64,000 nucleotides of DNA, taken from NCBI RefSeq assembly GCF_000760295.1, contig NZ_JNBA01000020.1:1-64000 (forward strand), in the 5' to 3' direction. Below the pieces are notes generated by a model, which was given only the letters and a program-made list of their open reading frames with translations, was not told the origin of the DNA and searched no databases. Source of the DNA: Prochlorococcus sp. MIT 0701. GTDB taxonomy: Bacteria; Cyanobacteriota; Cyanobacteriia; PCC-6307; Cyanobiaceae. The position numbers were made by a program, and so were the translations under genes. Positions 1 to 64,000 of the stretch are shown piece after piece (positions within the stretch are counted from its first letter, which is position 1; the number at the start of each line of letters is the position of its first letter).

Positions 1-1
1 C

Positions 2-562
2 ATTTTGAGTCTTAAAGCAGAAGGCTCAGAGATCTTTGAGAATAAATTGGGATCCAAAAACCTGATTACCTATCAAGGGGATTTGAACTACGACGGCCGG
101 GTCTCAATGAAAGATCTGGCGTATCTCAATGCTGGAGCAGCAAGACAACAACTAGCCAGTGAAGGACAAGCAGCTGCTGATGTCAATAAACATGGCCTTG
201 TTGAAGCGAGTGTGGCGCGAGGAGTTGATGCCAACTTTGATGGCCAGATCTCGATGGCTGATTTAGCTGTCTTGGATGCCGATTGGGGCAAAAGCCTGCA
301 TCAAGTACCACAAGCATCAACAGATGCCTTCCTTGGCGAGAGTGAGATTTCGTGGGAGCAATTGGAAAGCCAGGGCACCACAGGCGATACGACCTGGGAT
401 AACCAAGCGTTTAAGGATCAAAACGCCCTAGAAGCCGGCAATGACTTCGTGGAATCACTGGAATCACCAGGAGCTGTGGGTGTGATCGATGCAGATGGCG
501 ATAGCAGCCGAACGGATAACGACATCGCTGGCGACTACTTCCAAGAGCCGCCTACGCCTTAA
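2..562 (+). CDS. C-terminal part of dockerin-like exoprotein (cut by window edge)
   Basis: The reading frame is open from the first bases, so this is the 3' end of a longer gene. The tail closely matches the end of the next gene: both have a GSKNLIT block, then a first loop GDLNYDGRVSMKD followed by the helix AYLNAGAARQ, a spacer of about 35 residues, and a second loop DANFDGQISMADL ending in DWGKSLH. Each loop fits the D-x-N-x-D-G-x-(I/V)-x-x-x-D calcium loop of dockerins. The protein ends with NDIAGDYFQ plus six residues, a tail shared with the neighbour. The two genes are tandem paralogs. The upstream domains cannot be seen. The dockerin-like fold is well supported; binding partner and function are unknown. 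Export by the type I system at 18.7-23.5 kb is inferred from position. Confidence 0.8.
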   Translation: MLSLKAEGSEIFENKLGSKNLITYQGDLNYDGRVSMKDLAYLNAGAARQQLASEGQAAADVNKHGLVEASVARGVDANFDGQISMADLAVLDADWGKSLHQVPQASTDAFLGESEISWEQLESQGTTGDTTWDNQAFKDQNALEAGNDFVESLESPGAVGVIDADGDSSRTDNDIAGDYFQEPPTP

Positions 563-737
563 GCAGTACAAACACACTGCAGGCAAGGTGCCTGAATTGA
601 CATGCGATCTGGGCACATCCCTTTCAGGGCAAGGGTTCAGGCAAGATTAAAATAAGTAAACGTATGGCGAAATGGATTCCAACTGAATATTGCGAGCTAT
701 AATAGATATAGATATAAGTATGAGCCAGAGGGCTGTT

Positions 738-3700
738 ATGACTTCCAGTTGGCCTCAAGGGCAGGATCCAGGCACAGGCAGCGATCTCTACGACGAGAAT
801 GGCGTCCTGATTACACCACCTGTTGGGGGTGCTGGAACCGCTGGAAGTGGTGGATATGGCAGTACAAATACTGGAACCACTGGAAGTGGATATGACAGTC
901 CAAATATGGGCGATACGGGATATGGAACTGGAGAAGGTGGCGAGAGCTCAGGCTCAACGCAATTGGGCTGGGGCTACAGGGGGGATTACAATCAACTAAC
1001 TGATAGTGAAAGCTGGGTAGAAGTAGGCAAAGGGTCCGATACAGCAACAAGTACAGCAACAAAAACCGTTAAAAGTGTTAGCGAATTAAACAATATTCTT
1101 GGAGATATAAAACTTGAAGCAGTTGGAAATCTCGCTGATCAAGGTATAACTAGTATTAATGCAAATGCAACATGGAATATTTACTATAGCCCTATAGACA
1201 CGCAAACAGCTACTAATACTAACCTCAACCCGCTGTCTCAACAGCTCTCAGCATGGGGCTCCTGGTCCGGAAATAATGGTGACACCTTTACTACGAATGC
1301 AGAAGGTGAGTCGATTGCTGAAATAAGTCTCCAAACCAACAACCTCCTTAACGACCTGATCGCGAATTTCGCCCGTAGCAATACTGACAAGAACATTCCA
1401 GAAACCGTCCCAGCCTATAAAACTCCTTTATTTAATCCCACTACATGGGAGTTTATCAGTTCTGACAAGGGTGAGATTTGTCTTAGTTTAGTTGCTACCG
1501 AGTTCAGATACCATGACTGGAAAGGCTTTGATACCCAAGATCCATATTCCTCTAGTGAAACAAAAATCATCAATAATCCTTCAAATGATCCACACCGTGA
1601 CTACGTCAGTATACAAGAAACTACATCTCTAACCCCAGACATAAAGCTTAAATTTGATAACGCATTTTGGACAGAACTTAAAGAACTTGACTCCCAGACA
1701 AATCAACCAGGGGGGCAGCAAGTAGCTGCAGAAGACCTCTCATTTAATTGGGGAGATAAATCTCTAGCATCAACAGGAATTAGCACTGATTCGGAAGGTA
1801 TCAGAGTAATTGATGTAGGAGCCATTAAAGAAGGCGCTGAGACGCTGACTGATTTTTACAAAGAACTAGAAAGTGCACTGGCATTCGATCTTAATGTTGA
1901 CAACTTCAGGAGGGCAGGCAAAGCTAACTTGAACGCTACATTTAGACAAGTAAATGGTTACGAAAGTATAACCCTTTCTGCTGGAGACCATGAAACATCA
2001 TGGACAGACCGCCCAAGTAGTGCTGCTGCAGCCACTAGCTACCAGGATAATGTCATTAATGCAACACTTACTGACGACAAATGGACCGGAACGAGTTTCG
2101 AGCTTGAGCTAAATAGCAAAACTAAAATCAAAGATTTTCTAAGGAAACTTGAAGAAGCACCCTCCGCGGAAACACTATGGAATCTAGATGATTTCTATCT
2201 CAGCACAGGTGAGTTATACCCAAATGGCAATACTGATTTTCCGTCTGGTCCCGGCTCGGCAGATCTAGGCTTTCAATTTAAAACAATATATGATAGCAAT
2301 ACATTTGAACTAGAGAAAAATGAGAGATTAGATGCATCAGGCTTCTCAGAAAATGAGGGTTTAATAGATACAAGTGCAGCAAATGGTCTTAATTTAGATA
2401 TACTCAAGAGTGAAGATTTCTTAGACAAAATCAAGCTAAATCTTGATAAAGGCTATACGAGTAAACTCCCCTCTCTCGGAAGAGACTTCAGTTCAACTAT
2501 TCAATTCGACGTATATGACGCAGGTGACAGGTTAAACAGAACCCTAACCATAAGTTATGACTCAGACAAAGGCGGATACCAGCTTGACAGTAATATTTTT
2601 AAACAAATCAAGGCATCAGTATACGACAACCACAGATGGTCCATTCAAGATGGACGCATGTCGATTGAAGATCTCGAGGCGCGAGATATAACTCTCAAAT
2701 TAAAGCAAGATGGCGACGCCATTAGTATAAACATCAACAATATGGCGGGAAGTGGGGCATCATTAACCCGTCTTTCAATCTCTGATGATGGTGAACTTAC
2801 AGACGGTGAAAGCTACACCACTTCTTATGCTGTTCCAAAAGATGTTGTAACATATTCAACTCCAACAACAGATGTATTTGGGTGGGCCCTAGATGCTAAC
2901 GGGTATGGGTACGACTCATCATTTGCTAGGGTGGACTATACAGATACTCTAGAAACTTGGGAAACAGTCTGGGAAACAGTTACCGAAAACATCAACACTA
3001 AAACCAGTACTAATGAATTTTTAGATTATCTAGCCGACGGTGGCAGTTGGGCTCCCGGAATAATTGAAAATATAGGCGAAATTAAGCTTGAAAATCTTTG
3101 GTCAGCCCCAGACGAGTTGCAAATTTCCTCTCTGAAGGCAAAAGGTTCAAATTTATCATCTGGATCTGACGACGAAAACAGTTTTATTCCAGACCTGAAA
3201 GGCAAAGCCATCCGACTTGATTACAATTTATTCGATAAGCTTGATGATTATGATGGTCATAACTATATCGACCCAGAAAACGCTCTGAGGGAATTAGGTG
3301 TTGTTAGTGTAGAAAAAACCTATCAGGATGATGTCTATGAAAAAGAATACATACTACAGATCACAGCTGAAGCATTGGATGATTATGATTTAGAAGGAGC
3401 AGATATCACTATCGGCTATGACTCAAGAATATTTGAAAGTATCGTTGCAAGTGACATAACTATTGGTGAGGAAATGCCAATAGCCAATGCTATTCAGATC
3501 ACTGAAGGAACAGGAACAAAAGATGCAGATGGTAATTGGACTGATTGGACTAATGGAACAATACGAATAGCCGCCAGCAGTCTCTCGGACATGCTGAAAA
3601 TACCGGATGGAACATTAGATGCAGAAGGAGAAGTCAGCATCTTTGCAGGAGTGGAAGCAGGAGAAGGTATCCCTTATGATCCTAATGGCGATGGTGTCGA

Positions 3701-5078
3701 TGTTTTTGCATCTATTAAACTAAACTTTAACGAACAGAAAATTGAAGAGTTAGGTAGGAACTCTCTTGGTTTGCTGAAAGCTAATCCACTTGAATTCACG
3801 ATTACAGCAAATAGAGATGAGACTATCCTCTCAAAAACCACTACAGATTCAGAGGGATATGTTAATAAGAGTATTCAGAGCCTTAGAGATCTTGGCGATC
3901 AAGAAGGAAGCAGCAAAGTTGCAGCAACTGGCAATGAAGTCACTCTCTTTGAAGCTTCAGTGGTTCTTACCCAAGATACTGGCATCGTTATGGGAACGAA
4001 CCGAACAATCGGTAATCTCGGTTCTGACGCACAATTCACAAACCTCGTTCGTTCAGGGGATACGATTAAGACACTGAATCGATGGACTAATAATGGCAAT
4101 ACTAGAGCTAAAAACATTGAGATTACTGGTATTCTTGAAACTCCAATTTTCGATGATTCTGGGAATAGAATAGATGAATCGGGAAATATAATAACTAACG
4201 CAGCCGATTTGCCAGCCGATTTAACCGATTTAATACTAGGTCAGACCAATCCCTACGCTCAACTCATAGAGTCAGAAAGTTATTTCGAGAATGATGATGC
4301 GGGTGAGAAGAATAACCTTTTAGGCGGAACATACACGGATGGAATCTTGGTTGACACTGAAGTTGAAAGTGGGACAGTCCATGCTGCGATTAAAATTACT
4401 GGTGAGGCAGGTAAAGTTGTAGACCTCAGTGAGGGTATTTATCAGATCCAAGCAGAGGGTGGAGCGGCTCAATTTAATATCGGCCGAGGATCTAAAAACC
4501 TAATTACTTTCGCAGGTGATGTTAATTATGATGGCCGTGTTTCCATGAAAGATATTGCCTACCTCAATGCTGGTGCAGCTCGTCAAGCAAGTGGAACTAC
4601 GCCTCAGACGACAATACCTGGAGCAAACGGAGAAGAAGATACTGTCGTCCCTCAGCAAATTAATGTAAGCGCCAGAGCGCTCGATGTAGATACAAACTTT
4701 GATGGAACTATCAGCATGGAAGATTTGAAAGCTATTGATACAGATTGGGGTAAATCACTACATAATGCTTCCGAGTCTTTTACCGGTATGACCAACGATT
4801 TCTCCTGGGCTCAACTTGATCAACAGTTTTATGATGATGGTTTAGACTCAAGCACCGCTCCTGTAGAAGCCGGTACATGGGATAACACACCTTTCAAGCA
4901 ATCCAATGATATCGAATTCGGTCAAGATGCAGATTATGTAGCACCTCTAGAGGTTGGAGAAGTTGCTGGCACCGCAGTTGGAGGCAATGGTCCGAACGCC
5001 GTGCAAGATCCTCTGGAACAGAACCCTGCAACAACGACAGCAAATGATATTGCAGGTGATTACTTCCAAACAGATTGA
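738..5078 (+). CDS. Large exoprotein with cohesin-like and dockerin-like modules
   Basis: A 1446-residue protein with no recognisable signal peptide. ATG 738 is preceded by AGAGGG at 727-732, better than upstream starts at 690 or 720; a TATAAT at 698-703 could be a -10 box. Order: Gly/Ser/Thr-rich N-terminus (about residues 10-90); long regions of unknown fold; a cohesin-like beta sandwich at about 868-1000, with alternating hydrophobic strands, GADITIGYDSRIFESI, then TIRIAASS and a closing strand VFASIKLNFN; a strand-rich region; then a dockerin-like calcium-loop pair near 1260 and 1318. The C-terminus NDIAGDYFQTD matches the upstream paralog. It lies directly before the giant gene and a type I secretion operon, so secretion to the surface or medium is likely but inferred. 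Base composition is visibly AT-richer than the housekeeping genes. No enzymatic motif was recognised. Confidence 0.8.
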   Translation: MTSSWPQGQDPGTGSDLYDENGVLITPPVGGAGTAGSGGYGSTNTGTTGSGYDSPNMGDTGYGTGEGGESSGSTQLGWGYRGDYNQLTDSESWVEVGKGSDTATSTATKTVKSVSELNNILGDIKLEAVGNLADQGITSINANATWNIYYSPIDTQTATNTNLNPLSQQLSAWGSWSGNNGDTFTTNAEGESIAEISLQTNNLLNDLIANFARSNTDKNIPETVPAYKTPLFNPTTWEFISSDKGEICLSLVATEFRYHDWKGFDTQDPYSSSETKIINNPSNDPHRDYVSIQETTSLTPDIKLKFDNAFWTELKELDSQTNQPGGQQVAAEDLSFNWGDKSLASTGISTDSEGIRVIDVGAIKEGAETLTDFYKELESALAFDLNVDNFRRAGKANLNATFRQVNGYESITLSAGDHETSWTDRPSSAAAATSYQDNVINATLTDDKWTGTSFELELNSKTKIKDFLRKLEEAPSAETLWNLDDFYLSTGELYPNGNTDFPSGPGSADLGFQFKTIYDSNTFELEKNERLDASGFSENEGLIDTSAANGLNLDILKSEDFLDKIKLNLDKGYTSKLPSLGRDFSSTIQFDVYDAGDRLNRTLTISYDSDKGGYQLDSNIFKQIKASVYDNHRWSIQDGRMSIEDLEARDITLKLKQDGDAISININNMAGSGASLTRLSISDDGELTDGESYTTSYAVPKDVVTYSTPTTDVFGWALDANGYGYDSSFARVDYTDTLETWETVWETVTENINTKTSTNEFLDYLADGGSWAPGIIENIGEIKLENLWSAPDELQISSLKAKGSNLSSGSDDENSFIPDLKGKAIRLDYNLFDKLDDYDGHNYIDPENALRELGVVSVEKTYQDDVYEKEYILQITAEALDDYDLEGADITIGYDSRIFESIVASDITIGEEMPIANAIQITEGTGTKDADGNWTDWTNGTIRIAASSLSDMLKIPDGTLDAEGEVSIFAGVEAGEGIPYDPNGDGVDVFASIKLNFNEQKIEELGRNSLGLLKANPLEFTITANRDETILSKTTTDSEGYVNKSIQSLRDLGDQEGSSKVAATGNEVTLFEASVVLTQDTGIVMGTNRTIGNLGSDAQFTNLVRSGDTIKTLNRWTNNGNTRAKNIEITGILETPIFDDSGNRIDESGNIITNAADLPADLTDLILGQTNPYAQLIESESYFENDDAGEKNNLLGGTYTDGILVDTEVESGTVHAAIKITGEAGKVVDLSEGIYQIQAEGGAAQFNIGRGSKNLITFAGDVNYDGRVSMKDIAYLNAGAARQASGTTPQTTIPGANGEEDTVVPQQINVSARALDVDTNFDGTISMEDLKAIDTDWGKSLHNASESFTGMTNDFSWAQLDQQFYDDGLDSSTAPVEAGTWDNTPFKQSNDIEFGQDADYVAPLEVGEVAGTAVGGNGPNAVQDPLEQNPATTTANDIAGDYFQTD

Positions 5079-5213
5079 TCCAAGGCCAAAACTGTAAAAA
5101 CCATCAATATCAGCATATTTAACCTGAAACCAAATGAAGTCTCTGATATGCAAACCTCCAAACAATACCAAGCTTGTTTCATTACTCCTTCTTGGATATT
5201 GTATTTATTGCCA

Positions 5214-5230
5214 CTAGAAATTACTTCTAG
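5214..5230 (+). terminator. Weak hairpin between exoprotein and giant gene
   Basis: CTAGAA and TTCTAG are separated by five bases and followed by GCTTTTCTC. The stem is short and the T-run broken, so termination is only possible. Apart from this, the 199-base gap holds no evident gene, and the giant gene's ATG at 5278 has no clear Shine-Dalgarno sequence. Confidence 0.25.
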
Positions 5231-5277
5231 GCTTTTCTCTGTTATGCCACTAAATAACAAGTACAGCTGATGGCTCG

Positions 5278-8200
5278 ATGGATGAACAGCTCGCTTCAGT
5301 AAACTGGTCCTTCGATGCAACTAATAAGGATCATGATGCTGTTCAATATTCTTTTTCTGCTCCAGAGATTATTTATGATTCTTCTTCAGGATCATTAAAT
5401 CAAGATTCTGCTTCAGTTACTCTAGACATTGATGATCAGAAGGCTTCACCTACGTGGCAAAATGCTGAATCTATTTCCTTGCAGCAGCATGAATTAGATG
5501 GTTCGATCCGGAAATTAGCCGGTGATGTCCCTGGCCTTGATGTTGATAATCTCTATAATCCTTCTCCATGGGATTCTCAATTAGTCCTGCATGGATCAGC
5601 TTATAAAGCTCCATCTCTTGAGCAGGGTCTGCATTCTACCGATTTGGATCAATCCCCTCCAGATCCAACTCTTTTAGATGCCCATATTGACTTGTATTTT
5701 GATACTTCAGGCTCTAGTCCGATTGAAGCACCAGGACCAACTCAGGCTCCTCCGGATGCTCTTTCTGGTCTCTACATAAGTGCTGAATCAGATTCATTGC
5801 CTCTGATTTCAAATAATCTTTCTCCTCTTTTAGGAGATGAATTCGCCAGTGATCCTTTTCTTGTTTATCAGAATACAGAGCAACTGACTGACGTTTTGTT
5901 GGAAAAGAATCCAAGTTCAGGCTTGGATGATCAACTTCTAATAGATGCAAAGACTCTTTCTGGTCCTGTTTTAGAGGGAGAGGAGTTTCCTTTTAACCCT
6001 TTGCTTGACTATCAGAATGGCGGTCAAGTTGAGCAAGATGAGCAACCATTACAAGTTGCCCTACAACGCCAAGTGCAAGTCCAGGCGCTTGTGGCTGATG
6101 ATGAAGATCGTAAATTAGATACAACCCAACTCCAACCAGTTGTTGATTTCAGCCCTGAAAATGGGAATGCAACTCTCTCTTCAGTTGGAGACTTCCCAGA
6201 CGTAAAAGATAATCTTGATCTTGATACTTTTAATTGGCGTCCTCTTGATCAAGATGGAGCTCCACAGCTCAATGAGCAGGACTCGCCACTCAACATTCCC
6301 TTCAAGGTTGAAGAGTGGTTTGAAGATAAGACCACGCTCATGCCATTGGGAGAGTATCCACCAACGGCTGACGCCAATGGCCCATGGAGTCTTCGTGCTT
6401 TTTCGTTGCCGGATGTGCCGTCTCCGCCTTTGCCTGACTGGCTTGAGGTGATCCAGATGTCTCCGACTCCAGAGCTTGTCGGAGATGGACGCCTTGTGAT
6501 TAGTCAAACCTTTGAATCTGACCCTACGGATTCAGAGAAGCTCTGGTTAGAGATTCATGTTCAAGATCGCCGATCCGATGGTCGCGGCTTGATCGGCCTT
6601 GAGCTTGATCTCAATTGGGATGCTTCAGCATTGAATTTGATTGTTGATCAAAACCGTTCTGCTCAGGTGTTTGAGCGTAATCATTTGCCTCTTTTTCAGA
6701 GTACAGGCAAGCTCACCACACTCCAGCCAGAAACCAGTAGCGATCTACACCGTGAAGCACTTGTTGGCATCGGCGCTGCTGCGCTCCCCAATGCAGGTCT
6801 TGGTCAGTCGCTTGGCAACCTCCGTTCTTCTGATCCGCAAACGCTTTTCGCCCGCTTAGCATTTCAGGTTGAAGATCCATCTCTGGCTCCTGATCTGCAA
6901 ATGCAGGTCACCATGTCGCCAACGAATGGTGGTATCTCTTTAAATGATCAAGAACTACTTGTTCTTGATGGCCATAGCCCTAATGCTTGGATTCTAAAAG
7001 CTCAGCCTACGCAAGAAGAAGTTGGTAGTTATGCCTTTACTCTCCACCAGGGAGAGATCGACAGCAACCTAACGACTCATTTGGCTGTTGCTGTGACTGA
7101 GGTCAATGATGCACCAGTAGCTTTGACAGATGTTGATATTCCTTCTGAATACTTTACACCTGAGTTGAAGCAGGGACAATCACTCAGTCATGATCTTGCA
7201 CGCCTATTTAGTGATCAGGATGATTCTAGCCTTGCTTACAAACTTGTTTCAGCCCCTAGTTGGTTAGAAGTTGATAGTCAAACGGGTCAACTAATCGGTA
7301 TCCCCAATAATTCTGATGTTGGTAGTTATTCTATTACTGTCATCGCCGATGATGGTCGAGGAGGTACAGCTAAGCAGCAGCTTTTGATTGACGTCAAAAA
7401 CGTTAATGATAGTCCTCAGCTTGATTCCTCAGTATCGATTGTACCTCCAAATCTTATCCAAGGAGAGAGCTTTACTTATAGGTTGCCAGAAGGTGCTTTT
7501 GTTGATCCAGATCTGTCTGTAGACCGAGATGAGCAACTTAACTATCAACTTGTTGCAGCAGAAGGTGATCAATCTCCACCGGCCTGGATCCAGATTGATC
7601 ACGCTAACGGAACCCTTACTGGTACAGCGGGGAGCAAGGACGTTGGTACGAATAGGTTTGTTGTCAGAGCTGTAGACGCGGCAGGCCTTTTTGTCGATCA
7701 ATCTGTCAGTCTTACCGTTGAAAATGTTAATGATACTCCTCACCGCACTCTATTGCTTTCTGAATTCTTGGCGGCTCAGCTGCCTACTGCTCCTGGAGAT
7801 GCTCCCCTAGGTGAGGATGATCCTAATGCATTATTTACAGGCTTAGAGCGAATCATTGATTTAAACACTTGGTTCAATGATCCAGACCTCAATGTCGTGC
7901 CTGGTGAGGAATTAGAACTTCATGTTGAGCTTGATATTGGAACTGGTCAAGCTATTGATTTGGCAGACAATGATCTTTCTCAAGATCAACGACCAGAATG
8001 GCTCAGTTGGGATGAGAATTCAGGTCTGCTAAAAATCAATCCAAGTGTTGGAGAGATTGGTCAGCATATCCTGCGCGTCCGTTCTACGGATTCGGCAGGC
8101 CTTAGTGCATCAGCGATTGTTCCTCTACTTGTTCGTCATCGTAATAGTGCCCCTGTTGTCAGCTTTTCCAGTGCAGAAGATTTTCTTGCCTCTTTGAGGA

Positions 8201-11200
8201 CAGAAGGCGTTAATAGTGCAACAGCAATAACCTCCTCTAAGGACAGTAATCAATCCAATCAACTCAGTGGTTTGCAAATTACAGTGGCTGAGGAGCAAGA
8301 TGTATTGCTGGAACTTCCTCGCTCTCTTTTCTCTGATTCGGATTTGATTGTTAGTGGGTCTGAGAAGCTAACTCTTGAGCTAGAAGGCTCTCCACAACTA
8401 TTTAGGAGGTCTACAGATAATTCTCCCCCTCCCTTTAAATTTGATCCTAAAACATTAACTATAAAAGGTAATACCTCTGGCCTTGGCCTTGATGAGTATG
8501 GCGGATTGAGCCAATGGCAGGTCCGCTTAATTGCTACTGATACTTCTGGTGAATCAGCCAGTTTTGATCTATCACTTAACCTACAGCGCACTTTTGCTAC
8601 CCCTGAGCTTGTAGCTCTAGATGATGTTACTAAGAAACCAGAAGGGTCCCTCGTTCAACTAAATGATCTCGTCAGATTCTCTCTTGATCCACGAGATGGT
8701 GAATTGGTCCACCTCACAATTAAACAGCCGCTAGGAAAACAACAACCATTAAATCTTGTAGAAAGAGCTGGAATTGATGTGGTCAATTCCAGCTATTCCA
8801 GTACTCAACGTCAATGGCAAATTAGTGGATCTGCAGAGCAAGTTAAAGCTGTTATCGATGGTTTGCAATTTAAAGTTCCTGATGATGATCATGCAATCGG
8901 GGATTTTAACTTAGATGTTTCAGTTCAAAGTGAGCTTGGCGATACAGGCCTTGTCTCTGATGTTGTCACTCGTTCTGTAGCGTTCACTCTTGAGCCAACT
9001 GCCAATTCGCCCCTTTGGACAGGCATCACGACTCGAGAGCCTTCAAGCGAAGATTCATTCGAATTGGTCTCTCTAGCAAGCCAGCTATTAGCCAATAGTG
9101 TCGATCCACGCGAACAGCTTAGTTATCGCGTTGAATTGCCAGCTAATCGTCCTGACCTCTTGCTAACTGATCAAAGCGGTGCCGCAATCGGCGAGCGACA
9201 AGGTGATTTACTTTTGCTGAGTTCAAAGGAGTGGCAGTCAGCATGTCTTCGCAGCACAGATGCTGCTCACCAAGATGCTTCTCTGATTGTTGAAGCGATC
9301 AGTACTGAAGCCAGCAATGGCATGCAAGCTTTCTCTTCAGCTAAAACTCTATCTACTAAACCTTGCCCATTTTTAAGCCAACCTCCTGAATTGCTCATGA
9401 TGCCACCATTGGGCATTCAGCGCTCTGGTGAAGAAGCAAAGTTTCAACTTGAACTCAATTTGCCAGATGCTGCAAAGAGTTTGCGATTGCAACTCGACTT
9501 ACCTGTAGATAGCGCTATCAACATTGAAGGAGCTGCAATCAGTTCAGAACAATTGCTTGGTCAGTCAGGAGAAGCTATTGCCGAACGCTTCTTTATTTCT
9601 TTCGATAGCGAACAGCGGCCTCTGCCAGATCAACTTGATTTGGGTATCATAAGTCCTGAAAGTTTTAAAGGTAGTTTTGATGGTCATTTAAGTGTATTGG
9701 CTTCCGCACGCTCTGTACTTAATGACCATATTGATTCCCAAAAGTTGGCAAATGAACTCTCAAATGGACTTGCTTGTGAGGTTGAAAATCTTTCTTTTGC
9801 CTGGGATGTTGCTCAAGTCGCTCTTGTTCCTGAATTCATCACAGAACCACTTGAAGGCGAACCTTCTCTAAGTTTCAACCCTGAAACAGGAGCCCTAATC
9901 GTTACTGTCCAGCGAGGGCTTAGCTCAACAGGTCAGCAGAATCCAAATGAAGACCTTACTCTGGCAGTTATTAATATCCCGCCTGGCTATGTATTAGCAG
10001 AAAAGCTGAACGATACCTTCCAAGCTGTTGGAGCCACAGATGCCTTTGGCACGATGACATTGTTTACCTTGAGTTCTAGTGATACACAGCAAGGCGCTGA
10101 TTCAGTTGGTCATACAACGCTTAATGATGGAAACCTTTTCCTAGTAGCTACAGATAGGAATGCGGTCAGCCTTGATGGTGCTTCTCTGAATCTGGCGCTC
10201 ACTGCCCGTATTAGTAACCAGCCAGGTGGTGATTCTAGATCTGAAACCATTAAGCACCAGCTTAATCTCTCACCCATAAATGGTGGGTTACCTTCTGTAC
10301 AGAGGTTGTCTGCAGCAACACGATTTGTTGACCCTTTGATTCTCGACTTTACAGGCAAGCAAGGCCTGCCTCTTACTTCTTTGGCTAGTGATGGTAGTGG
10401 AGTGAGCTTTGAAATGTTGCCGGATAGCCCTGCCGTACCAACTGCCTGGCTTAAATCAGATGCGAATGCAAATGGCCAATTAAATGCCGGATTCCTTGTT
10501 CTCAACGATATCAGTAATGATTCTGCTAATGCTGATATAAATATCAGCTCTATTAGCGAGCTGCTTTCGGAGTATTTTCAGACAGATAATCGCCAACGTA
10601 GTTTTCTTTCAGGTAGTTCGGCTCTTGCCAGTCTGGATGCTAATAATGATGGACTGATCAATAGCCTTGACTCATCTTGGAATCAGTTGCAGATTTGGTT
10701 CGATGATGGTGATGCAATCAGCGAAGTCGATGAGCTACAACCCCTCAACCAGTTTCTTGACTCTATTGACCTAGACACGCTAATTACACTCGCCGAGCAG
10801 CCTGAATGGGCAGCAGATAATGCTGTGTTGCGTCGCCTAAGTGGTGCCAGTCTTGCTGATCCAGCAGCTATCTACGATCTTTATGACGTCGGTCTTCGTA
10901 TCGCGCCCGCATTTACTGCAAAATTAGACCTTCAATTAGAAGGCATAGAACTTCAGAAAGCTGGCGATTCTGAAGAGATAGCAAATCAAGGAGATCTTGC
11001 AGTTAATAAAATCTCTTTATTGAAAACAAGTCTTGAGCAAGTTACTGATGAATTAACTACAGGCCTTGAATCACGTTTAAGTCGCCTTCATTTACAGGAA
11101 AATGGTAACCCTGTTCCATTGAAGTTAAGAAGCAAGGACAGTGTTAAATGGTCTGAAAATGGCTTGGATGACTTCACTTTGGTGCGCATGTCAGGTTTGC

Positions 11201-14200
11201 CTGCTGAGATTATTCCTTCCGTAGGTGTTCGTGATTCTCGAGGCGATTGGTTGTTTACATGGTCTGAACTAAATGCTAATGAAGGACAAGTCGAACTGAT
11301 CCCCGGTCAAAACTGGAGTGGCAATGCAAATTTGCAGGTTTTAATTAGTCAGTTACAACCTGATGGCTCTTTGCTTAGTTCTGCCCTTACAAGCATGGCT
11401 TTAGATGTTGTGGCAGTTGCTGATCAGCCCTTGCTGCAATTGAACAATGTAACCATCAATGAAGATCAATCCCTAGCCTTGAATCACATCCTTAAGCGAG
11501 CAGAGCTTCTTGATGATGATGGTTCAGAAACCTTGCATTACGAGTTAAGTGCAATGCCAGAGGGAGTTGTATTGCAACGCATGGTGGCTGGTGAAGAACC
11601 GATTGTTTTAGATTCTGAAGACGGTATCTATCGGTTCAGTTCTCAAGATCTCGACGGAGTTGAATTGCTTACTGCAGAAGACTTCTCAGGACTTTTGCAA
11701 TTCAAATGGCATGCTGTTGCAACAGAAGCTTCCAACGACAGTATCAGTCGCACTAGCCAGGATGTCCTGATAACGATTCGAGCGATAGCAGATAAGCCCT
11801 CTGATGTTGTTTACACCGAGTCCCCCCCTGCACTTTTGGAGGGAGGTTCTGTTTCTCTGTCTAGCTTGATCAATCAATCAACTCCTAGTTCAGGGCTTAA
11901 TGACTTAGATGGTTCCGAAGAATTACGCCTTGAGTTCAAGTTGCCCCAAGGCCTTGCATTGAAGCATCAAAGTGATGATGGTTGGCAACCGATTAGCTAT
12001 CTAAATGCTGATGGTGAGCAGATTGTAATGATAAGTGCTGATGATTTTTTAGAGTTGCAACTGGTAGACAAAGGGATAGAGCAAGTCGACAGCTTTAGTT
12101 TGTCTGTCTCAAGTGTCAGTCGCGAGATTAGCAATGGCAAGCTGGCTCGTAGTGAGTCTAAAGAGCTGACTCTTGGTTTTATCCGCAATGCAAGAGCTGC
12201 TAAGATTACTCTTCTAGATTCTCCTACTATTTTAGAAGATACTGATGGGGTAGATCTTAGCGATCTCGTTCAGGTAGTAGCGGCTAATAATAAGGATATC
12301 CTTAGTTATCGCATCTCTGAAATATCAGAAGGCCTCAAGCTCATCGATCCTGATGGTCAGGTTTTTCTACCAGCCAAGCTCAATAATACATTCAATCTGT
12401 CGAGCCTAGATGGTTGGCAATTGCAAACAAATCAACATCAGGCTGGTCAATTTGGTTTTGACCTTGAAGTGATTAGCAAGGCACCTGTGGATGGTGGCAA
12501 GTCAATGACAGTACTAAAACATGTCAACTTTAATGTTAAAGCAGTTGCCGATATGCCAACCCTTCTGCTTGACCAGTCTGAAGGTGAAAAATTACTAATC
12601 GAGAGCAATGGATGGTTGAATTTGAACAACCTAAAACCGATCGTCAGCTCTCCTGATAGTGATCAATCGGAACGCCTTTCTCTTTTGATCGGTGCTCTTG
12701 ATGTTGATGGAGAGCCCGTTAGCCTGCCATCCCATAGCCGCTTTAATGTTCCCGCTCGACAATTAACAGATGGTCGCTGGGAAATTCAAGATGATGATTT
12801 TGATGGTCTCAGTCTCTATCTTGGAGAAATTGCTGATGATCTAACAATTACTTTTACTCCTACATCTCATGATGGGGATGATCAAATTCATGCAGAAATG
12901 ACAACAATTACCGTTGCTGCTAACTCTGTTACCCAGATCCCCCTGCTTGAGGTGCGTGGAGTCATGGAAGGCCTGGAGGATTTACCAATCCCATTACTTG
13001 CTCAATTAGAAGGTGTCATTAATGCTCAGCTACGAGGAAGAGGAGTCGGCCAAACATTAGAATTGGAAATTAGCGGTTTACCTGAAGGCTCTAAGTTTGT
13101 CCGTCTTATAGATGGTGATAGTGATTCTTTGACTTCATCGTATAGCCAACCAGTGAACACCAATAAAGATAATCAACTAACATCAACGTTAAGGTTGCCT
13201 TATGTGCAATGGCAACAAATGCATTGGCTTGGTCCTGCGAACCAGTCTGGCGAATTTAGTTTTAACGTTCAAGCCTTTAGTGTTGGCAAAAATGGCGATG
13301 TCTTGAGTACGGATATGTCAACGGTTAAGGTTTTCTTGACTCAATTCAATGATAAGCCTGAGATTATCGATGACAGTGATCTAAGGGCTATAGAAGAGGG
13401 GGAGAGTGGCCAATGGGATTTGTTATCCCGTTTTAGAGACGTCGACAATAGCAAAAGTGAGCTTTCAATTAGTGTCAACACTCTCGATGAGAATGGAAGT
13501 ATTGGTGAACTACCAGGCTGGCTTAGTCTTAGTTCAGAAGGGATCTTAGCTGGAAGTCCTAGCAATGTAGACGTTGGCATGCTCAAATTCTTGATTACAG
13601 CTAGCGATCCATTAGGTCAAGTAGAAACGATGAAACTTAGCTTGGACGTTGGAGATGTAAATGCAGAGCCAACTTTTAATAAAGCAGCTTTAAGTGATTG
13701 GGACATTGTAAGTAAGGATGGCAATGATGTCTATAGCCGCAGCCTTGACCTAAGGCAGCGAATACTTATAGACCTTGAAAAGGCATTTAATGATGAGGAT
13801 GAAATTAATGGTGATCAACTTACCTACACGTTTAGTGATGGTGCCAACGGATGGAGCTCAGGGTTAGATGGTTTGGCTACTATAAAAGATGGTGAATTGG
13901 TTATTCAGGCTATAGGCAAAGAGAACGTTGGCTCACATTCTCTGCGTCTGCGAGCGACAGATCAAATGGGAGCGAGTATTACAAAAGAGCTGAATATCAA
14001 TGTACTTAATATCAATGATGCACCAATTGTTATACGTGATAATGCCACCCTTGTTCGGGAAGGTGTCTGGGAGGAAAGAGTCCAGGTTGATCAAGATCAG
14101 GAATCTTGGCAGCTTAATCTTGAGGGGCTATTTAGTGATGCTGATATCACTGACCGCATTGACCAGATAACTCCGTCTTTTCTTCCAGCTTGGCTTCAAT

Positions 14201-17200
14201 ACACACCTTCTACATCTACTACTGGTGGAGTACTCAGTGGCAAGCCTGGAAATCGAGATGTTGGTACCACGTCCTTGGAATGGCAGGCGGTTGATGATGC
14301 AGGCGAAGTCGCTACTTATCGCCTTGATCTCGAGGTCGTCAATGTTAATGAGACTCCAGAGGCCATTGCCAACCCTGATTTGTCTGAATTAGGTGTCGTA
14401 CAAAATGGAGTCGCCACTATTGATGAAGACAGCTACTCCCGCCTAGACTTGTCGAAACTATTTACGGATAGCGACAGTATTCATGGTGATTCACTTGCTT
14501 ATGAAATCACAAAGATACTTAAGGAAGGTAGTCAGACTCCGCAGGTGGTTGATTGGTTGGGTATCGAGCATCGCAGCTCGATCACGCCTGACGCTAGTGG
14601 CAAACTTTTGATCGAGCCAGTTTTCTATCGAGTCACTGAATCTGGCACTCTAGGAGATGCTGTCCCCCCTGATGATATAGACAAGCTAGAAAAGAATACA
14701 CTGCTCAGAGTCTTAGTTGAAGCGACAGATGATCGTAATACAGAACTTAAAGGTGTGATTGGTGCTGATCTAGATGTAACATGGAGTTCTGCACTTTCCC
14801 TTGTCAAAGACAGTGCTGTGATTACAAATTCGCTACCTCTATTTCAATCAATTTCTGAAACAACCAATGGTTTGCGTATGAAGGCAGGCTCTGCTCCTGA
14901 TGGAGGATTGTCTATAGGGGAAGCTGTAGGCAATAACCCCAAGGACAGTTTGTTGAGTTTTGATTTACTGCTTAAAGATCCAGATGAAAAAGTTCTTGTA
15001 AGCCTAAATAGAGGAAAGGGGCTTAATCGTGATGGTCTTAATGGACGACTTGGTGAACAGTTTGATTCCGACAATAGTGTTGTCCATTCTTTCTCCAGTC
15101 AGGCTGGTGCTGATGTTCAGGTACTTGCGCCTGAAAATGCTGATGTCGGTAATTATATTGTAACGATTACAGCAACTGATCAGGATGGCAAAAGTGTAAG
15201 CGCAGATGTGCCATTGCTGATTTCCAACACTAATGACGCTCCAGAATTGATAAAGAATGCAGAGAACATCCTTGCCAAATGGCTTGCTGAACAACCTCAT
15301 CTAGAACACAACAATGACACCACTCCTTTGGTTAAATTGTTTAAAGACCAGGATCTGATGCATGGAGATAAACTCGATATAAGGCTTATTGAAGCACCAG
15401 CACAAGATTCTCAGCAGAATGCTGTTGCTAATAGCATTGTAGAAATAACATCCGAAAATAATGGCAATATCAGCCTAAACCTGCAACCGCCTAGAGGCAT
15501 TACAAGTATTTATGAGCAAATGTTCCGCTTAGAAGCTACAGATTCTGATGGTGCTACAACTAATACAGAATGGCTTACTGTTGCAATTACACCGTCTGCG
15601 GAGGCTACTGTTCTTAAAAGAGGCTCTGATAAGAAGATATTAGATTCCCAAACTATCGGTACTATAACTAAGAAGAATATAAATATTGATCTAGGCCAAG
15701 CCTTAAATATTAATGCACCTGAACTAGTTGATCAGGCTGGAGATGAGGCAGAGTTGAGATTTCTTGTTAAGTCAGCAGATGCAAAGTTGGTTCTAGAAGG
15801 CACTGATGATCAGGATTTCTTTGAGGTTAATATTAATGGCAATGGACAATCAATCTTTAGTGTCAGCCTTAACAAGCTACAACAGATTTCTGGCAACACT
15901 TACGGCAATCTAGAGAATCTAAAGCTATTACTAGCTCCCAACCAAATAGAACTTTTGCCTACTGCCTTAAGTGCAAAACAAGTTGGCGGGATTCCTTTGA
16001 AGCTATGGACAACAACTCATGTTAAAGGTGATACTTCCAAACAGTTTGGAGAGATCCAGAGCGATTATTCAGAAATTTGGATCCCTATAGAGAATGCTGC
16101 CCCAACTTTTAGCTCGGTTAAGCCTGTAAAAATTAACCAGGACTTCTTTTCCCAGGATTCCTTCGCTCCAGATAAACCTCTCTTCTCACTCATGAATCAG
16201 TTTGCTGACATTGATTCAGGTGATACTGCTAATTGGCAAATTGAGGTCCCACAAAATTTGCAAGGCATGCTCAAGCTAGATGAGTCCACTGGAGATATCA
16301 GTTTCACAAGCAAAGTTAATTCCTTATCAGATCTACCAGAAGGTAATCATAGGATTATTGTTAGACAGATCGATAGTTCAGGCAGGCTTGGAGATTCAAC
16401 TGGTATTAGCAGTGGAACAGTTCGATTGTTTGTTGCTTCAAGCCATGAGGATGATTCATTAATAGGCGGCTTAGACTTGCTAACTAGAGGCGATGGGGGT
16501 GAACTTAAGCAAATATTTAGTAGGCTTTCAGCAGGTGAAGAACTTAAGCAGCAGGAAGCAGAGGTTGTGGATATTTTTGAAAGGCTTCAGGTAAAAAGTG
16601 ACAAGAGGCAGGAATTTATTGAGGAGTTAGAAAAAGGTTCTTTAGCCATACTTGGCAAGCCAGAGAATGGAGAGCCTCTGTTGTTGCTGGATGCTTCCTA
16701 TGATGACAACAGCTTACTGATTAATTCTGAGCAGAAAGAAGCATCTACAGAACTTTTGGACAAAGCGAAGGACCTGCTCGATAGTCAGACAATCACAGAA
16801 ACACCTATGGGAGAATTGGATTTTTCCATAGATATTCAAGGAGAGAAATCAAGCATCGTTCAGATCCGTCTGGAAAATGGTGGTATGGATATAGATGATC
16901 TTGTAAAAACAACAGCTAGCGGAACTCCTTACTTATTTAATTCTCGCAAGCTAACCTATGACTCTAGCAAGGATGGAGAGATGTCAGAGTGGCTTTCTGG
17001 CCTTGCTTATGATGTGTATTTCTATGGCCTCCCAAATGGATCAAAGGCTAGCTCCTTATCAACTGGCATAAAACTCCGCAAAGAAGATGATTTTTCACAA
17101 GCGTTGTTAAGCCAAGGCTTTAGCAGCGATTACCTGCCACGAATGGATGGATCTGGACTACTGATTGACTTGGACGGAGATAATACTACTGATCTGATTA

Positions 17201-18687
17201 GTATGCTGCTTATTGATCAGGGATTCTTTGATACTGATCAACGCTTAGGAGTTATTGGTGATCCACTGATACCTGTGAAAACCTCTGATCTGACTCCAAA
17301 ATCAGCAGTAACGAGTGGTAATAGTAACGATTTAGGTGTCGGAGTTGGTCAGACCTCTAATAACCGTAGGCGTCAAGATTCTGGATATCCGGACATACAA
17401 GATCCCATCGATACTTCTCAAGATGCAACTAGCAATCCACAAAATCAGGCTACTTCTTCTCAAGATGCAACTAGCAATCCACAAAATCAGGCTACTTCTT
17501 CTCAAGATGCAACTAGCAATCCACAAAATCAGGCTACTTCTTCTCAAGATGTAAGTAGTGATGATCCACAAAATCAGGCTACTTATTCTGAAGAAATAGA
17601 TGATTCTTCAATTTCTGATGAGGAATTTATAAATGATCAAGCTAGGACTTCTAATTCTAAGTCTTCACTACCATCAGGATCGCCGCAAGGCGTTAAGCCC
17701 GACAATAGATCAATTAATAACAGCATTGGGAATCGATCCATGCAGAGTTCAAATTCCTCAAACTCTTTGAGCGGCTTGACCTCAGATAACCTCAACAGTA
17801 ATAGAAGTTCTGAGTCTCTTGCTTCCGAGCAGGAACCAGATGGTTCATTACAAACAAATGATGAATCACTAGCCTCTCAAAATCAAGCAGTAAAAGCACA
17901 ACGTACCAATGCATTGTTCAACAATTCATTAGCATCGGTACAAGACTGGATGCAAGCCAGAAAGGAAGACGCTCTAGGGGCTATCAATTCATTGATGGCC
18001 CCTATTGAAGATTCCAATCAAGCTTCGATGGCAGGAGCTATCGCACTGCTATTAGCTCCAATACTAGGTGAAAGACTGCTAACAAATACTGCAAAAGCTA
18101 TGGATACTAATATTACGTTAAAGTTACGGCGACGAGGTGAAAACTTTAAAGGTATTTGGACTATGCCTACACGTGATGGCCGATTCATTTCTATCAGTAA
18201 GGATTGCTCCGCTCTTGATTTTAATCCTATAGATATATCAGAAACAGATACGATGCAGATTCAAATGCTTCCTGGCTTTAATTCAAATGGAAACTCGCTA
18301 TTAAGCCTTGCCATGCCTCTGATGCGAAGTCCAGGTAGATTCATACATTCAGTACAAGCTTTATCTCAAGAACTGGTGAATAATCCAACCCCAGATATTA
18401 ATTGGGATGATTGGATCAATCGCTCATTTAGCCAGCATACTAGGAATGGAGACCAGCCTCGCGAAGCTAAAAAAGCTTTGACTGAACTGCGACGACTTGT
18501 TGATCAAGCGATTCAGCAAGACCCTGCTTTCGCAGACGTTGTAATGCTAAGCCAACTTCATGACTGCAATTCTCTGCTTGGATTATCAACTAAGCCTCAT
18601 GCAGACCCTTCTAGTAAAACTTATTCCGACGTTGTTCCTGATCAAGATGTTGGGAAAGCTATTACCTCATCTAACTCCGCAAAATGA
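5278..18687 (+). CDS. Giant 4469-residue modular surface/secreted protein
   Basis: One uninterrupted frame of 13.4 kb. No classical signal peptide. Visible modules: a cohesin-like domain near residues 420-580 (GLIGLELDLNWDASALNLI, then HLPLFQS) and a similar one near 3140-3270 (GVIGADLDVTW, then SLPLFQS); several cadherin/putative-Ig repeats of the form PSWLEVD..TG.L.G.P...DVG.Y...V.A.D..G ending in NVNDAP (near 650-960, 2740-3030 and 3290); a block near 1684-1822 like the calcium-binding domain of RTX-type exported giants (PLILDF, DANANG, then LDANNDGLINSLD and IWFDDGD); and DLDGDN near 3960. After 4015 comes a Ser/Asn/Gln-rich stretch with 42-bp repeats, a hydrophobic segment (GAIALLLAPILGERLL) near 4250, and a basic C-terminal domain of unknown type. 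No GGxGxDxUx nonapeptides were seen. Giant adhesins of this build usually leave by type I secretion, and such an operon follows 56 bases downstream. Adhesion or cell-surface matrix is an inference. Confidence 0.88.
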   Translation: MDEQLASVNWSFDATNKDHDAVQYSFSAPEIIYDSSSGSLNQDSASVTLDIDDQKASPTWQNAESISLQQHELDGSIRKLAGDVPGLDVDNLYNPSPWDSQLVLHGSAYKAPSLEQGLHSTDLDQSPPDPTLLDAHIDLYFDTSGSSPIEAPGPTQAPPDALSGLYISAESDSLPLISNNLSPLLGDEFASDPFLVYQNTEQLTDVLLEKNPSSGLDDQLLIDAKTLSGPVLEGEEFPFNPLLDYQNGGQVEQDEQPLQVALQRQVQVQALVADDEDRKLDTTQLQPVVDFSPENGNATLSSVGDFPDVKDNLDLDTFNWRPLDQDGAPQLNEQDSPLNIPFKVEEWFEDKTTLMPLGEYPPTADANGPWSLRAFSLPDVPSPPLPDWLEVIQMSPTPELVGDGRLVISQTFESDPTDSEKLWLEIHVQDRRSDGRGLIGLELDLNWDASALNLIVDQNRSAQVFERNHLPLFQSTGKLTTLQPETSSDLHREALVGIGAAALPNAGLGQSLGNLRSSDPQTLFARLAFQVEDPSLAPDLQMQVTMSPTNGGISLNDQELLVLDGHSPNAWILKAQPTQEEVGSYAFTLHQGEIDSNLTTHLAVAVTEVNDAPVALTDVDIPSEYFTPELKQGQSLSHDLARLFSDQDDSSLAYKLVSAPSWLEVDSQTGQLIGIPNNSDVGSYSITVIADDGRGGTAKQQLLIDVKNVNDSPQLDSSVSIVPPNLIQGESFTYRLPEGAFVDPDLSVDRDEQLNYQLVAAEGDQSPPAWIQIDHANGTLTGTAGSKDVGTNRFVVRAVDAAGLFVDQSVSLTVENVNDTPHRTLLLSEFLAAQLPTAPGDAPLGEDDPNALFTGLERIIDLNTWFNDPDLNVVPGEELELHVELDIGTGQAIDLADNDLSQDQRPEWLSWDENSGLLKINPSVGEIGQHILRVRSTDSAGLSASAIVPLLVRHRNSAPVVSFSSAEDFLASLRTEGVNSATAITSSKDSNQSNQLSGLQITVAEEQDVLLELPRSLFSDSDLIVSGSEKLTLELEGSPQLFRRSTDNSPPPFKFDPKTLTIKGNTSGLGLDEYGGLSQWQVRLIATDTSGESASFDLSLNLQRTFATPELVALDDVTKKPEGSLVQLNDLVRFSLDPRDGELVHLTIKQPLGKQQPLNLVERAGIDVVNSSYSSTQRQWQISGSAEQVKAVIDGLQFKVPDDDHAIGDFNLDVSVQSELGDTGLVSDVVTRSVAFTLEPTANSPLWTGITTREPSSEDSFELVSLASQLLANSVDPREQLSYRVELPANRPDLLLTDQSGAAIGERQGDLLLLSSKEWQSACLRSTDAAHQDASLIVEAISTEASNGMQAFSSAKTLSTKPCPFLSQPPELLMMPPLGIQRSGEEAKFQLELNLPDAAKSLRLQLDLPVDSAINIEGAAISSEQLLGQSGEAIAERFFISFDSEQRPLPDQLDLGIISPESFKGSFDGHLSVLASARSVLNDHIDSQKLANELSNGLACEVENLSFAWDVAQVALVPEFITEPLEGEPSLSFNPETGALIVTVQRGLSSTGQQNPNEDLTLAVINIPPGYVLAEKLNDTFQAVGATDAFGTMTLFTLSSSDTQQGADSVGHTTLNDGNLFLVATDRNAVSLDGASLNLALTARISNQPGGDSRSETIKHQLNLSPINGGLPSVQRLSAATRFVDPLILDFTGKQGLPLTSLASDGSGVSFEMLPDSPAVPTAWLKSDANANGQLNAGFLVLNDISNDSANADINISSISELLSEYFQTDNRQRSFLSGSSALASLDANNDGLINSLDSSWNQLQIWFDDGDAISEVDELQPLNQFLDSIDLDTLITLAEQPEWAADNAVLRRLSGASLADPAAIYDLYDVGLRIAPAFTAKLDLQLEGIELQKAGDSEEIANQGDLAVNKISLLKTSLEQVTDELTTGLESRLSRLHLQENGNPVPLKLRSKDSVKWSENGLDDFTLVRMSGLPAEIIPSVGVRDSRGDWLFTWSELNANEGQVELIPGQNWSGNANLQVLISQLQPDGSLLSSALTSMALDVVAVADQPLLQLNNVTINEDQSLALNHILKRAELLDDDGSETLHYELSAMPEGVVLQRMVAGEEPIVLDSEDGIYRFSSQDLDGVELLTAEDFSGLLQFKWHAVATEASNDSISRTSQDVLITIRAIADKPSDVVYTESPPALLEGGSVSLSSLINQSTPSSGLNDLDGSEELRLEFKLPQGLALKHQSDDGWQPISYLNADGEQIVMISADDFLELQLVDKGIEQVDSFSLSVSSVSREISNGKLARSESKELTLGFIRNARAAKITLLDSPTILEDTDGVDLSDLVQVVAANNKDILSYRISEISEGLKLIDPDGQVFLPAKLNNTFNLSSLDGWQLQTNQHQAGQFGFDLEVISKAPVDGGKSMTVLKHVNFNVKAVADMPTLLLDQSEGEKLLIESNGWLNLNNLKPIVSSPDSDQSERLSLLIGALDVDGEPVSLPSHSRFNVPARQLTDGRWEIQDDDFDGLSLYLGEIADDLTITFTPTSHDGDDQIHAEMTTITVAANSVTQIPLLEVRGVMEGLEDLPIPLLAQLEGVINAQLRGRGVGQTLELEISGLPEGSKFVRLIDGDSDSLTSSYSQPVNTNKDNQLTSTLRLPYVQWQQMHWLGPANQSGEFSFNVQAFSVGKNGDVLSTDMSTVKVFLTQFNDKPEIIDDSDLRAIEEGESGQWDLLSRFRDVDNSKSELSISVNTLDENGSIGELPGWLSLSSEGILAGSPSNVDVGMLKFLITASDPLGQVETMKLSLDVGDVNAEPTFNKAALSDWDIVSKDGNDVYSRSLDLRQRILIDLEKAFNDEDEINGDQLTYTFSDGANGWSSGLDGLATIKDGELVIQAIGKENVGSHSLRLRATDQMGASITKELNINVLNINDAPIVIRDNATLVREGVWEERVQVDQDQESWQLNLEGLFSDADITDRIDQITPSFLPAWLQYTPSTSTTGGVLSGKPGNRDVGTTSLEWQAVDDAGEVATYRLDLEVVNVNETPEAIANPDLSELGVVQNGVATIDEDSYSRLDLSKLFTDSDSIHGDSLAYEITKILKEGSQTPQVVDWLGIEHRSSITPDASGKLLIEPVFYRVTESGTLGDAVPPDDIDKLEKNTLLRVLVEATDDRNTELKGVIGADLDVTWSSALSLVKDSAVITNSLPLFQSISETTNGLRMKAGSAPDGGLSIGEAVGNNPKDSLLSFDLLLKDPDEKVLVSLNRGKGLNRDGLNGRLGEQFDSDNSVVHSFSSQAGADVQVLAPENADVGNYIVTITATDQDGKSVSADVPLLISNTNDAPELIKNAENILAKWLAEQPHLEHNNDTTPLVKLFKDQDLMHGDKLDIRLIEAPAQDSQQNAVANSIVEITSENNGNISLNLQPPRGITSIYEQMFRLEATDSDGATTNTEWLTVAITPSAEATVLKRGSDKKILDSQTIGTITKKNINIDLGQALNINAPELVDQAGDEAELRFLVKSADAKLVLEGTDDQDFFEVNINGNGQSIFSVSLNKLQQISGNTYGNLENLKLLLAPNQIELLPTALSAKQVGGIPLKLWTTTHVKGDTSKQFGEIQSDYSEIWIPIENAAPTFSSVKPVKINQDFFSQDSFAPDKPLFSLMNQFADIDSGDTANWQIEVPQNLQGMLKLDESTGDISFTSKVNSLSDLPEGNHRIIVRQIDSSGRLGDSTGISSGTVRLFVASSHEDDSLIGGLDLLTRGDGGELKQIFSRLSAGEELKQQEAEVVDIFERLQVKSDKRQEFIEELEKGSLAILGKPENGEPLLLLDASYDDNSLLINSEQKEASTELLDKAKDLLDSQTITETPMGELDFSIDIQGEKSSIVQIRLENGGMDIDDLVKTTASGTPYLFNSRKLTYDSSKDGEMSEWLSGLAYDVYFYGLPNGSKASSLSTGIKLRKEDDFSQALLSQGFSSDYLPRMDGSGLLIDLDGDNTTDLISMLLIDQGFFDTDQRLGVIGDPLIPVKTSDLTPKSAVTSGNSNDLGVGVGQTSNNRRRQDSGYPDIQDPIDTSQDATSNPQNQATSSQDATSNPQNQATSSQDATSNPQNQATSSQDVSSDDPQNQATYSEEIDDSSISDEEFINDQARTSNSKSSLPSGSPQGVKPDNRSINNSIGNRSMQSSNSSNSLSGLTSDNLNSNRSSESLASEQEPDGSLQTNDESLASQNQAVKAQRTNALFNNSLASVQDWMQARKEDALGAINSLMAPIEDSNQASMAGAIALLLAPILGERLLTNTAKAMDTNITLKLRRRGENFKGIWTMPTRDGRFISISKDCSALDFNPIDISETDTMQIQMLPGFNSNGNSLLSLAMPLMRSPGRFIHSVQALSQELVNNPTPDINWDDWINRSFSQHTRNGDQPREAKKALTELRRLVDQAIQQDPAFADVVMLSQLHDCNSLLGLSTKPHADPSSKTYSDVVPDQDVGKAITSSNSAK
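8766..8794. repeat. Perfect inverted repeat, 12-bp arms
   Basis: AGCTGGAATTGA (8766-8777) and TCAATTCCAGCT (8783-8794) are separated by five bases, inside the giant gene. A 12-bp perfect arm this close is not expected by chance in 64 kb. Confidence 0.85.
10525..10557. repeat. Interrupted inverted repeat, 14 bp paired
   Basis: GCTAATGCTGATAT (10525-10538), a two-base AA turn, then ATATCAGC, a three-base bulge TCT, and ATTAGC (to 10557). It lies in the giant gene just before its EF-hand-like calcium segment. Confidence 0.75.
17419..17589 (+). repeat. 42-bp in-frame tandem repeats in giant gene
   Basis: Three identical 42-bp units at 17419-17460, 17461-17502 and 17503-17544, then a diverged 45-bp fourth unit to 17589. 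Each unit encodes QDATSNPQNQATSS. The perfect identity means recent expansion, and the unit length keeps the frame, so copy number can change without breaking the protein. The repeat forms a flexible polar linker between the calcium-binding part and the C-terminal hydrophobic segment. Confidence 0.95.
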
Positions 18688-18743
18688 GGCATGATTATTA
18701 TTTGCTAAATTTGTAAACTTAGCTATGCTCATCAAAGAGGTTC

Positions 18744-19493
18744 ATGCAGGAAGCTTTGGAGAAAACGCTGATGCAGCAAGTTGCCTTGCACGGACTTTTG
18801 CAATCCCTCATAAGAGCCCAGGCTGAATTCGAATTTATTAACCAGTATGAATTGGATGATGAAGGGCAACCAATAGATGATGAACAAGCAGTCTCTGCAT
18901 TAATAAAAGACTTAAAAATCCCCAATCAACAAGCTCTTCAAAGCTGGAGAAATAACCATCTACTAAATGGTGACGACGATAATTTCATTAGTTATGCCCA
19001 TAATCGACTTAAACGTAAGCGAGTAATCGACAAGCTCATTACAGGTAATGGTGAGTCTTTATTCTTGCGCTATAAGGATAGGCTAGACCGCGTTCTCTAT
19101 AGCCTGATAAGAGTTGAATCTGAGGATCTTGCCTATAACCTTTATTATTCTATTGAGTCTGGAGAAATAGAATTCGGCTCTGCTGCAGAGTCCCACAGCT
19201 GTGGACCAGAATCCAAAACTCAGGGAATCATTGGACCTGTTGATCTGACAACACCTCATCCAGAGGTCGCTGCAAGGCTTCGTACTGCTTCTGCGAGGCA
19301 GTTATTTTCACCTTTCCAAGCTGATGAATGGGCTGTGATTGTGCGACTTGAATATAGATTTGATAGTTCTTTTGACGAATCCACTAAAGACTTTCTAGGG
19401 GGACTGTTGTTAGGAAGTAAGTCTAAGGAAATAGGGGACAAAATCTCGCGATATTATCTTGACAAGGAGGATTCGGACCTTGCAGCTGACTAA
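18744..19493 (+). CDS. Parvulin-like (SurA/PpiC-type) isomerase of the secretion operon
   Basis: A 249-residue protein with an all-alpha N-terminal half (about 1-140) and a C-terminal half resembling parvulin rotamases: SIESGEIEFGSAAESHS, a loop ending QGIIGPVDL, then ARLRTASARQLFSPFQADEWAVIVRLE, matching the usual GG-lG-p...al....G.vS.Pv....g.hii.v pattern. No signal peptide, so it probably acts in the cytoplasm or at the membrane. AAGAGG at 18735-18740 precedes the ATG closely. It overlaps the ABC transporter start by 14 bases, so the two are translationally coupled. Such isomerase genes beside HlyB/HlyD pairs are common in cyanobacteria; a role in keeping large cargo export-competent is inferred. 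Whether it keeps isomerase activity cannot be told from sequence alone. Confidence 0.7.
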   Translation: MQEALEKTLMQQVALHGLLQSLIRAQAEFEFINQYELDDEGQPIDDEQAVSALIKDLKIPNQQALQSWRNNHLLNGDDDNFISYAHNRLKRKRVIDKLITGNGESLFLRYKDRLDRVLYSLIRVESEDLAYNLYYSIESGEIEFGSAAESHSCGPESKTQGIIGPVDLTTPHPEVAARLRTASARQLFSPFQADEWAVIVRLEYRFDSSFDESTKDFLGGLLLGSKSKEIGDKISRYYLDKEDSDLAAD

Positions 19494-22383
19494 TGAAAAC
19501 TATCAAAAGTTGATCACTTCATTAGAATTAGATCTTGAGTTAGAAGAAGTTGAGGCTGGAGCTCTAATCTATTCGACTAATCATTCTCCAGGAAAGATTG
19601 TTTTTATAGAGAAAGGACAGATAAGGTTGATAGATGAAAAGCGAGCTTTTGGTTCACTCACTTTATTGAAATCAGAGGCTCCTTTTGTTCTTGGCCTATC
19701 GCAACTAAAATCTCTGCCCATAGCAGAAGAGGCAAGAGCAGCCTCACTCTGTAGCTATCGAGTTATAAGTCTTGAAGACTTGCCTGAAAAAACTTTTACA
19801 ATTTTGAATGCTCTGTATCGCAATTCAATAGATCCATTTGAATTGCCAACTGTAAAATCTCTTCTTCAGGATTCTCATGAATATTTCAATCCTGACCATG
19901 AGAATTCTAATCTTCTGATGAATGATTTGAATATTCTTAAATCAGTTGAAAACCTTGTCAATCCAGGAATTCTTTTCTACATGGATCATGAAAGTGATGG
20001 TTTTCAATACGGACAATTCTTGACTCCGGAAATATGCCGCACCTACTTTAGTTCTCAGTCATTGCCACGAATAGCTATAGTACACAATCAAGAGCTATTG
20101 CACAAAAATAGTCAAGCATCCAAGCCAGTAGAGGGAGTTGTTGAACAAGAGCCAAATCAGCCTGAAGCTCCAATCAATAATTCATTGCCTATGACGCTGG
20201 AACTAGATAATGATGCTCGTAAGCAGGAAGTTTTTAATTTTAATCTTATTAGAGCTAATAATCGTAGAGATTCATTCGTCGCTTGTCTAAGTATGTTGGT
20301 AGAGCATTTTGAGCTCCCTACCCGTCGCGATACCATTAACAGAGCAGCAAATATCTTGGATGAAGATGATATTCGCTGGGGAAGAAAACTTCTCTCAATC
20401 TTAGATAACTTTGGACTTGCAGTTCGCAACATTCGCATTCAACCTGATCGCCCTCTGCGCTTACCCGTGCCATGCATTTGGATCGACAGTCAGGGTTTAT
20501 GTTCAATCATAGTAAACACGACTAGGCGTGAAATAGTTATACTGAACCCTCTTAAGGGAGTAGAGAAACTTCGTGCATCAGAAGCAACCGAGAGATTAGC
20601 AGATAACCCAGAAGTTATATCAGTTGCTCTAGGCCTACATACTCCGAAGAGGAGATTTAATGCTTTTTGGTTGCTTCCGTATATGAAGCGTTACCGCATG
20701 CAATTAATAGAAGTATTTGCTGCAAGCTTCTTAAATCAATTGTTTGCACTCGCTACGCCTTTACTTTTTCAACAAATTATAGATCGAGTTATTAGTAAAG
20801 GTGCCTTCGATGCCTTAACGCCACTTGTCGTTTTGATGATGATTTTTGTAATACTTGAAACGATTTTTTCAAGCCTGAGAACTTTTCAATTTGTTGAAGT
20901 TTCTAATCGTATTGATATTGGTGTAGGTTCAGCAATTGTTTCAAGGCTTTTACGAATCAATGCTCGTTTCTTCGATCGGCGTCCAGTTGGAGAGCTTTCA
21001 AGTCGATTGGGAGAACTAGATAATATACGTCGATTCCTTACTGGTACAGCCTTAACAGCAGTACTTGATGCAATTTTTTCTGTTCTCTATTTTGCGGTCA
21101 TGTTCTTTTACAGCCCGCTCTTGACACTAACAGTATTACTGACAATACCTTTCTTATTTATTGTTACTGTAGGCATCACTCCCATCACTCAAAGGCTCAT
21201 TAGGCGACGAGCTGAGGCCGCCTCCCGTACACATTCTCTTTTAGTTGAGATCTTAAGTGGAATTCAAACTGTAAAATTACAAAATGCAGAGTTGACAGCC
21301 CGTCGCCAATGGGAGGACCGTCACCTTGAATCTATTAATCAAGGGTTCAAAGCTGTTTTAGCAAATACGACAAGCTCGAATGCCTTGCAACTCATAAGCA
21401 AGGTTAGCAACATTATTATTATCGGCCTTGGAGCTTGGCTTGTGCTTCGCAATGAACTTACTCTTGGTCAACTCATTGCCTTCCGTATTATTAGTGGTTA
21501 TGTAACCCAACCAATGTTGCGGCTAGCATCAACCTGGCAGAGTTTCCAAGAGATGTCTCTTTCATTAGAAAGAGTTGGTGATGTCGTTAATCAACCACTA
21601 GAGACAAGTGAAAATGAAGAGGGCAATATAATTATCCCTCCTATTAAGGGTCGTATAGTTGCTGACGCCGTTGGTTTTGCCTATTCAAGTTCTTCAGCTC
21701 CTGTCTTGTCTTCTGTAAGCCTCGAGATAGAAGCTGGCACCTTTGTAGGACTTGTTGGTCAAAGTGGCTGTGGTAAAAGCTCATTTTTGAAGATGGTACC
21801 TAGGCTATATATACCAACTCAAGGTAGGATACTTATTGATGGCTTTGATATTGCCAAAGTTGATCTTTATAGCCTACGTAAACAGCTTGGATTTGTTCCA
21901 CAAGATTGCATGCTTTTTGAAGGTACTGTTTTTTCAAATATTGCATTAGGTGATCCTCAAGCAGAAAGTGAACGGGTTTTGTCAATGTCAAAGATCGCTT
22001 GTGCCCATGAATTCATCATGACACTTCCTTATGGTTACAATACACCAATTGGCGAAAAAGGTGCGGGCCTGTCTGGTGGTCAACGACAACGAATCTCTTT
22101 GGCACGAATGTTACTTGAGGATCCTAATATGGTTATTTTAGATGAGGCTACTTCAGCCCTTGATGTAGACACTGAGAGGCAAGTTGTGACCAACCTACGT
22201 GCACACTTTAAGAATAGTACGATGCTAATGATTACTCATCGCCTTTCGACCCTTGTCGATGCTGATCAAATCATTGTTATGCATGATGGCAGGATAGATT
22301 CCATCGGTAACCATAAAGAATTAATGAAAAATAAGGGTCGTTATTACGCCCTTTACCAGTCTCAATTTGGAGAGCCAGAGTGA
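19480..22383 (+). CDS. Type I secretion ABC transporter with cNMP-like and inactive C39-like domains
   Basis: The start is taken as TTG 19480, nine bases after a perfect AAGGAGG (19464-19470), giving 967 residues; an in-frame TTG at 19459 lies before that site. Domains: a cyclic-nucleotide-binding-like beta roll (about 1-110); a spacer; a C39-peptidase-like domain (about 250-375); a six-helix exporter membrane domain (about 400-700); and an ATPase domain with Walker A GQSGCGKSS near 759, signature LSGGQRQR near 864 and Walker B MVILDEATS. The C39-like region has DSF where active peptidases have DCG/DCA, and neither the catalytic His nor the DP aspartate is recognisable (LCSIIV, ILNPLKG). It should therefore bind cargo as in HlyB rather than cleave leaders. 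It works with the HlyD protein that follows with a 4-base overlap. Confidence 0.93.
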   Translation: MQLTNENYQKLITSLELDLELEEVEAGALIYSTNHSPGKIVFIEKGQIRLIDEKRAFGSLTLLKSEAPFVLGLSQLKSLPIAEEARAASLCSYRVISLEDLPEKTFTILNALYRNSIDPFELPTVKSLLQDSHEYFNPDHENSNLLMNDLNILKSVENLVNPGILFYMDHESDGFQYGQFLTPEICRTYFSSQSLPRIAIVHNQELLHKNSQASKPVEGVVEQEPNQPEAPINNSLPMTLELDNDARKQEVFNFNLIRANNRRDSFVACLSMLVEHFELPTRRDTINRAANILDEDDIRWGRKLLSILDNFGLAVRNIRIQPDRPLRLPVPCIWIDSQGLCSIIVNTTRREIVILNPLKGVEKLRASEATERLADNPEVISVALGLHTPKRRFNAFWLLPYMKRYRMQLIEVFAASFLNQLFALATPLLFQQIIDRVISKGAFDALTPLVVLMMIFVILETIFSSLRTFQFVEVSNRIDIGVGSAIVSRLLRINARFFDRRPVGELSSRLGELDNIRRFLTGTALTAVLDAIFSVLYFAVMFFYSPLLTLTVLLTIPFLFIVTVGITPITQRLIRRRAEAASRTHSLLVEILSGIQTVKLQNAELTARRQWEDRHLESINQGFKAVLANTTSSNALQLISKVSNIIIIGLGAWLVLRNELTLGQLIAFRIISGYVTQPMLRLASTWQSFQEMSLSLERVGDVVNQPLETSENEEGNIIIPPIKGRIVADAVGFAYSSSSAPVLSSVSLEIEAGTFVGLVGQSGCGKSSFLKMVPRLYIPTQGRILIDGFDIAKVDLYSLRKQLGFVPQDCMLFEGTVFSNIALGDPQAESERVLSMSKIACAHEFIMTLPYGYNTPIGEKGAGLSGGQRQRISLARMLLEDPNMVILDEATSALDVDTERQVVTNLRAHFKNSTMLMITHRLSTLVDADQIIVMHDGRIDSIGNHKELMKNKGRYYALYQSQFGEPE

Positions 22384-23495
22384 GTCTAAAAAAAATAGTA
22401 GGTGTTTTACGACCCCCTAAATCCAAACCCAAAAACAATATCCCACAGGCAGACTTAGGCCTATTACCTCCAACACCTCTTTGGTCCAGGGTAATGATTT
22501 GGACCATTGGTGCAGGCTCTGTCTCTCTAATCATTTGGTCTGTCTTCACGAAAGTAGAAGAAACTGTGATGCTTCAAGGCGAAATCGCTACTGCAAAGCC
22601 TGCTGTACCAGTAAAGGCTTTAGATCCAGGAGTAATAGAATCCATTCTAATAGAGCCCCATCAACCAATAACAACAGAGCAACCACTTATTATTTATGGT
22701 GATGATGAAACAAAACTCCGCCTGAAAAGTCTCAAAAAACGTCTAGAGCTCATTAAAATTCAAAATGTGAGTGAGGTCAATATGTATGATTTTCGTATAG
22801 AACAAAGTAAGCAGCAATTAGCCCTAGACAGGGACATGCTTAGGCGTCTTACCTTTCTATTAAAAGAAGGCGCTATCCAAGAGACCCAAGTCATTGAAAA
22901 GAAAACACAGATCAGCAAAGCAGAGCTCTCTATAGAAAGTATACGAGAAGAAAAGCAACGTTCAATTCATCAAACAGAGCAAACATCAGAAGAACTTAAA
23001 GGGAGTATTCAAGAACTTGAAGCCAAGTCAAATAGATTCACGATCACTTCACCCGTCAATGGTTTTATCCAAGACGTCAAATACCAGAGCCCAGGCACAA
23101 GAATTCAACAGGGCGATGTTGTAGCCACAATCATTCCCGACCGAGAGTTAATTGCCAAAGTAAAGATTCCCTCAAAATTAAGTGCTCCTATTGAAGTCAA
23201 AAGCCTTGCAAATCTAGATGTCGATGCATTCCCTGCTTCAGAGTTTGGATCTATAGAAGCTGAGGTCATATCACTGTCGCCAATGACAAGTGCACCATCA
23301 GGAGATTCGCCTCAGAAGCTTTATAGCGCTGACCTGAAACTTCTAAAACCGAGCGCACCTGATTTATTTAGCTTAGACCAACTCAGGCCAGGAATGGCAA
23401 TTACAGCAAGAATAAGGCTACGCGAAAAGCCTGCAATCTCGACAGTCTTTGAGTTCCTTTCAAACCTATTTGATCCACTAACAGAACAGAGGTGA
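22380..23495 (+). CDS. HlyD-family membrane fusion protein
   Basis: A 371-residue adaptor starting at GTG 22380, overlapping the transporter stop by four bases. Residues 1-35 are cytoplasmic with a Pro/Lys-rich segment. A single membrane helix (VMIWTIGAGSVSLIIWSVF) lies near 36-56. Next come a lipoyl/barrel half (VPVKALDPGVIESILIEP), an alpha-helical coiled-coil hairpin (about 105-215) and the second lipoyl half (ITSPVNGFIQDVKYQSPGTRI), then a beta domain to the end. It should bridge the inner-membrane ABC exporter to an outer-membrane TolC-type channel. No TolC gene is in the window, so that partner must be encoded elsewhere. Confidence 0.93.
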   Translation: MSLKKIVGVLRPPKSKPKNNIPQADLGLLPPTPLWSRVMIWTIGAGSVSLIIWSVFTKVEETVMLQGEIATAKPAVPVKALDPGVIESILIEPHQPITTEQPLIIYGDDETKLRLKSLKKRLELIKIQNVSEVNMYDFRIEQSKQQLALDRDMLRRLTFLLKEGAIQETQVIEKKTQISKAELSIESIREEKQRSIHQTEQTSEELKGSIQELEAKSNRFTITSPVNGFIQDVKYQSPGTRIQQGDVVATIIPDRELIAKVKIPSKLSAPIEVKSLANLDVDAFPASEFGSIEAEVISLSPMTSAPSGDSPQKLYSADLKLLKPSAPDLFSLDQLRPGMAITARIRLREKPAISTVFEFLSNLFDPLTEQR

Positions 23496-23887
23496 AAACA
23501 TCTTTTAATAACTAATAAGTTTACTGCCAACTCCTGCTATCAATCAGAAATGACACCGCCAATACAACCTCTCAATGCCATGGCATTTTGATTCGAACAA
23601 AGCCTTAACAGAAGGAGTACCTCAACCTTAAAGCAAACAAATAATCCAACGTGCAACTATCCATTTACAGCCCTATTTAACAGCCTCTCCACTCTCAATA
23701 CTGCTAGACAGAGTCAACTCAGTAGTAGCGAAACTAGCAAGCTAATCTTCATGTTATTTGCGAAGGCCTAGAAGCAATCTCTACGCAGTCTTCTTATCAA
23801 TAAACTCCTTAATCTCCTCAGCAGGATACTCTCCTAAGAAACATCCTCACTGTCATCATTGGCGAACGGATGAATGCTGTTCAACAT
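23496..23887. other. Intergenic region downstream of the secretion operon
   Basis: About 390 bases between the hlyD-like stop and the moeB remnant. Stops are frequent in all frames. On the minus strand near 23782-23841 a short frame encodes FLGEYPAEEIKEFIDKK, with no start. No convincing terminator was seen. It probably contains decayed sequence of the missing moeB C-terminal domain. Confidence 0.6.
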
Positions 23888-23971
23888 CGTACCGATTCCC
23901 GTGATGAGTTTGATCATCTCCATGGACTGAATTCAACCAATCAATCCCGGAAGAATCCCCATCACACCGCC
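23888..23971 (-). pseudogene. Untranslated remnant of the moeB 3' region
   Basis: Directly beyond the moeB stop (TAA 23972-23974) the same frame continues as GGVMGILPGLIG, then TGA at 23933-23935, then IQSMEMIKLITGIGT. This matches the conserved E-GGV-GvLPG-iG-iQa-EaiKlitgiG block of the MoeB/ThiF family exactly where it should follow PSC. Two nonsense codons therefore separate the coding part from a recognisable remnant, after which similarity is lost. Confidence 0.88.
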
Positions 23972-24565
23972 TTAGACGCAAGAAGGAACCAAACCAGCGG
24001 GTGGCGGCTCGGCCACCAGATCGCGATAGTTGGGACTCTCAGCATCAAGGTTAAACACCGTCGCCTGACCTTCAAAGCGATGAATCGATCCATAAATACT
24101 GGGCTTACCTAAAAGCACACAAGCGTCATTCACCAGGTAACGGCTAGGGAAATTATCAGTGCAGTCACAAACAATGTCGTACGGCTGAATGATCTCAAAA
24201 GCGTTATCTCGCCTCAGCGCTTTCTCGTAAACATCCACTTGACAATGGGGATTGATTTCAAGGATGCGAGCCCGAGCAGAGTCTGTTTTTGCTTGACCTA
24301 CCCAACTCGTGCCATGGATCACCTGCCGCTGCAAATTAGAAAGCTCAACAACATCGAAATCGACAATCCCGATATGGCCTACACCAGCAGCAGCCAAATA
24401 AAGCAGCAACGGCGAACCGAGCCCGCCACTACCCACGCACAACACAGAAGCCGCCTTGAGTCGTTTCTGACCAATCATCCCAACCTCTGGCAGGGTGAGA
24501 TGACGAGAAAAACGCTCTAACTCAACGGGGCTCAGGTCAACATCAACGGTTTCGTGAAGACCCAT
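23972..24565 (-). CDS. moeB: MoeB/ThiF-like E1 adenylyltransferase, truncated by a nonsense codon
   Basis: A 197-residue product from ATG 24565, chosen because family members start shortly before LSPVELERFSRHLTLPEVG. It adenylates the C-terminal glycine of a ubiquitin-like sulfur carrier (MoaD or ThiS type) using ATP. The nucleotide-binding loop VGSGGLGSP is at residues 44-52, with IVDFDVVELSNLQRQ and CDCTDNFPSRYLVND following. The frame stops after PAGLVPSCV, where the family normally continues with EGGV. The full cyanobacterial protein has a further helical segment and usually a rhodanese domain, about half its length. The missing part contains dimer and adenylation-domain elements, so activity is doubtful. 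Either a pseudogene or a sequencing error at one base, though a second downstream stop argues for real decay. Confidence 0.85.
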   Translation of the reverse strand: MGLHETVDVDLSPVELERFSRHLTLPEVGMIGQKRLKAASVLCVGSGGLGSPLLLYLAAAGVGHIGIVDFDVVELSNLQRQVIHGTSWVGQAKTDSARARILEINPHCQVDVYEKALRRDNAFEIIQPYDIVCDCTDNFPSRYLVNDACVLLGKPSIYGSIHRFEGQATVFNLDAESPNYRDLVAEPPPAGLVPSCV

Positions 24566-24593
24566 AGGGGAAAGAGTGCCGCAAGCTATGCCC

Positions 24594-25097
24594 TTACCAC
24601 TGTCCCAAATGCGCAACCTCATGCTGCTGGCCAGGTTGAACTCCTGTCAGCCACCAAGCGCGCACTTTGCCTGAACCAGCCACGATCACCAGTAACGACG
24701 GCACAGTGGCCCAGCGATGATCCATCACGGACGGCACAGCCTCACCGCCAGGATGAGAATGGGCACTGCCCAACACCTGCCAATTGCGCTCTCTGGCAAA
24801 GCGTTGAGCCTGCAACTGTTCACGAGGATCCAAAGCAAACCGACACTTGCGTGATGGCAGCAGCTCAACCCCAAGATTCGGATCATTCGAGCCTTCAGGG
24901 AGGCTTGACATTCCCGGCCCCCATACATTGCAGCAAGGCCAAATCAGCCGAACATTCCAGATACTGCCGCCTTGATAACTATTAGAATCATCTTGATCAC
25001 CCAATAAAAGAGCACATCCCTCAAATGGCGCCACAGCCAATAAGCTGCGACGAAGAACCATCAGGCAATTACGATCAAACTCCAGCAGCCCTGGCAT
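24594..25097 (-). CDS. JAMM/MPN+ metalloprotease-like protein
   Basis: A 167-residue protein of the Mov34/MPN/PAD-1 family. The zinc motif reads H113-S-H115-P, then S123 and D126 (SAHSHPGGEAVPSVMD), with the upstream glutamate probably E26 (PFEGCALLLGD). Prokaryotic relatives remove residues from ubiquitin-like sulfur carriers, for example Mec in mycobacterial cysteine synthesis. It ends 28 bases before the moeB start on the same strand, so the two form an operon-like pair, a familiar association of E1-like and JAMM proteins. A role in sulfur-carrier processing is inferred from family and context. All expected metal ligands appear present even though moeB is broken. Confidence 0.87.
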   Translation of the reverse strand: MPGLLEFDRNCLMVLRRSLLAVAPFEGCALLLGDQDDSNSYQGGSIWNVRLIWPCCNVWGPGMSSLPEGSNDPNLGVELLPSRKCRFALDPREQLQAQRFARERNWQVLGSAHSHPGGEAVPSVMDHRWATVPSLLVIVAGSGKVRAWWLTGVQPGQQHEVAHLGQW

Positions 25098-25150
25098 AAC
25101 AAAGATCCTTTCGATACGCTCGGCAAAGATTTGCCATCGGTTTCGTGTTC

Positions 25151-25540
25151 ATGAGCGACATCAACACCGTGACAAACGAACAATCCACCACAGAAAAGAC
25201 CACCACAAACAGCGTTGATAACGCAGATGAGGAGATCAAATTCTCAGAGCGTTACAGCGAAGCCGTTGGCAAGGTCAACGAAACCCTAAACAAGCTCGAT
25301 TGGAGCCAGATGGGGCGCATCGGCAAGGTTTTAGGGATCTTTGCCGCTGTGATTGTTGCCCAGATCCTGATCAAGGGAGTGATGGACACAATCAATTTGC
25401 TACCAATCGTGCCTGGACTGCTCGAACTGCTTGGTGTGGTGATGGTGGGTCAATGGAGCTGGCAAAACCTCACCACCAGTGAGAAGCGCTCTGCCCTGTC
25501 TGAGAGGGTTCAGAACCTGCGCAAGGAATACTTAGGCTGA
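25151..25540 (+). CDS. CAAD/CURT1-type thylakoid membrane protein
   Basis: 129 residues from ATG 25151; a GTG two codons upstream is possible. The first 45 residues are polar and Thr/Glu-rich. The rest is the CAAD domain: an amphipathic helix (FSERYSEAVGKVNETLNKLDW), two membrane helices (about 56-78 and 83-103) and a C-terminal amphipathic helix (SALSERVQNLRKEYLG). Stand-alone CAAD proteins are the cyanobacterial relatives of plant CURT1, which bends thylakoid membranes; the same domain is appended to some aminoacyl-tRNA synthetases. No synthetase is attached here. Monocistronic by position. Confidence 0.87.
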   Translation: MSDINTVTNEQSTTEKTTTNSVDNADEEIKFSERYSEAVGKVNETLNKLDWSQMGRIGKVLGIFAAVIVAQILIKGVMDTINLLPIVPGLLELLGVVMVGQWSWQNLTTSEKRSALSERVQNLRKEYLG

Positions 25541-25562
25541 ACACTGCAAATCCAAAGACAAT

Positions 25563-26456
25563 TCAAGTCAGCAACCAACTTGCCAAACGATTCAGAATGG
25601 CTTGGCTCTGACTTCGATATGAGCCTCCAAAGAGATTGGCGTGATTGATGAGGTGATAAAGGTTATAAACCTCGACCCTTTTGCTCGCATCAGCTGGGAG
25701 TGGCCATACCTTCTCATATCCGATATAGAAATCCTGCGAAAAACCACCGAATAATTGAGTCATCGCCAAATCAACTTCTCTATCGGCCCACCAGGTAGCA
25801 GGATCCAGCAAGACTCCCCGCCCATCTGAGAGAACATTGGCATTGCCACTCCAAAGGTCCCCATGCACGAGACTTGGACTGGGTTGATGGCGATCCAACC
25901 AAGGGATTAACGCCGAGAGGATTGGCTCAATATCGACCAGATCCAAGCCCCATCGAGCCGCCTCTGTGAGCTGAGGACGCAAGCGCAGCGTCACGAATGC
26001 ATCGCCCCACTCCTCCCTCCAACCCCCTGGCTGAGAGCCAGCACCAATAAAACCATCCACGGGCCAACCAAAGCGTCCAGGGTTTTCGGCGGCAGATGCC
26101 CGATGCAAAAGGGCCAGTCCACGGCCCAGGGATGCCTGATTACCCGCCCAAAAATCCAACCAAGGCAGCAGCAACACGGCTTCACCACAGACCTGATCAA
26201 AAGCCAAAGGCTCCGGCACCTCCAACACTTCCGGATCAGCCCATGCCTTAAGAGCCTTTAGCCCCTCAACTTCGACCTTGAGCATTGGCAAAGCATCTGC
26301 CCCACCTGTTTTGGCAAACAGTTGCCGACCACCCTTCAACTGCAAACACCAGGCCTGATGAATGCATCCGCCAGCGACGCACTCAACATCCTTAATCACT
26401 TCACCACTCAAGGGTCCCTCGGCTGCTACCAGGCCCTGTCTCAGACGCTCGTTCAT
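25563..26456 (-). CDS. Fructosamine kinase family protein
   Basis: 297 residues from ATG 26456; a GTG two codons earlier is possible. The protein-kinase-like fold shows an ATP-loop region (GGCIHQAWCL), the lysine in QLFAKTG, the catalytic loop LVHGDLWSGNANVL near 196-209 and the metal-binding LLDPATWWADREVDLAM. Members phosphorylate fructosamines or ribulosamines on glycated proteins, triggering deglycation; bacterial substrates are mostly unproven. Length is normal. The gene faces the next one head to head with only about 35 bases between starts. Confidence 0.88.
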   Translation of the reverse strand: MNERLRQGLVAAEGPLSGEVIKDVECVAGGCIHQAWCLQLKGGRQLFAKTGGADALPMLKVEVEGLKALKAWADPEVLEVPEPLAFDQVCGEAVLLLPWLDFWAGNQASLGRGLALLHRASAAENPGRFGWPVDGFIGAGSQPGGWREEWGDAFVTLRLRPQLTEAARWGLDLVDIEPILSALIPWLDRHQPSPSLVHGDLWSGNANVLSDGRGVLLDPATWWADREVDLAMTQLFGGFSQDFYIGYEKVWPLPADASKRVEVYNLYHLINHANLFGGSYRSQSQAILNRLASWLLT

Positions 26457-26491
26457 ACCCACACCTCTCTAGACCTTGCCAGCATGAACGG

Positions 26492-28003
26492 ATGGCTGAG
26501 GACTCAATCATCGTGATCGGGGGCGGCATTGCCGGCCTAACGGCAACAGCCCTCTTAGCCAAGCAAGGATTACCCGTCACCCTGGTGGAAGCCCACCATC
26601 AACCTGGAGGTTGTGCCGGCACCTTCAAGCGAGGTCCCTATATTTTCGATGTAGGTGCCACTCAGGTTGCCGGCCTAGAACCCAGTGGCAGCCATGAACG
26701 CATCTATAGGCATCTCAACCTGCCCATGCCACAAGCGGAGCTACTCAATCCCGCTTGTGCAGTTGATCTCGCCGACGGATCCCAACCCATTCAGCTCTGG
26801 CATGATCCAAAGCGCTGGGAACAAGAATGGCGATATCACTTCCCTGGCAGTGAGGCCTTCTGGGCTCTGACTGCCAAGCTCCACCAAAGCAACTGGGGCT
26901 TTGCCAGCCATGATCCGGTGGTCACACCCCGCAACGCTTGGGACTTAGGCCAACTGCTTCAGGCGCTGCGTCCAGCCACACTCCCCTCAGGGCTATTAAG
27001 CAGCCTGACAGTGGCAGATCTCTTAAAGCTATGCGGCTGTGCGCAGGATCAGCGCCTTCGCAAATTCCTAGATCTCCAGATCAAGCTCTATTCGCAAGAA
27101 CCGCTCGATCGCACAGCGGCCCTCTATGGAGCCACCGTGCTGCAAATGGCCCAAGCACCTCTTGGGCTTTGGCATCTGCAGGGATCGATGCAAAAACTCA
27201 GCGATGATCTAATGCATGCCCTGAAGCGCGATGGCGGCCAGATATTGCTGCGCCATCGTGTGGTGGGCCTAGAAGTAGCAGAGCGGGGCATGGGTTGGAC
27301 AGTCAGCATCAAAACCCCCAATGGCAAGGCTTTGGAACTGACCACAGCAGATGTGGTCTTCAGCCTGCCACCTCAATGCCTGAGCTCGCTGATGCCACCA
27401 GGAGCAGGCATGCCCAAGGCCTATCGCCAAAGGCTGGTGCAATTACCTCAACCCAGTGGGGCTTTGGTGTTCTACGGGGCCCTCGATCGCAGCGCCCTGC
27501 CTAAAAACTGTCCTGTCCATCTGCAAAGAGCCTCCAAGACACCCGGCTCCCTGTTCGTATCAATCAGCCGTGAGGGAGATGGCCGTGCTCCCGCTGGTCA
27601 AGCCACACTGATTGCAAGTGTGTTCACCGCCACAGCAGAGTGGTGTGGGCTAACTGAATCCACCTATCAAGAACGCAAGCAAATGGCCCTGTTAGCCATC
27701 CGCCAAACACTTGAAAGTTGGTTAGATCTCGCTCCTGAAGATTGGCAGCATCAAGAACTAGCCACACCAAGGAGCTTTGCAAATTGGACTGGTCGGCCCA
27801 ATGGAATTGTGGGTGGCCTTGGGCAGCACCCTTCACAATTTGGGCCCTTCGGACTAGCAAGCCGCACCCCCATGCGAGGGCTCTGGCTCTGTGGCGACTC
27901 AATTCACCCTGGTGAAGGGACTGCAGGGGTGAGCATCTCGGCACTCATGGCCTGTCGCCAGCTCATGGCTCAGCGAGGTCATCAGTTACGGGTGGCGAAT
28001 TGA
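26492..28003 (+). CDS. crtD: FAD-dependent carotenoid desaturase-like protein (CrtD/CrtI family)
   Basis: 503 residues. The N-terminal dinucleotide-binding motif IVIGGGIAGLTATALLAKQG is followed by E in VTLVEAHHQPGGCAGTF, and the C-terminal FAD motif reads GLWLCGDSIHPGEGTAGVSISALMACR. This is the layout of phytoene-desaturase-type flavoproteins. Cyanobacterial members with this opening include the C-3',4' desaturase CrtD and the carotene isomerase CrtH; the annotation as CrtD is the more likely by overall resemblance but not certain, because myxoxanthophyll-type pigments are not general in this clade. The 3' end overlaps the convergent tyrA by 41 bases. Confidence 0.72.
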   Translation: MAEDSIIVIGGGIAGLTATALLAKQGLPVTLVEAHHQPGGCAGTFKRGPYIFDVGATQVAGLEPSGSHERIYRHLNLPMPQAELLNPACAVDLADGSQPIQLWHDPKRWEQEWRYHFPGSEAFWALTAKLHQSNWGFASHDPVVTPRNAWDLGQLLQALRPATLPSGLLSSLTVADLLKLCGCAQDQRLRKFLDLQIKLYSQEPLDRTAALYGATVLQMAQAPLGLWHLQGSMQKLSDDLMHALKRDGGQILLRHRVVGLEVAERGMGWTVSIKTPNGKALELTTADVVFSLPPQCLSSLMPPGAGMPKAYRQRLVQLPQPSGALVFYGALDRSALPKNCPVHLQRASKTPGSLFVSISREGDGRAPAGQATLIASVFTATAEWCGLTESTYQERKQMALLAIRQTLESWLDLAPEDWQHQELATPRSFANWTGRPNGIVGGLGQHPSQFGPFGLASRTPMRGLWLCGDSIHPGEGTAGVSISALMACRQLMAQRGHQLRVAN

Positions 28004-28880
28004 GGTCGTCGTTGGCAGCAACAAGAAAGCTGGGTCGCAGTGCCTGGGAACGTTCCAGTTCAGCCTTTAACTGCGACCAGTGCCCATTCAAAACGGCCTC
28101 CTCAAGCTGCTCCAAGCTCCAGCGATAAGCAGCCAAACCACGCAAGATCGCTGCGGTATTGCTCTCCGCCATAGATGTCCCCAACTGGGGATTACCACCA
28201 CCCACCCTGGTGGTATCAGCAAAACCACTAGAAGACAGCACTCTGGCTAGTTCGCGAACAGCAGGATCACGCTCCTCACCCACTGTTCGTAGCAACGCAG
28301 CACTCACCAGCACAGGCAGGTGGGAAATCAGCGCCACCGCTTGATCATGGTTAGCTGCATCCGCCGTAAACCATTGACTGCCCAAAGACAGCGCACATCG
28401 ACGCACCAACTCGAGCGCCTCAAGGTCTGTTTGATTGTCAGGTGTCGCTACCCAAGGACGTTGCTGAAATAAGCCCCGCAGCCCTGCTTCCACTCCTGCT
28501 TCAGCGGTGCCTGCCATGGGATGGCTAGCCACAAAGCGGGGGTGTAGGTCGCGCCAGAGCTCTAAAACAGGCATCTTCACTGAACCAACATCAGTCACCA
28601 CAGCAGCTGCAGGCAAAGCCTTTAGGAGATCCGGATCTGGATTGAGCAGTTGAGCCAAAGGCAGCGCCAGGATCACCAAATCACAATCCGCGAGAATGCC
28701 CGGATCGGTGCTCACAAAGTGAGCCAGCCCCCTAGCGCGAGCCCTATCAGCGGTACTGGAGCGATGCACCAGACCATTGACCTTCCAACCAAGCGCCTGC
28801 AGGTCCAATCCCAAGGAGCCACCAATCAGCCCAAGCCCTACGACTCCAGCGCAAAGTGATGGTTTTTTGTTCTGCTCCAT
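27963..28880 (-). CDS. tyrA: Prephenate/arogenate dehydrogenase
   Basis: 305 residues from ATG 28880; an in-frame ATG at 28907 would add nine residues but lies inside an inverted repeat. The N-terminal NAD(P) fold shows VGLGLIGGSLGLDL, then LVILALPLAQ and VVTDVGSVK. The catalytic region has SHPMAG and, later, HDQAVALISHLP, typical of TyrA, followed by a helical dimerisation domain (SSGFADTTRVGGGNP). It makes the last step or steps of tyrosine synthesis in the cytoplasm; cyanobacterial enzymes usually act on arogenate with NADP. Tail-to-tail overlap with the desaturase gene. Confidence 0.93.
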   Translation of the reverse strand: MEQNKKPSLCAGVVGLGLIGGSLGLDLQALGWKVNGLVHRSSTADRARARGLAHFVSTDPGILADCDLVILALPLAQLLNPDPDLLKALPAAAVVTDVGSVKMPVLELWRDLHPRFVASHPMAGTAEAGVEAGLRGLFQQRPWVATPDNQTDLEALELVRRCALSLGSQWFTADAANHDQAVALISHLPVLVSAALLRTVGEERDPAVRELARVLSSSGFADTTRVGGGNPQLGTSMAESNTAAILRGLAAYRWSLEQLEEAVLNGHWSQLKAELERSQALRPSFLVAANDDLNSPPVTDDLAEP

Positions 28881-28902
28881 CCCTACGGTTCTCGCACTGC
28901 AG

Positions 28903-28930
28903 TCCATGTTGATCGACCAATCAACATGGA
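28903..28930. promoter_or_regulatory. Perfect 11-bp inverted repeat in a divergent promoter region
   Basis: TCCATGTTGAT (28903-28913) and ATCAACATGGA (28920-28930) flank six bases. It sits between the divergent starts of tyrA (28880) and the DinG-like gene (28966), a suitable place for a shared operator. No known cyanobacterial regulator consensus was recognised: it is not GTA-N8-TAC and not a LexA box. Regulatory function is inferred from position and symmetry only. Confidence 0.5.
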
Positions 28931-28965
28931 GCTTTCTCGGGTTTACAGCTTCCTAGGCTCTCGCA

Positions 28966-30411
28966 ATGCTCGAAGCCCGCAGCCATCAGCAGCTCAAGCA
29001 CCTGCTCCTGCAGAACTCCTCTCCCTGGCCTCATCACCTCACTTTGAGCCGTCTTGTTGCCCGCAGTCTCAGGCGCAAAGATCACACCCTGATCCAGCTC
29101 GACCCTCGTAGCAAAGACCTCTGGTGGCTTGGTCTGCTGGTTCCTCTCTGCCTGGAGGCCAATGATGCTGTGATGATCCTTTCCGATCAGCAGCGACGGC
29201 GACTCCTCAAGGTAGAACTGCCACAACTGCTGACGAAAGGCATCAAACTCCCCTGCTGGGAAGGGCACCTTCCGCCCTCAGGGAATCAACTGTGGTTGAT
29301 GAACCACAGTGAGTTGATTGAGGCACACCACCAGGGGCATCTCAAATCAAGGCAGTTGATCATTCCAGAAGCAGACCAACTAAGCCAGCGATTAAGGGAC
29401 AGCATGGCTTTGTCGATCACACCTCAAGACTGGGAGCGTTTGCGGCGGGCACATCCTTCTGCGGAGGCTTCCCTCATGCAACTGCACGAACGATTAAGCC
29501 GCAGCCTGTTTACTCACGCCACCCGAGCCAATGCCCAGGTTCGCCTTGATGGCAGCGAAATTCAGGCTCTCAAAGATCTCATGCGACTTCTAGGCCCCTC
29601 ACCTTCCCCTTGGCCTGCAGTACTGAAGGCCGATAGCCGTTTTTGGGCAAGCTGGGCCGAACTCGATCACCGACTACTGCAATGGCAATGGCATCTACAG
29701 CCGCTCGAACCCCTTCAAAATCTTCCAGGTCTGTTACGAGACCAGCCGTCTGTCCTGCTGAGCGGATCAAGGGAGAACGATCTCGTCCGAACTGAGTTGG
29801 ACGCTGCAGCATTTCCTGCCACCGTCATGGCCACATTGAGTGAACCCAACCTGCAGGAACCAATACCTCTTTTTGCACCGCGCCGCCAACCACTACCGAA
29901 TACCGAAATCTATGCAGAGCATCTGCTCGATCAATGCCGTCGTCTGATCCTGGGACGTCCTGGCATCACTGTGGTGTTACTTGATGATCAGCAACTCCGC
30001 CGCCAACTCACAAGTGAGTTGGCGGCGGAGTTTGGACGCAGAGTCGTTCATGAAACCACCGCTCCGGAATCCAACGGTGTTGTCTGTTGCCGCTGGACTT
30101 GGTGGCTTCATCACCAGGATCAACTGCCTCTCCCAGAACAACTAATCGTGGCTTTACTTCCCCTGGCGAGCGTAGAGTCACCACTCACAGCAGCAAGAGT
30201 AGAATCCCTCAAGAATCAAGGTCGTGACTGGTTCCGAGACCTTCTCTTGCCTGAAGCTCTCAGCCTGCTAACACCAGCGATAGCTCCACTCCGAAAGAAT
30301 CACGGACGACTGGCAATCCTGGACGGACGTCTACGAGGACGGAGCTGGGGGAAGCAAGTACTGAGCACCATCGAACCCTGGACACCCCTGCAACGCCTAT
30401 TACCGGATTAA
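28966..30411 (+). CDS. DinG-like protein without recognisable helicase motif I
   Basis: 481 residues. The C-terminal part (NQGRDWFRDLLLPEALSLLTPAIAPLRKNHGRLAILDGRLRGRSWGKQVLSTI) resembles the end of DinG/XPD-type superfamily 2 helicases, where RDY-LP-A...GR-IR....G....D-R is conserved. Upstream, DPRSKDLWWLGLLVPLCLEANDAVMILSDQQ sits where ATP-binding motifs belong, but no GxGKT/S Walker A and no DEAH box are visible. It is therefore a degenerate or nuclease/helicase-derived protein; similar short forms occur in marine picocyanobacteria. Function unknown. The gene contains two long inverted repeats (29284-29319 and 29993-30032). Confidence 0.65.
   Translation: MLEARSHQQLKHLLLQNSSPWPHHLTLSRLVARSLRRKDHTLIQLDPRSKDLWWLGLLVPLCLEANDAVMILSDQQRRRLLKVELPQLLTKGIKLPCWEGHLPPSGNQLWLMNHSELIEAHHQGHLKSRQLIIPEADQLSQRLRDSMALSITPQDWERLRRAHPSAEASLMQLHERLSRSLFTHATRANAQVRLDGSEIQALKDLMRLLGPSPSPWPAVLKADSRFWASWAELDHRLLQWQWHLQPLEPLQNLPGLLRDQPSVLLSGSRENDLVRTELDAAAFPATVMATLSEPNLQEPIPLFAPRRQPLPNTEIYAEHLLDQCRRLILGRPGITVVLLDDQQLRRQLTSELAAEFGRRVVHETTAPESNGVVCCRWTWWLHHQDQLPLPEQLIVALLPLASVESPLTAARVESLKNQGRDWFRDLLLPEALSLLTPAIAPLRKNHGRLAILDGRLRGRSWGKQVLSTIEPWTPLQRLLPD
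29284..29319. repeat. Interrupted inverted repeat, 14 bp paired
   Basis: AATCAACTGTGGTT (29284-29297), loop GATG, AACCAC (29302-29307), four extra bases AGTG, then AGTTGATT (29312-29319). Fourteen base pairs with one four-base bulge, inside coding sequence. Confidence 0.8.
29993..30032. repeat. Perfect inverted repeat, 19-bp arms, 2-base loop
   Basis: AACTCCGCCGCCAACTCAC (29993-30011) is followed by AA and then by its exact reverse complement (30014-30032). It encodes QLRRQLTSELAAEF in the DinG-like gene. In mRNA this is an extremely stable hairpin; in DNA it could extrude as a cruciform. Confidence 0.97.
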
Positions 30412-30452
30412 GCCAACTACTCTTTAACAGCCAAACAGCAACGAGGAAGGCC

Positions 30453-30692
30453 ATGGGAGAAGCCAGACGACGATCCGATCAGGGCCTAGCACCACGCCAG
30501 AAACAGTCCAAAAAAGATGACTCCCCCAGGATCATCTCCTGGCTGCCCATTACCCAACGTGATAAAGAGCGCTTTTACGCCATCACAACCCGTGGCGCCT
30601 GGATTGGCATCGGCTTCATGGTGGCTTTGTGGGTTGTAGCGCGCTTCGTGGGCCCAGCCGCTGGGTGGTGGACCCCCGCCGATGCCAGGTAA
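30453..30692 (+). CDS. DUF2839-type small membrane protein
   Basis: 79 residues beginning MGEARRRSDQG, a charged N-terminal half (to about 45), then one membrane helix (AWIGIGFMVALWVVARFVG) and a short C-terminal tail. This matches the cyanobacterial DUF2839 family, small thylakoid or plasma membrane proteins of unknown function. It follows the DinG-like gene by 41 bases and may be co-transcribed. Confidence 0.8.
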   Translation: MGEARRRSDQGLAPRQKQSKKDDSPRIISWLPITQRDKERFYAITTRGAWIGIGFMVALWVVARFVGPAAGWWTPADAR

Positions 30693-30749
30693 AAAAAACT
30701 GCTGGGGAAAGAAAACATGAATCATCCCAAATCTCTCTCTTCAGCAACA

Positions 30750-30779
30750 AACCCAAGACCCTCAAAGAGCTCTTGGGTT
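30750..30779. terminator. Bidirectional terminator between DUF2839 gene and recA
   Basis: AACCCAAGA (30750-30758) pairs with TCTTGGGTT (30771-30779); the loop contains an additional CTC-AAA-GAG stem. T-rich sequence follows on both strands (GTTCTTTTAG on plus, TTTGTTG on minus). It sits between two convergent genes. Confidence 0.75.
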
Positions 30780-30800
30780 ATCTCGTTCTTTTAGCCAGTC

Positions 30801-31940
30801 TTAAGCAGCTTCAGATGCCAAGCTGACGGCAGGTTTTTTAGCCGCAGTGCGGGCCGCCGCCGCCAACGGACGCATGGAATTGGCGGTCACCTCAGACCCT
30901 TCAGTGAGTTTCTGACGCACAAGAACTTCAATCTGCTCCTTGGCTTCAGAATTCTGCTCAAGCCAAGTAATCGTGTTGTCACGTCCCTGACCGATATTGT
31001 CGCCCTCATAGCTGTACCAGGCACCCTTACGGATGACAACACCGGTTTCTTCAGCTAGGTCAAGCAAGCAACCCAAGGTACTGATGCCACGACCAAAAAG
31101 AATGTCGAACTCAGCGATACGAAACGGAGGGGCTACCTTGTTTTTGGCCACCTTCACCTTGGCACGAATTCCATACTCCTCCGTGCCACGCTTGAGCGTT
31201 TGAATACGGCGGATGTCGAGACGTACGGAGGCGTAAAACTTGAGAGCATTGCCACCAGTCGTCGTCTCCGGGTTGCCGTAAGTGACGCCTATCTTGAGAC
31301 GCAACTGGTTGAGAAAAATGACCGTGCAGCCGGATTTGCCGATGTTGCCAGTGATTTTGCGCATCGCCTGACTCATCAGACGGGCCTGGCTACCCACAGC
31401 CAAATCGCCCATCTCACCTTCGATCTCAGACCGGGGAGTGAGCGCAGCAACGGAATCCACAACAACGATATCAACGGCGGCAGAGCGCACAAGCTGGTCG
31501 ACAATCTCCAGAGCCATCTCCCCCGTGTCCGGCTGCGATACCAGCAGGTTCTCAATATCCACTCCTAAAGAGGCTGCGTAAACCGGATCGAGCGCATGCT
31601 CGGCATCCACAAAAGCCGCGACGCCACCACGACGCTGCACCTCGGCGATGGCATGCAGGGTGAGGGTGGTTTTACCGGAACTCTCCGGGCCGTACACCTC
31701 CACGACTCGTCCTTTCGGGTACCCACCGCCAAGGGCAAGATCAAGGGTGAGCGCCCCTGTAGGGAAGGTCTCCACCCGCATCCGAGAGGCATCCCCCAAG
31801 CGCATGATCGAACCCTTGCCAAAATTGCGTTCAATCTGACCAAGCACCAAATTGAGAGCTTTGTCCCGCTCACCTGGACGGGGTTCAACCTGGAGGGAAT
31901 CAGACTTAGAGGATTGAGCTGATTTCACGTCAACTGACAT
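30801..31940 (-). CDS. recA: RecA recombinase
   Basis: 379 residues. It forms ATP-dependent filaments on single-stranded DNA, drives strand exchange and stimulates LexA self-cleavage. Walker [10 protein letters not shown] is at residues 84-92, Walker B in [12 protein letters not shown] near 157-168, and the DNA-binding loop 2 region reads [19 protein letters not shown]. There is an N-terminal extension of about 20 residues relative to E. coli RecA. The C-terminal tail is Ala-rich and lacks the long acidic end. A LexA-type operator lies 132 bases upstream of the start. Confidence 0.99.
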
Positions 31941-32071
31941 AGCAATAGTGAATAAAGGGTTAAACGGGTACCGTCGACTGCTGACCTAGGCGAAGCAAAA
32001 AGCACTGCGGCAAAGCTGACGGACACCGATCAAAGGGTCCAATGCCACCACAACCGCGAACCGTCTCAGAT

Positions 32072-32085
32072 AGTACAAGCGTACC
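32072..32085 (-). promoter_or_regulatory. LexA box (SOS operator) upstream of recA
   Basis: On the minus strand the sequence is GGTACGCTTGTACT, which fits the cyanobacterial LexA consensus RGTAC-N3-D-GTWC-B at every position. It lies 132 bases upstream of the recA start, between recA and the HAD gene stop. A TACTAT overlapping its downstream edge could serve as a -10 element, so LexA binding would block the promoter. Confidence 0.8.
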
Positions 32086-32093
32086 CTAACGGA

Positions 32094-32870
32094 TCAGGGC
32101 CAGCTCGCCAAGGGTGCCGCCAAAGCTTCTGGCTCCAACAGGCGAATGCCCATGGGCAAGGTCCGACAGTCCTGCGGCTTGAGGTAGCCCCAACTCGCCA
32201 GATAGCAAGGCAGAGAAGATAATCCGGGCGTCGCGAGCACCGTCTCGAGGGTGGCACGACGGTCCTCCACGAAGCCTCGCAGTGGTCGCTCCGCCGCTAA
32301 CCGCAGCAACACCTCAGGCTTACTACCCGCCTCATGGCCGTACAACCCATGAGGCGCAAGTTGGAAGCACTTCAACAGTTCAGCGGTGAACTCGGCCCCC
32401 TTGGTGGTGAGAACCACCAAGTCGAACCCTTCATCGTGGAGGCCACAAAGACGCTCAATCACACCAGGGAAAGGGCGGTGGCGGGCCAGCCAATTGAACC
32501 GATCGGCCTCCAGCGCACTCCGCCGCACCTGCTCCAAGGCCTCCTGCAACTGACCTGGCTGCCATCCCCAAGCCTCTAGAGCCTGCTGACATCGCAAGTG
32601 ATAATCGACCGAAAACGCCTTAGCCCCATGCCGCAGCAAGGGTCCATCAGAACGCAGCAGCTCTGCCGCCAGAAGCACCATCTCCCAACCCTGATGGATC
32701 CAGGGCCGGAGCAAACGAAAAGCTTCAGGAACCGCATCGGGCAAAGGGTCTGAACCAAAGTCAAGACCCACTAACTGCAGACAAGCGTGACGGGCACTCC
32801 ACCAGTACTCGCCCATCCCATCAACAATGACACCGTCAAAGTCGAAAACCAACAGGGAGCGAGACGTCAA
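32094..32870 (-). CDS. HAD-superfamily hydrolase
   Basis: 258 residues. Motif I is VFDFDGVIVDGMGEYWWSA near 8-26 with both catalytic aspartates; motif II is VVLTTKGA; motif III lysine is in GSKPEVLLRLA; motif IV is GFVEDRRATLETV. A helical cap sits between motifs I and II, as in phosphoglycolate-phosphatase-type enzymes. The substrate is unknown. It lies 14 bases downstream of tRNA-Gln on the same strand. Confidence 0.85.
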   Translation of the reverse strand: MTSRSLLVFDFDGVIVDGMGEYWWSARHACLQLVGLDFGSDPLPDAVPEAFRLLRPWIHQGWEMVLLAAELLRSDGPLLRHGAKAFSVDYHLRCQQALEAWGWQPGQLQEALEQVRRSALEADRFNWLARHRPFPGVIERLCGLHDEGFDLVVLTTKGAEFTAELLKCFQLAPHGLYGHEAGSKPEVLLRLAAERPLRGFVEDRRATLETVLATPGLSSLPCYLASWGYLKPQDCRTLPMGIRLLEPEALAAPLASWP

Positions 32871-32884
32871 CTGAGGATTGAGAA

Positions 32885-32956
32885 ACTGGGCCGCTAGGAT
32901 TCGAACCTAGGAATGGCGAGACCAAAACCCGCTGCCTTACCACTTGGCGACGGCCC
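32885..32956 (-). tRNA. tRNA-Gln (anticodon TTG)
   Basis: A 72-base cloverleaf. Acceptor arm TGGGCCG pairs with CGGCCCA, discriminator G. Anticodon loop TTTTGGT contains TTG. The T arm has GGTTCGAATCC. No CCA is encoded. It is the only glutamine tRNA in the window and lies just upstream of the HAD gene. Confidence 0.95.
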
Positions 32957-33061
32957 AATGATCCAGATCATTAGCCGCGCAGAGGAGACTTCACTGGAAT
33001 CCAGATAGTTACCCACATTGAAGCCACCTTCGTCAATGCATGCTGATCAAGCAGAGCCATT

Positions 33062-34699
33062 TCAAGGGGGATAAACCCGCAATCGCTGTTGTTCCGCCTG
33101 GCCGAAAACATCACTACTGAGGCGATAGCGCGTCACCAAATCAACCTGCATCTGACGAACCTGCTCGCTACGGGGTAAGAGCTCCACCGGTCGTCCATAG
33201 GGCAGCACTACCTTTTCCACAGCCAATCTGCACTCTTCAAGTGCAGCCAGGGCATCTTCCTGATCACCATCCTGAGACTCTGAATGAGAGAGCTGATCCT
33301 GCGACCCAGCGCGGCGTGCTAACAGCCGCTCCAGCGCACGCTCTACCTGAGGCAATGTGTCGGACTTAATCACAAGAACCGGCACACGTGATTCACGCGC
33401 CTGACGTCTCAGAGTTGGCTGATGGCCGAGTCCCTTACGGATGCTGAGCACAACGTCAGCCTCATTGAGGCCATCCACCCAACGAACGGGCCAACCATGA
33501 CGACGAATAGCCTCATCCACCAGTTGGGGCGTGATTCCACAACAGAGCACCTGCAGTGCTCTTTGATCTGAACGCTCAGCAGAGATGGCATCAGCATGAT
33601 CTTGAGCAGGTGGGGCCGCTCTAGGAGAAGGTGCTTTTGGATCCGGCAGAGGGACCGCCGCCAGAGCAGGACGTGGCGAAGATGATCGACTCGGCTGCGC
33701 ATCCACGAGCCGCACCGATCCATCAGAGTCCAGCTCCCGCAACTGGGGGCGTGGCAACTGTCCGCGCAGCAACTGATCAACAGTCGCAGCCACGTCGGCA
33801 TGAATCGACCAACGATTGCGAGTATTCATTTCAACTGCCACAGGGAAAGTGGGCTCAGCAGCCCTCTCAAGCACAGTCTTCTGCGTGCGTCGCCGCCTTG
33901 CCTCTTCATCTCCGAGAGTGACAGCCTGAATCCCGCCAACAAGATCACTAAGGGTTGGATTCTTGATCAAATTCGCCAAAGCATTGCCATGGGCCGTAGC
34001 CACAAGCTGCACCCCCCGTTCAGCGATCGTGCGCGCAGCCTGAGCCTCTAGCTCCGTACCGATTTCATCAATCACGATGACTTCCGGCATGTGGTTCTCC
34101 ACGGCCTCAATCATGACCTGATGTTGCTGTTCTGGCAGAGACACTTGCATGCGCCTGGCCCGACCAATAGCTGGATGGGGAATATCCCCGTCACCAGCAA
34201 TCTCGTTACTGGTGTCAATCACCACAACCCTCCGCTGCAGATCATCAGCAAGAACCCTGGCAATCTCACGCAGCGCGGTGGTCTTACCAACTCCGGGGCG
34301 CCCCATCAGCAAGAGCGATTGACCACTATCCAGCAAATCTCTCACCATCTCCACGGTGCCAAAAACGGCCCTTCCTACACGGCAGGTGAGGCCTACCACC
34401 TCTCGCTGGCGATTACGAATAGCACTGATGCGATGCAGAGTTCGTTCAATGCCAGCGCGGTTGTCAGCACCAAACTGGCCCAAACGATCAACAGTGGTTT
34501 GCAGGTCATCGCGCGAGAGGCACTGCTCTCCTAACGCCAGCGCTCGTCCCGGATAGCGTGCTTCAGGCACTCTGCCGAGATCCAAGACCACCTCGAGTAA
34601 CTGCTCCCGGCTATTGGGTGTCGCCAAAGCCTGCTGAACCGCAAGAGGCAACAAATCCAGCAATCGGTCTAGATCATCAGTAATACGCTTTGGCTTCAT
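33062..34699 (-). CDS. SpoIIIAA/Ycf45-like AAA ATPase with C-terminal nucleic-acid-binding region
   Basis: 545 residues from ATG 34699; an upstream ATG at 34726 is also possible. Walker A is GRPGVGKTT at 133-141, followed by [27 protein letters not shown], a [16 protein letters not shown] Walker B segment and [16 protein letters not shown]. This is the SpoIIIAA-type ATPase also found as Ycf45 in algal plastids. A Pro/Ser/Ala-rich linker (about 345-375) joins a C-terminal part ending in an R3H-like region ([26 protein letters not shown]). Cyanobacterial homologs are annotated as single-stranded nucleic acid binding R3H proteins. The biological role is not established. Confidence 0.85.
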
Positions 34700-34753
34700 G
34701 GCCCTCAGCCGCAGCCATGCAGACATGGCTCCCCTAAAGGCCTTCTAGCAGGC

Positions 34754-35830
34754 TTACGACCAAGATTGGCGGAACAGCCATGGACGAACAAGCTGCTCTG
34801 CCTGCGCAAGAGCAGCTTGCCAACCCTCAGGCCATTCTCTCAGGCTCACATGTCTGGCCTGTGCTTCAAGCAACCAGGGCTGAAGGAGACGACGAGCCAT
34901 GCCTCCAAAGGCAACACCTGCAGGCCCATGGTCACTAGAGATATAGGTGATCGTGTGGGCGTTGGTGCCCCCCGCTAACTGGAGGGGGCCAGGCGGAGCC
35001 AATGGCCGCAGCTTCCGCCAGAGCGCTACAGCAACTCGAGCCGTTCCTGACCCGATATCGCCACTCATGGGACGGCCATCAAGCTGCCAAAGAGGTCTTT
35101 GCCCAGAACGCCTTAAACAAACATGTCTTTGCCACAACTCACTTGCCAAAGCCTCAACCGTGAGCCCATGCCCCTCAAGACCACAGCTCACCCCAATCCG
35201 CTGCAGAGGCACCTGAGCCGACATCAGCGCTGCAACTGTGGATTCAAAGGCCTCCGCCCGCCCAGGTGCCGTGTGAATCTCGACTGCATCAGGATGCAAT
35301 TCCGCCAACAGAGGGCCGAAATCTCTCAGTTCAAGTCGCCGGTCGTGTTCATCGATCAAACCAAGAGGGCAAATCGGCAGACATCGTCCACAGCCATAAC
35401 AACGGCTTAGCTGAACCCCCCCCTTTTCACCAATAGCCTCAGCAGGACAGGCATGTTGACAAGGGCGCGAACAATCGCTTGGACAGCGAGCAGGATCAAA
35501 CCAAGCTTTTCGAAAATGGGCATCCTTACCATCGCTGATGCTCACCATCAACCAAGGCCGAAAACCACTCCGCGCTTGCACCCAATCAAGCCCCTGACGA
35601 GCTGCCCTGACAACGGCAGCATCGGCCGCCACATCTACACAGTGAATACCAGCCGCGGCAAAAACCGCACAAAGGTCTGTGATGGCAAGCAAATCCTGAT
35701 TGCTGGCACCACATATCAACTTCACCCAAGACCCACTGGCCAGGGCGAGCTCACCGCGAAGAGCACTTTGCTGGAAAGGGTTAGAAGGAATAGTGTTCAG
35801 ACCCCGAGCAAAGTGGACATCGGCTGCCAA
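34754..35830 (-). CDS. ldpA: LdpA, light-dependent period circadian-input iron-sulfur protein
   Basis: 358 residues. It begins with the family-typical [21 protein letters not shown], then two ferredoxin-like cysteine groups ([14 protein letters not shown] and [12 protein letters not shown], about 110-155) that should hold two 4Fe-4S clusters. LdpA senses redox or light state and modulates the circadian period in Synechococcus elongatus. The start overlaps ndhN by 34 bases, so the two are probably co-translated. All eight cluster cysteines appear to be present. In Prochlorococcus the clock itself is reduced, so the present-day role may differ. Confidence 0.92.
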
Positions 35831-36258
35831 TTCAAACTGCGAGCACCACCCATCTCAACAACGATCCGCAAACGCGACTCACGCTTACAAAGATCACAAA
35901 GCGCCAAGAGCTCAGATCTTGATAGCACCTGCCCCTCCAAAAGCCAGAGCACCACAGGAGCATTGTCGACAAATAATTCAGCCAACTGGGGCATCACCTG
36001 CTGAACCTCACCGACAGCTCCATTGCGCCCAACGCTCTGATGCCCGAGATGGGGAGGCCGAATACCGTGCAGCTGAAAAAGAAACACCTCCGGATCGCCA
36101 AGCCCCCGTGCTGAGCTCAACTGGGTGCGGTATCCAGCAGCCCGAAGCCTGCGAAGCAAACGGGTTTCACTGCCACCTTCAAGGGGAACATGCATGGCCA
36201 GACAGCCGCAAGCATCCAGGTCACGGCGAAACACCCGACCAGAAAGCAACAGCGGCAT
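35797..36258 (-). CDS. ndhN: NADH dehydrogenase-like complex subunit N
   Basis: 153 residues from ATG 36258, chosen because family members start MPLLL-GR-FRRDLE; an ATG five codons upstream exists. Recognised by [40 protein letters not shown] and [15 protein letters not shown]. NdhN is an oxygenic-photosynthesis-specific subunit of the thylakoid NDH-1 complex, on the stromal/cytoplasmic arm, supporting cyclic electron flow and respiration. Confidence 0.95.
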
Positions 36259-36655
36259 GACGACATCACTCAAGTAACCATGAGTCTGCCAGCAGGTTCG
36301 GAAAATATTTAATTGGCGTAAGTAGTGGTGTAAAGTATTTTTTTGGTTCGCATTTCTGTGCCCGTCCGCTAGCCGGGCCTCCAGAAGGCGAATCAGGTCC
36401 GACGATTGCGCCGGATCCCTAGGCCAGAGCAGAAAAGGGATTTATCCCTGAACTGCCGGGAAACTGATTGACTCAAAAGGTCGACCAAGTCCCAGCCAGC
36501 TGATTTTCTCGCTAGCTCTATCCGAAATTGCCTCAGCCCCGTTTCTTACGGTCCCAGGTCTTTCGGCACGACTGCGCTCCCTTGATCAGCACTGAATTAC
36601 AAACCCCCGATCGGACAACGGACGGAGGTTATCCACGCTGGCGTTTTTACCTTCT
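36259..36655 (+). promoter_or_regulatory. Divergent promoter and structured leader of the ribosomal operon
   Basis: About 400 bases between ndhN and rplC without a credible gene. Several short hairpins are visible: GCCCG/CGGGC near 36360-36378, GGTCCG/CGGATC near 36397-36418, and AGGGA-TTTA-TCCCT at 36436-36449. A TTGACT at 36468-36473 could be a -35 element. GGAGGT at 36624-36629 is 27 bases before the rplC ATG, too far for normal use unless folding brings it close. It is a plausible site for autogenous ribosomal-protein control. Confidence 0.45.
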
Positions 36656-37312
36656 ATGTCAATCGGCATCCTTGGCAAGAAACTGGGCATGTCTCAGTTC
36701 TTCGACGATCAAGGCAGAGCCATCCCGGTCACCCTGATCGAGGCGGGTCCCTGCCGCATCACCCAACTCAAGACTTCTGACATCGACGGTTATGCCGCCG
36801 TGCAGATCGGTTTCGGTGATACCCGCGAAAAATTGATCAACAAGCCTTCCAAAGGTCACCTCACCAAATCTGGCGAGGTGCTCTTGAAGCACCTGCGCGA
36901 ATATCGCGTCGAGGGCCTTGAAGGCTTAGAGCTGGGAGCAGCGATCACCGTCGGCAGTTTTGAAACTGGCCAGAAGGTAGACGTCAGCGGCGACACGATG
37001 GGGCGTGGGTTCGCTGGTTATCAAAAGCGCCACAGCTTCAGCCGTGGTCCGATGAGCCACGGTTCCAAGAACCATCGAGAGCCAGGCTCCACAGGTGCCG
37101 GAACCACCCCAGGGCGGATTTATCCAGGCAAACGCATGGCTGGCCGCTACGGCGGCAAAAAGCGCACCACCCGTGGACTCACCATCCTCAAAGTGGACAG
37201 CAACCGCAATCTCCTGGTGGTTAAGGGCTCGGTGCCTGGCAAGCCAGGCGCACTGCTCAACATCCGACCCGCAAAACGCGTAGGCAGCAAGCCTGCTCAA
37301 GGAGGTAAGTGA
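36656..37312 (+). CDS. rplC: Ribosomal protein L3
   Basis: 218 residues, first gene of the ribosomal run, with family-typical [17 protein letters not shown] and the conserved central [22 protein letters not shown] and GRMAGRYGG-type segment. L3 binds near the 3' end of 23S rRNA and starts large-subunit assembly. rpsJ (S10), which precedes it in E. coli, is absent here, as usual in cyanobacteria. The stop overlaps the rplD start. Confidence 0.98.
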
Positions 37313-37947
37313 TGGCTGAATGTGTTGTTCACGACTGGCAGGGCAAGGAAGCCGGCAAGGCAAGCCTTGAACTCAAAGTTTCTAAAGAAGCCACGGCTGT
37401 TGATCTCATGCACCGTGCCGTGCTCAGGCAGCAGGCCCATAGCCGTCAGGGGACGGCAAGCACCCTCACTCGTGCCGAGGTTCGTGGTGGTGGTCGCAAG
37501 CCCTATAAGCAAAAGGGCACCGGCCGTGCCCGCCAGGGATCGATCCGCACCCCCTTACGCCCAGGCGGCGGCATCATCTTCGGACCAAAGCCAAGGACCT
37601 ACAACCTGGCGATGAACCGAAAGGAACGTCGTCTGGCCCTACGCACCGCGCTGATGGCCCGTCTTGAGGACGTCATTGTGGTCAAAGACTTTGGCACCAG
37701 CCTTAAGGCGCCGAAGACCCGAGAGATCTCAGATGCCCTTGTAAGGCTCGGCGTTGCCGCAGATGCAAAGGTTTTGATCATTCTTTCCACACCCTCCGAG
37801 ATCATCCGACGCTCCGTGCGCAATCTTGAGAAGGTGAAACTGATCGCCGCCGATCAACTCAACGTCTTCGATTTGCTCCACGCCAATTCTCTGGTGCTGA
37901 GCGAGGAGGCTCTCGCCAAGATCCAGGAGGTTTACGGAGATGACTGA
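37312..37947 (+). CDS. rplD: Ribosomal protein L4
   Basis: 211 residues from ATG 37312, which shares its A with the rplC stop and follows AAGGAGGT at 37299-37306. The extended loop [19 protein letters not shown] is diagnostic; it lines the exit tunnel. In enterobacteria L4 also represses its own operon; nothing here shows whether that holds. Overlaps rplW by eight bases. Confidence 0.98.
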
Positions 37948-38242
37948 ACGTTTCAACGGTCGGCTGGCGGATGTGATCCGCCGTCCACTGATCACGGAAA
38001 AGGCGACCAGCGCACTGGAACAAAACCAGTACACCTTTGAGGTTGACCATCGCGCCGCCAAGCCTGATATCAAGGCAGCCGTAGAACAACTCTTCGACGT
38101 CCGTGTGGTCGGCATCAGCACCATGAATCCTCCGCGGCGCAGCCGTCGAGTGGGTCGTTTCGCCGGCAAGCGAGCCCAGGTCAAAAAAGCCATCGTGCGG
38201 CTTGCCGAAGGCAACACGATCCAACTCTTCCCTGAGTCCTGA
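37940..38242 (+). CDS. rplW: Ribosomal protein L23
   Basis: 100 residues: [28 protein letters not shown] and [23 protein letters not shown] are typical. L23 sits at the tunnel exit and is the docking site for trigger factor and SRP. Overlaps the end of rplD, so it is translationally coupled. Confidence 0.98.
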
Positions 38243-38258
38243 GGGGTCTGAAAACATC

Positions 38259-39122
38259 ATGGCAATCCGTACTTTCCGCCCTTACACCCCAGGAACACGC
38301 ACCAGGGTGGTCACAGACTTCAATGAGGTCACCGGCCGTAAACCCGAGCGTTCTCTTGTGGTGGCCAAGCATCGCCGCAAGGGTCGCAACAACAGAGGTG
38401 TTATCACCTGCCGCCATCGCGGTGGCGGCCACAAGCGCCTATACCGCATCGTCGATTTCCGTCGCAATAAGCACGGCATTCCGGCCAAAGTGGCGGCGAT
38501 CCATTACGACCCCCATCGCAATGCCCACCTGGCACTGCTTTTCTACACTGATGGCGAGAAGCGCTACATCCTTGCTCCGGCCGGGATCGCCATTGGTCAG
38601 CAGCTGATTTCAGGCCCCGAATCGCCGATCGAGACAGGCAATGCCTTGCCACTCTCAGCCATCCCTCTTGGCTCCAGCGTCCACAACGTTGAGCTTTATG
38701 CCGGCCGTGGTGGACAAATGGCGCGTACGGCCGGCTCAAGTGCACAAGTCATGGCCAAGGAGGGTGACTACGTCGCTCTCAAGCTGCCCTCCACTGAGGT
38801 CCGCCTTGTGCGCCATGAGTGCTACGCCACTCTCGGCGAAGTGGGCAATTCGGAAGTGCGCAACACCAGCCTGGGCAAGGCTGGGCGTCGCCGTTGGCTA
38901 GGGCGACGCCCCCAAGTTCGCGGCAGTGTGATGAACCCCTGTGACCACCCTCACGGTGGTGGCGAAGGACGTGCACCGATCGGCCGTTCAGGCCCGGTGA
39001 CACCCTGGGGCAAACCTGCCCTGGGTCTCAAGACGCGTAAGCGGAACAAGCCCAGTAACCGGTTCGTTCTTCGGAAACGTCGCCGCACCTCCAAACGAAG
39101 CCGTGGAGGACGCGATTCCTGA
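38259..39122 (+). CDS. rplB: Ribosomal protein L2
   Basis: 287 residues from ATG 38259 ([14 protein letters not shown]), 16 bases after rplW. Conserved peptidyl-transferase-adjacent block [23 protein letters not shown] contains the essential histidine. L2 is a core 23S rRNA binder needed for subunit association. Confidence 0.98.
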
Positions 39123-39157
39123 TGTCACTCACTGTTCTGCCGTTCGCTTAACCCGCC

Positions 39158-39433
39158 ATGGGACGTTCATTAAAAAAAGGCCCCTTCATTGCTGACAGCC
39201 TGCTTCGCAAGCTGGAAAAGCAAAATGCTGACGATGACAAGTCGGTGATCAAAACCTGGTCTCGAGCCTCCACCATCCTGCCGATGATGATCGGCCATAC
39301 CATTGCCGTTCACAACGGCAGGAGCCATGTGCCGGTGTTCATCACCGAGCAGATGGTTGGACACAAGCTGGGTGAATTTGCTCCCACCCGCACCTTCAAA
39401 GGCCACATCAAAGACAAAAAAGGAGGCCGCTGA
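39158..39433 (+). CDS. rpsS: Ribosomal protein S19
   Basis: 91 residues ([19 protein letters not shown]). It contacts the head of 16S rRNA near the A site together with S13. It keeps the usual place between rplB and rplV. Confidence 0.98.
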
Positions 39434-39437
39434 GACC

Positions 39438-39806
39438 ATGACGACCTCATCACCCACGACGACAACTATCGCCAAGGCCCACGGCCGCTTCATCCGCGGC
39501 TCCGTATCAAAAGTACGGCGGGTGCTCGATCAAATCCGCGGTCGCACCTATCGCGACGCGCTGATCATGCTCGAGTTCATGCCCTACCGCTCCACTGGCC
39601 CGATCACAAAAGTTCTGAGGTCAGCTGTGGCCAATGCAGAGCACAACCTGGGTCTTGATCCAGCATCGCTTGTGATTGCCCAAGCCAGCGCCGACATGGG
39701 TCCATCCATGAAGCGTTATCGGCCCCGAGCTCAAGGTCGCGCTTTCGCGATCAAGAAGCAAACCTGCCACATCAGCATTGCTGTGGCAGCCCAGACCGAC
39801 TCCTGA
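39438..39806 (+). CDS. rplV: Ribosomal protein L22
   Basis: 122 residues from ATG 39438, four bases after rpsS. The typical core is [24 protein letters not shown] and the tunnel beta-hairpin [22 protein letters not shown] short Ser/Thr-rich N-terminal extension (TTSSPTTTT) is present. Confidence 0.98.
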
Positions 39807-39825
39807 CCCCCGAGGACACCGACCG

Positions 39826-40554
39826 ATGGGACACAAAATCCATCCAACCGGCTTACGCCTGGGGATCACCCAGGAGCACCGATCTCGCTGGTACGCCACC
39901 AGCAAGATGTACCCAATCCTCCTTCAGGAGGACGACAGGATCCGTCGATTCATCCATAAGAAGTACGGCGCAGCAGGCATCAGCGATGTGTTGATTGCCC
40001 GCAAGGCCGACCAACTCGAAGTGGAGCTGAAGACTGCACGACCAGGTGTCCTCGTTGGCCGCCAGGGCAGTGGCATCGAAGAGCTGCGAACCGGCATCCA
40101 AAAAACCATCGGTGATCACAGCCGACAGGTTCGGATCAACGTCGTCGAAGTCGAACGAGTCGATGCCGATGCCTTCCTGCTGGCCGAGTACATCGCCCAG
40201 CAGCTCGAGAAGCGAGTCGCCTTCCGCCGCACCATCCGCATGGCCGTACAGCGGGCCCAGCGAGCGGGTGTACTGGGCTTAAAAATCCAGGTTGGTGGTC
40301 GGCTCAATGGCGCCGAAATCGCTCGCACCGAATGGACCCGCGAAGGCCGTGTGCCTCTACACACCCTTCGCGCTGAGATCGACTACGCCACAAAAGTGGC
40401 TAGCACTACCTACGGAGTACTAGGCATCAAGGTCTGGATCTTCAAAGGCGAAGTACTGGGAGACGAGGCCCAGTCAATGCCTGTGGGTGCAAGCCCACGG
40501 CGCAGGGGCAATCGTCGACCCCAACAATTCGAAGATCGCTCAAACGAGGGTTGA
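39826..40554 (+). CDS. rpsC: Ribosomal protein S3
   Basis: 242 residues from ATG 39826 ([14 protein letters not shown]). A KH domain with the [11 protein letters not shown] loop near 80-90 is followed by the C-terminal domain [28 protein letters not shown]3 lines the mRNA entry tunnel and carries part of the helicase activity of the ribosome. Confidence 0.98.
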
Positions 40555-40570
40555 TGAGGAGGCCTGAACC

Positions 40571-41047
40571 ATGCTGAGTCCAAAACGCGTCAAATTCCGC
40601 AAACAGCAACGAGGCCGTATGCGCGGCGTCGCAACCAGGGGCAACACCATTGCCTTTGGAGAGTTTGCCTTGCAAGCCCAGGAATGTGGCTGGATTACCT
40701 CACGCCAAATCGAGGCCAGCCGCCGAGCCATGACCCGCTACGTCAAACGGGGTGGAAAGATCTGGATTCGGATCTTCCCAGACAAGCCAGTCACTATGCG
40801 TCCCGCTGAAACACGCATGGGCTCTGGCAAGGGCAACCCTGAATTTTGGGTGGCCGTCATTAAGCCAGGTCGGATTCTGTTCGAAATGGGCGGTGAAGAG
40901 ATCACCGAAGACATTGCTAAGGAAGCCATGCGCCTTGCCCAGTACAAACTACCCATCAAGACAAAGTTCATCGGCCTGGACGACCAAGAGAAGGTTGCTG
41001 GTAGCGACAAGCCTGCCAGTGTGCCCGCCATCACCGCGGAGTCCTGA
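40571..41047 (+). CDS. rplP: Ribosomal protein L16
   Basis: 158 residues ([19 protein letters not shown]). Conserved segments [25 protein letters not shown] and [20 protein letters not shown]. It binds 5S/23S rRNA near the A-site tRNA. About 20 residues longer at the C-terminus than E. coli L16. Confidence 0.98.
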
Positions 41048-41050
41048 CCC

Positions 41051-41263
41051 ATGGCCCATCCCAAAGCCGCCGAGGTGCGCAAACTCACCGACGCCGACAT
41101 CACAGAGCAGATCGATGGCATCCGCCGAGAGCTGTTCGATCTCCGCTTTCAGCAAGCCACCCGGCAGCTGAGCAATACGCACCGCTTCAAAGAGTCCCGC
41201 ATCAAGCTGGCTCAGCTGTTGACGGTGCAGAAGGAGCGCAGCCGCTCCGCCGCCTCCTCCTGA
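41051..41263 (+). CDS. rpmC: Ribosomal protein L29
   Basis: 70 residues. The helical hairpin [29 protein letters not shown] is typical. It begins three bases after the rplP stop and sits next to L23 at the tunnel exit in the ribosome. Confidence 0.96.
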
Positions 41264-41280
41264 TTTTTCCCTTAGAACCC

Positions 41281-41547
41281 ATGGCACTCAAGGAAAGACT
41301 CGGCACCGTCGTCAGCGACAAGATGGACAAAACAGTAGTGGTAGCGGTGGAAAACCGCTACCCCCATCCCATCTATCAAAAGACGGTCAGCCGAACCACC
41401 CGTTATAAAGCCCACGACGCTGGTAACACCTGCCGCGTCGGTGATCGCGTGCGAATCACTGAGACACGCCCTCTCAGTCGATCAAAGCGTTGGACGGTTG
41501 CTGAAGTCCTCAGCCACAGTCCCAAAGCTCAAGAGGTCTCCACATGA
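41281..41547 (+). CDS. rpsQ: Ribosomal protein S17
   Basis: 88 residues with an OB-fold core: [29 protein letters not shown] and [18 protein letters not shown]. It stabilises the 5' domain of 16S rRNA. The stop overlaps rplN by four bases. Confidence 0.97.
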
Positions 41548-41909
41548 TTCAGCAGGAATCCTTCCTCACTGTTGCCGATAACAGTGGCGCCAAGCGCATC
41601 CAATGCATCCGTGTGCTGGGCTCAAACCGTCGCTATGCCCATGTAGGCGACGTCATCGTGGCAGCGGTAAAAGACGCGATGCCGAATATGAGCGTCAAGA
41701 AATCCGAGGTCGTCAAAGCTGTGGTGGTTCGCACAAAAGCAACACTGCGCCGAGACACTGGCAACTCGATTCGTTTCGACGACAACGCCGCGGTGCTCAT
41801 TAACGAGGACAAAAACCCTAGAGGCACTCGTGTTTTTGGGCCGGTGGCTCGGGAACTTCGCGAGCGCAATTTCACCAAAATCGTATCCCTCGCTCCGGAG
41901 GTGATCTGA
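41544..41909 (+). CDS. rplN: Ribosomal protein L14
   Basis: 121 residues: [26 protein letters not shown] and [31 protein letters not shown] are hallmarks. It takes part in the intersubunit bridge with 16S helix 14. Four-base overlap (ATGA) with rpsQ indicates coupling. Confidence 0.98.
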
Positions 41910-41910
41910 A

Positions 41911-42267
41911 ATGCCTATCGCAACCCCCAAACAAAAAACCACTCAGCGCATCAAGATGCGCATCCATAAAGGGGACACCGTCCAAGTCATCACAGGCAAG
42001 GACAAAGGAAAAACAGGCGAAGTGCTACGCACTCTGCCCATAGAGAACCGCGTCATTGTGCAGGGCGTCAACATTCGCACCCGTCACGTCAAACCCACCC
42101 AAGAGGGAGAAAGCGGCAGGATTGTCTCAGAGGAAGCGTCCGTACACGCCTCCAACGTGATGCTCTATTCCAATAACAAAAAGATCGCCAGTCGTGTGGA
42201 GCTGGTTGTCGAAAAAGACGGCAGCAAAAAACGCCGCCTCAAAAAAACCGGGGAGTTGATCGACTAA
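41911..42267 (+). CDS. rplX: Ribosomal protein L24
   Basis: 118 residues. The KOW motif [25 protein letters not shown] is near 17-41. L24 starts large-subunit assembly. After it comes a 125-base gap, the largest inside the first half of the run, with a weak TGGGCT/AGCCCA pairing and no gene. Confidence 0.97.
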
Positions 42268-42392
42268 TCACAACTCCAACCACAGAACCCTGGGCTATCT
42301 AAATCACAATTTCCAGCCCACCAACACCAACTTCCCTTCCTTTCCAATCCACGATCTTCTGACCACGTCCAGAAGAACCCTTCCACCAAGCC

Positions 42393-42932
42393 ATGTCACT
42401 CAAACAGCGCTACCGGGAGACCATTCAGCCCAAACTGCTGAAGGACCTAAGCCTCTCGAATATTCACGAAGTCCCCAAGGTGCTAAAAATCACCGTCAAC
42501 CGAGGGCTCGGTGAGGCCGCCCAAAACGCAAAGTCCTTGGAGGCCTCCATTACTGAACTGGCTACTATCACTGGCCAGAAAGTTGTCGTGACTAGGGCCA
42601 AGAAGGCCATCGCTGGCTTCAAAATCAGGCAGGGAATGCCCATAGGTTGCGCCGTCACACTCCGCGGAGAGCGGATGTATGCCTTCCTGGAGCGCCTGAT
42701 CAATCTTGCACTGCCCAGAATCAGGGACTTCCGAGGTGTCAGCCCAAAGAGTTTTGACGGCCGTGGAAATTACACCCTTGGAGTGAGGGAGCAACTCATC
42801 TTCCCTGAGATTTCCTTCGACAAGGTCGACGCCATCAGGGGTATGGACATCACCATCGTGACCAGCGCCCGTACGGATGAAGAGGGCCAATCCCTCCTCC
42901 GAGAGATGGGAATGCCGTTCCGCAGCAACTAA
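42393..42932 (+). CDS. rplE: Ribosomal protein L5
   Basis: 179 residues: [31 protein letters not shown], and [16 protein letters not shown]. It binds 5S rRNA and contacts P-site tRNA. S14 (rpsN), which follows L5 in E. coli, is missing here, as in other cyanobacteria. Confidence 0.98.
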
Positions 42933-42956
42933 GCCCTCTTCGGAGACGACTGAACT

Positions 42957-43358
42957 ATGGCCAACCACGATCCAATCTCAGACATGCTCACCCGCATCCG
43001 CAATGCGAGTGAAAAACGTCACCAAACCACCCGCGTTCCTGCCTCTCGCATGTCACGCAGTATTGCCAAAGTCCTACAGCAAGAGGGCTTCATCTCTGAA
43101 ATCAGCGAAGAAGGTGAGGGTGTACGCACCCATCTAGTCCTCGAATTGAAGTACAGCGGCAAGCACCGCCATCCCACCATCCGCTCAATGCAGCGGGTGA
43201 GCAAGCCAGGCCTGCGCATCTACAAGAACACCCGTGCCCTACCCAAGGTCCTTGGTGGCCTTGGGATGGCAATCATCTCCACTTCCAAAGGCGTGATGAG
43301 CGACCGCGATGCCCGCAAACAGGGCGTTGGCGGAGAAGTGCTCTGTTACGTGTACTGA
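42957..43358 (+). CDS. rpsH: Ribosomal protein S8
   Basis: 133 residues: [17 protein letters not shown] at the N-terminus and the C-terminal [26 protein letters not shown]. It is a primary 16S binder and, in enterobacteria, the translational repressor of the spc operon. Confidence 0.98.
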
Positions 43359-43373
43359 CCCGGAACCTGAACC

Positions 43374-43913
43374 ATGTCTCGTATCGGTAAGAATCCCATC
43401 CCCATCCCCGACAAGGTGGCCGTGACCCTTGATGGTCTTGCGGTCAGCGTCAAGGGTCCCAAGGGAGAACTGAACCGCACCCTTCCAGAAGGCGTCAGCG
43501 TCAGTCAGGTGGAGAACACAATTGTGGTTACACCCACTAGTCAGAAACGTATGTCGCGTGAGCGTCACGGTCTCTGTCGCTCGCTTGTCGCCAATATGGT
43601 TGAAGGGGTGAGCAAGGGCTACACGCGCAAACTAGAACTCATCGGTGTGGGCTCACGTGCACAAGTGAAAGGCAAAAAGCTTGTAGTGAGTGCAGGTTTC
43701 AGCCACCCGGTGGAAATGGACCCTCCCGAGGGAATCACCTTTGCAGTAGAGAACAACACCAACGTCACCGTCTCAGGAGCAGACAAGGAACTGGTGGGCA
43801 ATGAAGCTGCAAAGATCCGAGCCATTCGTCCACCTGAGCCCTACAAAGGCAAGGGGATCAGATACGAGGGCGAACGCATCCTGCGCAAAGCCGGCAAATC
43901 CGGCAAGAAATAG
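43374..43913 (+). CDS. rplF: Ribosomal protein L6
   Basis: 179 residues: [15 protein letters not shown] and the C-terminal signature [27 protein letters not shown]. Two repeated alpha/beta domains bind 23S rRNA near the sarcin-ricin loop. Confidence 0.98.
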
Positions 43914-43946
43914 AGGTCTGCCTGACTTCCCTCCGCATTACCCACC

Positions 43947-44315
43947 ATGTCTAACCTCTCCCGAAAGCAGCAGACCCAGAAGCGCCATCGGCGCCTGCGG
44001 CGCCATCTCAATGGCACCGCCCAGCGTCCGCGCCTGGCTGTATTTCGCTCCAACAACCACATCTATGCCCAGGTCATTGATGACGAAGCCCAAAACACCC
44101 TTTGCGCCGCCTCGACTCTCGACAAGGACTTACGCACCAGCCTTAAAGCCGATGGCAGCAGCTGTGACGCCTCCAATGCCGTCGGGGACTTAGTCGCAAA
44201 ACGCGCCCTCGCCAAGGGCATCCAACAGGTGGTCTTCGATCGCGGCGGCAACCTGTACCACGGCCGAGTGAAATCCCTCGCCGATGCCGCCCGGGAAGCG
44301 GGCCTTCAGTTCTGA
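43947..44315 (+). CDS. rplR: Ribosomal protein L18
   Basis: 122 residues: [41 protein letters not shown] and [26 protein letters not shown]. It mediates 5S rRNA attachment with L5. Confidence 0.98.
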
Positions 44316-44329
44316 TCCCTGCTCTCACC

Positions 44330-44962
44330 ATGACCCAACCCAACACCCAGACCACCCCCAATGACGTCCCCGCAGCTGCGGAAGGTCAACAACAAGAACA
44401 ACAGCAACAGCAACGCCGTGGCGGGGGGCGTGAGCGCAGAGGTGGCGGACGCCGAGGCGACCGCCGAGGCCAAGAGCGTGATTCCGAATGGCAAGAACGC
44501 GTCGTTCAGATTCGCCGCGTCTCCAAAACCGTAAAAGGTGGCAAAAAGATGAGTTTCCGGGCCATTGTGGTTGTCGGCAACGAGCGTGGCCAAGTGGGTG
44601 TTGGAGTCGGCAAAGCCGGCGATGTGATCGGTGCTGTTCGCAAGGGTGTCGCTGATGGCAAAAAGCACCTGGTCAAGGTTCCTCTCACTCGTCACAACTC
44701 CATCCCCACCCTGTCCAACGGACGCGAAGGTGCTGCCAATGTGCTAATCCGCCCCGCTGCCCCAGGAACAGGGGTCATCGCAGGCGGTTCAATTCGCACA
44801 GTTCTGGAACTAGCCGGAATCAAAAACGTTCTAGCGAAGCGTCTCGGCAGCAAAACCCCTCTAAACAATGCCCGAGCTGCCATGGTGGCTCTGGCAAATC
44901 TCCGCACCCATAAGGAGACCGCAAAAGAACGGGGGATCTCCCTCGAGCAGATCTACTCCTGA
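44330..44962 (+). CDS. rpsE: Ribosomal protein S5 with extended low-complexity N-terminus
   Basis: 210 residues. The core is normal: double-stranded RNA-binding fold from about residue 58, with [24 protein letters not shown] and [25 protein letters not shown]. The first 55 residues are a Gln-rich (QQQEQQQQQ) and then Arg/Gly-rich tail not seen in E. coli S5, encoded by a CAA/CAG microsatellite-like run near 44387-44415. S5 helps mRNA entry and decoding accuracy. rpmD (L30) does not follow. Confidence 0.97.
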
Positions 44963-44969
44963 TTCCCCT

Positions 44970-45425
44970 ATGACTACTCTTCGACTCGACTCTCTCAAAG
45001 CCAACGCAGGTGCAAGACGCCGCAAAATGCGTAAAGGTCGCGGCATTGCCGCTGGCCAAGGAGCAAGCTGTGGTTTCGGCATGCGTGGCCAAAAGTCCCG
45101 CTCTGGTCGCCCTACCCGCCCTGGCTTCGAAGGCGGGCAGATGCCTCTCTATAGGCGCGTACCCAAACTCAAACACTTCACCACAGTGAACTCAAAAGAG
45201 TTCACTGTGGTGAACGTAGCGGCCCTCAATGAACTCAAGACGGGTAGCACAATCAATCTAGACACCCTTGTCAAAAGTGGTGTTGTCACTAGTCCCAAGC
45301 ACCCTTTAAAGGTACTTGGCAATGGAGAGCTCAAAGTCAAGCTGACCATTCAGGCCGCTGCATTCACCACTACAGCCCGCAACAAGATCGAAGCCGCTGG
45401 CGGCACATGCGAAATCCTTGACTGA
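44970..45425 (+). CDS. rplO: Ribosomal protein L15
   Basis: 151 residues from ATG 44970 ([25 protein letters not shown]). The Gly-rich [18 protein letters not shown] and [19 protein letters not shown] segments are diagnostic. It is a late-assembly 23S binder. Residues 70-82 ([13 protein letters not shown]) are encoded by a perfect 17-bp inverted repeat (45177-45214). Confidence 0.98.
45177..45214. repeat. Perfect inverted repeat, 17-bp arms, AAAA loop, inside rplO
   Basis: TTCACCACAGTGAACTC (45177-45193), AAAA, and the exact reverse complement (45198-45214). The hairpin lies wholly in the L15 reading frame. Its strength is far beyond chance for a conserved gene. Confidence 0.97.
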
Positions 45426-45465
45426 AACGATGGCAAGTCAAGACACCTGCATGTCTATGGTCTGA

Positions 45466-45500
45466 GCAGTCCGACGAGTCTTCGGGCAACGGACTGCTTT
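45466..45500 (+). terminator. Hairpin with T-rich tail between rplO and secY (possible attenuator)
   Basis: GCAGTCCG (45466-45473) pairs with CGGACTGC (45490-45497) and is followed by TTTATTGCTT. The 107-base gap is wide for this operon. A partial terminator would separate ribosomal-protein levels from secY-adk levels. Confidence 0.6.
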
Positions 45501-45532
45501 ATTGCTTCAAACCCACCCAATCCCTTCCCTCA

Positions 45533-46852
45533 ATGCTCGTCAGTCGGGGTCGCAACCCCAGTGCCGCTGAAGTCATCAGCCAATTGGTGCGCAACCCAGA
45601 GCTGCGCGGCAGAGTGCTGACCACCCTGGGATTACTTCTATTTATTCGCCTCGGCATCTACATCCCAATGCCAGGTATTGATCGGGAGGCCTTTCAGAGC
45701 TTCCTGCAACAGGGAGGGCAGCTGATCGGATTTCTAGACATTTTCACCGGTGGAGGCATCTCCACCCTGGGGATTTTCGCTCTTGGGATCCTCCCATTCA
45801 TCAACGCCTCAATCATTCTCCAATTACTCACAGCAGCTCTACCCCAACTCGAGGACCTGCAAAAAAACGAAGGCGAGGCTGGTCGTCGCAAGATCGCACA
45901 GATCACCCGCTATGTAGCTCTTGGCTGGGGTCTTGTTCAAAGTGTGGTTTTTGCCCTGATCCTTCGCCAGTACGCCGTGGAAGGGCTCAGTGAGGTCGTC
46001 TTTGTCGTGCAGACAGCCCTGGCATTAGTAACAGGCTCCATGATCGTGATGTGGATGAGCGAAATCATCACTGACCGAGGGATTGGTCAAGGGGCCTCTC
46101 TTGTGATCTTCCTGAACATCGTTGCCACCCTGCCAAAAGCACTAGCTTCAACGATTGAAAAAGCACAGACCGGTGATCGCGGCGATGTGGTCGGCATCAT
46201 TGTGCTCGTGATGGTTTTTCTAATGACAATCGTTGGGATCATCTTCGTGCAGGAGGGATCCCGCCGCCTGCCGATTGTGAGCGCAAAACGACAGATAGGT
46301 GGAACCAATTTGCTACCAAACCGCCAGAGCTATTTACCTCTGAAGCTGAATGCCGGTGGTGTGATGCCAATCATCTTTGCTTCTGCACTGATCTTTCTAC
46401 CAATCACCATTGCGAACTTCACCAAAAACCCTTTACTCATAAGGGCTGCAAGCACTCTTAACCCAGGTGCCGCTAATCCATGGCCCTATGCCTTGGTGTT
46501 TTTCGCGCTGATTGTCGGCTTTTCTTACTTTTACGCCTCACTCACCATCAATCCAATAGACATCGCCACAAACCTAAAACGGGGAGGCGTTGCCATCCCA
46601 GGAGTGAGGCCAGGCAGTGCTACAGCGAACTACCTATCCGGGGTTCAGAACCGACTGACCCTGCTTGGCGGATTGTTCCTCGGTGCAGTTGCGATCATTC
46701 CCGCCGCGGTGGAACGCGCCACCAACGTTCAGACCTTTCAAGGCCTCGGAGCTACGTCACTGCTGATCCTTGTAGGTGTTGCCATCGACACGGCAAAACA
46801 AGTTCAGACCTACGTGATCTCTCAACGCTACGAAGGCCTTGTCCGCCAATGA
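45533..46852 (+). CDS. secY: Protein translocase channel SecY
   Basis: 439 residues with ten predicted membrane helices, starting LRGRVLTTLGLLLFIRLGIYIPMPGID. Conserved cytoplasmic segments QLEDLQKNEGEAGRRKIAQITRY and the plug-region GGGISTLGIFALGILPFINASII are present. In cyanobacteria a single SecY serves both plasma membrane and thylakoid. It is followed by adk as in many bacteria. Confidence 0.99.
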   Translation: MLVSRGRNPSAAEVISQLVRNPELRGRVLTTLGLLLFIRLGIYIPMPGIDREAFQSFLQQGGQLIGFLDIFTGGGISTLGIFALGILPFINASIILQLLTAALPQLEDLQKNEGEAGRRKIAQITRYVALGWGLVQSVVFALILRQYAVEGLSEVVFVVQTALALVTGSMIVMWMSEIITDRGIGQGASLVIFLNIVATLPKALASTIEKAQTGDRGDVVGIIVLVMVFLMTIVGIIFVQEGSRRLPIVSAKRQIGGTNLLPNRQSYLPLKLNAGGVMPIIFASALIFLPITIANFTKNPLLIRAASTLNPGAANPWPYALVFFALIVGFSYFYASLTINPIDIATNLKRGGVAIPGVRPGSATANYLSGVQNRLTLLGGLFLGAVAIIPAAVERATNVQTFQGLGATSLLILVGVAIDTAKQVQTYVISQRYEGLVRQ

Positions 46853-46892
46853 ACGATTCCCCACTTCGCCTCAAAGCCCTTTTTTGCCATCC

Positions 46893-47441
46893 ATGAAGCA
46901 ACGTCTCCTATTCCTAGGGCCCCCCGGCGCAGGCAAAGGGACCCAGGCTGAACGTCTCTGCGCAGCCCATGAATTAATGCACCTATCGACTGGCGATTTA
47001 CTGCGTGCTGAGGTGGGCGCCAAAACATCCCTTGGTCAGGAGGCTGCTGCTGTTATGAACCGAGGCGAGCTGGTCAGCGATGAGCTGGTGCTCGCCATCG
47101 TCGAAAACCAACTCAAGAACCAAAGTGGTGGTTGGCTCTTGGATGGTTTTCCACGCACCCTGATCCAAGCCACAGCACTCGAACCCTTGCTTGAGGAACT
47201 CAAGCAACCAATTGAGGCTGTTGTACTACTGGAACTCAACGATGCAGTGTTAATTGAACGGTTAATTTCCCGAGGCCGCAGTGATGACAACGAAAGCGTG
47301 ATTCGTAATCGTCTTGAGGTCTACCGCGAAAAAACAGCCCCACTTATCGACCATTACCGTCAACAAGGACTGCTACAAACGGTGGAAGCCCACGGCAGTA
47401 TCGAATCAATCGCTATCAGCATCGAAAAATCTCTATGTTGA
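46893..47441 (+). CDS. adk: Adenylate kinase
   Basis: 182 residues from ATG 46893. Walker A is [17 protein letters not shown] at 7-23; [11 protein letters not shown] and [13 protein letters not shown] follow. The LID is the short type ([15 protein letters not shown]) without zinc cysteines. It interconverts ATP+AMP and 2 ADP. Confidence 0.97.
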
Positions 47442-47487
47442 CCTACGTGGTAGGGTTGCCGTTTGGAAATTTGGAGAGCCACACTCC

Positions 47488-47601
47488 ATGAAGGTGCGTG
47501 CCTCGGTCAAGAAAATGTGTGAGAAGTGCCGGGTGATCCGCCGCCACGGCAGGGTCATGGTGATCTGCTCCACCCCTAAGCACAAGCAGCGTCAGGGATA
47601 A
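47488..47601 (+). CDS. rpmJ: Ribosomal protein L36
   Basis: 37 residues from ATG 47488: [20 protein letters not shown], then [17 protein letters not shown]. The zinc ligands C11, C14, C27 and H32 are all present, so this is the zinc-binding (C+) form. Forty-six bases after adk. Confidence 0.97.
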
Positions 47602-47616
47602 CTCCCTGTTCCTCAT

Positions 47617-47655
47617 TGATGATTGAACAGCACTGAATTGGGCCGTCAATCATCA
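47617..47655 (+). other. Stem-loop between rpmJ and rpsM
   Basis: TGATGATTGA (47617-47626) and TCAATCATCA (47646-47655) form a 10-bp stem with a 19-base loop in the 107-base rpmJ-rpsM gap. No T-run follows, so it is more likely an mRNA processing or regulatory structure than a terminator. Confidence 0.5.
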
Positions 47656-47708
47656 CCAACTCTCTCGCCACCATCGGCGACCCCTATCCCCCCTCGATTA
47701 ACTGCTAA

Positions 47709-48074
47709 GTGGCACGGATTGCTGGCGTAGACATACCCCGTGATAAGCGGGTTGAAGTTGCACTCACCTACATCTATGGGATTGGTCTAACCCGCGCCAA
47801 AACCATCCTGACCAAATCTGACGTCAATCCTGACATCCGAGTCAAGGATCTTGAAGATGGAGATGTTCAGAAGCTGCGTACGGCCATAGAAGCCTTCACG
47901 ATTGAAGGAGACCTTCGACGCCAAGAGGGCATGGCCCTCAAGCGACTGCAAGATATCGGTTGTCTTCGGGGACGTCGACACCGCATGAGCCTCCCAGTTC
48001 GCGGTCAACGCACCAGAACCAATGCCCGTACCCGCCGCGGCGCACGGAAAACCGTGGCTGGCAAGAAAAAATAA
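47709..48074 (+). CDS. rpsM: Ribosomal protein S13
   Basis: 121 residues from a GTG start ([25 protein letters not shown]). The C-terminal [24 protein letters not shown] is typical. It forms head-to-50S bridges and contacts P-site tRNA. Confidence 0.98.
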
Positions 48075-48137
48075 GCAACATCTACTTGAGCTGCCCAGGC
48101 AGACCCTCCCAAAACCGTATCTACCAGGCCCCAGCCC

Positions 48138-48530
48138 ATGGCCAAACCCACCAAAAAGACAGGTTCCAAAAAGACCAAGCGCAACGTTCCCAATGGCGTT
48201 GCACATATTCAGAGCACCTTCAACAACACGATCGTCTCAATCACAGATACAGCTGGGGAAGTTATCGCCTGGTCATCTGCTGGAGCCAGTGGCTTCAAGG
48301 GTGCTCGTAAAGGCACACCCTTTGCTGCGCAAACTGCAGCTGAAGCTGCAGCCCGTAGGGCTCTCGAACAGGGCATGCGTCAGATCGAGGTACTGGTTCG
48401 TGGACCCGGCTCCGGCCGTGAAACCGCCATCCGCGCCCTGCAGGTGGCAGGCCTCGAAATCACTCTTATTAGAGACGTCACCCCAATCCCCCATAACGGT
48501 TGCCGTCGGCCCAAACGCCGGCGCGTCTGA
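48138..48530 (+). CDS. rpsK: Ribosomal protein S11
   Basis: 130 residues: [35 protein letters not shown] and the C-terminal [18 protein letters not shown]. It forms the platform of the small subunit near the E site. Confidence 0.98.
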
Positions 48531-48573
48531 ACCCCGTTTCACTCCCTAGCTCCTGCCCTCTCTCCCCGCGACC

Positions 48574-49512
48574 GTGCTGCAATACCAGATCGACCGAATC
48601 GAGCATCAAGTTGCCGATGATCGCGCCCAAACAGGCGTCTTCCTCATTGGCCCGCTCGAACGCGGGCAAGCCACCACACTGGGCAATTCCCTACGCAGGG
48701 TGCTGATGGGTGGGCTTGAGGGAAGCGCCATCACAGCCGTGCGCATTGCCGGTGTCAACCACGAGTACGCGACCATCCCCGGAGTCCGAGAGGATGTGCT
48801 CGACATCTTGTTGAACTGCAAAGAGCTCTCGGTAAACAGTCGCACAAGTGAACTAGAGATCGGACGACTTGTGGTTACCGGCCCAGCCCAGGTCAAAGCT
48901 AAAGACCTGCAATTCTCCTCGCAAGTCCAAGTGGTGGATGGAGACCGCCAAATTGCCACAGTGCATGAGGGTCACAGCCTTGAGCTAGAAGTGCATGTGG
49001 AGCGAGGGATCGGTTACCGGCCTGTTGATCGCCACAACGAAGATATCAGCGCCATTGATCTACTGCAGATCGATGCTGTGTTCATGCCTGTCCGTCGGGT
49101 GAACTTCACCATCGACGAGACCGCCGTCGCAGAAGGAGGCTCAACCCGCGAGAGGCTGCGCATAGAAATTGTCACCGATGGTTCAACCACACCAGATGAT
49201 GCCCTTGCAGAGTCAGCCAACCTACTGATCGAACTCTTTCAGCCGCTTGCCACCGTCACCATGGTGGAGGAGCCTGGCCTGGAACCAGAGCCTTCCGCTG
49301 AATCACAAATCCCCCTTGAAGAGCTCAACCTTTCTGTAAGGGCTTACAACTGCCTCAAGCGAGCTCAGGTGAACTCAGTGTCTGATCTGATGGGCTTCAG
49401 CTATGAGGACCTGCTTGAGATCAAGAACTTCGGTTCCAAGTCTGCAGACGAGGTCATCGAAGCCCTAGAGCGCATCGGCATCTCAATTCCTCAGAGCCGT
49501 ACCAGCGCCTAA
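48574..49512 (+). CDS. rpoA: RNA polymerase alpha subunit
   Basis: 312 residues from a GTG start ([11 protein letters not shown]). The N-terminal domain has [20 protein letters not shown]. The C-terminal domain has [45 protein letters not shown], which binds UP elements and activators. Normal length; sits between rpsK and rplQ as usual. Confidence 0.99.
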
Positions 49513-49548
49513 CTCTTTTCACCTTCCCGCCCGGCCCCACCGAGAACC

Positions 49549-49899
49549 ATGCGTCACCAATGTCGAGTCCCAAAGCTTGGGCGCCCAGCTGATCAACGCA
49601 AAGCCATGCTTCGCGGTCTGACCACTCAACTCATCCGTGAAGGCCGTGTCACAACAACCAAAGCCAGAGCCAAGGCCCTTCGGGACGAGGCCGAACGAAT
49701 GATCACTCTGGCCAAAAACGGGAGCTTGGCATCAAGACGCCGCGCAATCGGATACATCTACGACAAGCAACTGGTCCATGCGCTTTTCGACAAGGCCCAA
49801 GACCGTTACAGCGATCGTCAAGGCGGCTACACACGCATCATCCGTACGGTGCCTCGCCGCGGCGACAATGCTGAGATGGCAATCATAGAGTTGGTCTAA
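49549..49899 (+). CDS. rplQ: Ribosomal protein L17
   Basis: 116 residues: [24 protein letters not shown] and [28 protein letters not shown]. It lies at the tunnel exit rim of the 50S subunit. Confidence 0.98.
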
Positions 49900-49937
49900 A
49901 GCCTGGGGACAGTTACGACATGCTGGACTGATCAGCA

Positions 49938-50825
49938 ATGTTCCCAAAACCAAAAGTCGAATCGCCAAAAAGTACGCCAGTCCGACGTATTGGCCTCAGC
50001 TTGCAATATGAAGGTTCAAACTTTTGCGGTTGGCAGCGTCAACCGCAAGCGGTGAGCGTGCAAGAAGTACTTGAAGAGGCAATCTCCCAGCTAGATCCTC
50101 AGAGGCCTATTCAGGCCATTGCAGCAGGTCGCACAGATGCTGGTGTCCATGCCGCGGGCCAAGTTGTGCACTTCGACTGCTCTGGCCCCATCCCAGCGGA
50201 ACGTTGGGCGCCTGCTCTAAACGGACGATTACCTAGCACGATTCGTGTGCGGGAAGCAGTGGCACGCCCAGCCACCTGGCATGCATGTCATTCAGCCACA
50301 TACCGAAGATATCGCTACACGATCTACAACGGTCGGCGACCCAATCTGTTCCTCACCCCCTGGAGCTGGCACCGATACCACGTGCGCCTTGATGAAGCCG
50401 TGATGCAAGTGGCTCTAGAGGGGCTCCTGGGGTTGCAAGACCTCAGCGCTTTTCAACGGGCTGGCAGTCGTCGAGCCCATGCCCGCACCACAATTCAGGA
50501 GGTAAAGATTGAGCGGCAGGGAGATTTATTAGTGTCTGAGATCCAAGCCAGCGGCTTCCTCTATGGCATGGTGCGACTATTGATGGGCCAATTGGTGGCC
50601 TTGGGCGAACACCGACTTAATCTTCAAACCTTTGAGCGCCGCTGGAAGGAGAAACGCCGTCAAGAAGTGAAAGAAGCGGCACCAGCTCAGGGGCTTTGCC
50701 TACTGCGTGCAGGGTACGAAGAAAACATTTTCTCTGAAGGCGGTTGGTATGACTGCCAACCGCGGTATTCCCTCGGAGCAAATGATCCTCCTTTGGATCC
50801 TCCATCTGCACCGAAGTCAAGCTGA
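49938..50825 (+). CDS. truA: tRNA pseudouridine synthase A
   Basis: 295 residues. The catalytic aspartate is in [18 protein letters not shown] near 70; [15 protein letters not shown] and [16 protein letters not shown] are typical. It converts U38-40 of tRNA anticodon stems to pseudouridine. The N- and C-terminal tails are polar extensions. Confidence 0.97.
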
Positions 50826-50977
50826 ACTCCTCCGCCACGACTCACCCCTAGGGCAAACACAAGGGCTTCGCGACCCATCCCATGAGTGATCTTTTGGATT
50901 TGCTCCCACGAAAGGCTAAAGTTGCAGATCGAGCTTGATCAGGCTCAGACCTAAATGTGCCTGATGCTCCTTACCCA

Positions 50978-51021
50978 GCACTATCCCCTTGCGATAGTGC
51001 ATCTCCGAACCGGCATGCCGG
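50978..51021 (+). promoter_or_regulatory. Two-hairpin leader before rplM
   Basis: GCACTATC (50978-50985) pairs with GATAGTGC (50993-51000), then the 12-base palindrome CCGGCATGCCGG (51010-51021) ends four bases before the rplM ATG. The second element occupies the place of the Shine-Dalgarno region, so it could control rplM-rpsI translation. Analogous to ribosomal-protein leaders; function inferred. Confidence 0.5.
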
Positions 51022-51025
51022 CGTG

Positions 51026-51478
51026 ATGAACAAGACCTCCGTTCCCTCAATTGATTCGATCGATCGCCAGTGGTTTCTGGTGGATGCAGAGAATCAGACA
51101 CTCGGCAGACTTGCGACTGAGGTGGCCTCTGTGCTGCGCGGCAAGAACAAGCCAAGCTTCACCCCTCACCTGGATACCGGTGACTTTGTTGTGGTGGTCA
51201 ATGCGGACAAAATCAGAGTCAGCGGCAACAAGGCGAATCAAAAGCTCTACCGCCGTCACTCTGGTCGTCCAGGAGGGATGAAGGTTGAAACCTTCCAAGC
51301 GTTGCAGGATCGTCTACCTGAACGCATCGTTGAAAAAGCCATTAAAGGGATGCTTCCTCACAACGCCCTTGGCAGACAGTTGTTCCGCAAACTTAAGGTC
51401 TACCGCGGCCCGGAACATCCCCATTCCGCCCAGAGACCCCAAACCCTTCAGCTCAATCCCGCCGCTTCATCGCAATGA
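51026..51478 (+). CDS. rplM: Ribosomal protein L13
   Basis: 150 residues from ATG 51026 ([21 protein letters not shown]). Conserved [22 protein letters not shown] and [16 protein letters not shown]. It pairs with rpsI by a four-base overlap, the standard L13-S9 operon, here fused to the alpha operon end as in cyanobacteria. Confidence 0.98.
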
Positions 51479-51882
51479 GCAGTTCCAACAACAGCGTTGT
51501 CTACTGGGGCACTGGCCGCCGTAAGACCTCCGTTGCCCGCGTTCGCCTTGTCCCTGGCACTGGCACGATCACCATCAATGGACGCCCCGGTGACCACTAT
51601 CTGAACTTCAACCCCGCCTATCTCGCGGCAGTGAAAGCACCCCTGCAAACCCTTGGTCTAAACGAGCAATACGACGTCCTCGTCAACGTTCACGGTGGTG
51701 GACTCACCGGCCAAGCCGACGCCATCAAACAGGGTGCGGCACGAGCCCTGTGTGAGTTATCAGCAGACAACCGTAAACCGCTCAAAACTGAAGGCCATCT
51801 CAGCAGAGATCCCCGCGCCAAGGAACGTCGCAAGTACGGCCTAAAGAAAGCTCGCAAAGCTCCTCAGTTCTCCAAGCGCTGA
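51475..51882 (+). CDS. rpsI: Ribosomal protein S9
   Basis: 135 residues: [19 protein letters not shown] and the C-terminal [24 protein letters not shown], whose terminal KR contacts P-site tRNA. Confidence 0.98.
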
Positions 51883-51930
51883 TCCTTCACCCCTCCTACT
51901 TGCCCCTGCCTGCCATCTCCTGATCCTGAT

Positions 51931-52212
51931 ATGCCTAAACCTGATATTCATCCCAACTGGTATCCCGACGCAAAGGTGATCTGCAATGGAGAGGTGGTGA
52001 TGACCACCGGGTCCACCCAACCAGAACTCCACGTTGATGTGTGGAGTGGTAATCACCCCTTCTTTACCGGTACCCAGAAAATCCTTGATACTGAAGGACG
52101 CGTGGATCGCTTCATGCGCAAGTACGGCATGGGCAGTGCCGATGCCACTGCGGATGAAAAAAACCCAGACGCCAAAAACAACAACAAGGACAACACATCT
52201 AAAGAAGACTGA
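51931..52212 (+). CDS. rpmE: Ribosomal protein L31
   Basis: 93 residues: MPKPDIHPNWYPDAKVICNGE and VDVWSGNHPFFTGTQKILDTEGRVDRFMRKYG. The zinc cysteines of C+ L31 are reduced to one (C19), so this is the C- form. A polar Asn/Lys/Asp tail of about 20 residues follows the core. Confidence 0.96.
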   Translation: MPKPDIHPNWYPDAKVICNGEVVMTTGSTQPELHVDVWSGNHPFFTGTQKILDTEGRVDRFMRKYGMGSADATADEKNPDAKNNNKDNTSKED

Positions 52213-52266
52213 GCTGTTGTCCTCAAAGACTTCGCCGGGTGCCAATAACATCCGCTGTTGATGGGT

Positions 52267-53364
52267 ATGGACTCTTCAACCCTCATCACTCGGCTGGAAA
52301 CAGCCAAGACCAGTTTTCAAAGTCTGGAGCGCCAGCTAGCTGATCCCGATGTGGCAGCTGATCCCAAACTTCTTGAAAGTATTGCTCGAGAAAGAGCACG
52401 CCTAGAACCCCTCGTACTCGATTTTGAAGCGCTCCAGCATGTGGAGCAGGAATGGCAAGAGACCAGGCAGCTACTACGAGAAAGTAGAGGTGATGAAGCC
52501 ATGGAGTCTTTAGCCCAGGAAGAGTTGCAACAACTAGGGGCACGCAAAACAATCTTGGTGAGACGCCTCACCCTGGCCCTACTCCCAAGTGATCCACGTG
52601 ATCAACGCAGCGTCATGTTGGAGATCCGCGCCGGTGCAGGCGGAAACGAAGCCTGCCTATGGGCAGGTGATTTAGCCCGCATGTATGAGCGCTACGGTCA
52701 ACGCATTGGCTGGTCAGTCCAACCGTTGAGTGCAACAGAGGCCGATCTAGGGGGATTCCGTGAGCTAATCCTCTCAATCAAAGGCGATGCCGTCTTCAGC
52801 CAACTGAAATTCGAAGCAGGCGTGCATCGAGTTCAACGGGTTCCTGCTACAGAATCCCAAGGTCGTGTGCACACCTCCACAGCAACAGTGGCCGTGATGC
52901 CAGAAGCTGATGCAGTGGAAGTGCAGATCGATCCCAGCGAACTAGAAATCAGCACTGCTCGCTCAGGCGGGGCTGGCGGACAAAATGTCAACAAGGTTGA
53001 AACGGCAGTGGACCTGCTCCACAAGCCCACCGGTATCAGGGTGTTCTGCACCCAGCAACGCTCCCAACTGCAGAACCGAGAGCGTGCCATGGAAATCCTG
53101 CGAGCGAAGTTACTGGAGAGACAAATTGCAGAAGCCAACGCGCGTGAAAGCTCAACGAGAAGAGCTCAAGTGGGAACTGGCGACCGCAGCGAAAAGATCC
53201 GCACCTACAACTACAAAGACAATCGCACGACTGACCACCGATTAGGACGCAATTTCTCCCTAGAGCCAGTGCTGACTGGCCAGCTGGAAGAGCTGATCGG
53301 CGCCTGCATTGCCGAAGAACAACGCCATCAACTGGAAGAACTCAGTCATCAGGAGGAAGGCTGA
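52267..53364 (+). CDS. prfA: Peptide chain release factor 1
   Basis: 365 residues from ATG 52267; the in-frame ATG at 52261 is an equally possible start. The GGQ motif is in [14 protein letters not shown] near 237, and the stop-codon recognition tripeptide PAT is in [14 protein letters not shown]. It releases peptides at UAA and UAG. Last gene of the ribosomal run; its 3' end overlaps the convergent HNH gene by 23 bases. Confidence 0.98.
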
Positions 53365-53887
53365 CGTTGAGGCTGGTATCACCAGAGCCCCAGCCGATGA
53401 CATACTTTTCCCACTCGCTGTGTCGGCCCGAGTGAATCTGTCGGGTCGCCTCAAAACTGAGACTGCTGAGTGGTCGCCGCGGCAACCGATGCAGAGGCAT
53501 TTCAGCCTCCTGAGGAGTACGGCTGCCCTTACTTACATTGCAAATCAAGCAAGCCGTGGTGACGTTTTCCCAGGTATCGCTACCGCCACGGCTGCGAGGG
53601 ATCACATGATCTATGGAGAGTTTCTCTCCTTGGTAACCGCAGTATTGACAACTATGACCATCGCGAAAAAACACATTTCGACGAGTCAGTGGCAATTGCC
53701 GAAAAGGCACCCGAACAAAATGCCGCAACCGAATCACCGTAGGGAGCATGGTGTCCTCGCGAATCATGCGTGAGGAATCCTGTTCCAGGCTCTCCGCCTT
53801 GCCCTTGAACATCATCACCAGGGCGCGTCGCCAGGTGGTGATGTTCAGAGGCTCATAGGACGCATTGAGAACGAGAACCTGGCTCAT
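53342..53887 (-). CDS. HNH endonuclease family protein
   Basis: 181 residues from ATG 53887 ([15 protein letters not shown]); an ATG eight codons upstream is less likely. The HNH core has CQYCG, then [24 protein letters not shown] and CN, giving two zinc CxxC pairs and the catalytic DH. This compact form is conserved in cyanobacteria and many bacteria outside mobile elements; its substrate is unknown. Faces alr with about 70 bases between starts. Confidence 0.92.
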
Positions 53888-53960
53888 GCCAGCCCCCTGA
53901 TTAAGCGCCATGCTACCGACACCCCAAGGGTGAAGTCATTCCCTTGTTTACCCTGCCAGC

Positions 53961-55157
53961 ATGCGAGACCTGATCGCCACACACGGTGATCTGCCTAGGA
54001 GCAAAAACCCTGAGCAGGTGGCAAAAGCCGATCCACGTCAGCGGGCCTGGGTGGAAGTTAATCCCGCAGCTGTGGAAGCCAATTGCCGCAGCCTTCGGAG
54101 ACACCTTTGTGAAAATTGTGCCCTGATGGCCGTGGTGAAAGCTGATGGCTATGGCCATGGCGCTGTAACCGTAGCCCGAGCCGCCTTGCAAGGAGGAGCA
54201 AAAAGCCTTGGGGTAGCAACCCTCCAAGAAGGAATCGAGCTTCGTCAAGCCGGCCACAATGCCCCAGTGCTTGTGCTAGGCAATCTCACCCATAGCGAAG
54301 ACCTGAAAGCTTGCCTTCATTGGCAACTCATGCCCACCCTCAGCAGTATGCGAGAGGCTCTGCTCTGCCAAAACCTTGCAGATGGCAGCGGCCGACAATT
54401 CAGGATTCAGCTCAAAATCGATACTGGGATGACCCGCCTCGGCTGCGAGTTAAAGGAAGCTCCCAGGCTGGTGGAGGCGATAGGTCACCTCAATCAACTC
54501 GAATTAAAGGGTATCTATAGCCATTTAGCCCTGGCAGATGGGGATCTCCAAGGTGAAGCCGCAATGGTGACTGATCAGCAGCAGCAACACTTTGAGGCGG
54601 TGCTAAGAACGCTGCCAGAGCAACACAATGGATTTGTGCGGCACCTTGCCAACTCCGCAGGCACCCTTCGCGATCGCGGACTCCACTACGACATGGTGCG
54701 CGTTGGCCTGGCTATGTATGGCCACAGCCCCAACCTGCAACTACAAGGGAAAGTAGACCTTCAGCCAGCTCTGAGCGTCAAAGCAAGGGTGACACTCATC
54801 AGGGATGTGCCTGCAGGTGTGGGAGTGAGTTACGGCCATCGCTTCACCACACGACGCCCCAGTCGCCTAGCAGTCGTAGGAATCGGCTATGCCGACGGGA
54901 TTAGCCGATCCCTATCAGGCCAAATCTCTGCAATAGCCGATGGTCAGCTTCTCCCCCAGGTTGGCGCCATCACCATGGATCAACTCGTGCTTGATGCCAC
55001 AAATCACCCCGACCTAGAGGTGGGAAGCATCGTGACCCTCCTAGGCAAGGACGGCGACGCCTGCATTACACCACAACAATGGAGTGATCTCAGTGGATCA
55101 ATTCCATGGGAGGTGCTTTGTAGCTTCAAACATCGACTGCCCAGGCTAGTGGTTTGA
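53961..55157 (+). CDS. alr: Alanine racemase
   Basis: 398 residues. PLP lysine K60 is in AVVKADGYGHGA; the second catalytic base tyrosine is in GVSYGHRFTTRRP near 290; HLANSAGTL and DMVRVGLAMYG follow the fold. It makes D-alanine for peptidoglycan. The first 25 residues are a polar extension before RAWVEVNPAAVEAN, so translation could begin later, but no better start is seen. Confidence 0.97.
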   Translation: MRDLIATHGDLPRSKNPEQVAKADPRQRAWVEVNPAAVEANCRSLRRHLCENCALMAVVKADGYGHGAVTVARAALQGGAKSLGVATLQEGIELRQAGHNAPVLVLGNLTHSEDLKACLHWQLMPTLSSMREALLCQNLADGSGRQFRIQLKIDTGMTRLGCELKEAPRLVEAIGHLNQLELKGIYSHLALADGDLQGEAAMVTDQQQQHFEAVLRTLPEQHNGFVRHLANSAGTLRDRGLHYDMVRVGLAMYGHSPNLQLQGKVDLQPALSVKARVTLIRDVPAGVGVSYGHRFTTRRPSRLAVVGIGYADGISRSLSGQISAIADGQLLPQVGAITMDQLVLDATNHPDLEVGSIVTLLGKDGDACITPQQWSDLSGSIPWEVLCSFKHRLPRLVV

Positions 55158-55221
55158 CACCAAACCCAGACAACTAAAACAAAGCACTAGATGTGGGTAT
55201 TGGTAGGGTATGCAGGCCGCT

Positions 55222-55310
55222 GGAGAGGTGGCCGAGTGGTTGAAGGCGGCTCCCTGCTAAGGAGTTACAGGAGGCAACTCTTGTCGAGGGTTCGAATCCC
55301 TCCCTCTCCG
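55222..55310 (+). tRNA. tRNA-Ser (anticodon GCT)
   Basis: An 89-base class II tRNA. Acceptor GGAGAGG pairs with CCTCTCC, discriminator G. Anticodon stem-loop CTCC-CTGCTAA-GGAG carries GCT. Long variable arm (TACAGGAGGCAACTCTTGT) and T arm GGGTTCGAATCCC. No encoded CCA. A short GAGTGC-CAG-GCACTC hairpin follows at 55337-55351 and may mark the transcript end. Confidence 0.96.
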
Positions 55311-56031
55311 TTGAAAGTCAGTTTCCGAGAGTGCCAGGCACTCCTCAAACGGCTTTAATCGACTGCTATCAAACAGTTCCTGCGTGTCAAACGGATTTGC
55401 GCCATTTGGACCAGCTGCGAGCTTGTGTTGTCCAAGAAGTTGTCCAATAATCAGCAAGAATTTTTCTTCGTGGCGTGGCAAATCGCTTTGACTGCAAAGG
55501 CATGCAAGGAATTCGTTGTCCAATTCTGCGTAACGTTCAGCGAAAGGCTCTCCAGCTCGACAAAAGCAGGCAATGATCACATCTAAAAAACTTATTATTT
55601 TTTGCTCAACTACCCAAGCTGGGACTGAAAAGTATTAAACATCTAACAAATTCTCTACCATTTTTACGCCTCTAAAGACGATTCATTAAATAGGGTATAG
55701 CAGGAGGATTTGCCTCCTCTGCCTAAGTATCTAGATTCCAAAGCATGTGTTAGCGTTTGACTTCAAGTATAATATATGTCGATTTTTGCTAAATCAATCC
55801 CGCTTTACCCGACTTGATTGAATCGATCTACTCAAGCCCCGCTAAACGAGAGAAGCGGGAGCACTTTTAAAAAGATAAAAGGATATGAATTCACTAGATC
55901 ACTTGCTGTTACAGGCTTTATCTATATAGACAAATATAATTTAGACATGCATTGGCTGTTTTGTACCGCTTTCACTCAAACTCAACTTTTTTTATCGTTT
56001 AATTTACTTAGTAGCCTCAATTCTTTTAACC
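55311..56031. other. AT-rich gene-poor stretch downstream of tRNA-Ser
   Basis: About 720 bases without a convincing gene. The first 270 bases could encode on the minus strand a peptide (ACFCRAGEPFAERYAELD and following) whose frame runs through the tRNA, so its 3' end is an artefact. From about 55570 the sequence becomes strongly AT-rich with stops in all frames. tRNA-Ser genes are frequent island integration sites; no duplicated tRNA end or integrase was found, so at most this is an old scar. Confidence 0.55.
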
Positions 56032-56919
56032 CTATAGCTTGCTCAATTCGCGAGCCATTGCCGGCAAAAGGGTTGTGTCATTAGCTCGCTCCCTTCCTTG
56101 AGTGAAGACCACCAAAAGCATCGGTCTGCCTCCTTGTAAAGACCACCAAGCCGCATCATGACGAGCCTGACTCATCCAGCCAGCCTTACTCCACAAACGG
56201 GATCCCACCGGCAAACCTTCTCCAAGAAATCCATCCACCTGATTCTCTGGATCCGCCTTGCGCTGCAAGAGATCAATAGACCTTGAAAGGAGCTGCCGCA
56301 GGCGCTTACAGGCCAACGGAGACACCAAGGCATCAGTCATCACTGACTCAAGCATGCGAGCTGTAGCTGCGGTGGTTAACGCATTGCGATTACCGAGACC
56401 TTCGCCATAAAAATCTCGCTCTCGACCATAAGGTCCATCACCCCAGGTCTTCTGGCAACAGTTCACCTTTTCCAACTCTTCCCAGCCCAACCCTTGCAGC
56501 CAGTCGTTCACCAGGTGGCGCTGCTGCTGCCAAGTCTGCCAGCTTTCTCCCAGCAGCGATGGGCCGCTTGTCGTACCGGTGAGCAGATCCAACACAAGGC
56601 TTGTGGCGTCATTACTCGAGTCAGCAATCATGTCTCGCATCGCCCGACGAAGCTCATCGACCTCTGGCAACAGGTCCTGCTGAAGCCATGCCTCAGCAGC
56701 AAGGGCATAGACAAGCTTGACAACACTGGCAGGGAAAAGAATGCGCTGATCCGACCAACCCGCCCCCGAGCCACTTCCGGGAGTTGGATCAGAACAGTCA
56801 TAACGAACCCAGCTGATCGCCACGCTGTTATGAAGGCCAGGGCGCCTCTCTGCCGCCAATCGATCCAAAAGCCCCGTTAGCTGAGCCTGCATAGCACTAT
56901 CGGGGCGGTAGAACGCCAT
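56032..56919 (-). CDS. Serine beta-lactamase-fold hydrolase (class A-like)
   Basis: 295 residues. S65-x-x-K68 (PASVVK), S102-N103-D104 (ADSSNDAT) and K245-A-G (SKAGW, replacing KTG) are the three active-site elements of class A beta-lactamase and DD-peptidase folds. No signal peptide is evident at the N-terminus (MAFYRPDSAMQAQ), so it may stay in the cytoplasm. Relatives in cyanobacteria are mostly uncharacterised; peptidoglycan turnover fits its divergent neighbour, an NlpC/P60 peptidase, with only 18 bases between starts. Resistance function should not be assumed. Confidence 0.85.
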   Translation of the reverse strand: MAFYRPDSAMQAQLTGLLDRLAAERRPGLHNSVAISWVRYDCSDPTPGSGSGAGWSDQRILFPASVVKLVYALAAEAWLQQDLLPEVDELRRAMRDMIADSSNDATSLVLDLLTGTTSGPSLLGESWQTWQQQRHLVNDWLQGLGWEELEKVNCCQKTWGDGPYGRERDFYGEGLGNRNALTTAATARMLESVMTDALVSPLACKRLRQLLSRSIDLLQRKADPENQVDGFLGEGLPVGSRLWSKAGWMSQARHDAAWWSLQGGRPMLLVVFTQGRERANDTTLLPAMARELSKL

Positions 56920-56937
56920 TGCTAATCACTTCAGGCA

Positions 56938-57690
56938 ATGCCGACCCTAGGCACCCCAATCACCACTGACCTTCTTGCTCCAGGCAGCTGCTGGCAACTG
57001 CAAAGGGGAATTAACGGTTATGCCGGTGTCGAAGGAGCAGAACTAGCCACCCAGGCGACGGCAGGCCGAAGCTTTGAAGTGCTCGATCCAGCGAAGCACA
57101 ACAAATATCAACAGCCACTAGCTCGGCTATGGGTGCGGCTAATGGAAGACGGATACCCCTGCTGGCTTGATCTAAGCGAGGTGAACAGCCAGATCATTCG
57201 ACGGGGAAGCTGGCGACCTCAACTGCTTGTCATCAGAGAGATCCGGCAACGACTAGCGGCTGTGATGAGCTGGGTGGAAGCAGCAGCCAACCAGCCAAAC
57301 ACTTACCTATGGGGCGGCAGCATAGGGCCAGATTTTGACTGCTCCGGCCTGATACAGACCGCCTTTGCTAGTCAAGGCATCTGGCTACCGCGAGACGCCT
57401 ATCAGCAGGAAAGGTTCTGTACCCCGCTGGCAGTGAAGCCTGACAACACCCAACGACTTCAAACTGGAGACCTGCTTTTCTTTGGTACGCCAGAACGCTG
57501 TACCCATGTTGGGCTTTATCGCAGCGAAGGGCACTACTGGCACAGCTCCGGCAAGGAGTTTGGTCGCAACGGAATCCATTGCGAAGGCCTGCATCCCCGC
57601 AACACCCATCCAGTGGCCTGCCACTATCGAGGCCAGCTACGCGGAGCGGGCCGAGTGGAACGCTGCCATGACGGAACCACCCTCCCATGA
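56938..57690 (+). CDS. NlpC/P60 cysteine peptidase (cell-wall endopeptidase)
   Basis: 250 residues. An N-terminal SH3-like region (about 10-95) is followed by the NlpC/P60 domain. Catalytic C135 is in GPDFDCSGLIQ, H190 in CTHVGLY and H202 in YWHSSG. This layout matches the cyanobacterial gamma-D-glutamyl-L-diamino acid endopeptidases. It trims peptidoglycan stem peptides or recycled fragments. No clear signal peptide. The 3' end runs into the glycosyltransferase gene. Confidence 0.92.
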   Translation: MPTLGTPITTDLLAPGSCWQLQRGINGYAGVEGAELATQATAGRSFEVLDPAKHNKYQQPLARLWVRLMEDGYPCWLDLSEVNSQIIRRGSWRPQLLVIREIRQRLAAVMSWVEAAANQPNTYLWGGSIGPDFDCSGLIQTAFASQGIWLPRDAYQQERFCTPLAVKPDNTQRLQTGDLLFFGTPERCTHVGLYRSEGHYWHSSGKEFGRNGIHCEGLHPRNTHPVACHYRGQLRGAGRVERCHDGTTLP

Positions 57691-57733
57691 AGCGCAACGC
57701 CTAAGTTGCTCTCTACTGCGAAAGGCCTCCGGC

Positions 57734-58696
57734 ATGACCTCGCCCCTGGATCTTTCCGTCGTCGTGCCCCTCTACAACGAGGAGGAAAGCCTGCCGGAGC
57801 TGGTGGATCAGTTAATTGTGGCGCTTCGTTCTACGGGTGAACGCTTCGAAATTGTGCTCGTAAATGATGGCTCCACCGACGGCACCGCCAAGGTGCTGGA
57901 AGAGCTGATATCTGAAAAAACTGAACTTGTTGGCGTGCTGCTACGCAAAAACTACGGCCAAACGGCCGCCATGGCTGCAGGATTCGACGTATCCCAAGGT
58001 GAAGTCATTGTCAGCATCGATGGCGATCTCCAAAACGATCCCGCCGACATCCCACTACTCCTGTCGAAGTTGCGTGAGGGATACGACCTCGTTAGCGGCT
58101 GGCGTCATCAACGCCAGGATGCTGCCCTAAAGCGCAAGCTGCCCTCAAAAATTGCAAATCGCCTGATCGGCCGCGTTACCGGTGTACGACTGCATGACTA
58201 CGGATGCTCACTGAAAGCCTATCGGAAAGAAATTCTGACCGACATGCGTCTCTACGGAGAGCTACACCGCTTCCTGCCGGCTTTGGCCTTTATCGAAGGG
58301 GCTCTGATCACCGAAGTGAAAGTCAACCACCGTGCACGCCAATACGGCAATAGCAAATACGGGATCGATCGCACCTTCCGCGTGTTGATGGACCTTTTCA
58401 CCGTGTGGTTTATGAAGCGCTTTCTGACCAGACCGATGTACGTCTTCGGCTTCGGCGGGTTGGTCGCCATGGGCGGGAGCCTGCTGACCAGTACATATCT
58501 ACTGACGATCAAGCTGATGGGAGAAGACATCGGCAACAGACCACTACTCACCATGGCTGTAGTGCTTGGCCTGACAGGAGTTCAGTTGTTCTGCTTTGGA
58601 CTACTGGGTGAGTTGGTCATGCGCACCTACCACGAAAGCCAAGGACGACCGATTTACCGCATACGGGCGACATTGCGCGGCGGCGGGGCCTCTTGA
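57734..58696 (+). CDS. Family 2 glycosyltransferase with C-terminal membrane helices (GtrB/dolichol-P-mannose synthase type)
   Basis: 320 residues from ATG 57734 (MTSPLDLSVVVPLYNEEES); an in-frame ATG at 57668 would overlap the previous gene by 23 bases. GT-A motifs: VLVNDGSTDGT, the metal-binding SIDGDLQNDP, and the QxxRW-like region NHRARQYGNSKYG. Two membrane segments (MYVFGFGGLVAMGGSLLTSTYLL and LLTMAVVLGLTGVQLFCFGLLGELVMR) follow. Such enzymes transfer sugars to polyprenyl phosphate for envelope glycans. Acceptor and sugar are unknown. Confidence 0.92.
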   Translation: MTSPLDLSVVVPLYNEEESLPELVDQLIVALRSTGERFEIVLVNDGSTDGTAKVLEELISEKTELVGVLLRKNYGQTAAMAAGFDVSQGEVIVSIDGDLQNDPADIPLLLSKLREGYDLVSGWRHQRQDAALKRKLPSKIANRLIGRVTGVRLHDYGCSLKAYRKEILTDMRLYGELHRFLPALAFIEGALITEVKVNHRARQYGNSKYGIDRTFRVLMDLFTVWFMKRFLTRPMYVFGFGGLVAMGGSLLTSTYLLTIKLMGEDIGNRPLLTMAVVLGLTGVQLFCFGLLGELVMRTYHESQGRPIYRIRATLRGGGAS

Positions 58697-59133
58697 ATGA
58701 CAACAGCACGCGATTTGCCCCGATAGCGTCCAATTGCTGCCGCTGCGGCAGCGACAACACGGCCATCGGAGTCATGCAGCCCCTGCCGCAACAGTGACAT
58801 AACCGAAACATGACCCCAGAGGCCTGCCAGGGTCACAGCCTCTAATCTTTGCTCAGGGCCTGCATCCATGGCCTCACGTAGCTGCCTTTGCAGAGCAAGG
58901 CGTTCAAGAGACGTAGCCGGTGAATTCCATGTGACCGGACTCTCAATGGCCAACGAAGCGGAATCCTCAGATCCCTGCCATTGAGGCTTAACTAGGGTTA
59001 GCTGAACACGATTCAAAGCAGCCACGCTGCTGGCGTCGGTACTGCTCAGCAGGAGCTTGCGAGGGCGTCTACCCAAACCCCAGAGCACCAGGGTGAGAGC
59101 TAAAACAGCAGCACCAGCAAACAGTTGATTCAT
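58654..59133 (-). CDS. Membrane-anchored HEAT-repeat-like protein
   Basis: 159 residues. One N-terminal membrane helix (LFAGAAVLALTLVLWGLG) is followed by a polar linker and a C-terminal half with HEAT-like helices (RLEAVTLAGLWGHVSVMSLLRQGLHDSDGRVVAAAAAAIGRY). Similar domains act as protein-binding scaffolds. Overlaps the end of the glycosyltransferase gene by 43 bases on the opposite strand. Role unknown. Confidence 0.72.
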   Translation of the reverse strand: MNQLFAGAAVLALTLVLWGLGRRPRKLLLSSTDASSVAALNRVQLTLVKPQWQGSEDSASLAIESPVTWNSPATSLERLALQRQLREAMDAGPEQRLEAVTLAGLWGHVSVMSLLRQGLHDSDGRVVAAAAAAIGRYRGKSRAVVIQEAPPPRNVARMR

Positions 59134-59208
59134 TGAAAGATTGCTCGGTGAACCGGCGGTAACCGATGATGAGCCCGATAGTGATGGATTGAACTTTTAT
59201 GTCGCCAA

Positions 59209-59228
59209 GAGGGCCTGAATCGGCCCTC
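59209..59228. other. Inverted repeat upstream of psaI
   Basis: GAGGGCC (59209-59215) and GGCCCTC (59222-59228) around six bases, between the divergent HEAT-like gene and psaI. TATACA at 59242-59247 may be the psaI -10 element, putting the repeat just upstream of it, where a regulator could bind. Confidence 0.4.
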
Positions 59229-59274
59229 ATCAAAGGCGATCTATACAGTAGCTATGGAACCTTTGGCTGACGCC

Positions 59275-59391
59275 ATGACAAGTGATTTTGCTGCCACCTG
59301 GCTGCCTGCGGTGTTTGTACCCCTGATTGTGCTAGTGACACCTGCAATTTTCATTGTCCTAGTGGGTCGCCATATCACAGCTACCGACTGA
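59275..59391 (+). CDS. psaI: Photosystem I subunit VIII (PsaI)
   Basis: 38 residues from ATG 59275 (MTSDFAATWLPAVFVPLIV), one membrane helix and the ending GRHITATD. The length and sequence are typical. PsaI binds PsaL and stabilises it at the trimerisation side of photosystem I. An in-frame ATG at 59254 would add seven residues and is less likely. It lies 44 bases before psaL, the usual psaI-psaL pair. Confidence 0.95.
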   Translation: MTSDFAATWLPAVFVPLIVLVTPAIFIVLVGRHITATD

Positions 59392-59435
59392 GCTGTAGAC
59401 GCTTAACCCCAGCCAACCGACTCCCCTAATACCGA

Positions 59436-59999
59436 ATGACTGACGAGAACCTGCCCCTAGGCCCCAAGAAGCTCAACGAAAAGTACCGTGACCGAGGGCA
59501 CGTAGAAGAGTGGGCTGTGCAGCCTGCCGCTGACCCCTGTGTCGGGAACCTGGCCACTCCAGTCAATAGTGGCTACTTCGTGAAAGCCTTAGTCAACAAT
59601 CTTCCCCTCTACCGCGAGGGTATTTCTGCAAACTTCCGCGGTTTGGAAACTGGGGCCGCGATCGGCTACTTCATTTACGGTCCCTTCTTAGTGATGGGTC
59701 CGCTAAGAACCACCGATTTTGCAACAACCGCAGCTTTATTGGCAACAGTTGGAGCAGTCCATATCCTTACTGCTCTTTTAGTGCTTTACAACGTCCCCGG
59801 CAAGGCACCCACCGTGCCACCACCGGACGTCACTGTTGCTAACCCTCCTGCTGACCTGTTCACAAGGAAAGGCTGGGCCGACTTCACAAGTGGCTTTTGG
59901 CTGGGCGGATGCGCGGGCGCAGCCTTTGCATGGTTCCTATGCAACACTTTGCACATGCAACCACTGCTGAATGTTCCCATGAATGTCTGGGCTTCTTAA
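59436..59999 (+). CDS. psaL: Photosystem I subunit XI (PsaL)
   Basis: 187 residues. The N-terminal domain has [10 protein letters not shown]-like text ([27 protein letters not shown]), then [16 protein letters not shown] and two to three membrane helices (about 75-98, 105-125, 160-180). PsaL connects monomers into trimers or tetramers. It is longer than the typical 150-165 residues because of extended N-terminal and inter-helix segments ([16 protein letters not shown]). Followed by a strong terminator. Confidence 0.98.
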
Positions 60000-60047
60000 G
60001 ACTCAAGAAGTTTTCACATCCTCAAATCGAAAAGGAAAAAACCTTCT

Positions 60048-60081
60048 CCTGGGGTGGCTTGATTGCTTCCCCAGGTTTTTT
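60048..60081 (+). terminator. Intrinsic terminator of psaI-psaL
   Basis: CCTGGGG (60048-60054) pairs with CCCCAGG (60069-60075), followed by six T residues. It starts 49 bases after the psaL stop. Confidence 0.92.
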
Positions 60082-60710
60082 ATTGCTTCAAGAGTTCCAA
60101 GTCATGATGAAAGGCCAATGATTAAAAGTCTTTCAAAGTTGAAATAATAAAGCTGCCTCTAGGCCTCATAAGCTAATCACTTTGGGAATTGCATTCCCCG
60201 CTAAGGAGAGACGGCAACACCCCCTCAACAACAAAGCACATGCATTGCCAAAAGAGGCGCTGAGAAGATTGTGGTGAGCCTAAAAAGTCGTGTTGAAGTA
60301 GAGATAGACAATTAGATTAGAGACAGTGAGGTCTCCTCAAAGTGAATAAACTGGCAGAGCCAATGGGGCTGCATTCTCATCTTGGCATTTGCCAATGCAA
60401 AGAGAAATGAAAGCCTAATCTAAGCAAACCACCTAATAAGATTCCTTGAGCTGACTTGTATAAATAGAACGCATTAACTCAGGGACAAGATGGCCCATAC
60501 AAAGCGCCTAAGAAGGAGCGCTCTATCGTTATATGGACAAACTATTGATAGCTTTCAATTGTCATCATTTTGTCAATTAATCCAATCCAGGCCGAACACT
60601 TTGGCTGTCCAGTTTCAAGGGATTTAACGAGCTATTGCCATGCATAGCCTGAAAAATAAAATGCATGTACAAGCCAATTTTCTAAGAACGAATCTATCCA
60701 ATAAGGCAAG
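60082..60710. other. Gene-free interval between psaL and psaB
   Basis: About 630 bases between two convergent terminators. Stops occur in all frames and no short conserved protein was recognised. A small GGGAAT-TGC-ATTCCC hairpin lies at 60184-60198. Such an isolated gap could hold a small RNA, but no known cyanobacterial Yfr signature was seen. Confidence 0.6.
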
Positions 60711-60740
60711 AAAAAACCCCGTCAAGTAAACCTGACGGGG
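60711..60740 (-). terminator. Intrinsic terminator of psaA-psaB
   Basis: On the minus strand CCCCGTCA (60740-60733) pairs with TGACGGGG (60724-60717) and is followed by TTTTTTCTT. It lies 45 bases after the psaB stop. Confidence 0.93.
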
Positions 60741-60784
60741 AATATCTTTGTGCCATGGAATCGGCTAACTAGCAAGCAAGGGTG

Positions 60785-63034
60785 TTATCCAAACTTACTT
60801 GATGTAGAGGCAATCACGAAGGCACCGAAAGTAAAGATGTTCCCCACTGCGAAGTGAGTCACACCAACCAAACGGGCCTGAACGATCGAAAGAGCTACTG
60901 GCTTATCACGCCATCCAACCAAGTTGGCAATCGGCGAGCGCTGGTGAGCCCAAACGAGAGTTTCAATCAGCTCCTGCCAATAACCCCTCCAAGAGATCAG
61001 GAACATGAATCCTGTTGCCCAGACCAAATGGCCGGCCAGGAACATGAATGCCCAAGGCGAGAGGTTGTTGATCCCAAATGGGTTGTAGCCATTGATGATC
61101 TGAGAACTGTTAATCCACAGATAATCCCTGAACCAACCCATCAAGTGGGTACTGGACTCATTGAACTGAGCCATGTTGCCCTGCCAGGCGGCAAGGTGCT
61201 TCCAGTGCCAGTAATAAGTGGCCCAAGCAATGGTATTCAATGCCCAGAAAATGGCCATATAAGTGGAGTCCCACGCAGAGATGTCGCAGGTGCCTCCACG
61301 GCCAGGTCCATCACAGGGGAAGGAGTAGCCGAAGTCCTTTTTGTCGGGCATCAGCTTGGAACCCCTTGCATCAAGTGCTCCCTTGATCAAGATCAAAGCA
61401 GTGGTGTGAAGACCCAAGGCAATGCCGTGGTGAACCAGGAAATCTCCTGGGCCAATGGGCATGAAGTTGGAAACTTCAGGACTGGCATTCACCAGATCCA
61501 TCCAGTAGTGCTCACCAGGCATCCCAGCAGCAGCAAGGGATGGTGCACTATTTGCATTCGCAAGCAGCACATCAAGGCCGTACATGACCTTACCGCTGGC
61601 AGCCTGAAGGAACTGGGCAAAAATGGGCTCAACAAGGATCTGCTTTTCGGGGGTTCCGAAAGCAATCACCACATCGTTATGGAGATACAGCGCCAGGGTA
61701 TGGAAACCGAGGAGCATGCAAACCCAGCTCAAGTGACTGATCAGTGCTTCTTTAGTTTCTAAGACCCGTGCAAGAACATTGTCCTTATTGGCCTCAGGGT
61801 CGTAGTCACGGACGAAGAAGATCGCTCCGTGGGAGAAGGCACCGCACATCAAGAAGATGGCGATGTACTGATGGTGGGTATAAAGAGCTGCCTGAGTTGT
61901 GTAGTCCTGAGCAATAAATGCATACGAGGGCAAGGCACCCATGTGATGCGCTACAAGACTGGCTGCTGTACCTAGACAGGCAAGAGCAAGACCCAGTTGG
62001 AAGTGCAGTGAGTTGTTGATCGTATCGGTGATCCCGGTGTGGTTAAGACCGTAGTGACCGATTTTTTCTCGGAAACCATCCTTATGAGGATCATTAGGAT
62101 GATTCGTGTTGTGACCATCGGTAATCTCCTTAAAGGTGTGACCGATACCGAAACTGTTCCGGTACATATGGCCACCGATGATCATCAAGACGCCAATCGC
62201 CAGATGGTGATGTGAGATGTCAGTCAGCCAAAGCGCACCGCTCTGGGGATGGACACCACCGAGGAAGGTAAGGATGGCCGTACCGGCACCTTCAGAGCTG
62301 CCAAACACCTGGTTCAAGGAATCAGGATTCTGTGAATAGGCACCCCAGTTTCCTGTAAAGAAGGGGGTCAACCCTTCAGGGTGTGGCAGAACTGTGAGGA
62401 AGTTGTCCCAACCGACGTGTTGACCACGGGACTCGGGAATAGCCACGTGAATCAGGTGTCCAGTCCAGGCGATGTTGGTGAAACCGAACAGCACTGCGAG
62501 GTGATGATTCATCATCGCCTCAGCGTTCTTAAACCAAGCAAGCGAAGGACGGAATCTTGGCTGCAAATGCAACCAGCCACCGAACAAGAGCCAAGCAACC
62601 AGGATGTCAATGAAGATTGCACCCTGATATAGCTCTGTATTGGTGCGCATTCCAATGGTGTACCACCAGTGGTAGACACCGGAATAACAAAGATTTACTG
62701 GACCGGATGAACCCGCTTGTGTCAAGGCATCACTGATGCCTTGACCAAAATGAGGATCCCAAATTGCGTGAGCGATGGGGCGAACGTTCTGTGGGTCGGC
62801 GACCCACTGCTCGAAGTTGCCCTGCCAGGCGACATGGAACAGGTTGCCTGCAACCCAAAGACCAATGACAGCGAGATGACCGAAATGGGTAGAGAACAGC
62901 TTTTGGTAAAGCCGTTCTTCAGTCATGCCGTCGTGGCTCTCGAAATCGTGAGCCGTGGCAATGCCGTACCAAATACGGCGGGTTGTAGGGTCCTGTGCCA
63001 GACCCTGGCTGAACGAAGGAAATTTCGTTGCCAT
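60785..63034 (-). CDS. psaB: Photosystem I core protein PsaB
   Basis: 749 residues, eleven membrane helices, P700 reaction-centre apoprotein A2. The F_X cluster-binding loop [19 protein letters not shown] supplies two of the four cysteine ligands. Numerous conserved histidines bind antenna chlorophyll. It follows psaA by 21 bases and is co-transcribed with it. Length is slightly above the 734-742 usual in freshwater cyanobacteria. Confidence 0.99.
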
Positions 63035-63055
63035 GTGGGGAAAGGTCAGGAAAGG

Positions 63056-64000
63056 TCAGCCGAGCCCAAGAAGGCGGGCGTGGAAGAAGGCCCAGGTGGT
63101 CACAATGCCACCGAACAGGAAGTGGGTTACACCAACTGCACGGCCCTGTGTAATGGATAGAGCCCTAGGCTGAATGGTGGGAGCAAGCTTGAGCTTGTTA
63201 TGAGCCCAAATAATGGATTCAAACAGCTCCTGCCAATAGCCACGGCCGCTGAACAGGAACATCAAGCTGAAGGCCCATACGAAGTGGCCACCCAGGAACA
63301 ACAGGCCATAGCCGCTGAGGCCAGAGCCATAGCTCGTGAGCACCTGTGAGGACTGAGCCCAGAGGAAGTCACGGAACCAACCATTCACAGTGATGGCGCT
63401 TTGGGCAAAGTTGCCTGAAACGAGATGGGTAACGGTGCCATCTGAATTGACAGTGCCCCATACATCGCTTTGCATCTTCCACGAGAAGTAGAAGATCACC
63501 ATCGAGATGGAGTTGTACATCCAGAACAGGCCCAGGAACACGTGGTCCCAAGAAGAAACCTGGCAGGTACCACCACGACCTGGTCCGTCGCAAGAGAAAC
63601 GGAATCCAAGGTTGGCCTTGTCAGGGACAAGACGGGAACTGCGCGCAAAGAGCACACCCTTAAGAAGGATGAGGCAAGTTACGTGAATGGTGAAGGCATG
63701 GATGTGGTGAATCATCAAATCGGCTGTTCCCAAAGGAATAGCCATCAGAGCCACCTTGCCGCCAACTGCTACAACTCCTCCGTTGAACACGTCGCTAACT
63801 GCGCCAGGCAAGCCTTGGGTCGTGCCAACAACAGAAGAGGTACCAATAGACGATGCCCAAAGGTTTTGAATCCACTGTGCCAAGACAGGCTGCAACTGAA
63901 TTGCAGAGTCGCTGAACATGTCTTGGGAACGACCCAAAGCACGCATGCTGTCGTTGTGTACATAAAGCCCAAAGCTGTGGAAGCCAAGGAACATGCACAC
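63056..64000 (-). CDS. psaA: Photosystem I core protein PsaA (3' part, cut by window edge)
   Basis: The last 314 residues only; the gene continues beyond the window. The F_X loop [19 protein letters not shown] is present, together with the terminal helices and the ending [12 protein letters not shown]. It pairs with PsaB to bind P700, A0, A1 and the F_X iron-sulfur cluster. Confidence 0.99.

Follow-up and report, generated by a model that had tools for sequence, protein, structure and literature searches.

Dockerin-family tails on exoproteins beside a giant cadherin-repeat protein in Prochlorococcus sp. MIT 0701 suggest a non-cellulosomal cohesin-dockerin system

The window, i.e. the whole stretch of 64,000 nucleotides analysed here (positions 1 to 64,000 of contig NZ_JNBA01000020.1), opens with two plus-strand exoprotein genes. 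ORF1 (2..562, 186 aa) encodes the C-terminal fragment of a dockerin-tailed exoprotein; its N-terminus is missing at the start of the window, which is the end of the contig (C20), and the N-terminal part probably lies on contig C51. ORF2 (690..5078, 1462 aa) encodes a second dockerin-tailed exoprotein with TTG as its listed start, an ATG a few codons downstream being possible. On the same strand follow the gene of a giant protein of 4469 aa with He_PIG/cadherin repeats, a candidate scaffold (5278..18687), a PpiC-type PPIase-like protein (18744..19493; 20.3 bits, cut-off 21.7), an HlyB-type ABC exporter with a C39-like domain (19459..22383) and an HlyD-type membrane fusion protein (22380..23495). 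The first-pass annotation of this DNA had placed the tandem exoproteins beside a type I exporter; the exporter is indeed present (19459-23495), but the 13.4-kb giant gene and the PPIase gene intervene. About 260 residues preceding the C39-like domain of the ABC exporter match no family. Furthermore, the window encodes a PsaA/PsaB protein.

As had been described, there are two D-x-N-x-D-G-x-(I/V)-x-x-x-D loops at each C-terminus: at nt 80 and 227 in ORF1 and at nt 4518 and 4689 in ORF2. The ORF1 dockerin (80..304) consists of loop 1 with its putative helix segment (80-151), a linker containing a degenerate third loop, and loop 2 with its putative helix segment (227-304); in ORF2 (4518..4766) the two segments of loop and putative helix lie at 4518-4589 and 4689-4766 on either side of the linker. 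Loop 1 and the segment after it are near-identical in the two proteins and the linkers are unlike, in agreement with the first-pass annotation, whose claimed loop spacing of 55-60 residues holds for ORF2 (57) and fails for ORF1 (49). The degenerate third loop of ORF1 reads DVNKHGLVEAS and corresponds to DANGDGFVDAS in a further copy on contig C32. Residue shuffles of three proteins gave a mean of 0.006 loop matches as compared with 5 observed. Elsewhere in the six frames of the window the strict motif was found at 10636 inside the giant and nowhere else. This lone calcium-type loop (DANNDGLINSLD) has no second loop next to it and gives a weak Dockerin_1 match.

ORF1 matched the Dockerin_1 profile (PF00404, cut-off 22.9) with 32.8 bits, its tail alone with 37.8 bits and the C32 copy with 23.6 bits, while ORF2 alone stayed under the cut-off at 18.6 bits and reached 28.1 bits together with its neighbours in frame. 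The best-matching stretch of ORF1 takes in the degenerate third loop. Dockerin_1 matched all 16 homologous tails of alignment A3 and was the best family, ahead of the generic EF-hand models, of which EF-hand_5 matched 13 of the 16. A profile search of solved structures with A3 yielded cellulosomal enzyme or scaffoldin chains at ranks 1-9, with both calcium loops aligned to them in the alignments printed, and generic EF-hand proteins from rank ten on. The first-pass annotation had named a search against dockerin and EF-hand profiles as a test that could overturn the dockerin reading; Dockerin_1 came out best, and a thrombospondin type 3 identity was rejected, this family being absent from those matching the tails.

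A typical dockerin packs its two loops into about 60-70 residues, joined by a short linker. The copies in the window have an expanded linker, and their loop-to-loop periods of 49 and 57 exceed that of a typical clostridial dockerin; in distant relatives such as L080 the linker is short. Altogether, an assignment of the ORF1 and ORF2 tails as dockerin-family modules appears well supported by the profile comparisons.

The dockerins end a longer C-terminal unit consisting of a cohesin-like domain, an intermediate region, the dockerin and an acidic tail. In ORF2 these parts correspond to the cohesin-like first domain (aa 889-1062, 3354..3875), the intermediate region with an NLVRSGDT motif (aa 1117-1266, 4038..4487), which is conserved across the aligned units, the dockerin, and the acidic tail ending in AGDYFQTD (4887..5075), whose sequence is common to ORF1 and which may possibly act as a type I export signal. 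Upstream of the unit no recognised domain was found in ORF2, and likewise in several other proteins carrying the module. Among ten units the mean identity amounted to 80% for loop 1 with its following segment, 66% for loop 2, 31% for the linker, 38-39% for the other domains and 24% for the extreme tail, the least conserved part. This pattern would fit a conserved binding surface; calcium-driven folding would be expected to conserve the loops too. An AlphaFold model of the whole ORF2 unit (five sequences) reached a mean pLDDT of 39, with low confidence at the loops and the dockerin region.

Further copies were found in the same genome. A third dockerin tail belongs to a 3092-aa protein on contig C32 and is 80% identical to ORF1; the units of this protein (2587-3087) and of ORF2 (858-1460) are 40.6% identical. 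Contig C51 ends in a fragment that has RCC1, cadherin and lectin domains upstream and reaches unit position 304, and ORF1 starts at unit position 325; because these positions nearly abut, both are probably parts of one gene. Contig C9 (L117:3678-9830) has the fourth unit, which is broken off by the contig end before the dockerin and belongs to a protein with an FGE-sulfatase domain, a DUF1565 and a weak GH141 match.

A cohesin in the first domain of the unit was at first suspected by eye and then put to a Pfam scan. When this domain was scanned in isolation, two relatives exceeded the cut-off of Pfam Cohesin (PF00963) with 27.7 and 25.1 bits vs 24.1, and two further relatives matched below it. 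The corresponding domains of ORF2 and of the C32 protein gave no direct Pfam Cohesin match; that of ORF2 is counted as cohesin-like because it is homologous to the relatives that do match. A profile search of the PDB with the first domain found nothing. In the relative L071:837-4277 the cohesin-like domain of the unit is interrupted by pentapeptide repeats.

By comparing the giants that occupy the same position across genomes we found a conserved domain, present in two copies in each complete giant examined. In the window these are domain A (aa 403-545, 6484..6912), classed as cohesin-like from an AlphaFold model and fold comparison, and domain B (14644..15144), which matched at E 9e-44 a profile that includes B itself and was reached at 1.6e-4 by a plain search with domain A. 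At the level of sequence, profile searches against Pfam and the PDB recognised no cohesin in either domain (one of 11 members at E 0.29 vs PF00963), and PF00963 searched against the genome of the window at E 10 gave no match. A profile-profile comparison of the first domain of the unit with the domain of the giant resulted in E 2.2e-5 and a probability of 76%.

In the AlphaFold model of domain A, most of residues 14-156 were predicted with confidence. With this model, Foldseek returned C. perfringens cohesins as best matches (E 2.4e-3; none below 0.001), and eight of the ten best VIA-align rows were cohesins with a top Z of 8.8, the remaining two being a C. perfringens chitinase. An alpha-2-macroglobulin domain came next at Z 8.2, i.e. 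within 1 Z of the cohesins, and rows within 1 Z count as tied according to the guidance of the tool. Therefore, we grade a cohesin fold of domain A, as judged from the predicted model, as likely and not as proven. A pointer to cohesin came solely from this fold comparison and from the Pfam scan of the isolated unit domains of relatives.

Among 350 Cyanobiaceae genomes the unit was found in 13, the domain of the giant in 10 and both in nine. Fisher's test for this co-occurrence gave 3.6e-14 by genome and 4.1e-9 by genus, values that ignore relatedness and linkage, come from a search profile built from several of the same genomes and are inflated by linkage and shared ancestry. In four genomes (G112, G253, G276 and G360) the unit is present and the domain of the giant absent even at E 10; two of them, G112 and G253, are over 90% complete, and in G253 the match is limited to the later part of the unit. 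Conversely, G254 (230 contigs) contains the domain of the giant, and no dockerin tail was found in it. When 194 genomes of the class were searched for the unit's first domain, two Cyanobiaceae had it and a single genome besides gave a weak match; the viral contigs searched contained no relatives.

The usual locus consists of one or more dockerin proteins and the giant, followed in the window by the PPIase and the type I exporter. A dockerin protein adjoins the giant in the window and in G219, G020, G237, G071 and G287, which represent several genera. The genes 3' of the giant in G071 and G287 have the sizes of the PPIase and exporter genes of the window, a likeness by size alone. In G090 and G013 the dockerin protein has as its neighbour a cohesin-like gene encoded on the other strand. 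Dockerin proteins also occur away from the giant in G071 (about 330 kb) and G287; the C32 protein is on a separate contig from the giant in a fragmented assembly, so that linkage is still possible.

The cargo of these proteins varies between strains. It comprises haem peroxidases (twice in G071, and in G287, G090 and G112), multicopper oxidases in copies away from the giant (G071 and G287) and RCC1 (G020). The C32 protein combines beta-propeller repeats, RTX and a lectin with an M10 match under the cut-off (18.5 vs 24) and a HEFGHALGLKH motif. Recognised plant-wall enzymes were absent from the proteins scanned, the weak GH141 match on contig C9 being the only one of its kind.

With moderate confidence we favour a non-cellulosomal cohesin-dockerin system, probably exported by the type I route, that assembles exoproteins on the giant scaffold and/or on each other. 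We infer the export route, the calcium dependence, the scaffold role and every pairing in the following scheme. The type I system of the locus would export the large exoproteins, the dockerin proteins most likely leaving through this very exporter, and external calcium would then fold the dockerin. The folded dockerin would bind the cohesin-like domains in the giant, making this cadherin-repeat protein an extracellular scaffold, and possibly also those of sister exoproteins, leading to chains. The first-pass annotation had suggested an assembly role unrelated to cellulose, which is now backed by the cohesin-like domains in the unit and in the adjacent giant and by their co-occurrence across genomes. 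The assembly reading is favoured because of the Dockerin_1 tails, the Cohesin matches of the unit in two relatives, the predicted fold of domain A, the co-occurrence, the gene neighbourhood, the loop conservation and the enzyme cargo; against it we counted that sequence searches do not recognise the domain of the giant as a cohesin, the near-tie with alpha-2-macroglobulin, the low-confidence dockerin model, the four unit-only genomes and the inflated co-occurrence statistic. Taken by itself, the proposal that the cohesin-like domains are the partners of the dockerins is moderately supported by profile and model comparisons. A more specific version, which we put forward tentatively, is that oxidative and proteolytic enzymes of picocyanobacteria are assembled into extracellular complexes via a dedicated cohesin-dockerin pair, on a giant scaffold secreted by the type I route, with a plug and a socket on each exoprotein that would allow chain growth too.

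Since the cohesin-like domain and the dockerin stand together in the unit of most proteins, they might instead pair intramolecularly within one polypeptide and form a folded C-terminal cap without any inter-protein assembly. The four genomes with the unit and without the domain of the giant would suit such a cap; nevertheless we regard it as unlikely, for it leaves the cohesin-like domains in the adjacent giant and the shared occurrence of both unexplained. Alternatively, the loops and the acidic tail could serve type I export or post-export calcium folding, the likeness to dockerins then existing without a binding partner. The C-terminal position, the linkage to a type I exporter, the acidic tail and the conserved loops are consistent with this function, but the conservation continues past the loops into the residues that follow them, identity is lowest in the extreme tail, RTX repeats are already present in several cargo proteins and cohesin-like domains co-occur, which together make it quite unlikely. 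Finally, calcium repeats of a generic EF-hand or thrombospondin type 3-like kind, with only the appearance of dockerins, would account for the EF-hand_5 matches, the third loop in the ORF1 linker and the long periods, but are very unlikely given that Dockerin_1 matches every member and is the best family, that the best solved matches are cellulosomal chains aligned over both loops and that the linker is short in relatives such as L080.

To our knowledge, dockerins outside cellulosomes mostly have no known partners. Here, a plug and its candidate sockets are encoded in a single locus of planktonic phototrophs that live aerobically, and the cargo includes identifiable enzymes. This arrangement suggests that these phototrophs assemble oxidases, proteases and lectins extracellularly for purposes unrelated to cellulose. 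If the favoured reading is true, cellulosome-style assembly would extend to proteins secreted by the type I route and to the oxidative and proteolytic reactions that picocyanobacteria carry out outside their cells. The locus itself falls outside the definition of a cellulosome, as neither a scaffoldin with recognised tandem cohesins nor plant-wall degrading cargo was found.

Non-cellulosomal cohesin-dockerin pairs are already known, best from the enzyme complexes of C. perfringens (Adams et al. 2008, via PMC12997984), and it is the picocyanobacterial version that appears to be new; the open-access papers searched for dockerins in cyanobacteria, Synechococcus or Prochlorococcus contained no account of one. 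In C. perfringens, too, secreted proteins carry single cohesins or dockerins without a classic multi-cohesin scaffoldin, and one protein is reported with both (PMC12997984); moreover, it is among C. perfringens cohesins that the domain of the giant has its best fold matches. However, the C. perfringens complexes consist of glycoside hydrolases from a Gram-positive bacterium of the gut, whereas in the picocyanobacteria a type I exporter and a giant protein of cadherin repeats go together with oxidases, an M10-like protease and lectins. Cellulosomes, amylosomes and mucinolysomes share with the present system dockerins on diverse secreted proteins, a cohesin-bearing partner (here a candidate one) and partly dispersed dockerin genes (PMC12997984); unlike them, it has no tandem cohesin array, lacks recognised plant-wall enzymes among the proteins scanned, and combines a dockerin and a cohesin-like domain on one polypeptide. 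Marine Synechococcus is known for giant exoproteins such as SwmB and for the M10-domain exoprotein of WH7805 (PMC4949707). These secreted proteins are likewise of very large size, contain cadherin and peptidase domains and were detected in exoproteomes; the likeness is one of description, and the main text of that paper does not mention dockerins (PMC4949707).

Several related sequences were noted in the course of the searches. In another cyanobacterium, the locus L012 (G048:C1, about 60398-62796) gave seven strong Dockerin_1 matches, of which three fall in adjacent genes. A contig titled as a Pedosphaera MAG (L085, NYYT01000062.1) encodes a giant 50% identical to that of the window in domain A and was probably misbinned, coming from a picocyanobacterium. 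In a further cyanobacterium (L088, G479:C1:3310784-3311218), a Pfam Cohesin match above the cut-off lies within an open frame that runs for 36,883 aa without interruption.

Follow-up and report, generated by a model that had tools for sequence, protein, structure and literature searches.

The question raised by this locus is whether the exact palindrome lying between tyrA and its divergent neighbour is an operator. The initial annotation had proposed that it could bind a dimeric helix-turn-helix regulator controlling tyrosine synthesis and a DinG-like gene. We addressed this in the window, i.e. the whole stretch of 64,000 nucleotides analysed, and in related genomes.

A palindrome between two divergent genes

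The presence of an exact dyad in a divergent promoter region was confirmed, with tyrA on the minus strand, the dinG-like gene on the plus strand and two 11-nt arms set 6 nt apart between them (TCCATGTTGAT-CGACCA-ATCAACATGGA, arm complementarity 100%). The features concerned are the following.

27963..28880, minus strand: tyrA, prephenate/arogenate dehydrogenase (NF005650, 431 bits vs. a cut-off of 290; PF02153, PF20463)
28903..28930, no strand: perfect dyad of 11-nt arms and a 6-nt spacer, defined by its sequence and by the same place in relatives
28903..28913, no strand: tyrA-side arm, ATCAACATGGA on the minus strand, containing CAACAT; kept also where the dyad is absent
28914..28919, no strand: spacer, NGGTNN on either strand in 8 of 16 dyad lineages, four per direction
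28920..28930, no strand: dinG-side arm ATCAACATGGA, complementary to the other arm in dyad lineages and different in marine Synechococcus
28966..30411, plus strand: divergent gene, 481 aa, with no Pfam match and a C-terminal likeness to DinG/YoaA

The name DinG-like proved apt for about the last 80 residues of the divergent product and not for the rest: the likeness, to the C-terminal region of DinG/YoaA helicases, is confined to residues about 391-473 and scores far below the family cut-off. The program-made list of reading frames placed the tyrA start at 28907, within the palindrome. In three relatives (L020, L022 and L024), stops interrupt that frame after the palindrome and before the ATG corresponding to 28880; we therefore took the ATG at 28880 as the start of tyrA and the palindrome as non-coding. 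The ATG within CAACATG was rejected as a tyrA start, being in frame in some relatives only, by reading.

Five perfect dyads with arms of at least 11 nt and a spacer of at most 8 nt were seen in the whole window, the one upstream of tyrA among them; 30 first-order Markov resamplings gave 0.2 on average and never more than 1. Long dyads are thus in general excess in the window, one even falling within the dinG-like gene, as would be expected if the tyrA dyad were a chance palindrome without any role. Because of this excess, length alone is no proof of function and the comparison with relatives carries more weight.

The palindrome inside the dinG-like coding sequence (29993-30032) is perfect, its 19-nt arms being separated by 2 nt; G003 has a nearly perfect form and G001 a more broken one. 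At 45177-45214, a reading frame of 185 aa in the list is overlapped by a perfect dyad whose 17-nt arms are 4 nt apart. Elsewhere in the window, a single reading frame of 4469 aa occupies 5278-18687 on the plus strand.

The palindrome has no regulon

The dyad was described in the initial annotation as matching neither NtcA nor LexA sites, which is the case for the NtcA consensus, GTA-N8-TAC. It is also the case for the LexA box, a 14-mer resembling AGTACWNWTGTACT, the cyanobacterial consensus as it stands in the excerpted text of PMC3091678. The CRP consensus, TGTGAN6TCACA in the excerpt of PMC2633013, did not fit either, the halves flanking N6 being TTGAT and ATCAA here. Literature matches listed for the sequence words of the dyad were all unrelated sequence papers, and none of those listed for tyrA, palindromic sites or footprinting in cyanobacteria concerned this site by title.

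A search for the half-site elsewhere in the genome gave a negative answer. In exact form, the 14-base pattern TGTTGAT-N6-ATCAACA occurs once in the window, and the count for the genome is likewise one. Allowing at most one mismatch, we counted 7 sites with the N6 spacing vs. 4 and 2 for the shifted-spacer controls N9 and N3, respectively; with at most two mismatches the counts were 49, 36 and 29. The six one-mismatch N6 sites lie inside long reading frames (five) or at a contig end (one). A backward-read control gave 5 sites, a number that is too low because of composition. A regulon of the half-site was rejected, since the N6 count shows little excess over the shifted spacers. The other genomic occurrence that an operator of this kind might have was accordingly wanting, with a single exact copy and no further regulatory site. 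Among 300 genomes of the family, 18, including this one, hold the exact pattern; it is located at tyrA in six of these (G000, G001, G003, G005, G015 and G078), whereas most sites in the remaining genomes fall within or next to reading frames or have unrelated locations. As the dyad is not a shared regulatory site elsewhere in the genome, it is probably confined, as a local element, to a single promoter.

A local element could still be an operator. A dimeric regulator would then bind TTG-N10-CAA, cover the tyrA -10/-35 region and repress tyrA, and might, from about -49, also reach the promoter of the dinG-like gene. The exact symmetry of the site and its position between two divergent promoters are consistent with this, while the lack of a second genome site beyond the shifted-spacer controls argues against it. 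So does the distribution of regulators. We searched 40 genomes, many of them incomplete, for the TetR, MerR and GntR families; 19 of these have the dyad and 21 do not, under a looser sorting than that giving the 16 dyads described below, which also admits G003, a near copy, as well as G066 and G086, whose dyads are displaced or unanchored. TetR_N was found in none of the 40 genomes, incomplete as many of them are, MerR_1 in four, of which one is among the 19 with the dyad, and GntR as a single copy in each of 34, irrespective of the dyad. None of the three families tracks the dyad in this set.

The dyad recurs at one place in related genomes

Relatives were found by their TyrA protein and the region upstream of tyrA was read. 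Loci were aligned on similarity of the tyrA-side arm alone, to avoid choosing them by symmetry. We counted the 31 Prochlorococcus-type loci with a fair anchor; nine of 40 non-Synechococcus rows were dropped for a weak anchor (L030, L031, L032, L034, L036, L213, L216, L224 and L226), and L017 was dropped as a near copy of L016. Conservation in related strains was borne out, with dyads having at least 5 of 6 core pairs in 16 of the 31 loci. At a score of at least 7, 16 dyads occur at the register, where 0.37 would be expected by the rate in other parts of these loci; at a score of at least 9, the figures are 10 and 0.05. This background is mostly coding DNA and to that extent a weak control. In most dyad lineages, the centre lies about 72-80 bases before the GxGxxG codons. 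This large excess at one register also fits a local operator.

The letters of the dyad vary between lineages. The site is identical in the near relative G003, but reads CCCTATGTTGATTG-GT-CAATCAACATAGGG in G005, AATTTTGAT/ATCAAAATT in G018, ATCTTG/CAAGAT in G062 and G076, and TGTTGAA/TTCAACA in G104. G152 has a dyad with 13-nt arms holding TGATGA/TCATCA, and G017 a palindrome containing TATTGAT/ATCAATA; the arms reach 14 nt in G005 and G078 and 18 nt in G017.

About half of the lineages have no dyad, which does not favour a local operator. Ten more Prochlorococcus-type loci outside the counts (L182-L185, L188, L189 and L192-L195) had no intact dyad at the register by reading, and by reading likewise the freshwater-type loci (L035, L038-L045) had none. 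In 24 Synechococcus-type loci without the perfect dyad, the arm on the tyrA side remains ATCAACAT or close to it, while the opposite arm is different; ten Synechococcus-type loci (L197-L206) were judged by reading alone. On a TyrA tree of 51 rows, drawn without 14 near-identical Synechococcus-type rows, 14 changes are required to explain the dyad label vs. 15.7 in shuffles, so that its presence is not clearly clustered on this poorly supported tree (12 of 48 inner branches starred).

Other dyads were seen upstream of tyrA. One of the weakly anchored loci outside the counts, L224, has a perfect 26-bp palindrome, AATAGTTGATCTATAGATCAACTATT, which is also TTG-N10-CAA. Two Synechococcus-type loci have a different dyad, GATGGCTCATTGCGAGCCATC in L149 and a shorter form in L143, at nearly the same distance from tyrA. 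The spacing is shorter in the dyads of L036 and L195, two loci from one genus (g17), which read AGTTGTCAAAGACAACT and TAGTTGTAAAAACAACTA, respectively; the centre in L036 is nearer tyrA than in most other lineages.

The arms change together

To see whether the arms co-vary, we considered columns 12-20, which played no part in calling dyads. Across the 31 loci, each left arm matches its own right arm at 3.61 of 8 positions vs. 2.41 of 8 for the right arms of other genomes. None of 5000 permutations reached this value (z 5.8), whereas registers shifted by 1-4 bases gave |z| up to 1.8. Complementarity of the arms thus reaches 20 bases from the centre, in the true register only, with letters that differ between lineages. 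Recurrence at one place and covarying arms in distant lineages contradict a chance palindrome, which we consider very improbable.

The core itself is free to change if it remains paired: column 8 is GC in 11 of the 16 dyads, AT in two, CG in two and TA in one, with no mismatch. Nearly all 16 dyads keep the TTG-N10-CAA spacing and core, and most keep TTGAT-N6-ATCAA, a constancy that would suit a local operator but is partly one of construction, because the dyads were called on pairing of the core columns with rows in one register. Both the freedom of column 8 and pairing up to 20 nt from the centre, outside an ordinary operator, also speak against a local operator. On this evidence, we regard such an operator as possible but doubtful.

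The spacer also differs between lineages. GGT at one offset occurs in 8 of the 16 dyads, four in each direction, where chance would give about 0.02 per locus and direction. The spacers of the sisters G000 and G001 differ by three transitions, which could explain this pair, so that inversion of the spacer is suggested only.

Compensatory changes in many lineages would also be expected of an RNA hairpin in the mRNA leader of either tyrA or the dinG-like gene, its stem affecting mRNA stability or translation. The dyad folds far better than shuffles on both strands (z -5.3 and -4.4, respectively, on the minus and plus strands), and L215 keeps the stem despite a shortened loop. In stem columns 2-12 of the 16 dyads, however, departures of the G-U type number 7 on the tyrA strand vs. 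12 on the other, giving no RNA signature on the tyrA strand. Moreover, no conserved -10 was read upstream of the dyad on that strand and no Rfam family matched at a sensible score, one chance-level match lying elsewhere in the window. An RNA hairpin therefore seems unlikely to us.

The tyrA-side arm as a putative promoter element

Two putative promoter elements were identified by reading.

28906..28911, minus strand: putative tyrA -10 hexamer CAACAT (CAANAT in relatives), the sole conserved -10-like hexamer by reading
28954..28959, plus strand: putative -10 TAGGCT of the dinG-like gene, with TANNNT forms at a like place in several relatives

A scan for consensus sigma-70 promoters and terminators found neither a sigma-70 promoter at this region nor a terminator, and CAACAT is a poor -10 match. 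In the loci read, there is no conserved TANNNT on the tyrA strand, either upstream of the dyad or between the dyad and the start codon, which makes CAANAT the best -10 candidate. Judged from the sequence, CAANAT would most likely be the -10 of tyrA.

A possible origin of the symmetry

The palindrome probably acts on one promoter and not as the operator of a regulon. The explanation we favour, tentatively and at somewhat less than even chances, is that an inverted repeat has been inherited at the core promoter of tyrA, its arms being re-matched in each lineage by template switching while the tyrA-side arm was held by function. The latter would be kept most likely as the -10 region (CAANAT), and the opposite arm would be repeatedly re-matched to it, lineage by lineage. 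We infer template switching as the cause because, in the excerpts of PMC8604942 and PMC8794818, switching between short inverted repeats homogenises arms and inverts spacers; here it would account for homogenised arms, extended stems and an occasional spacer inversion. Re-matching of the arms would lead to conserved symmetry although the letters change.

Template switching alone has one difficulty, in that so strong a preference for one place is not expected of a purely mutational process; the excess at one register points to additional selection for symmetry. The retained TTG-N10-CAA spacing, which fits a protein dimer, also counts against our explanation. Selection may thus also act on the symmetry itself, whether by way of a protein dimer or of a structure. 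In an extreme form, symmetry rather than sequence would be the conserved trait, with a hairpin or cruciform dyad, kept by template switching, that gates tyrA, perhaps together with its divergent neighbour, and needs no dedicated regulator; this we consider improbable.

Globally, the locus illustrates that a palindrome with the looks of a textbook operator need not be one. Where a small genome encodes few regulators, arm-to-arm copying beside a constrained promoter box may preserve a palindrome. If the symmetry is functional, tyrosine synthesis in an abundant marine phototroph would have a control point independent of any regulator, and the covarying alleles would form a natural series for testing.

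Comparison with known systems

The tyrA dyad shares with the operators of dimeric helix-turn-helix proteins (CRP/NtcA, LexA, TetR and GntR types) its dyad symmetry, its place at a promoter and half-sites about one helical turn apart (here TTGAT-N6-ATCAA). Unlike them, it has no regulon, its letters vary while pairing is kept, its complementarity extends to 20 nt, and no matching regulator was found among the TetR, GntR and MerR families searched. With the hairpin-associated minute inversions of plastid spacers, as described in the excerpt of PMC2903610, it shares a short loop found in both orientations between perfect arms; those inversions occur even within species, whereas the spacer of the tyrA dyad differs only between species. 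The template-switch studies, in the portions of PMC8604942 and PMC8794818 consulted, concern yeast coding genes and RNA genes, in contrast to the Prochlorococcus promoter region considered here. The template-switched inverted repeats described in those portions (PMC8604942, PMC8794818) resemble the tyrA dyad in their perfect arms that change together, in the extension of these arms and in a spacer found in both directions.
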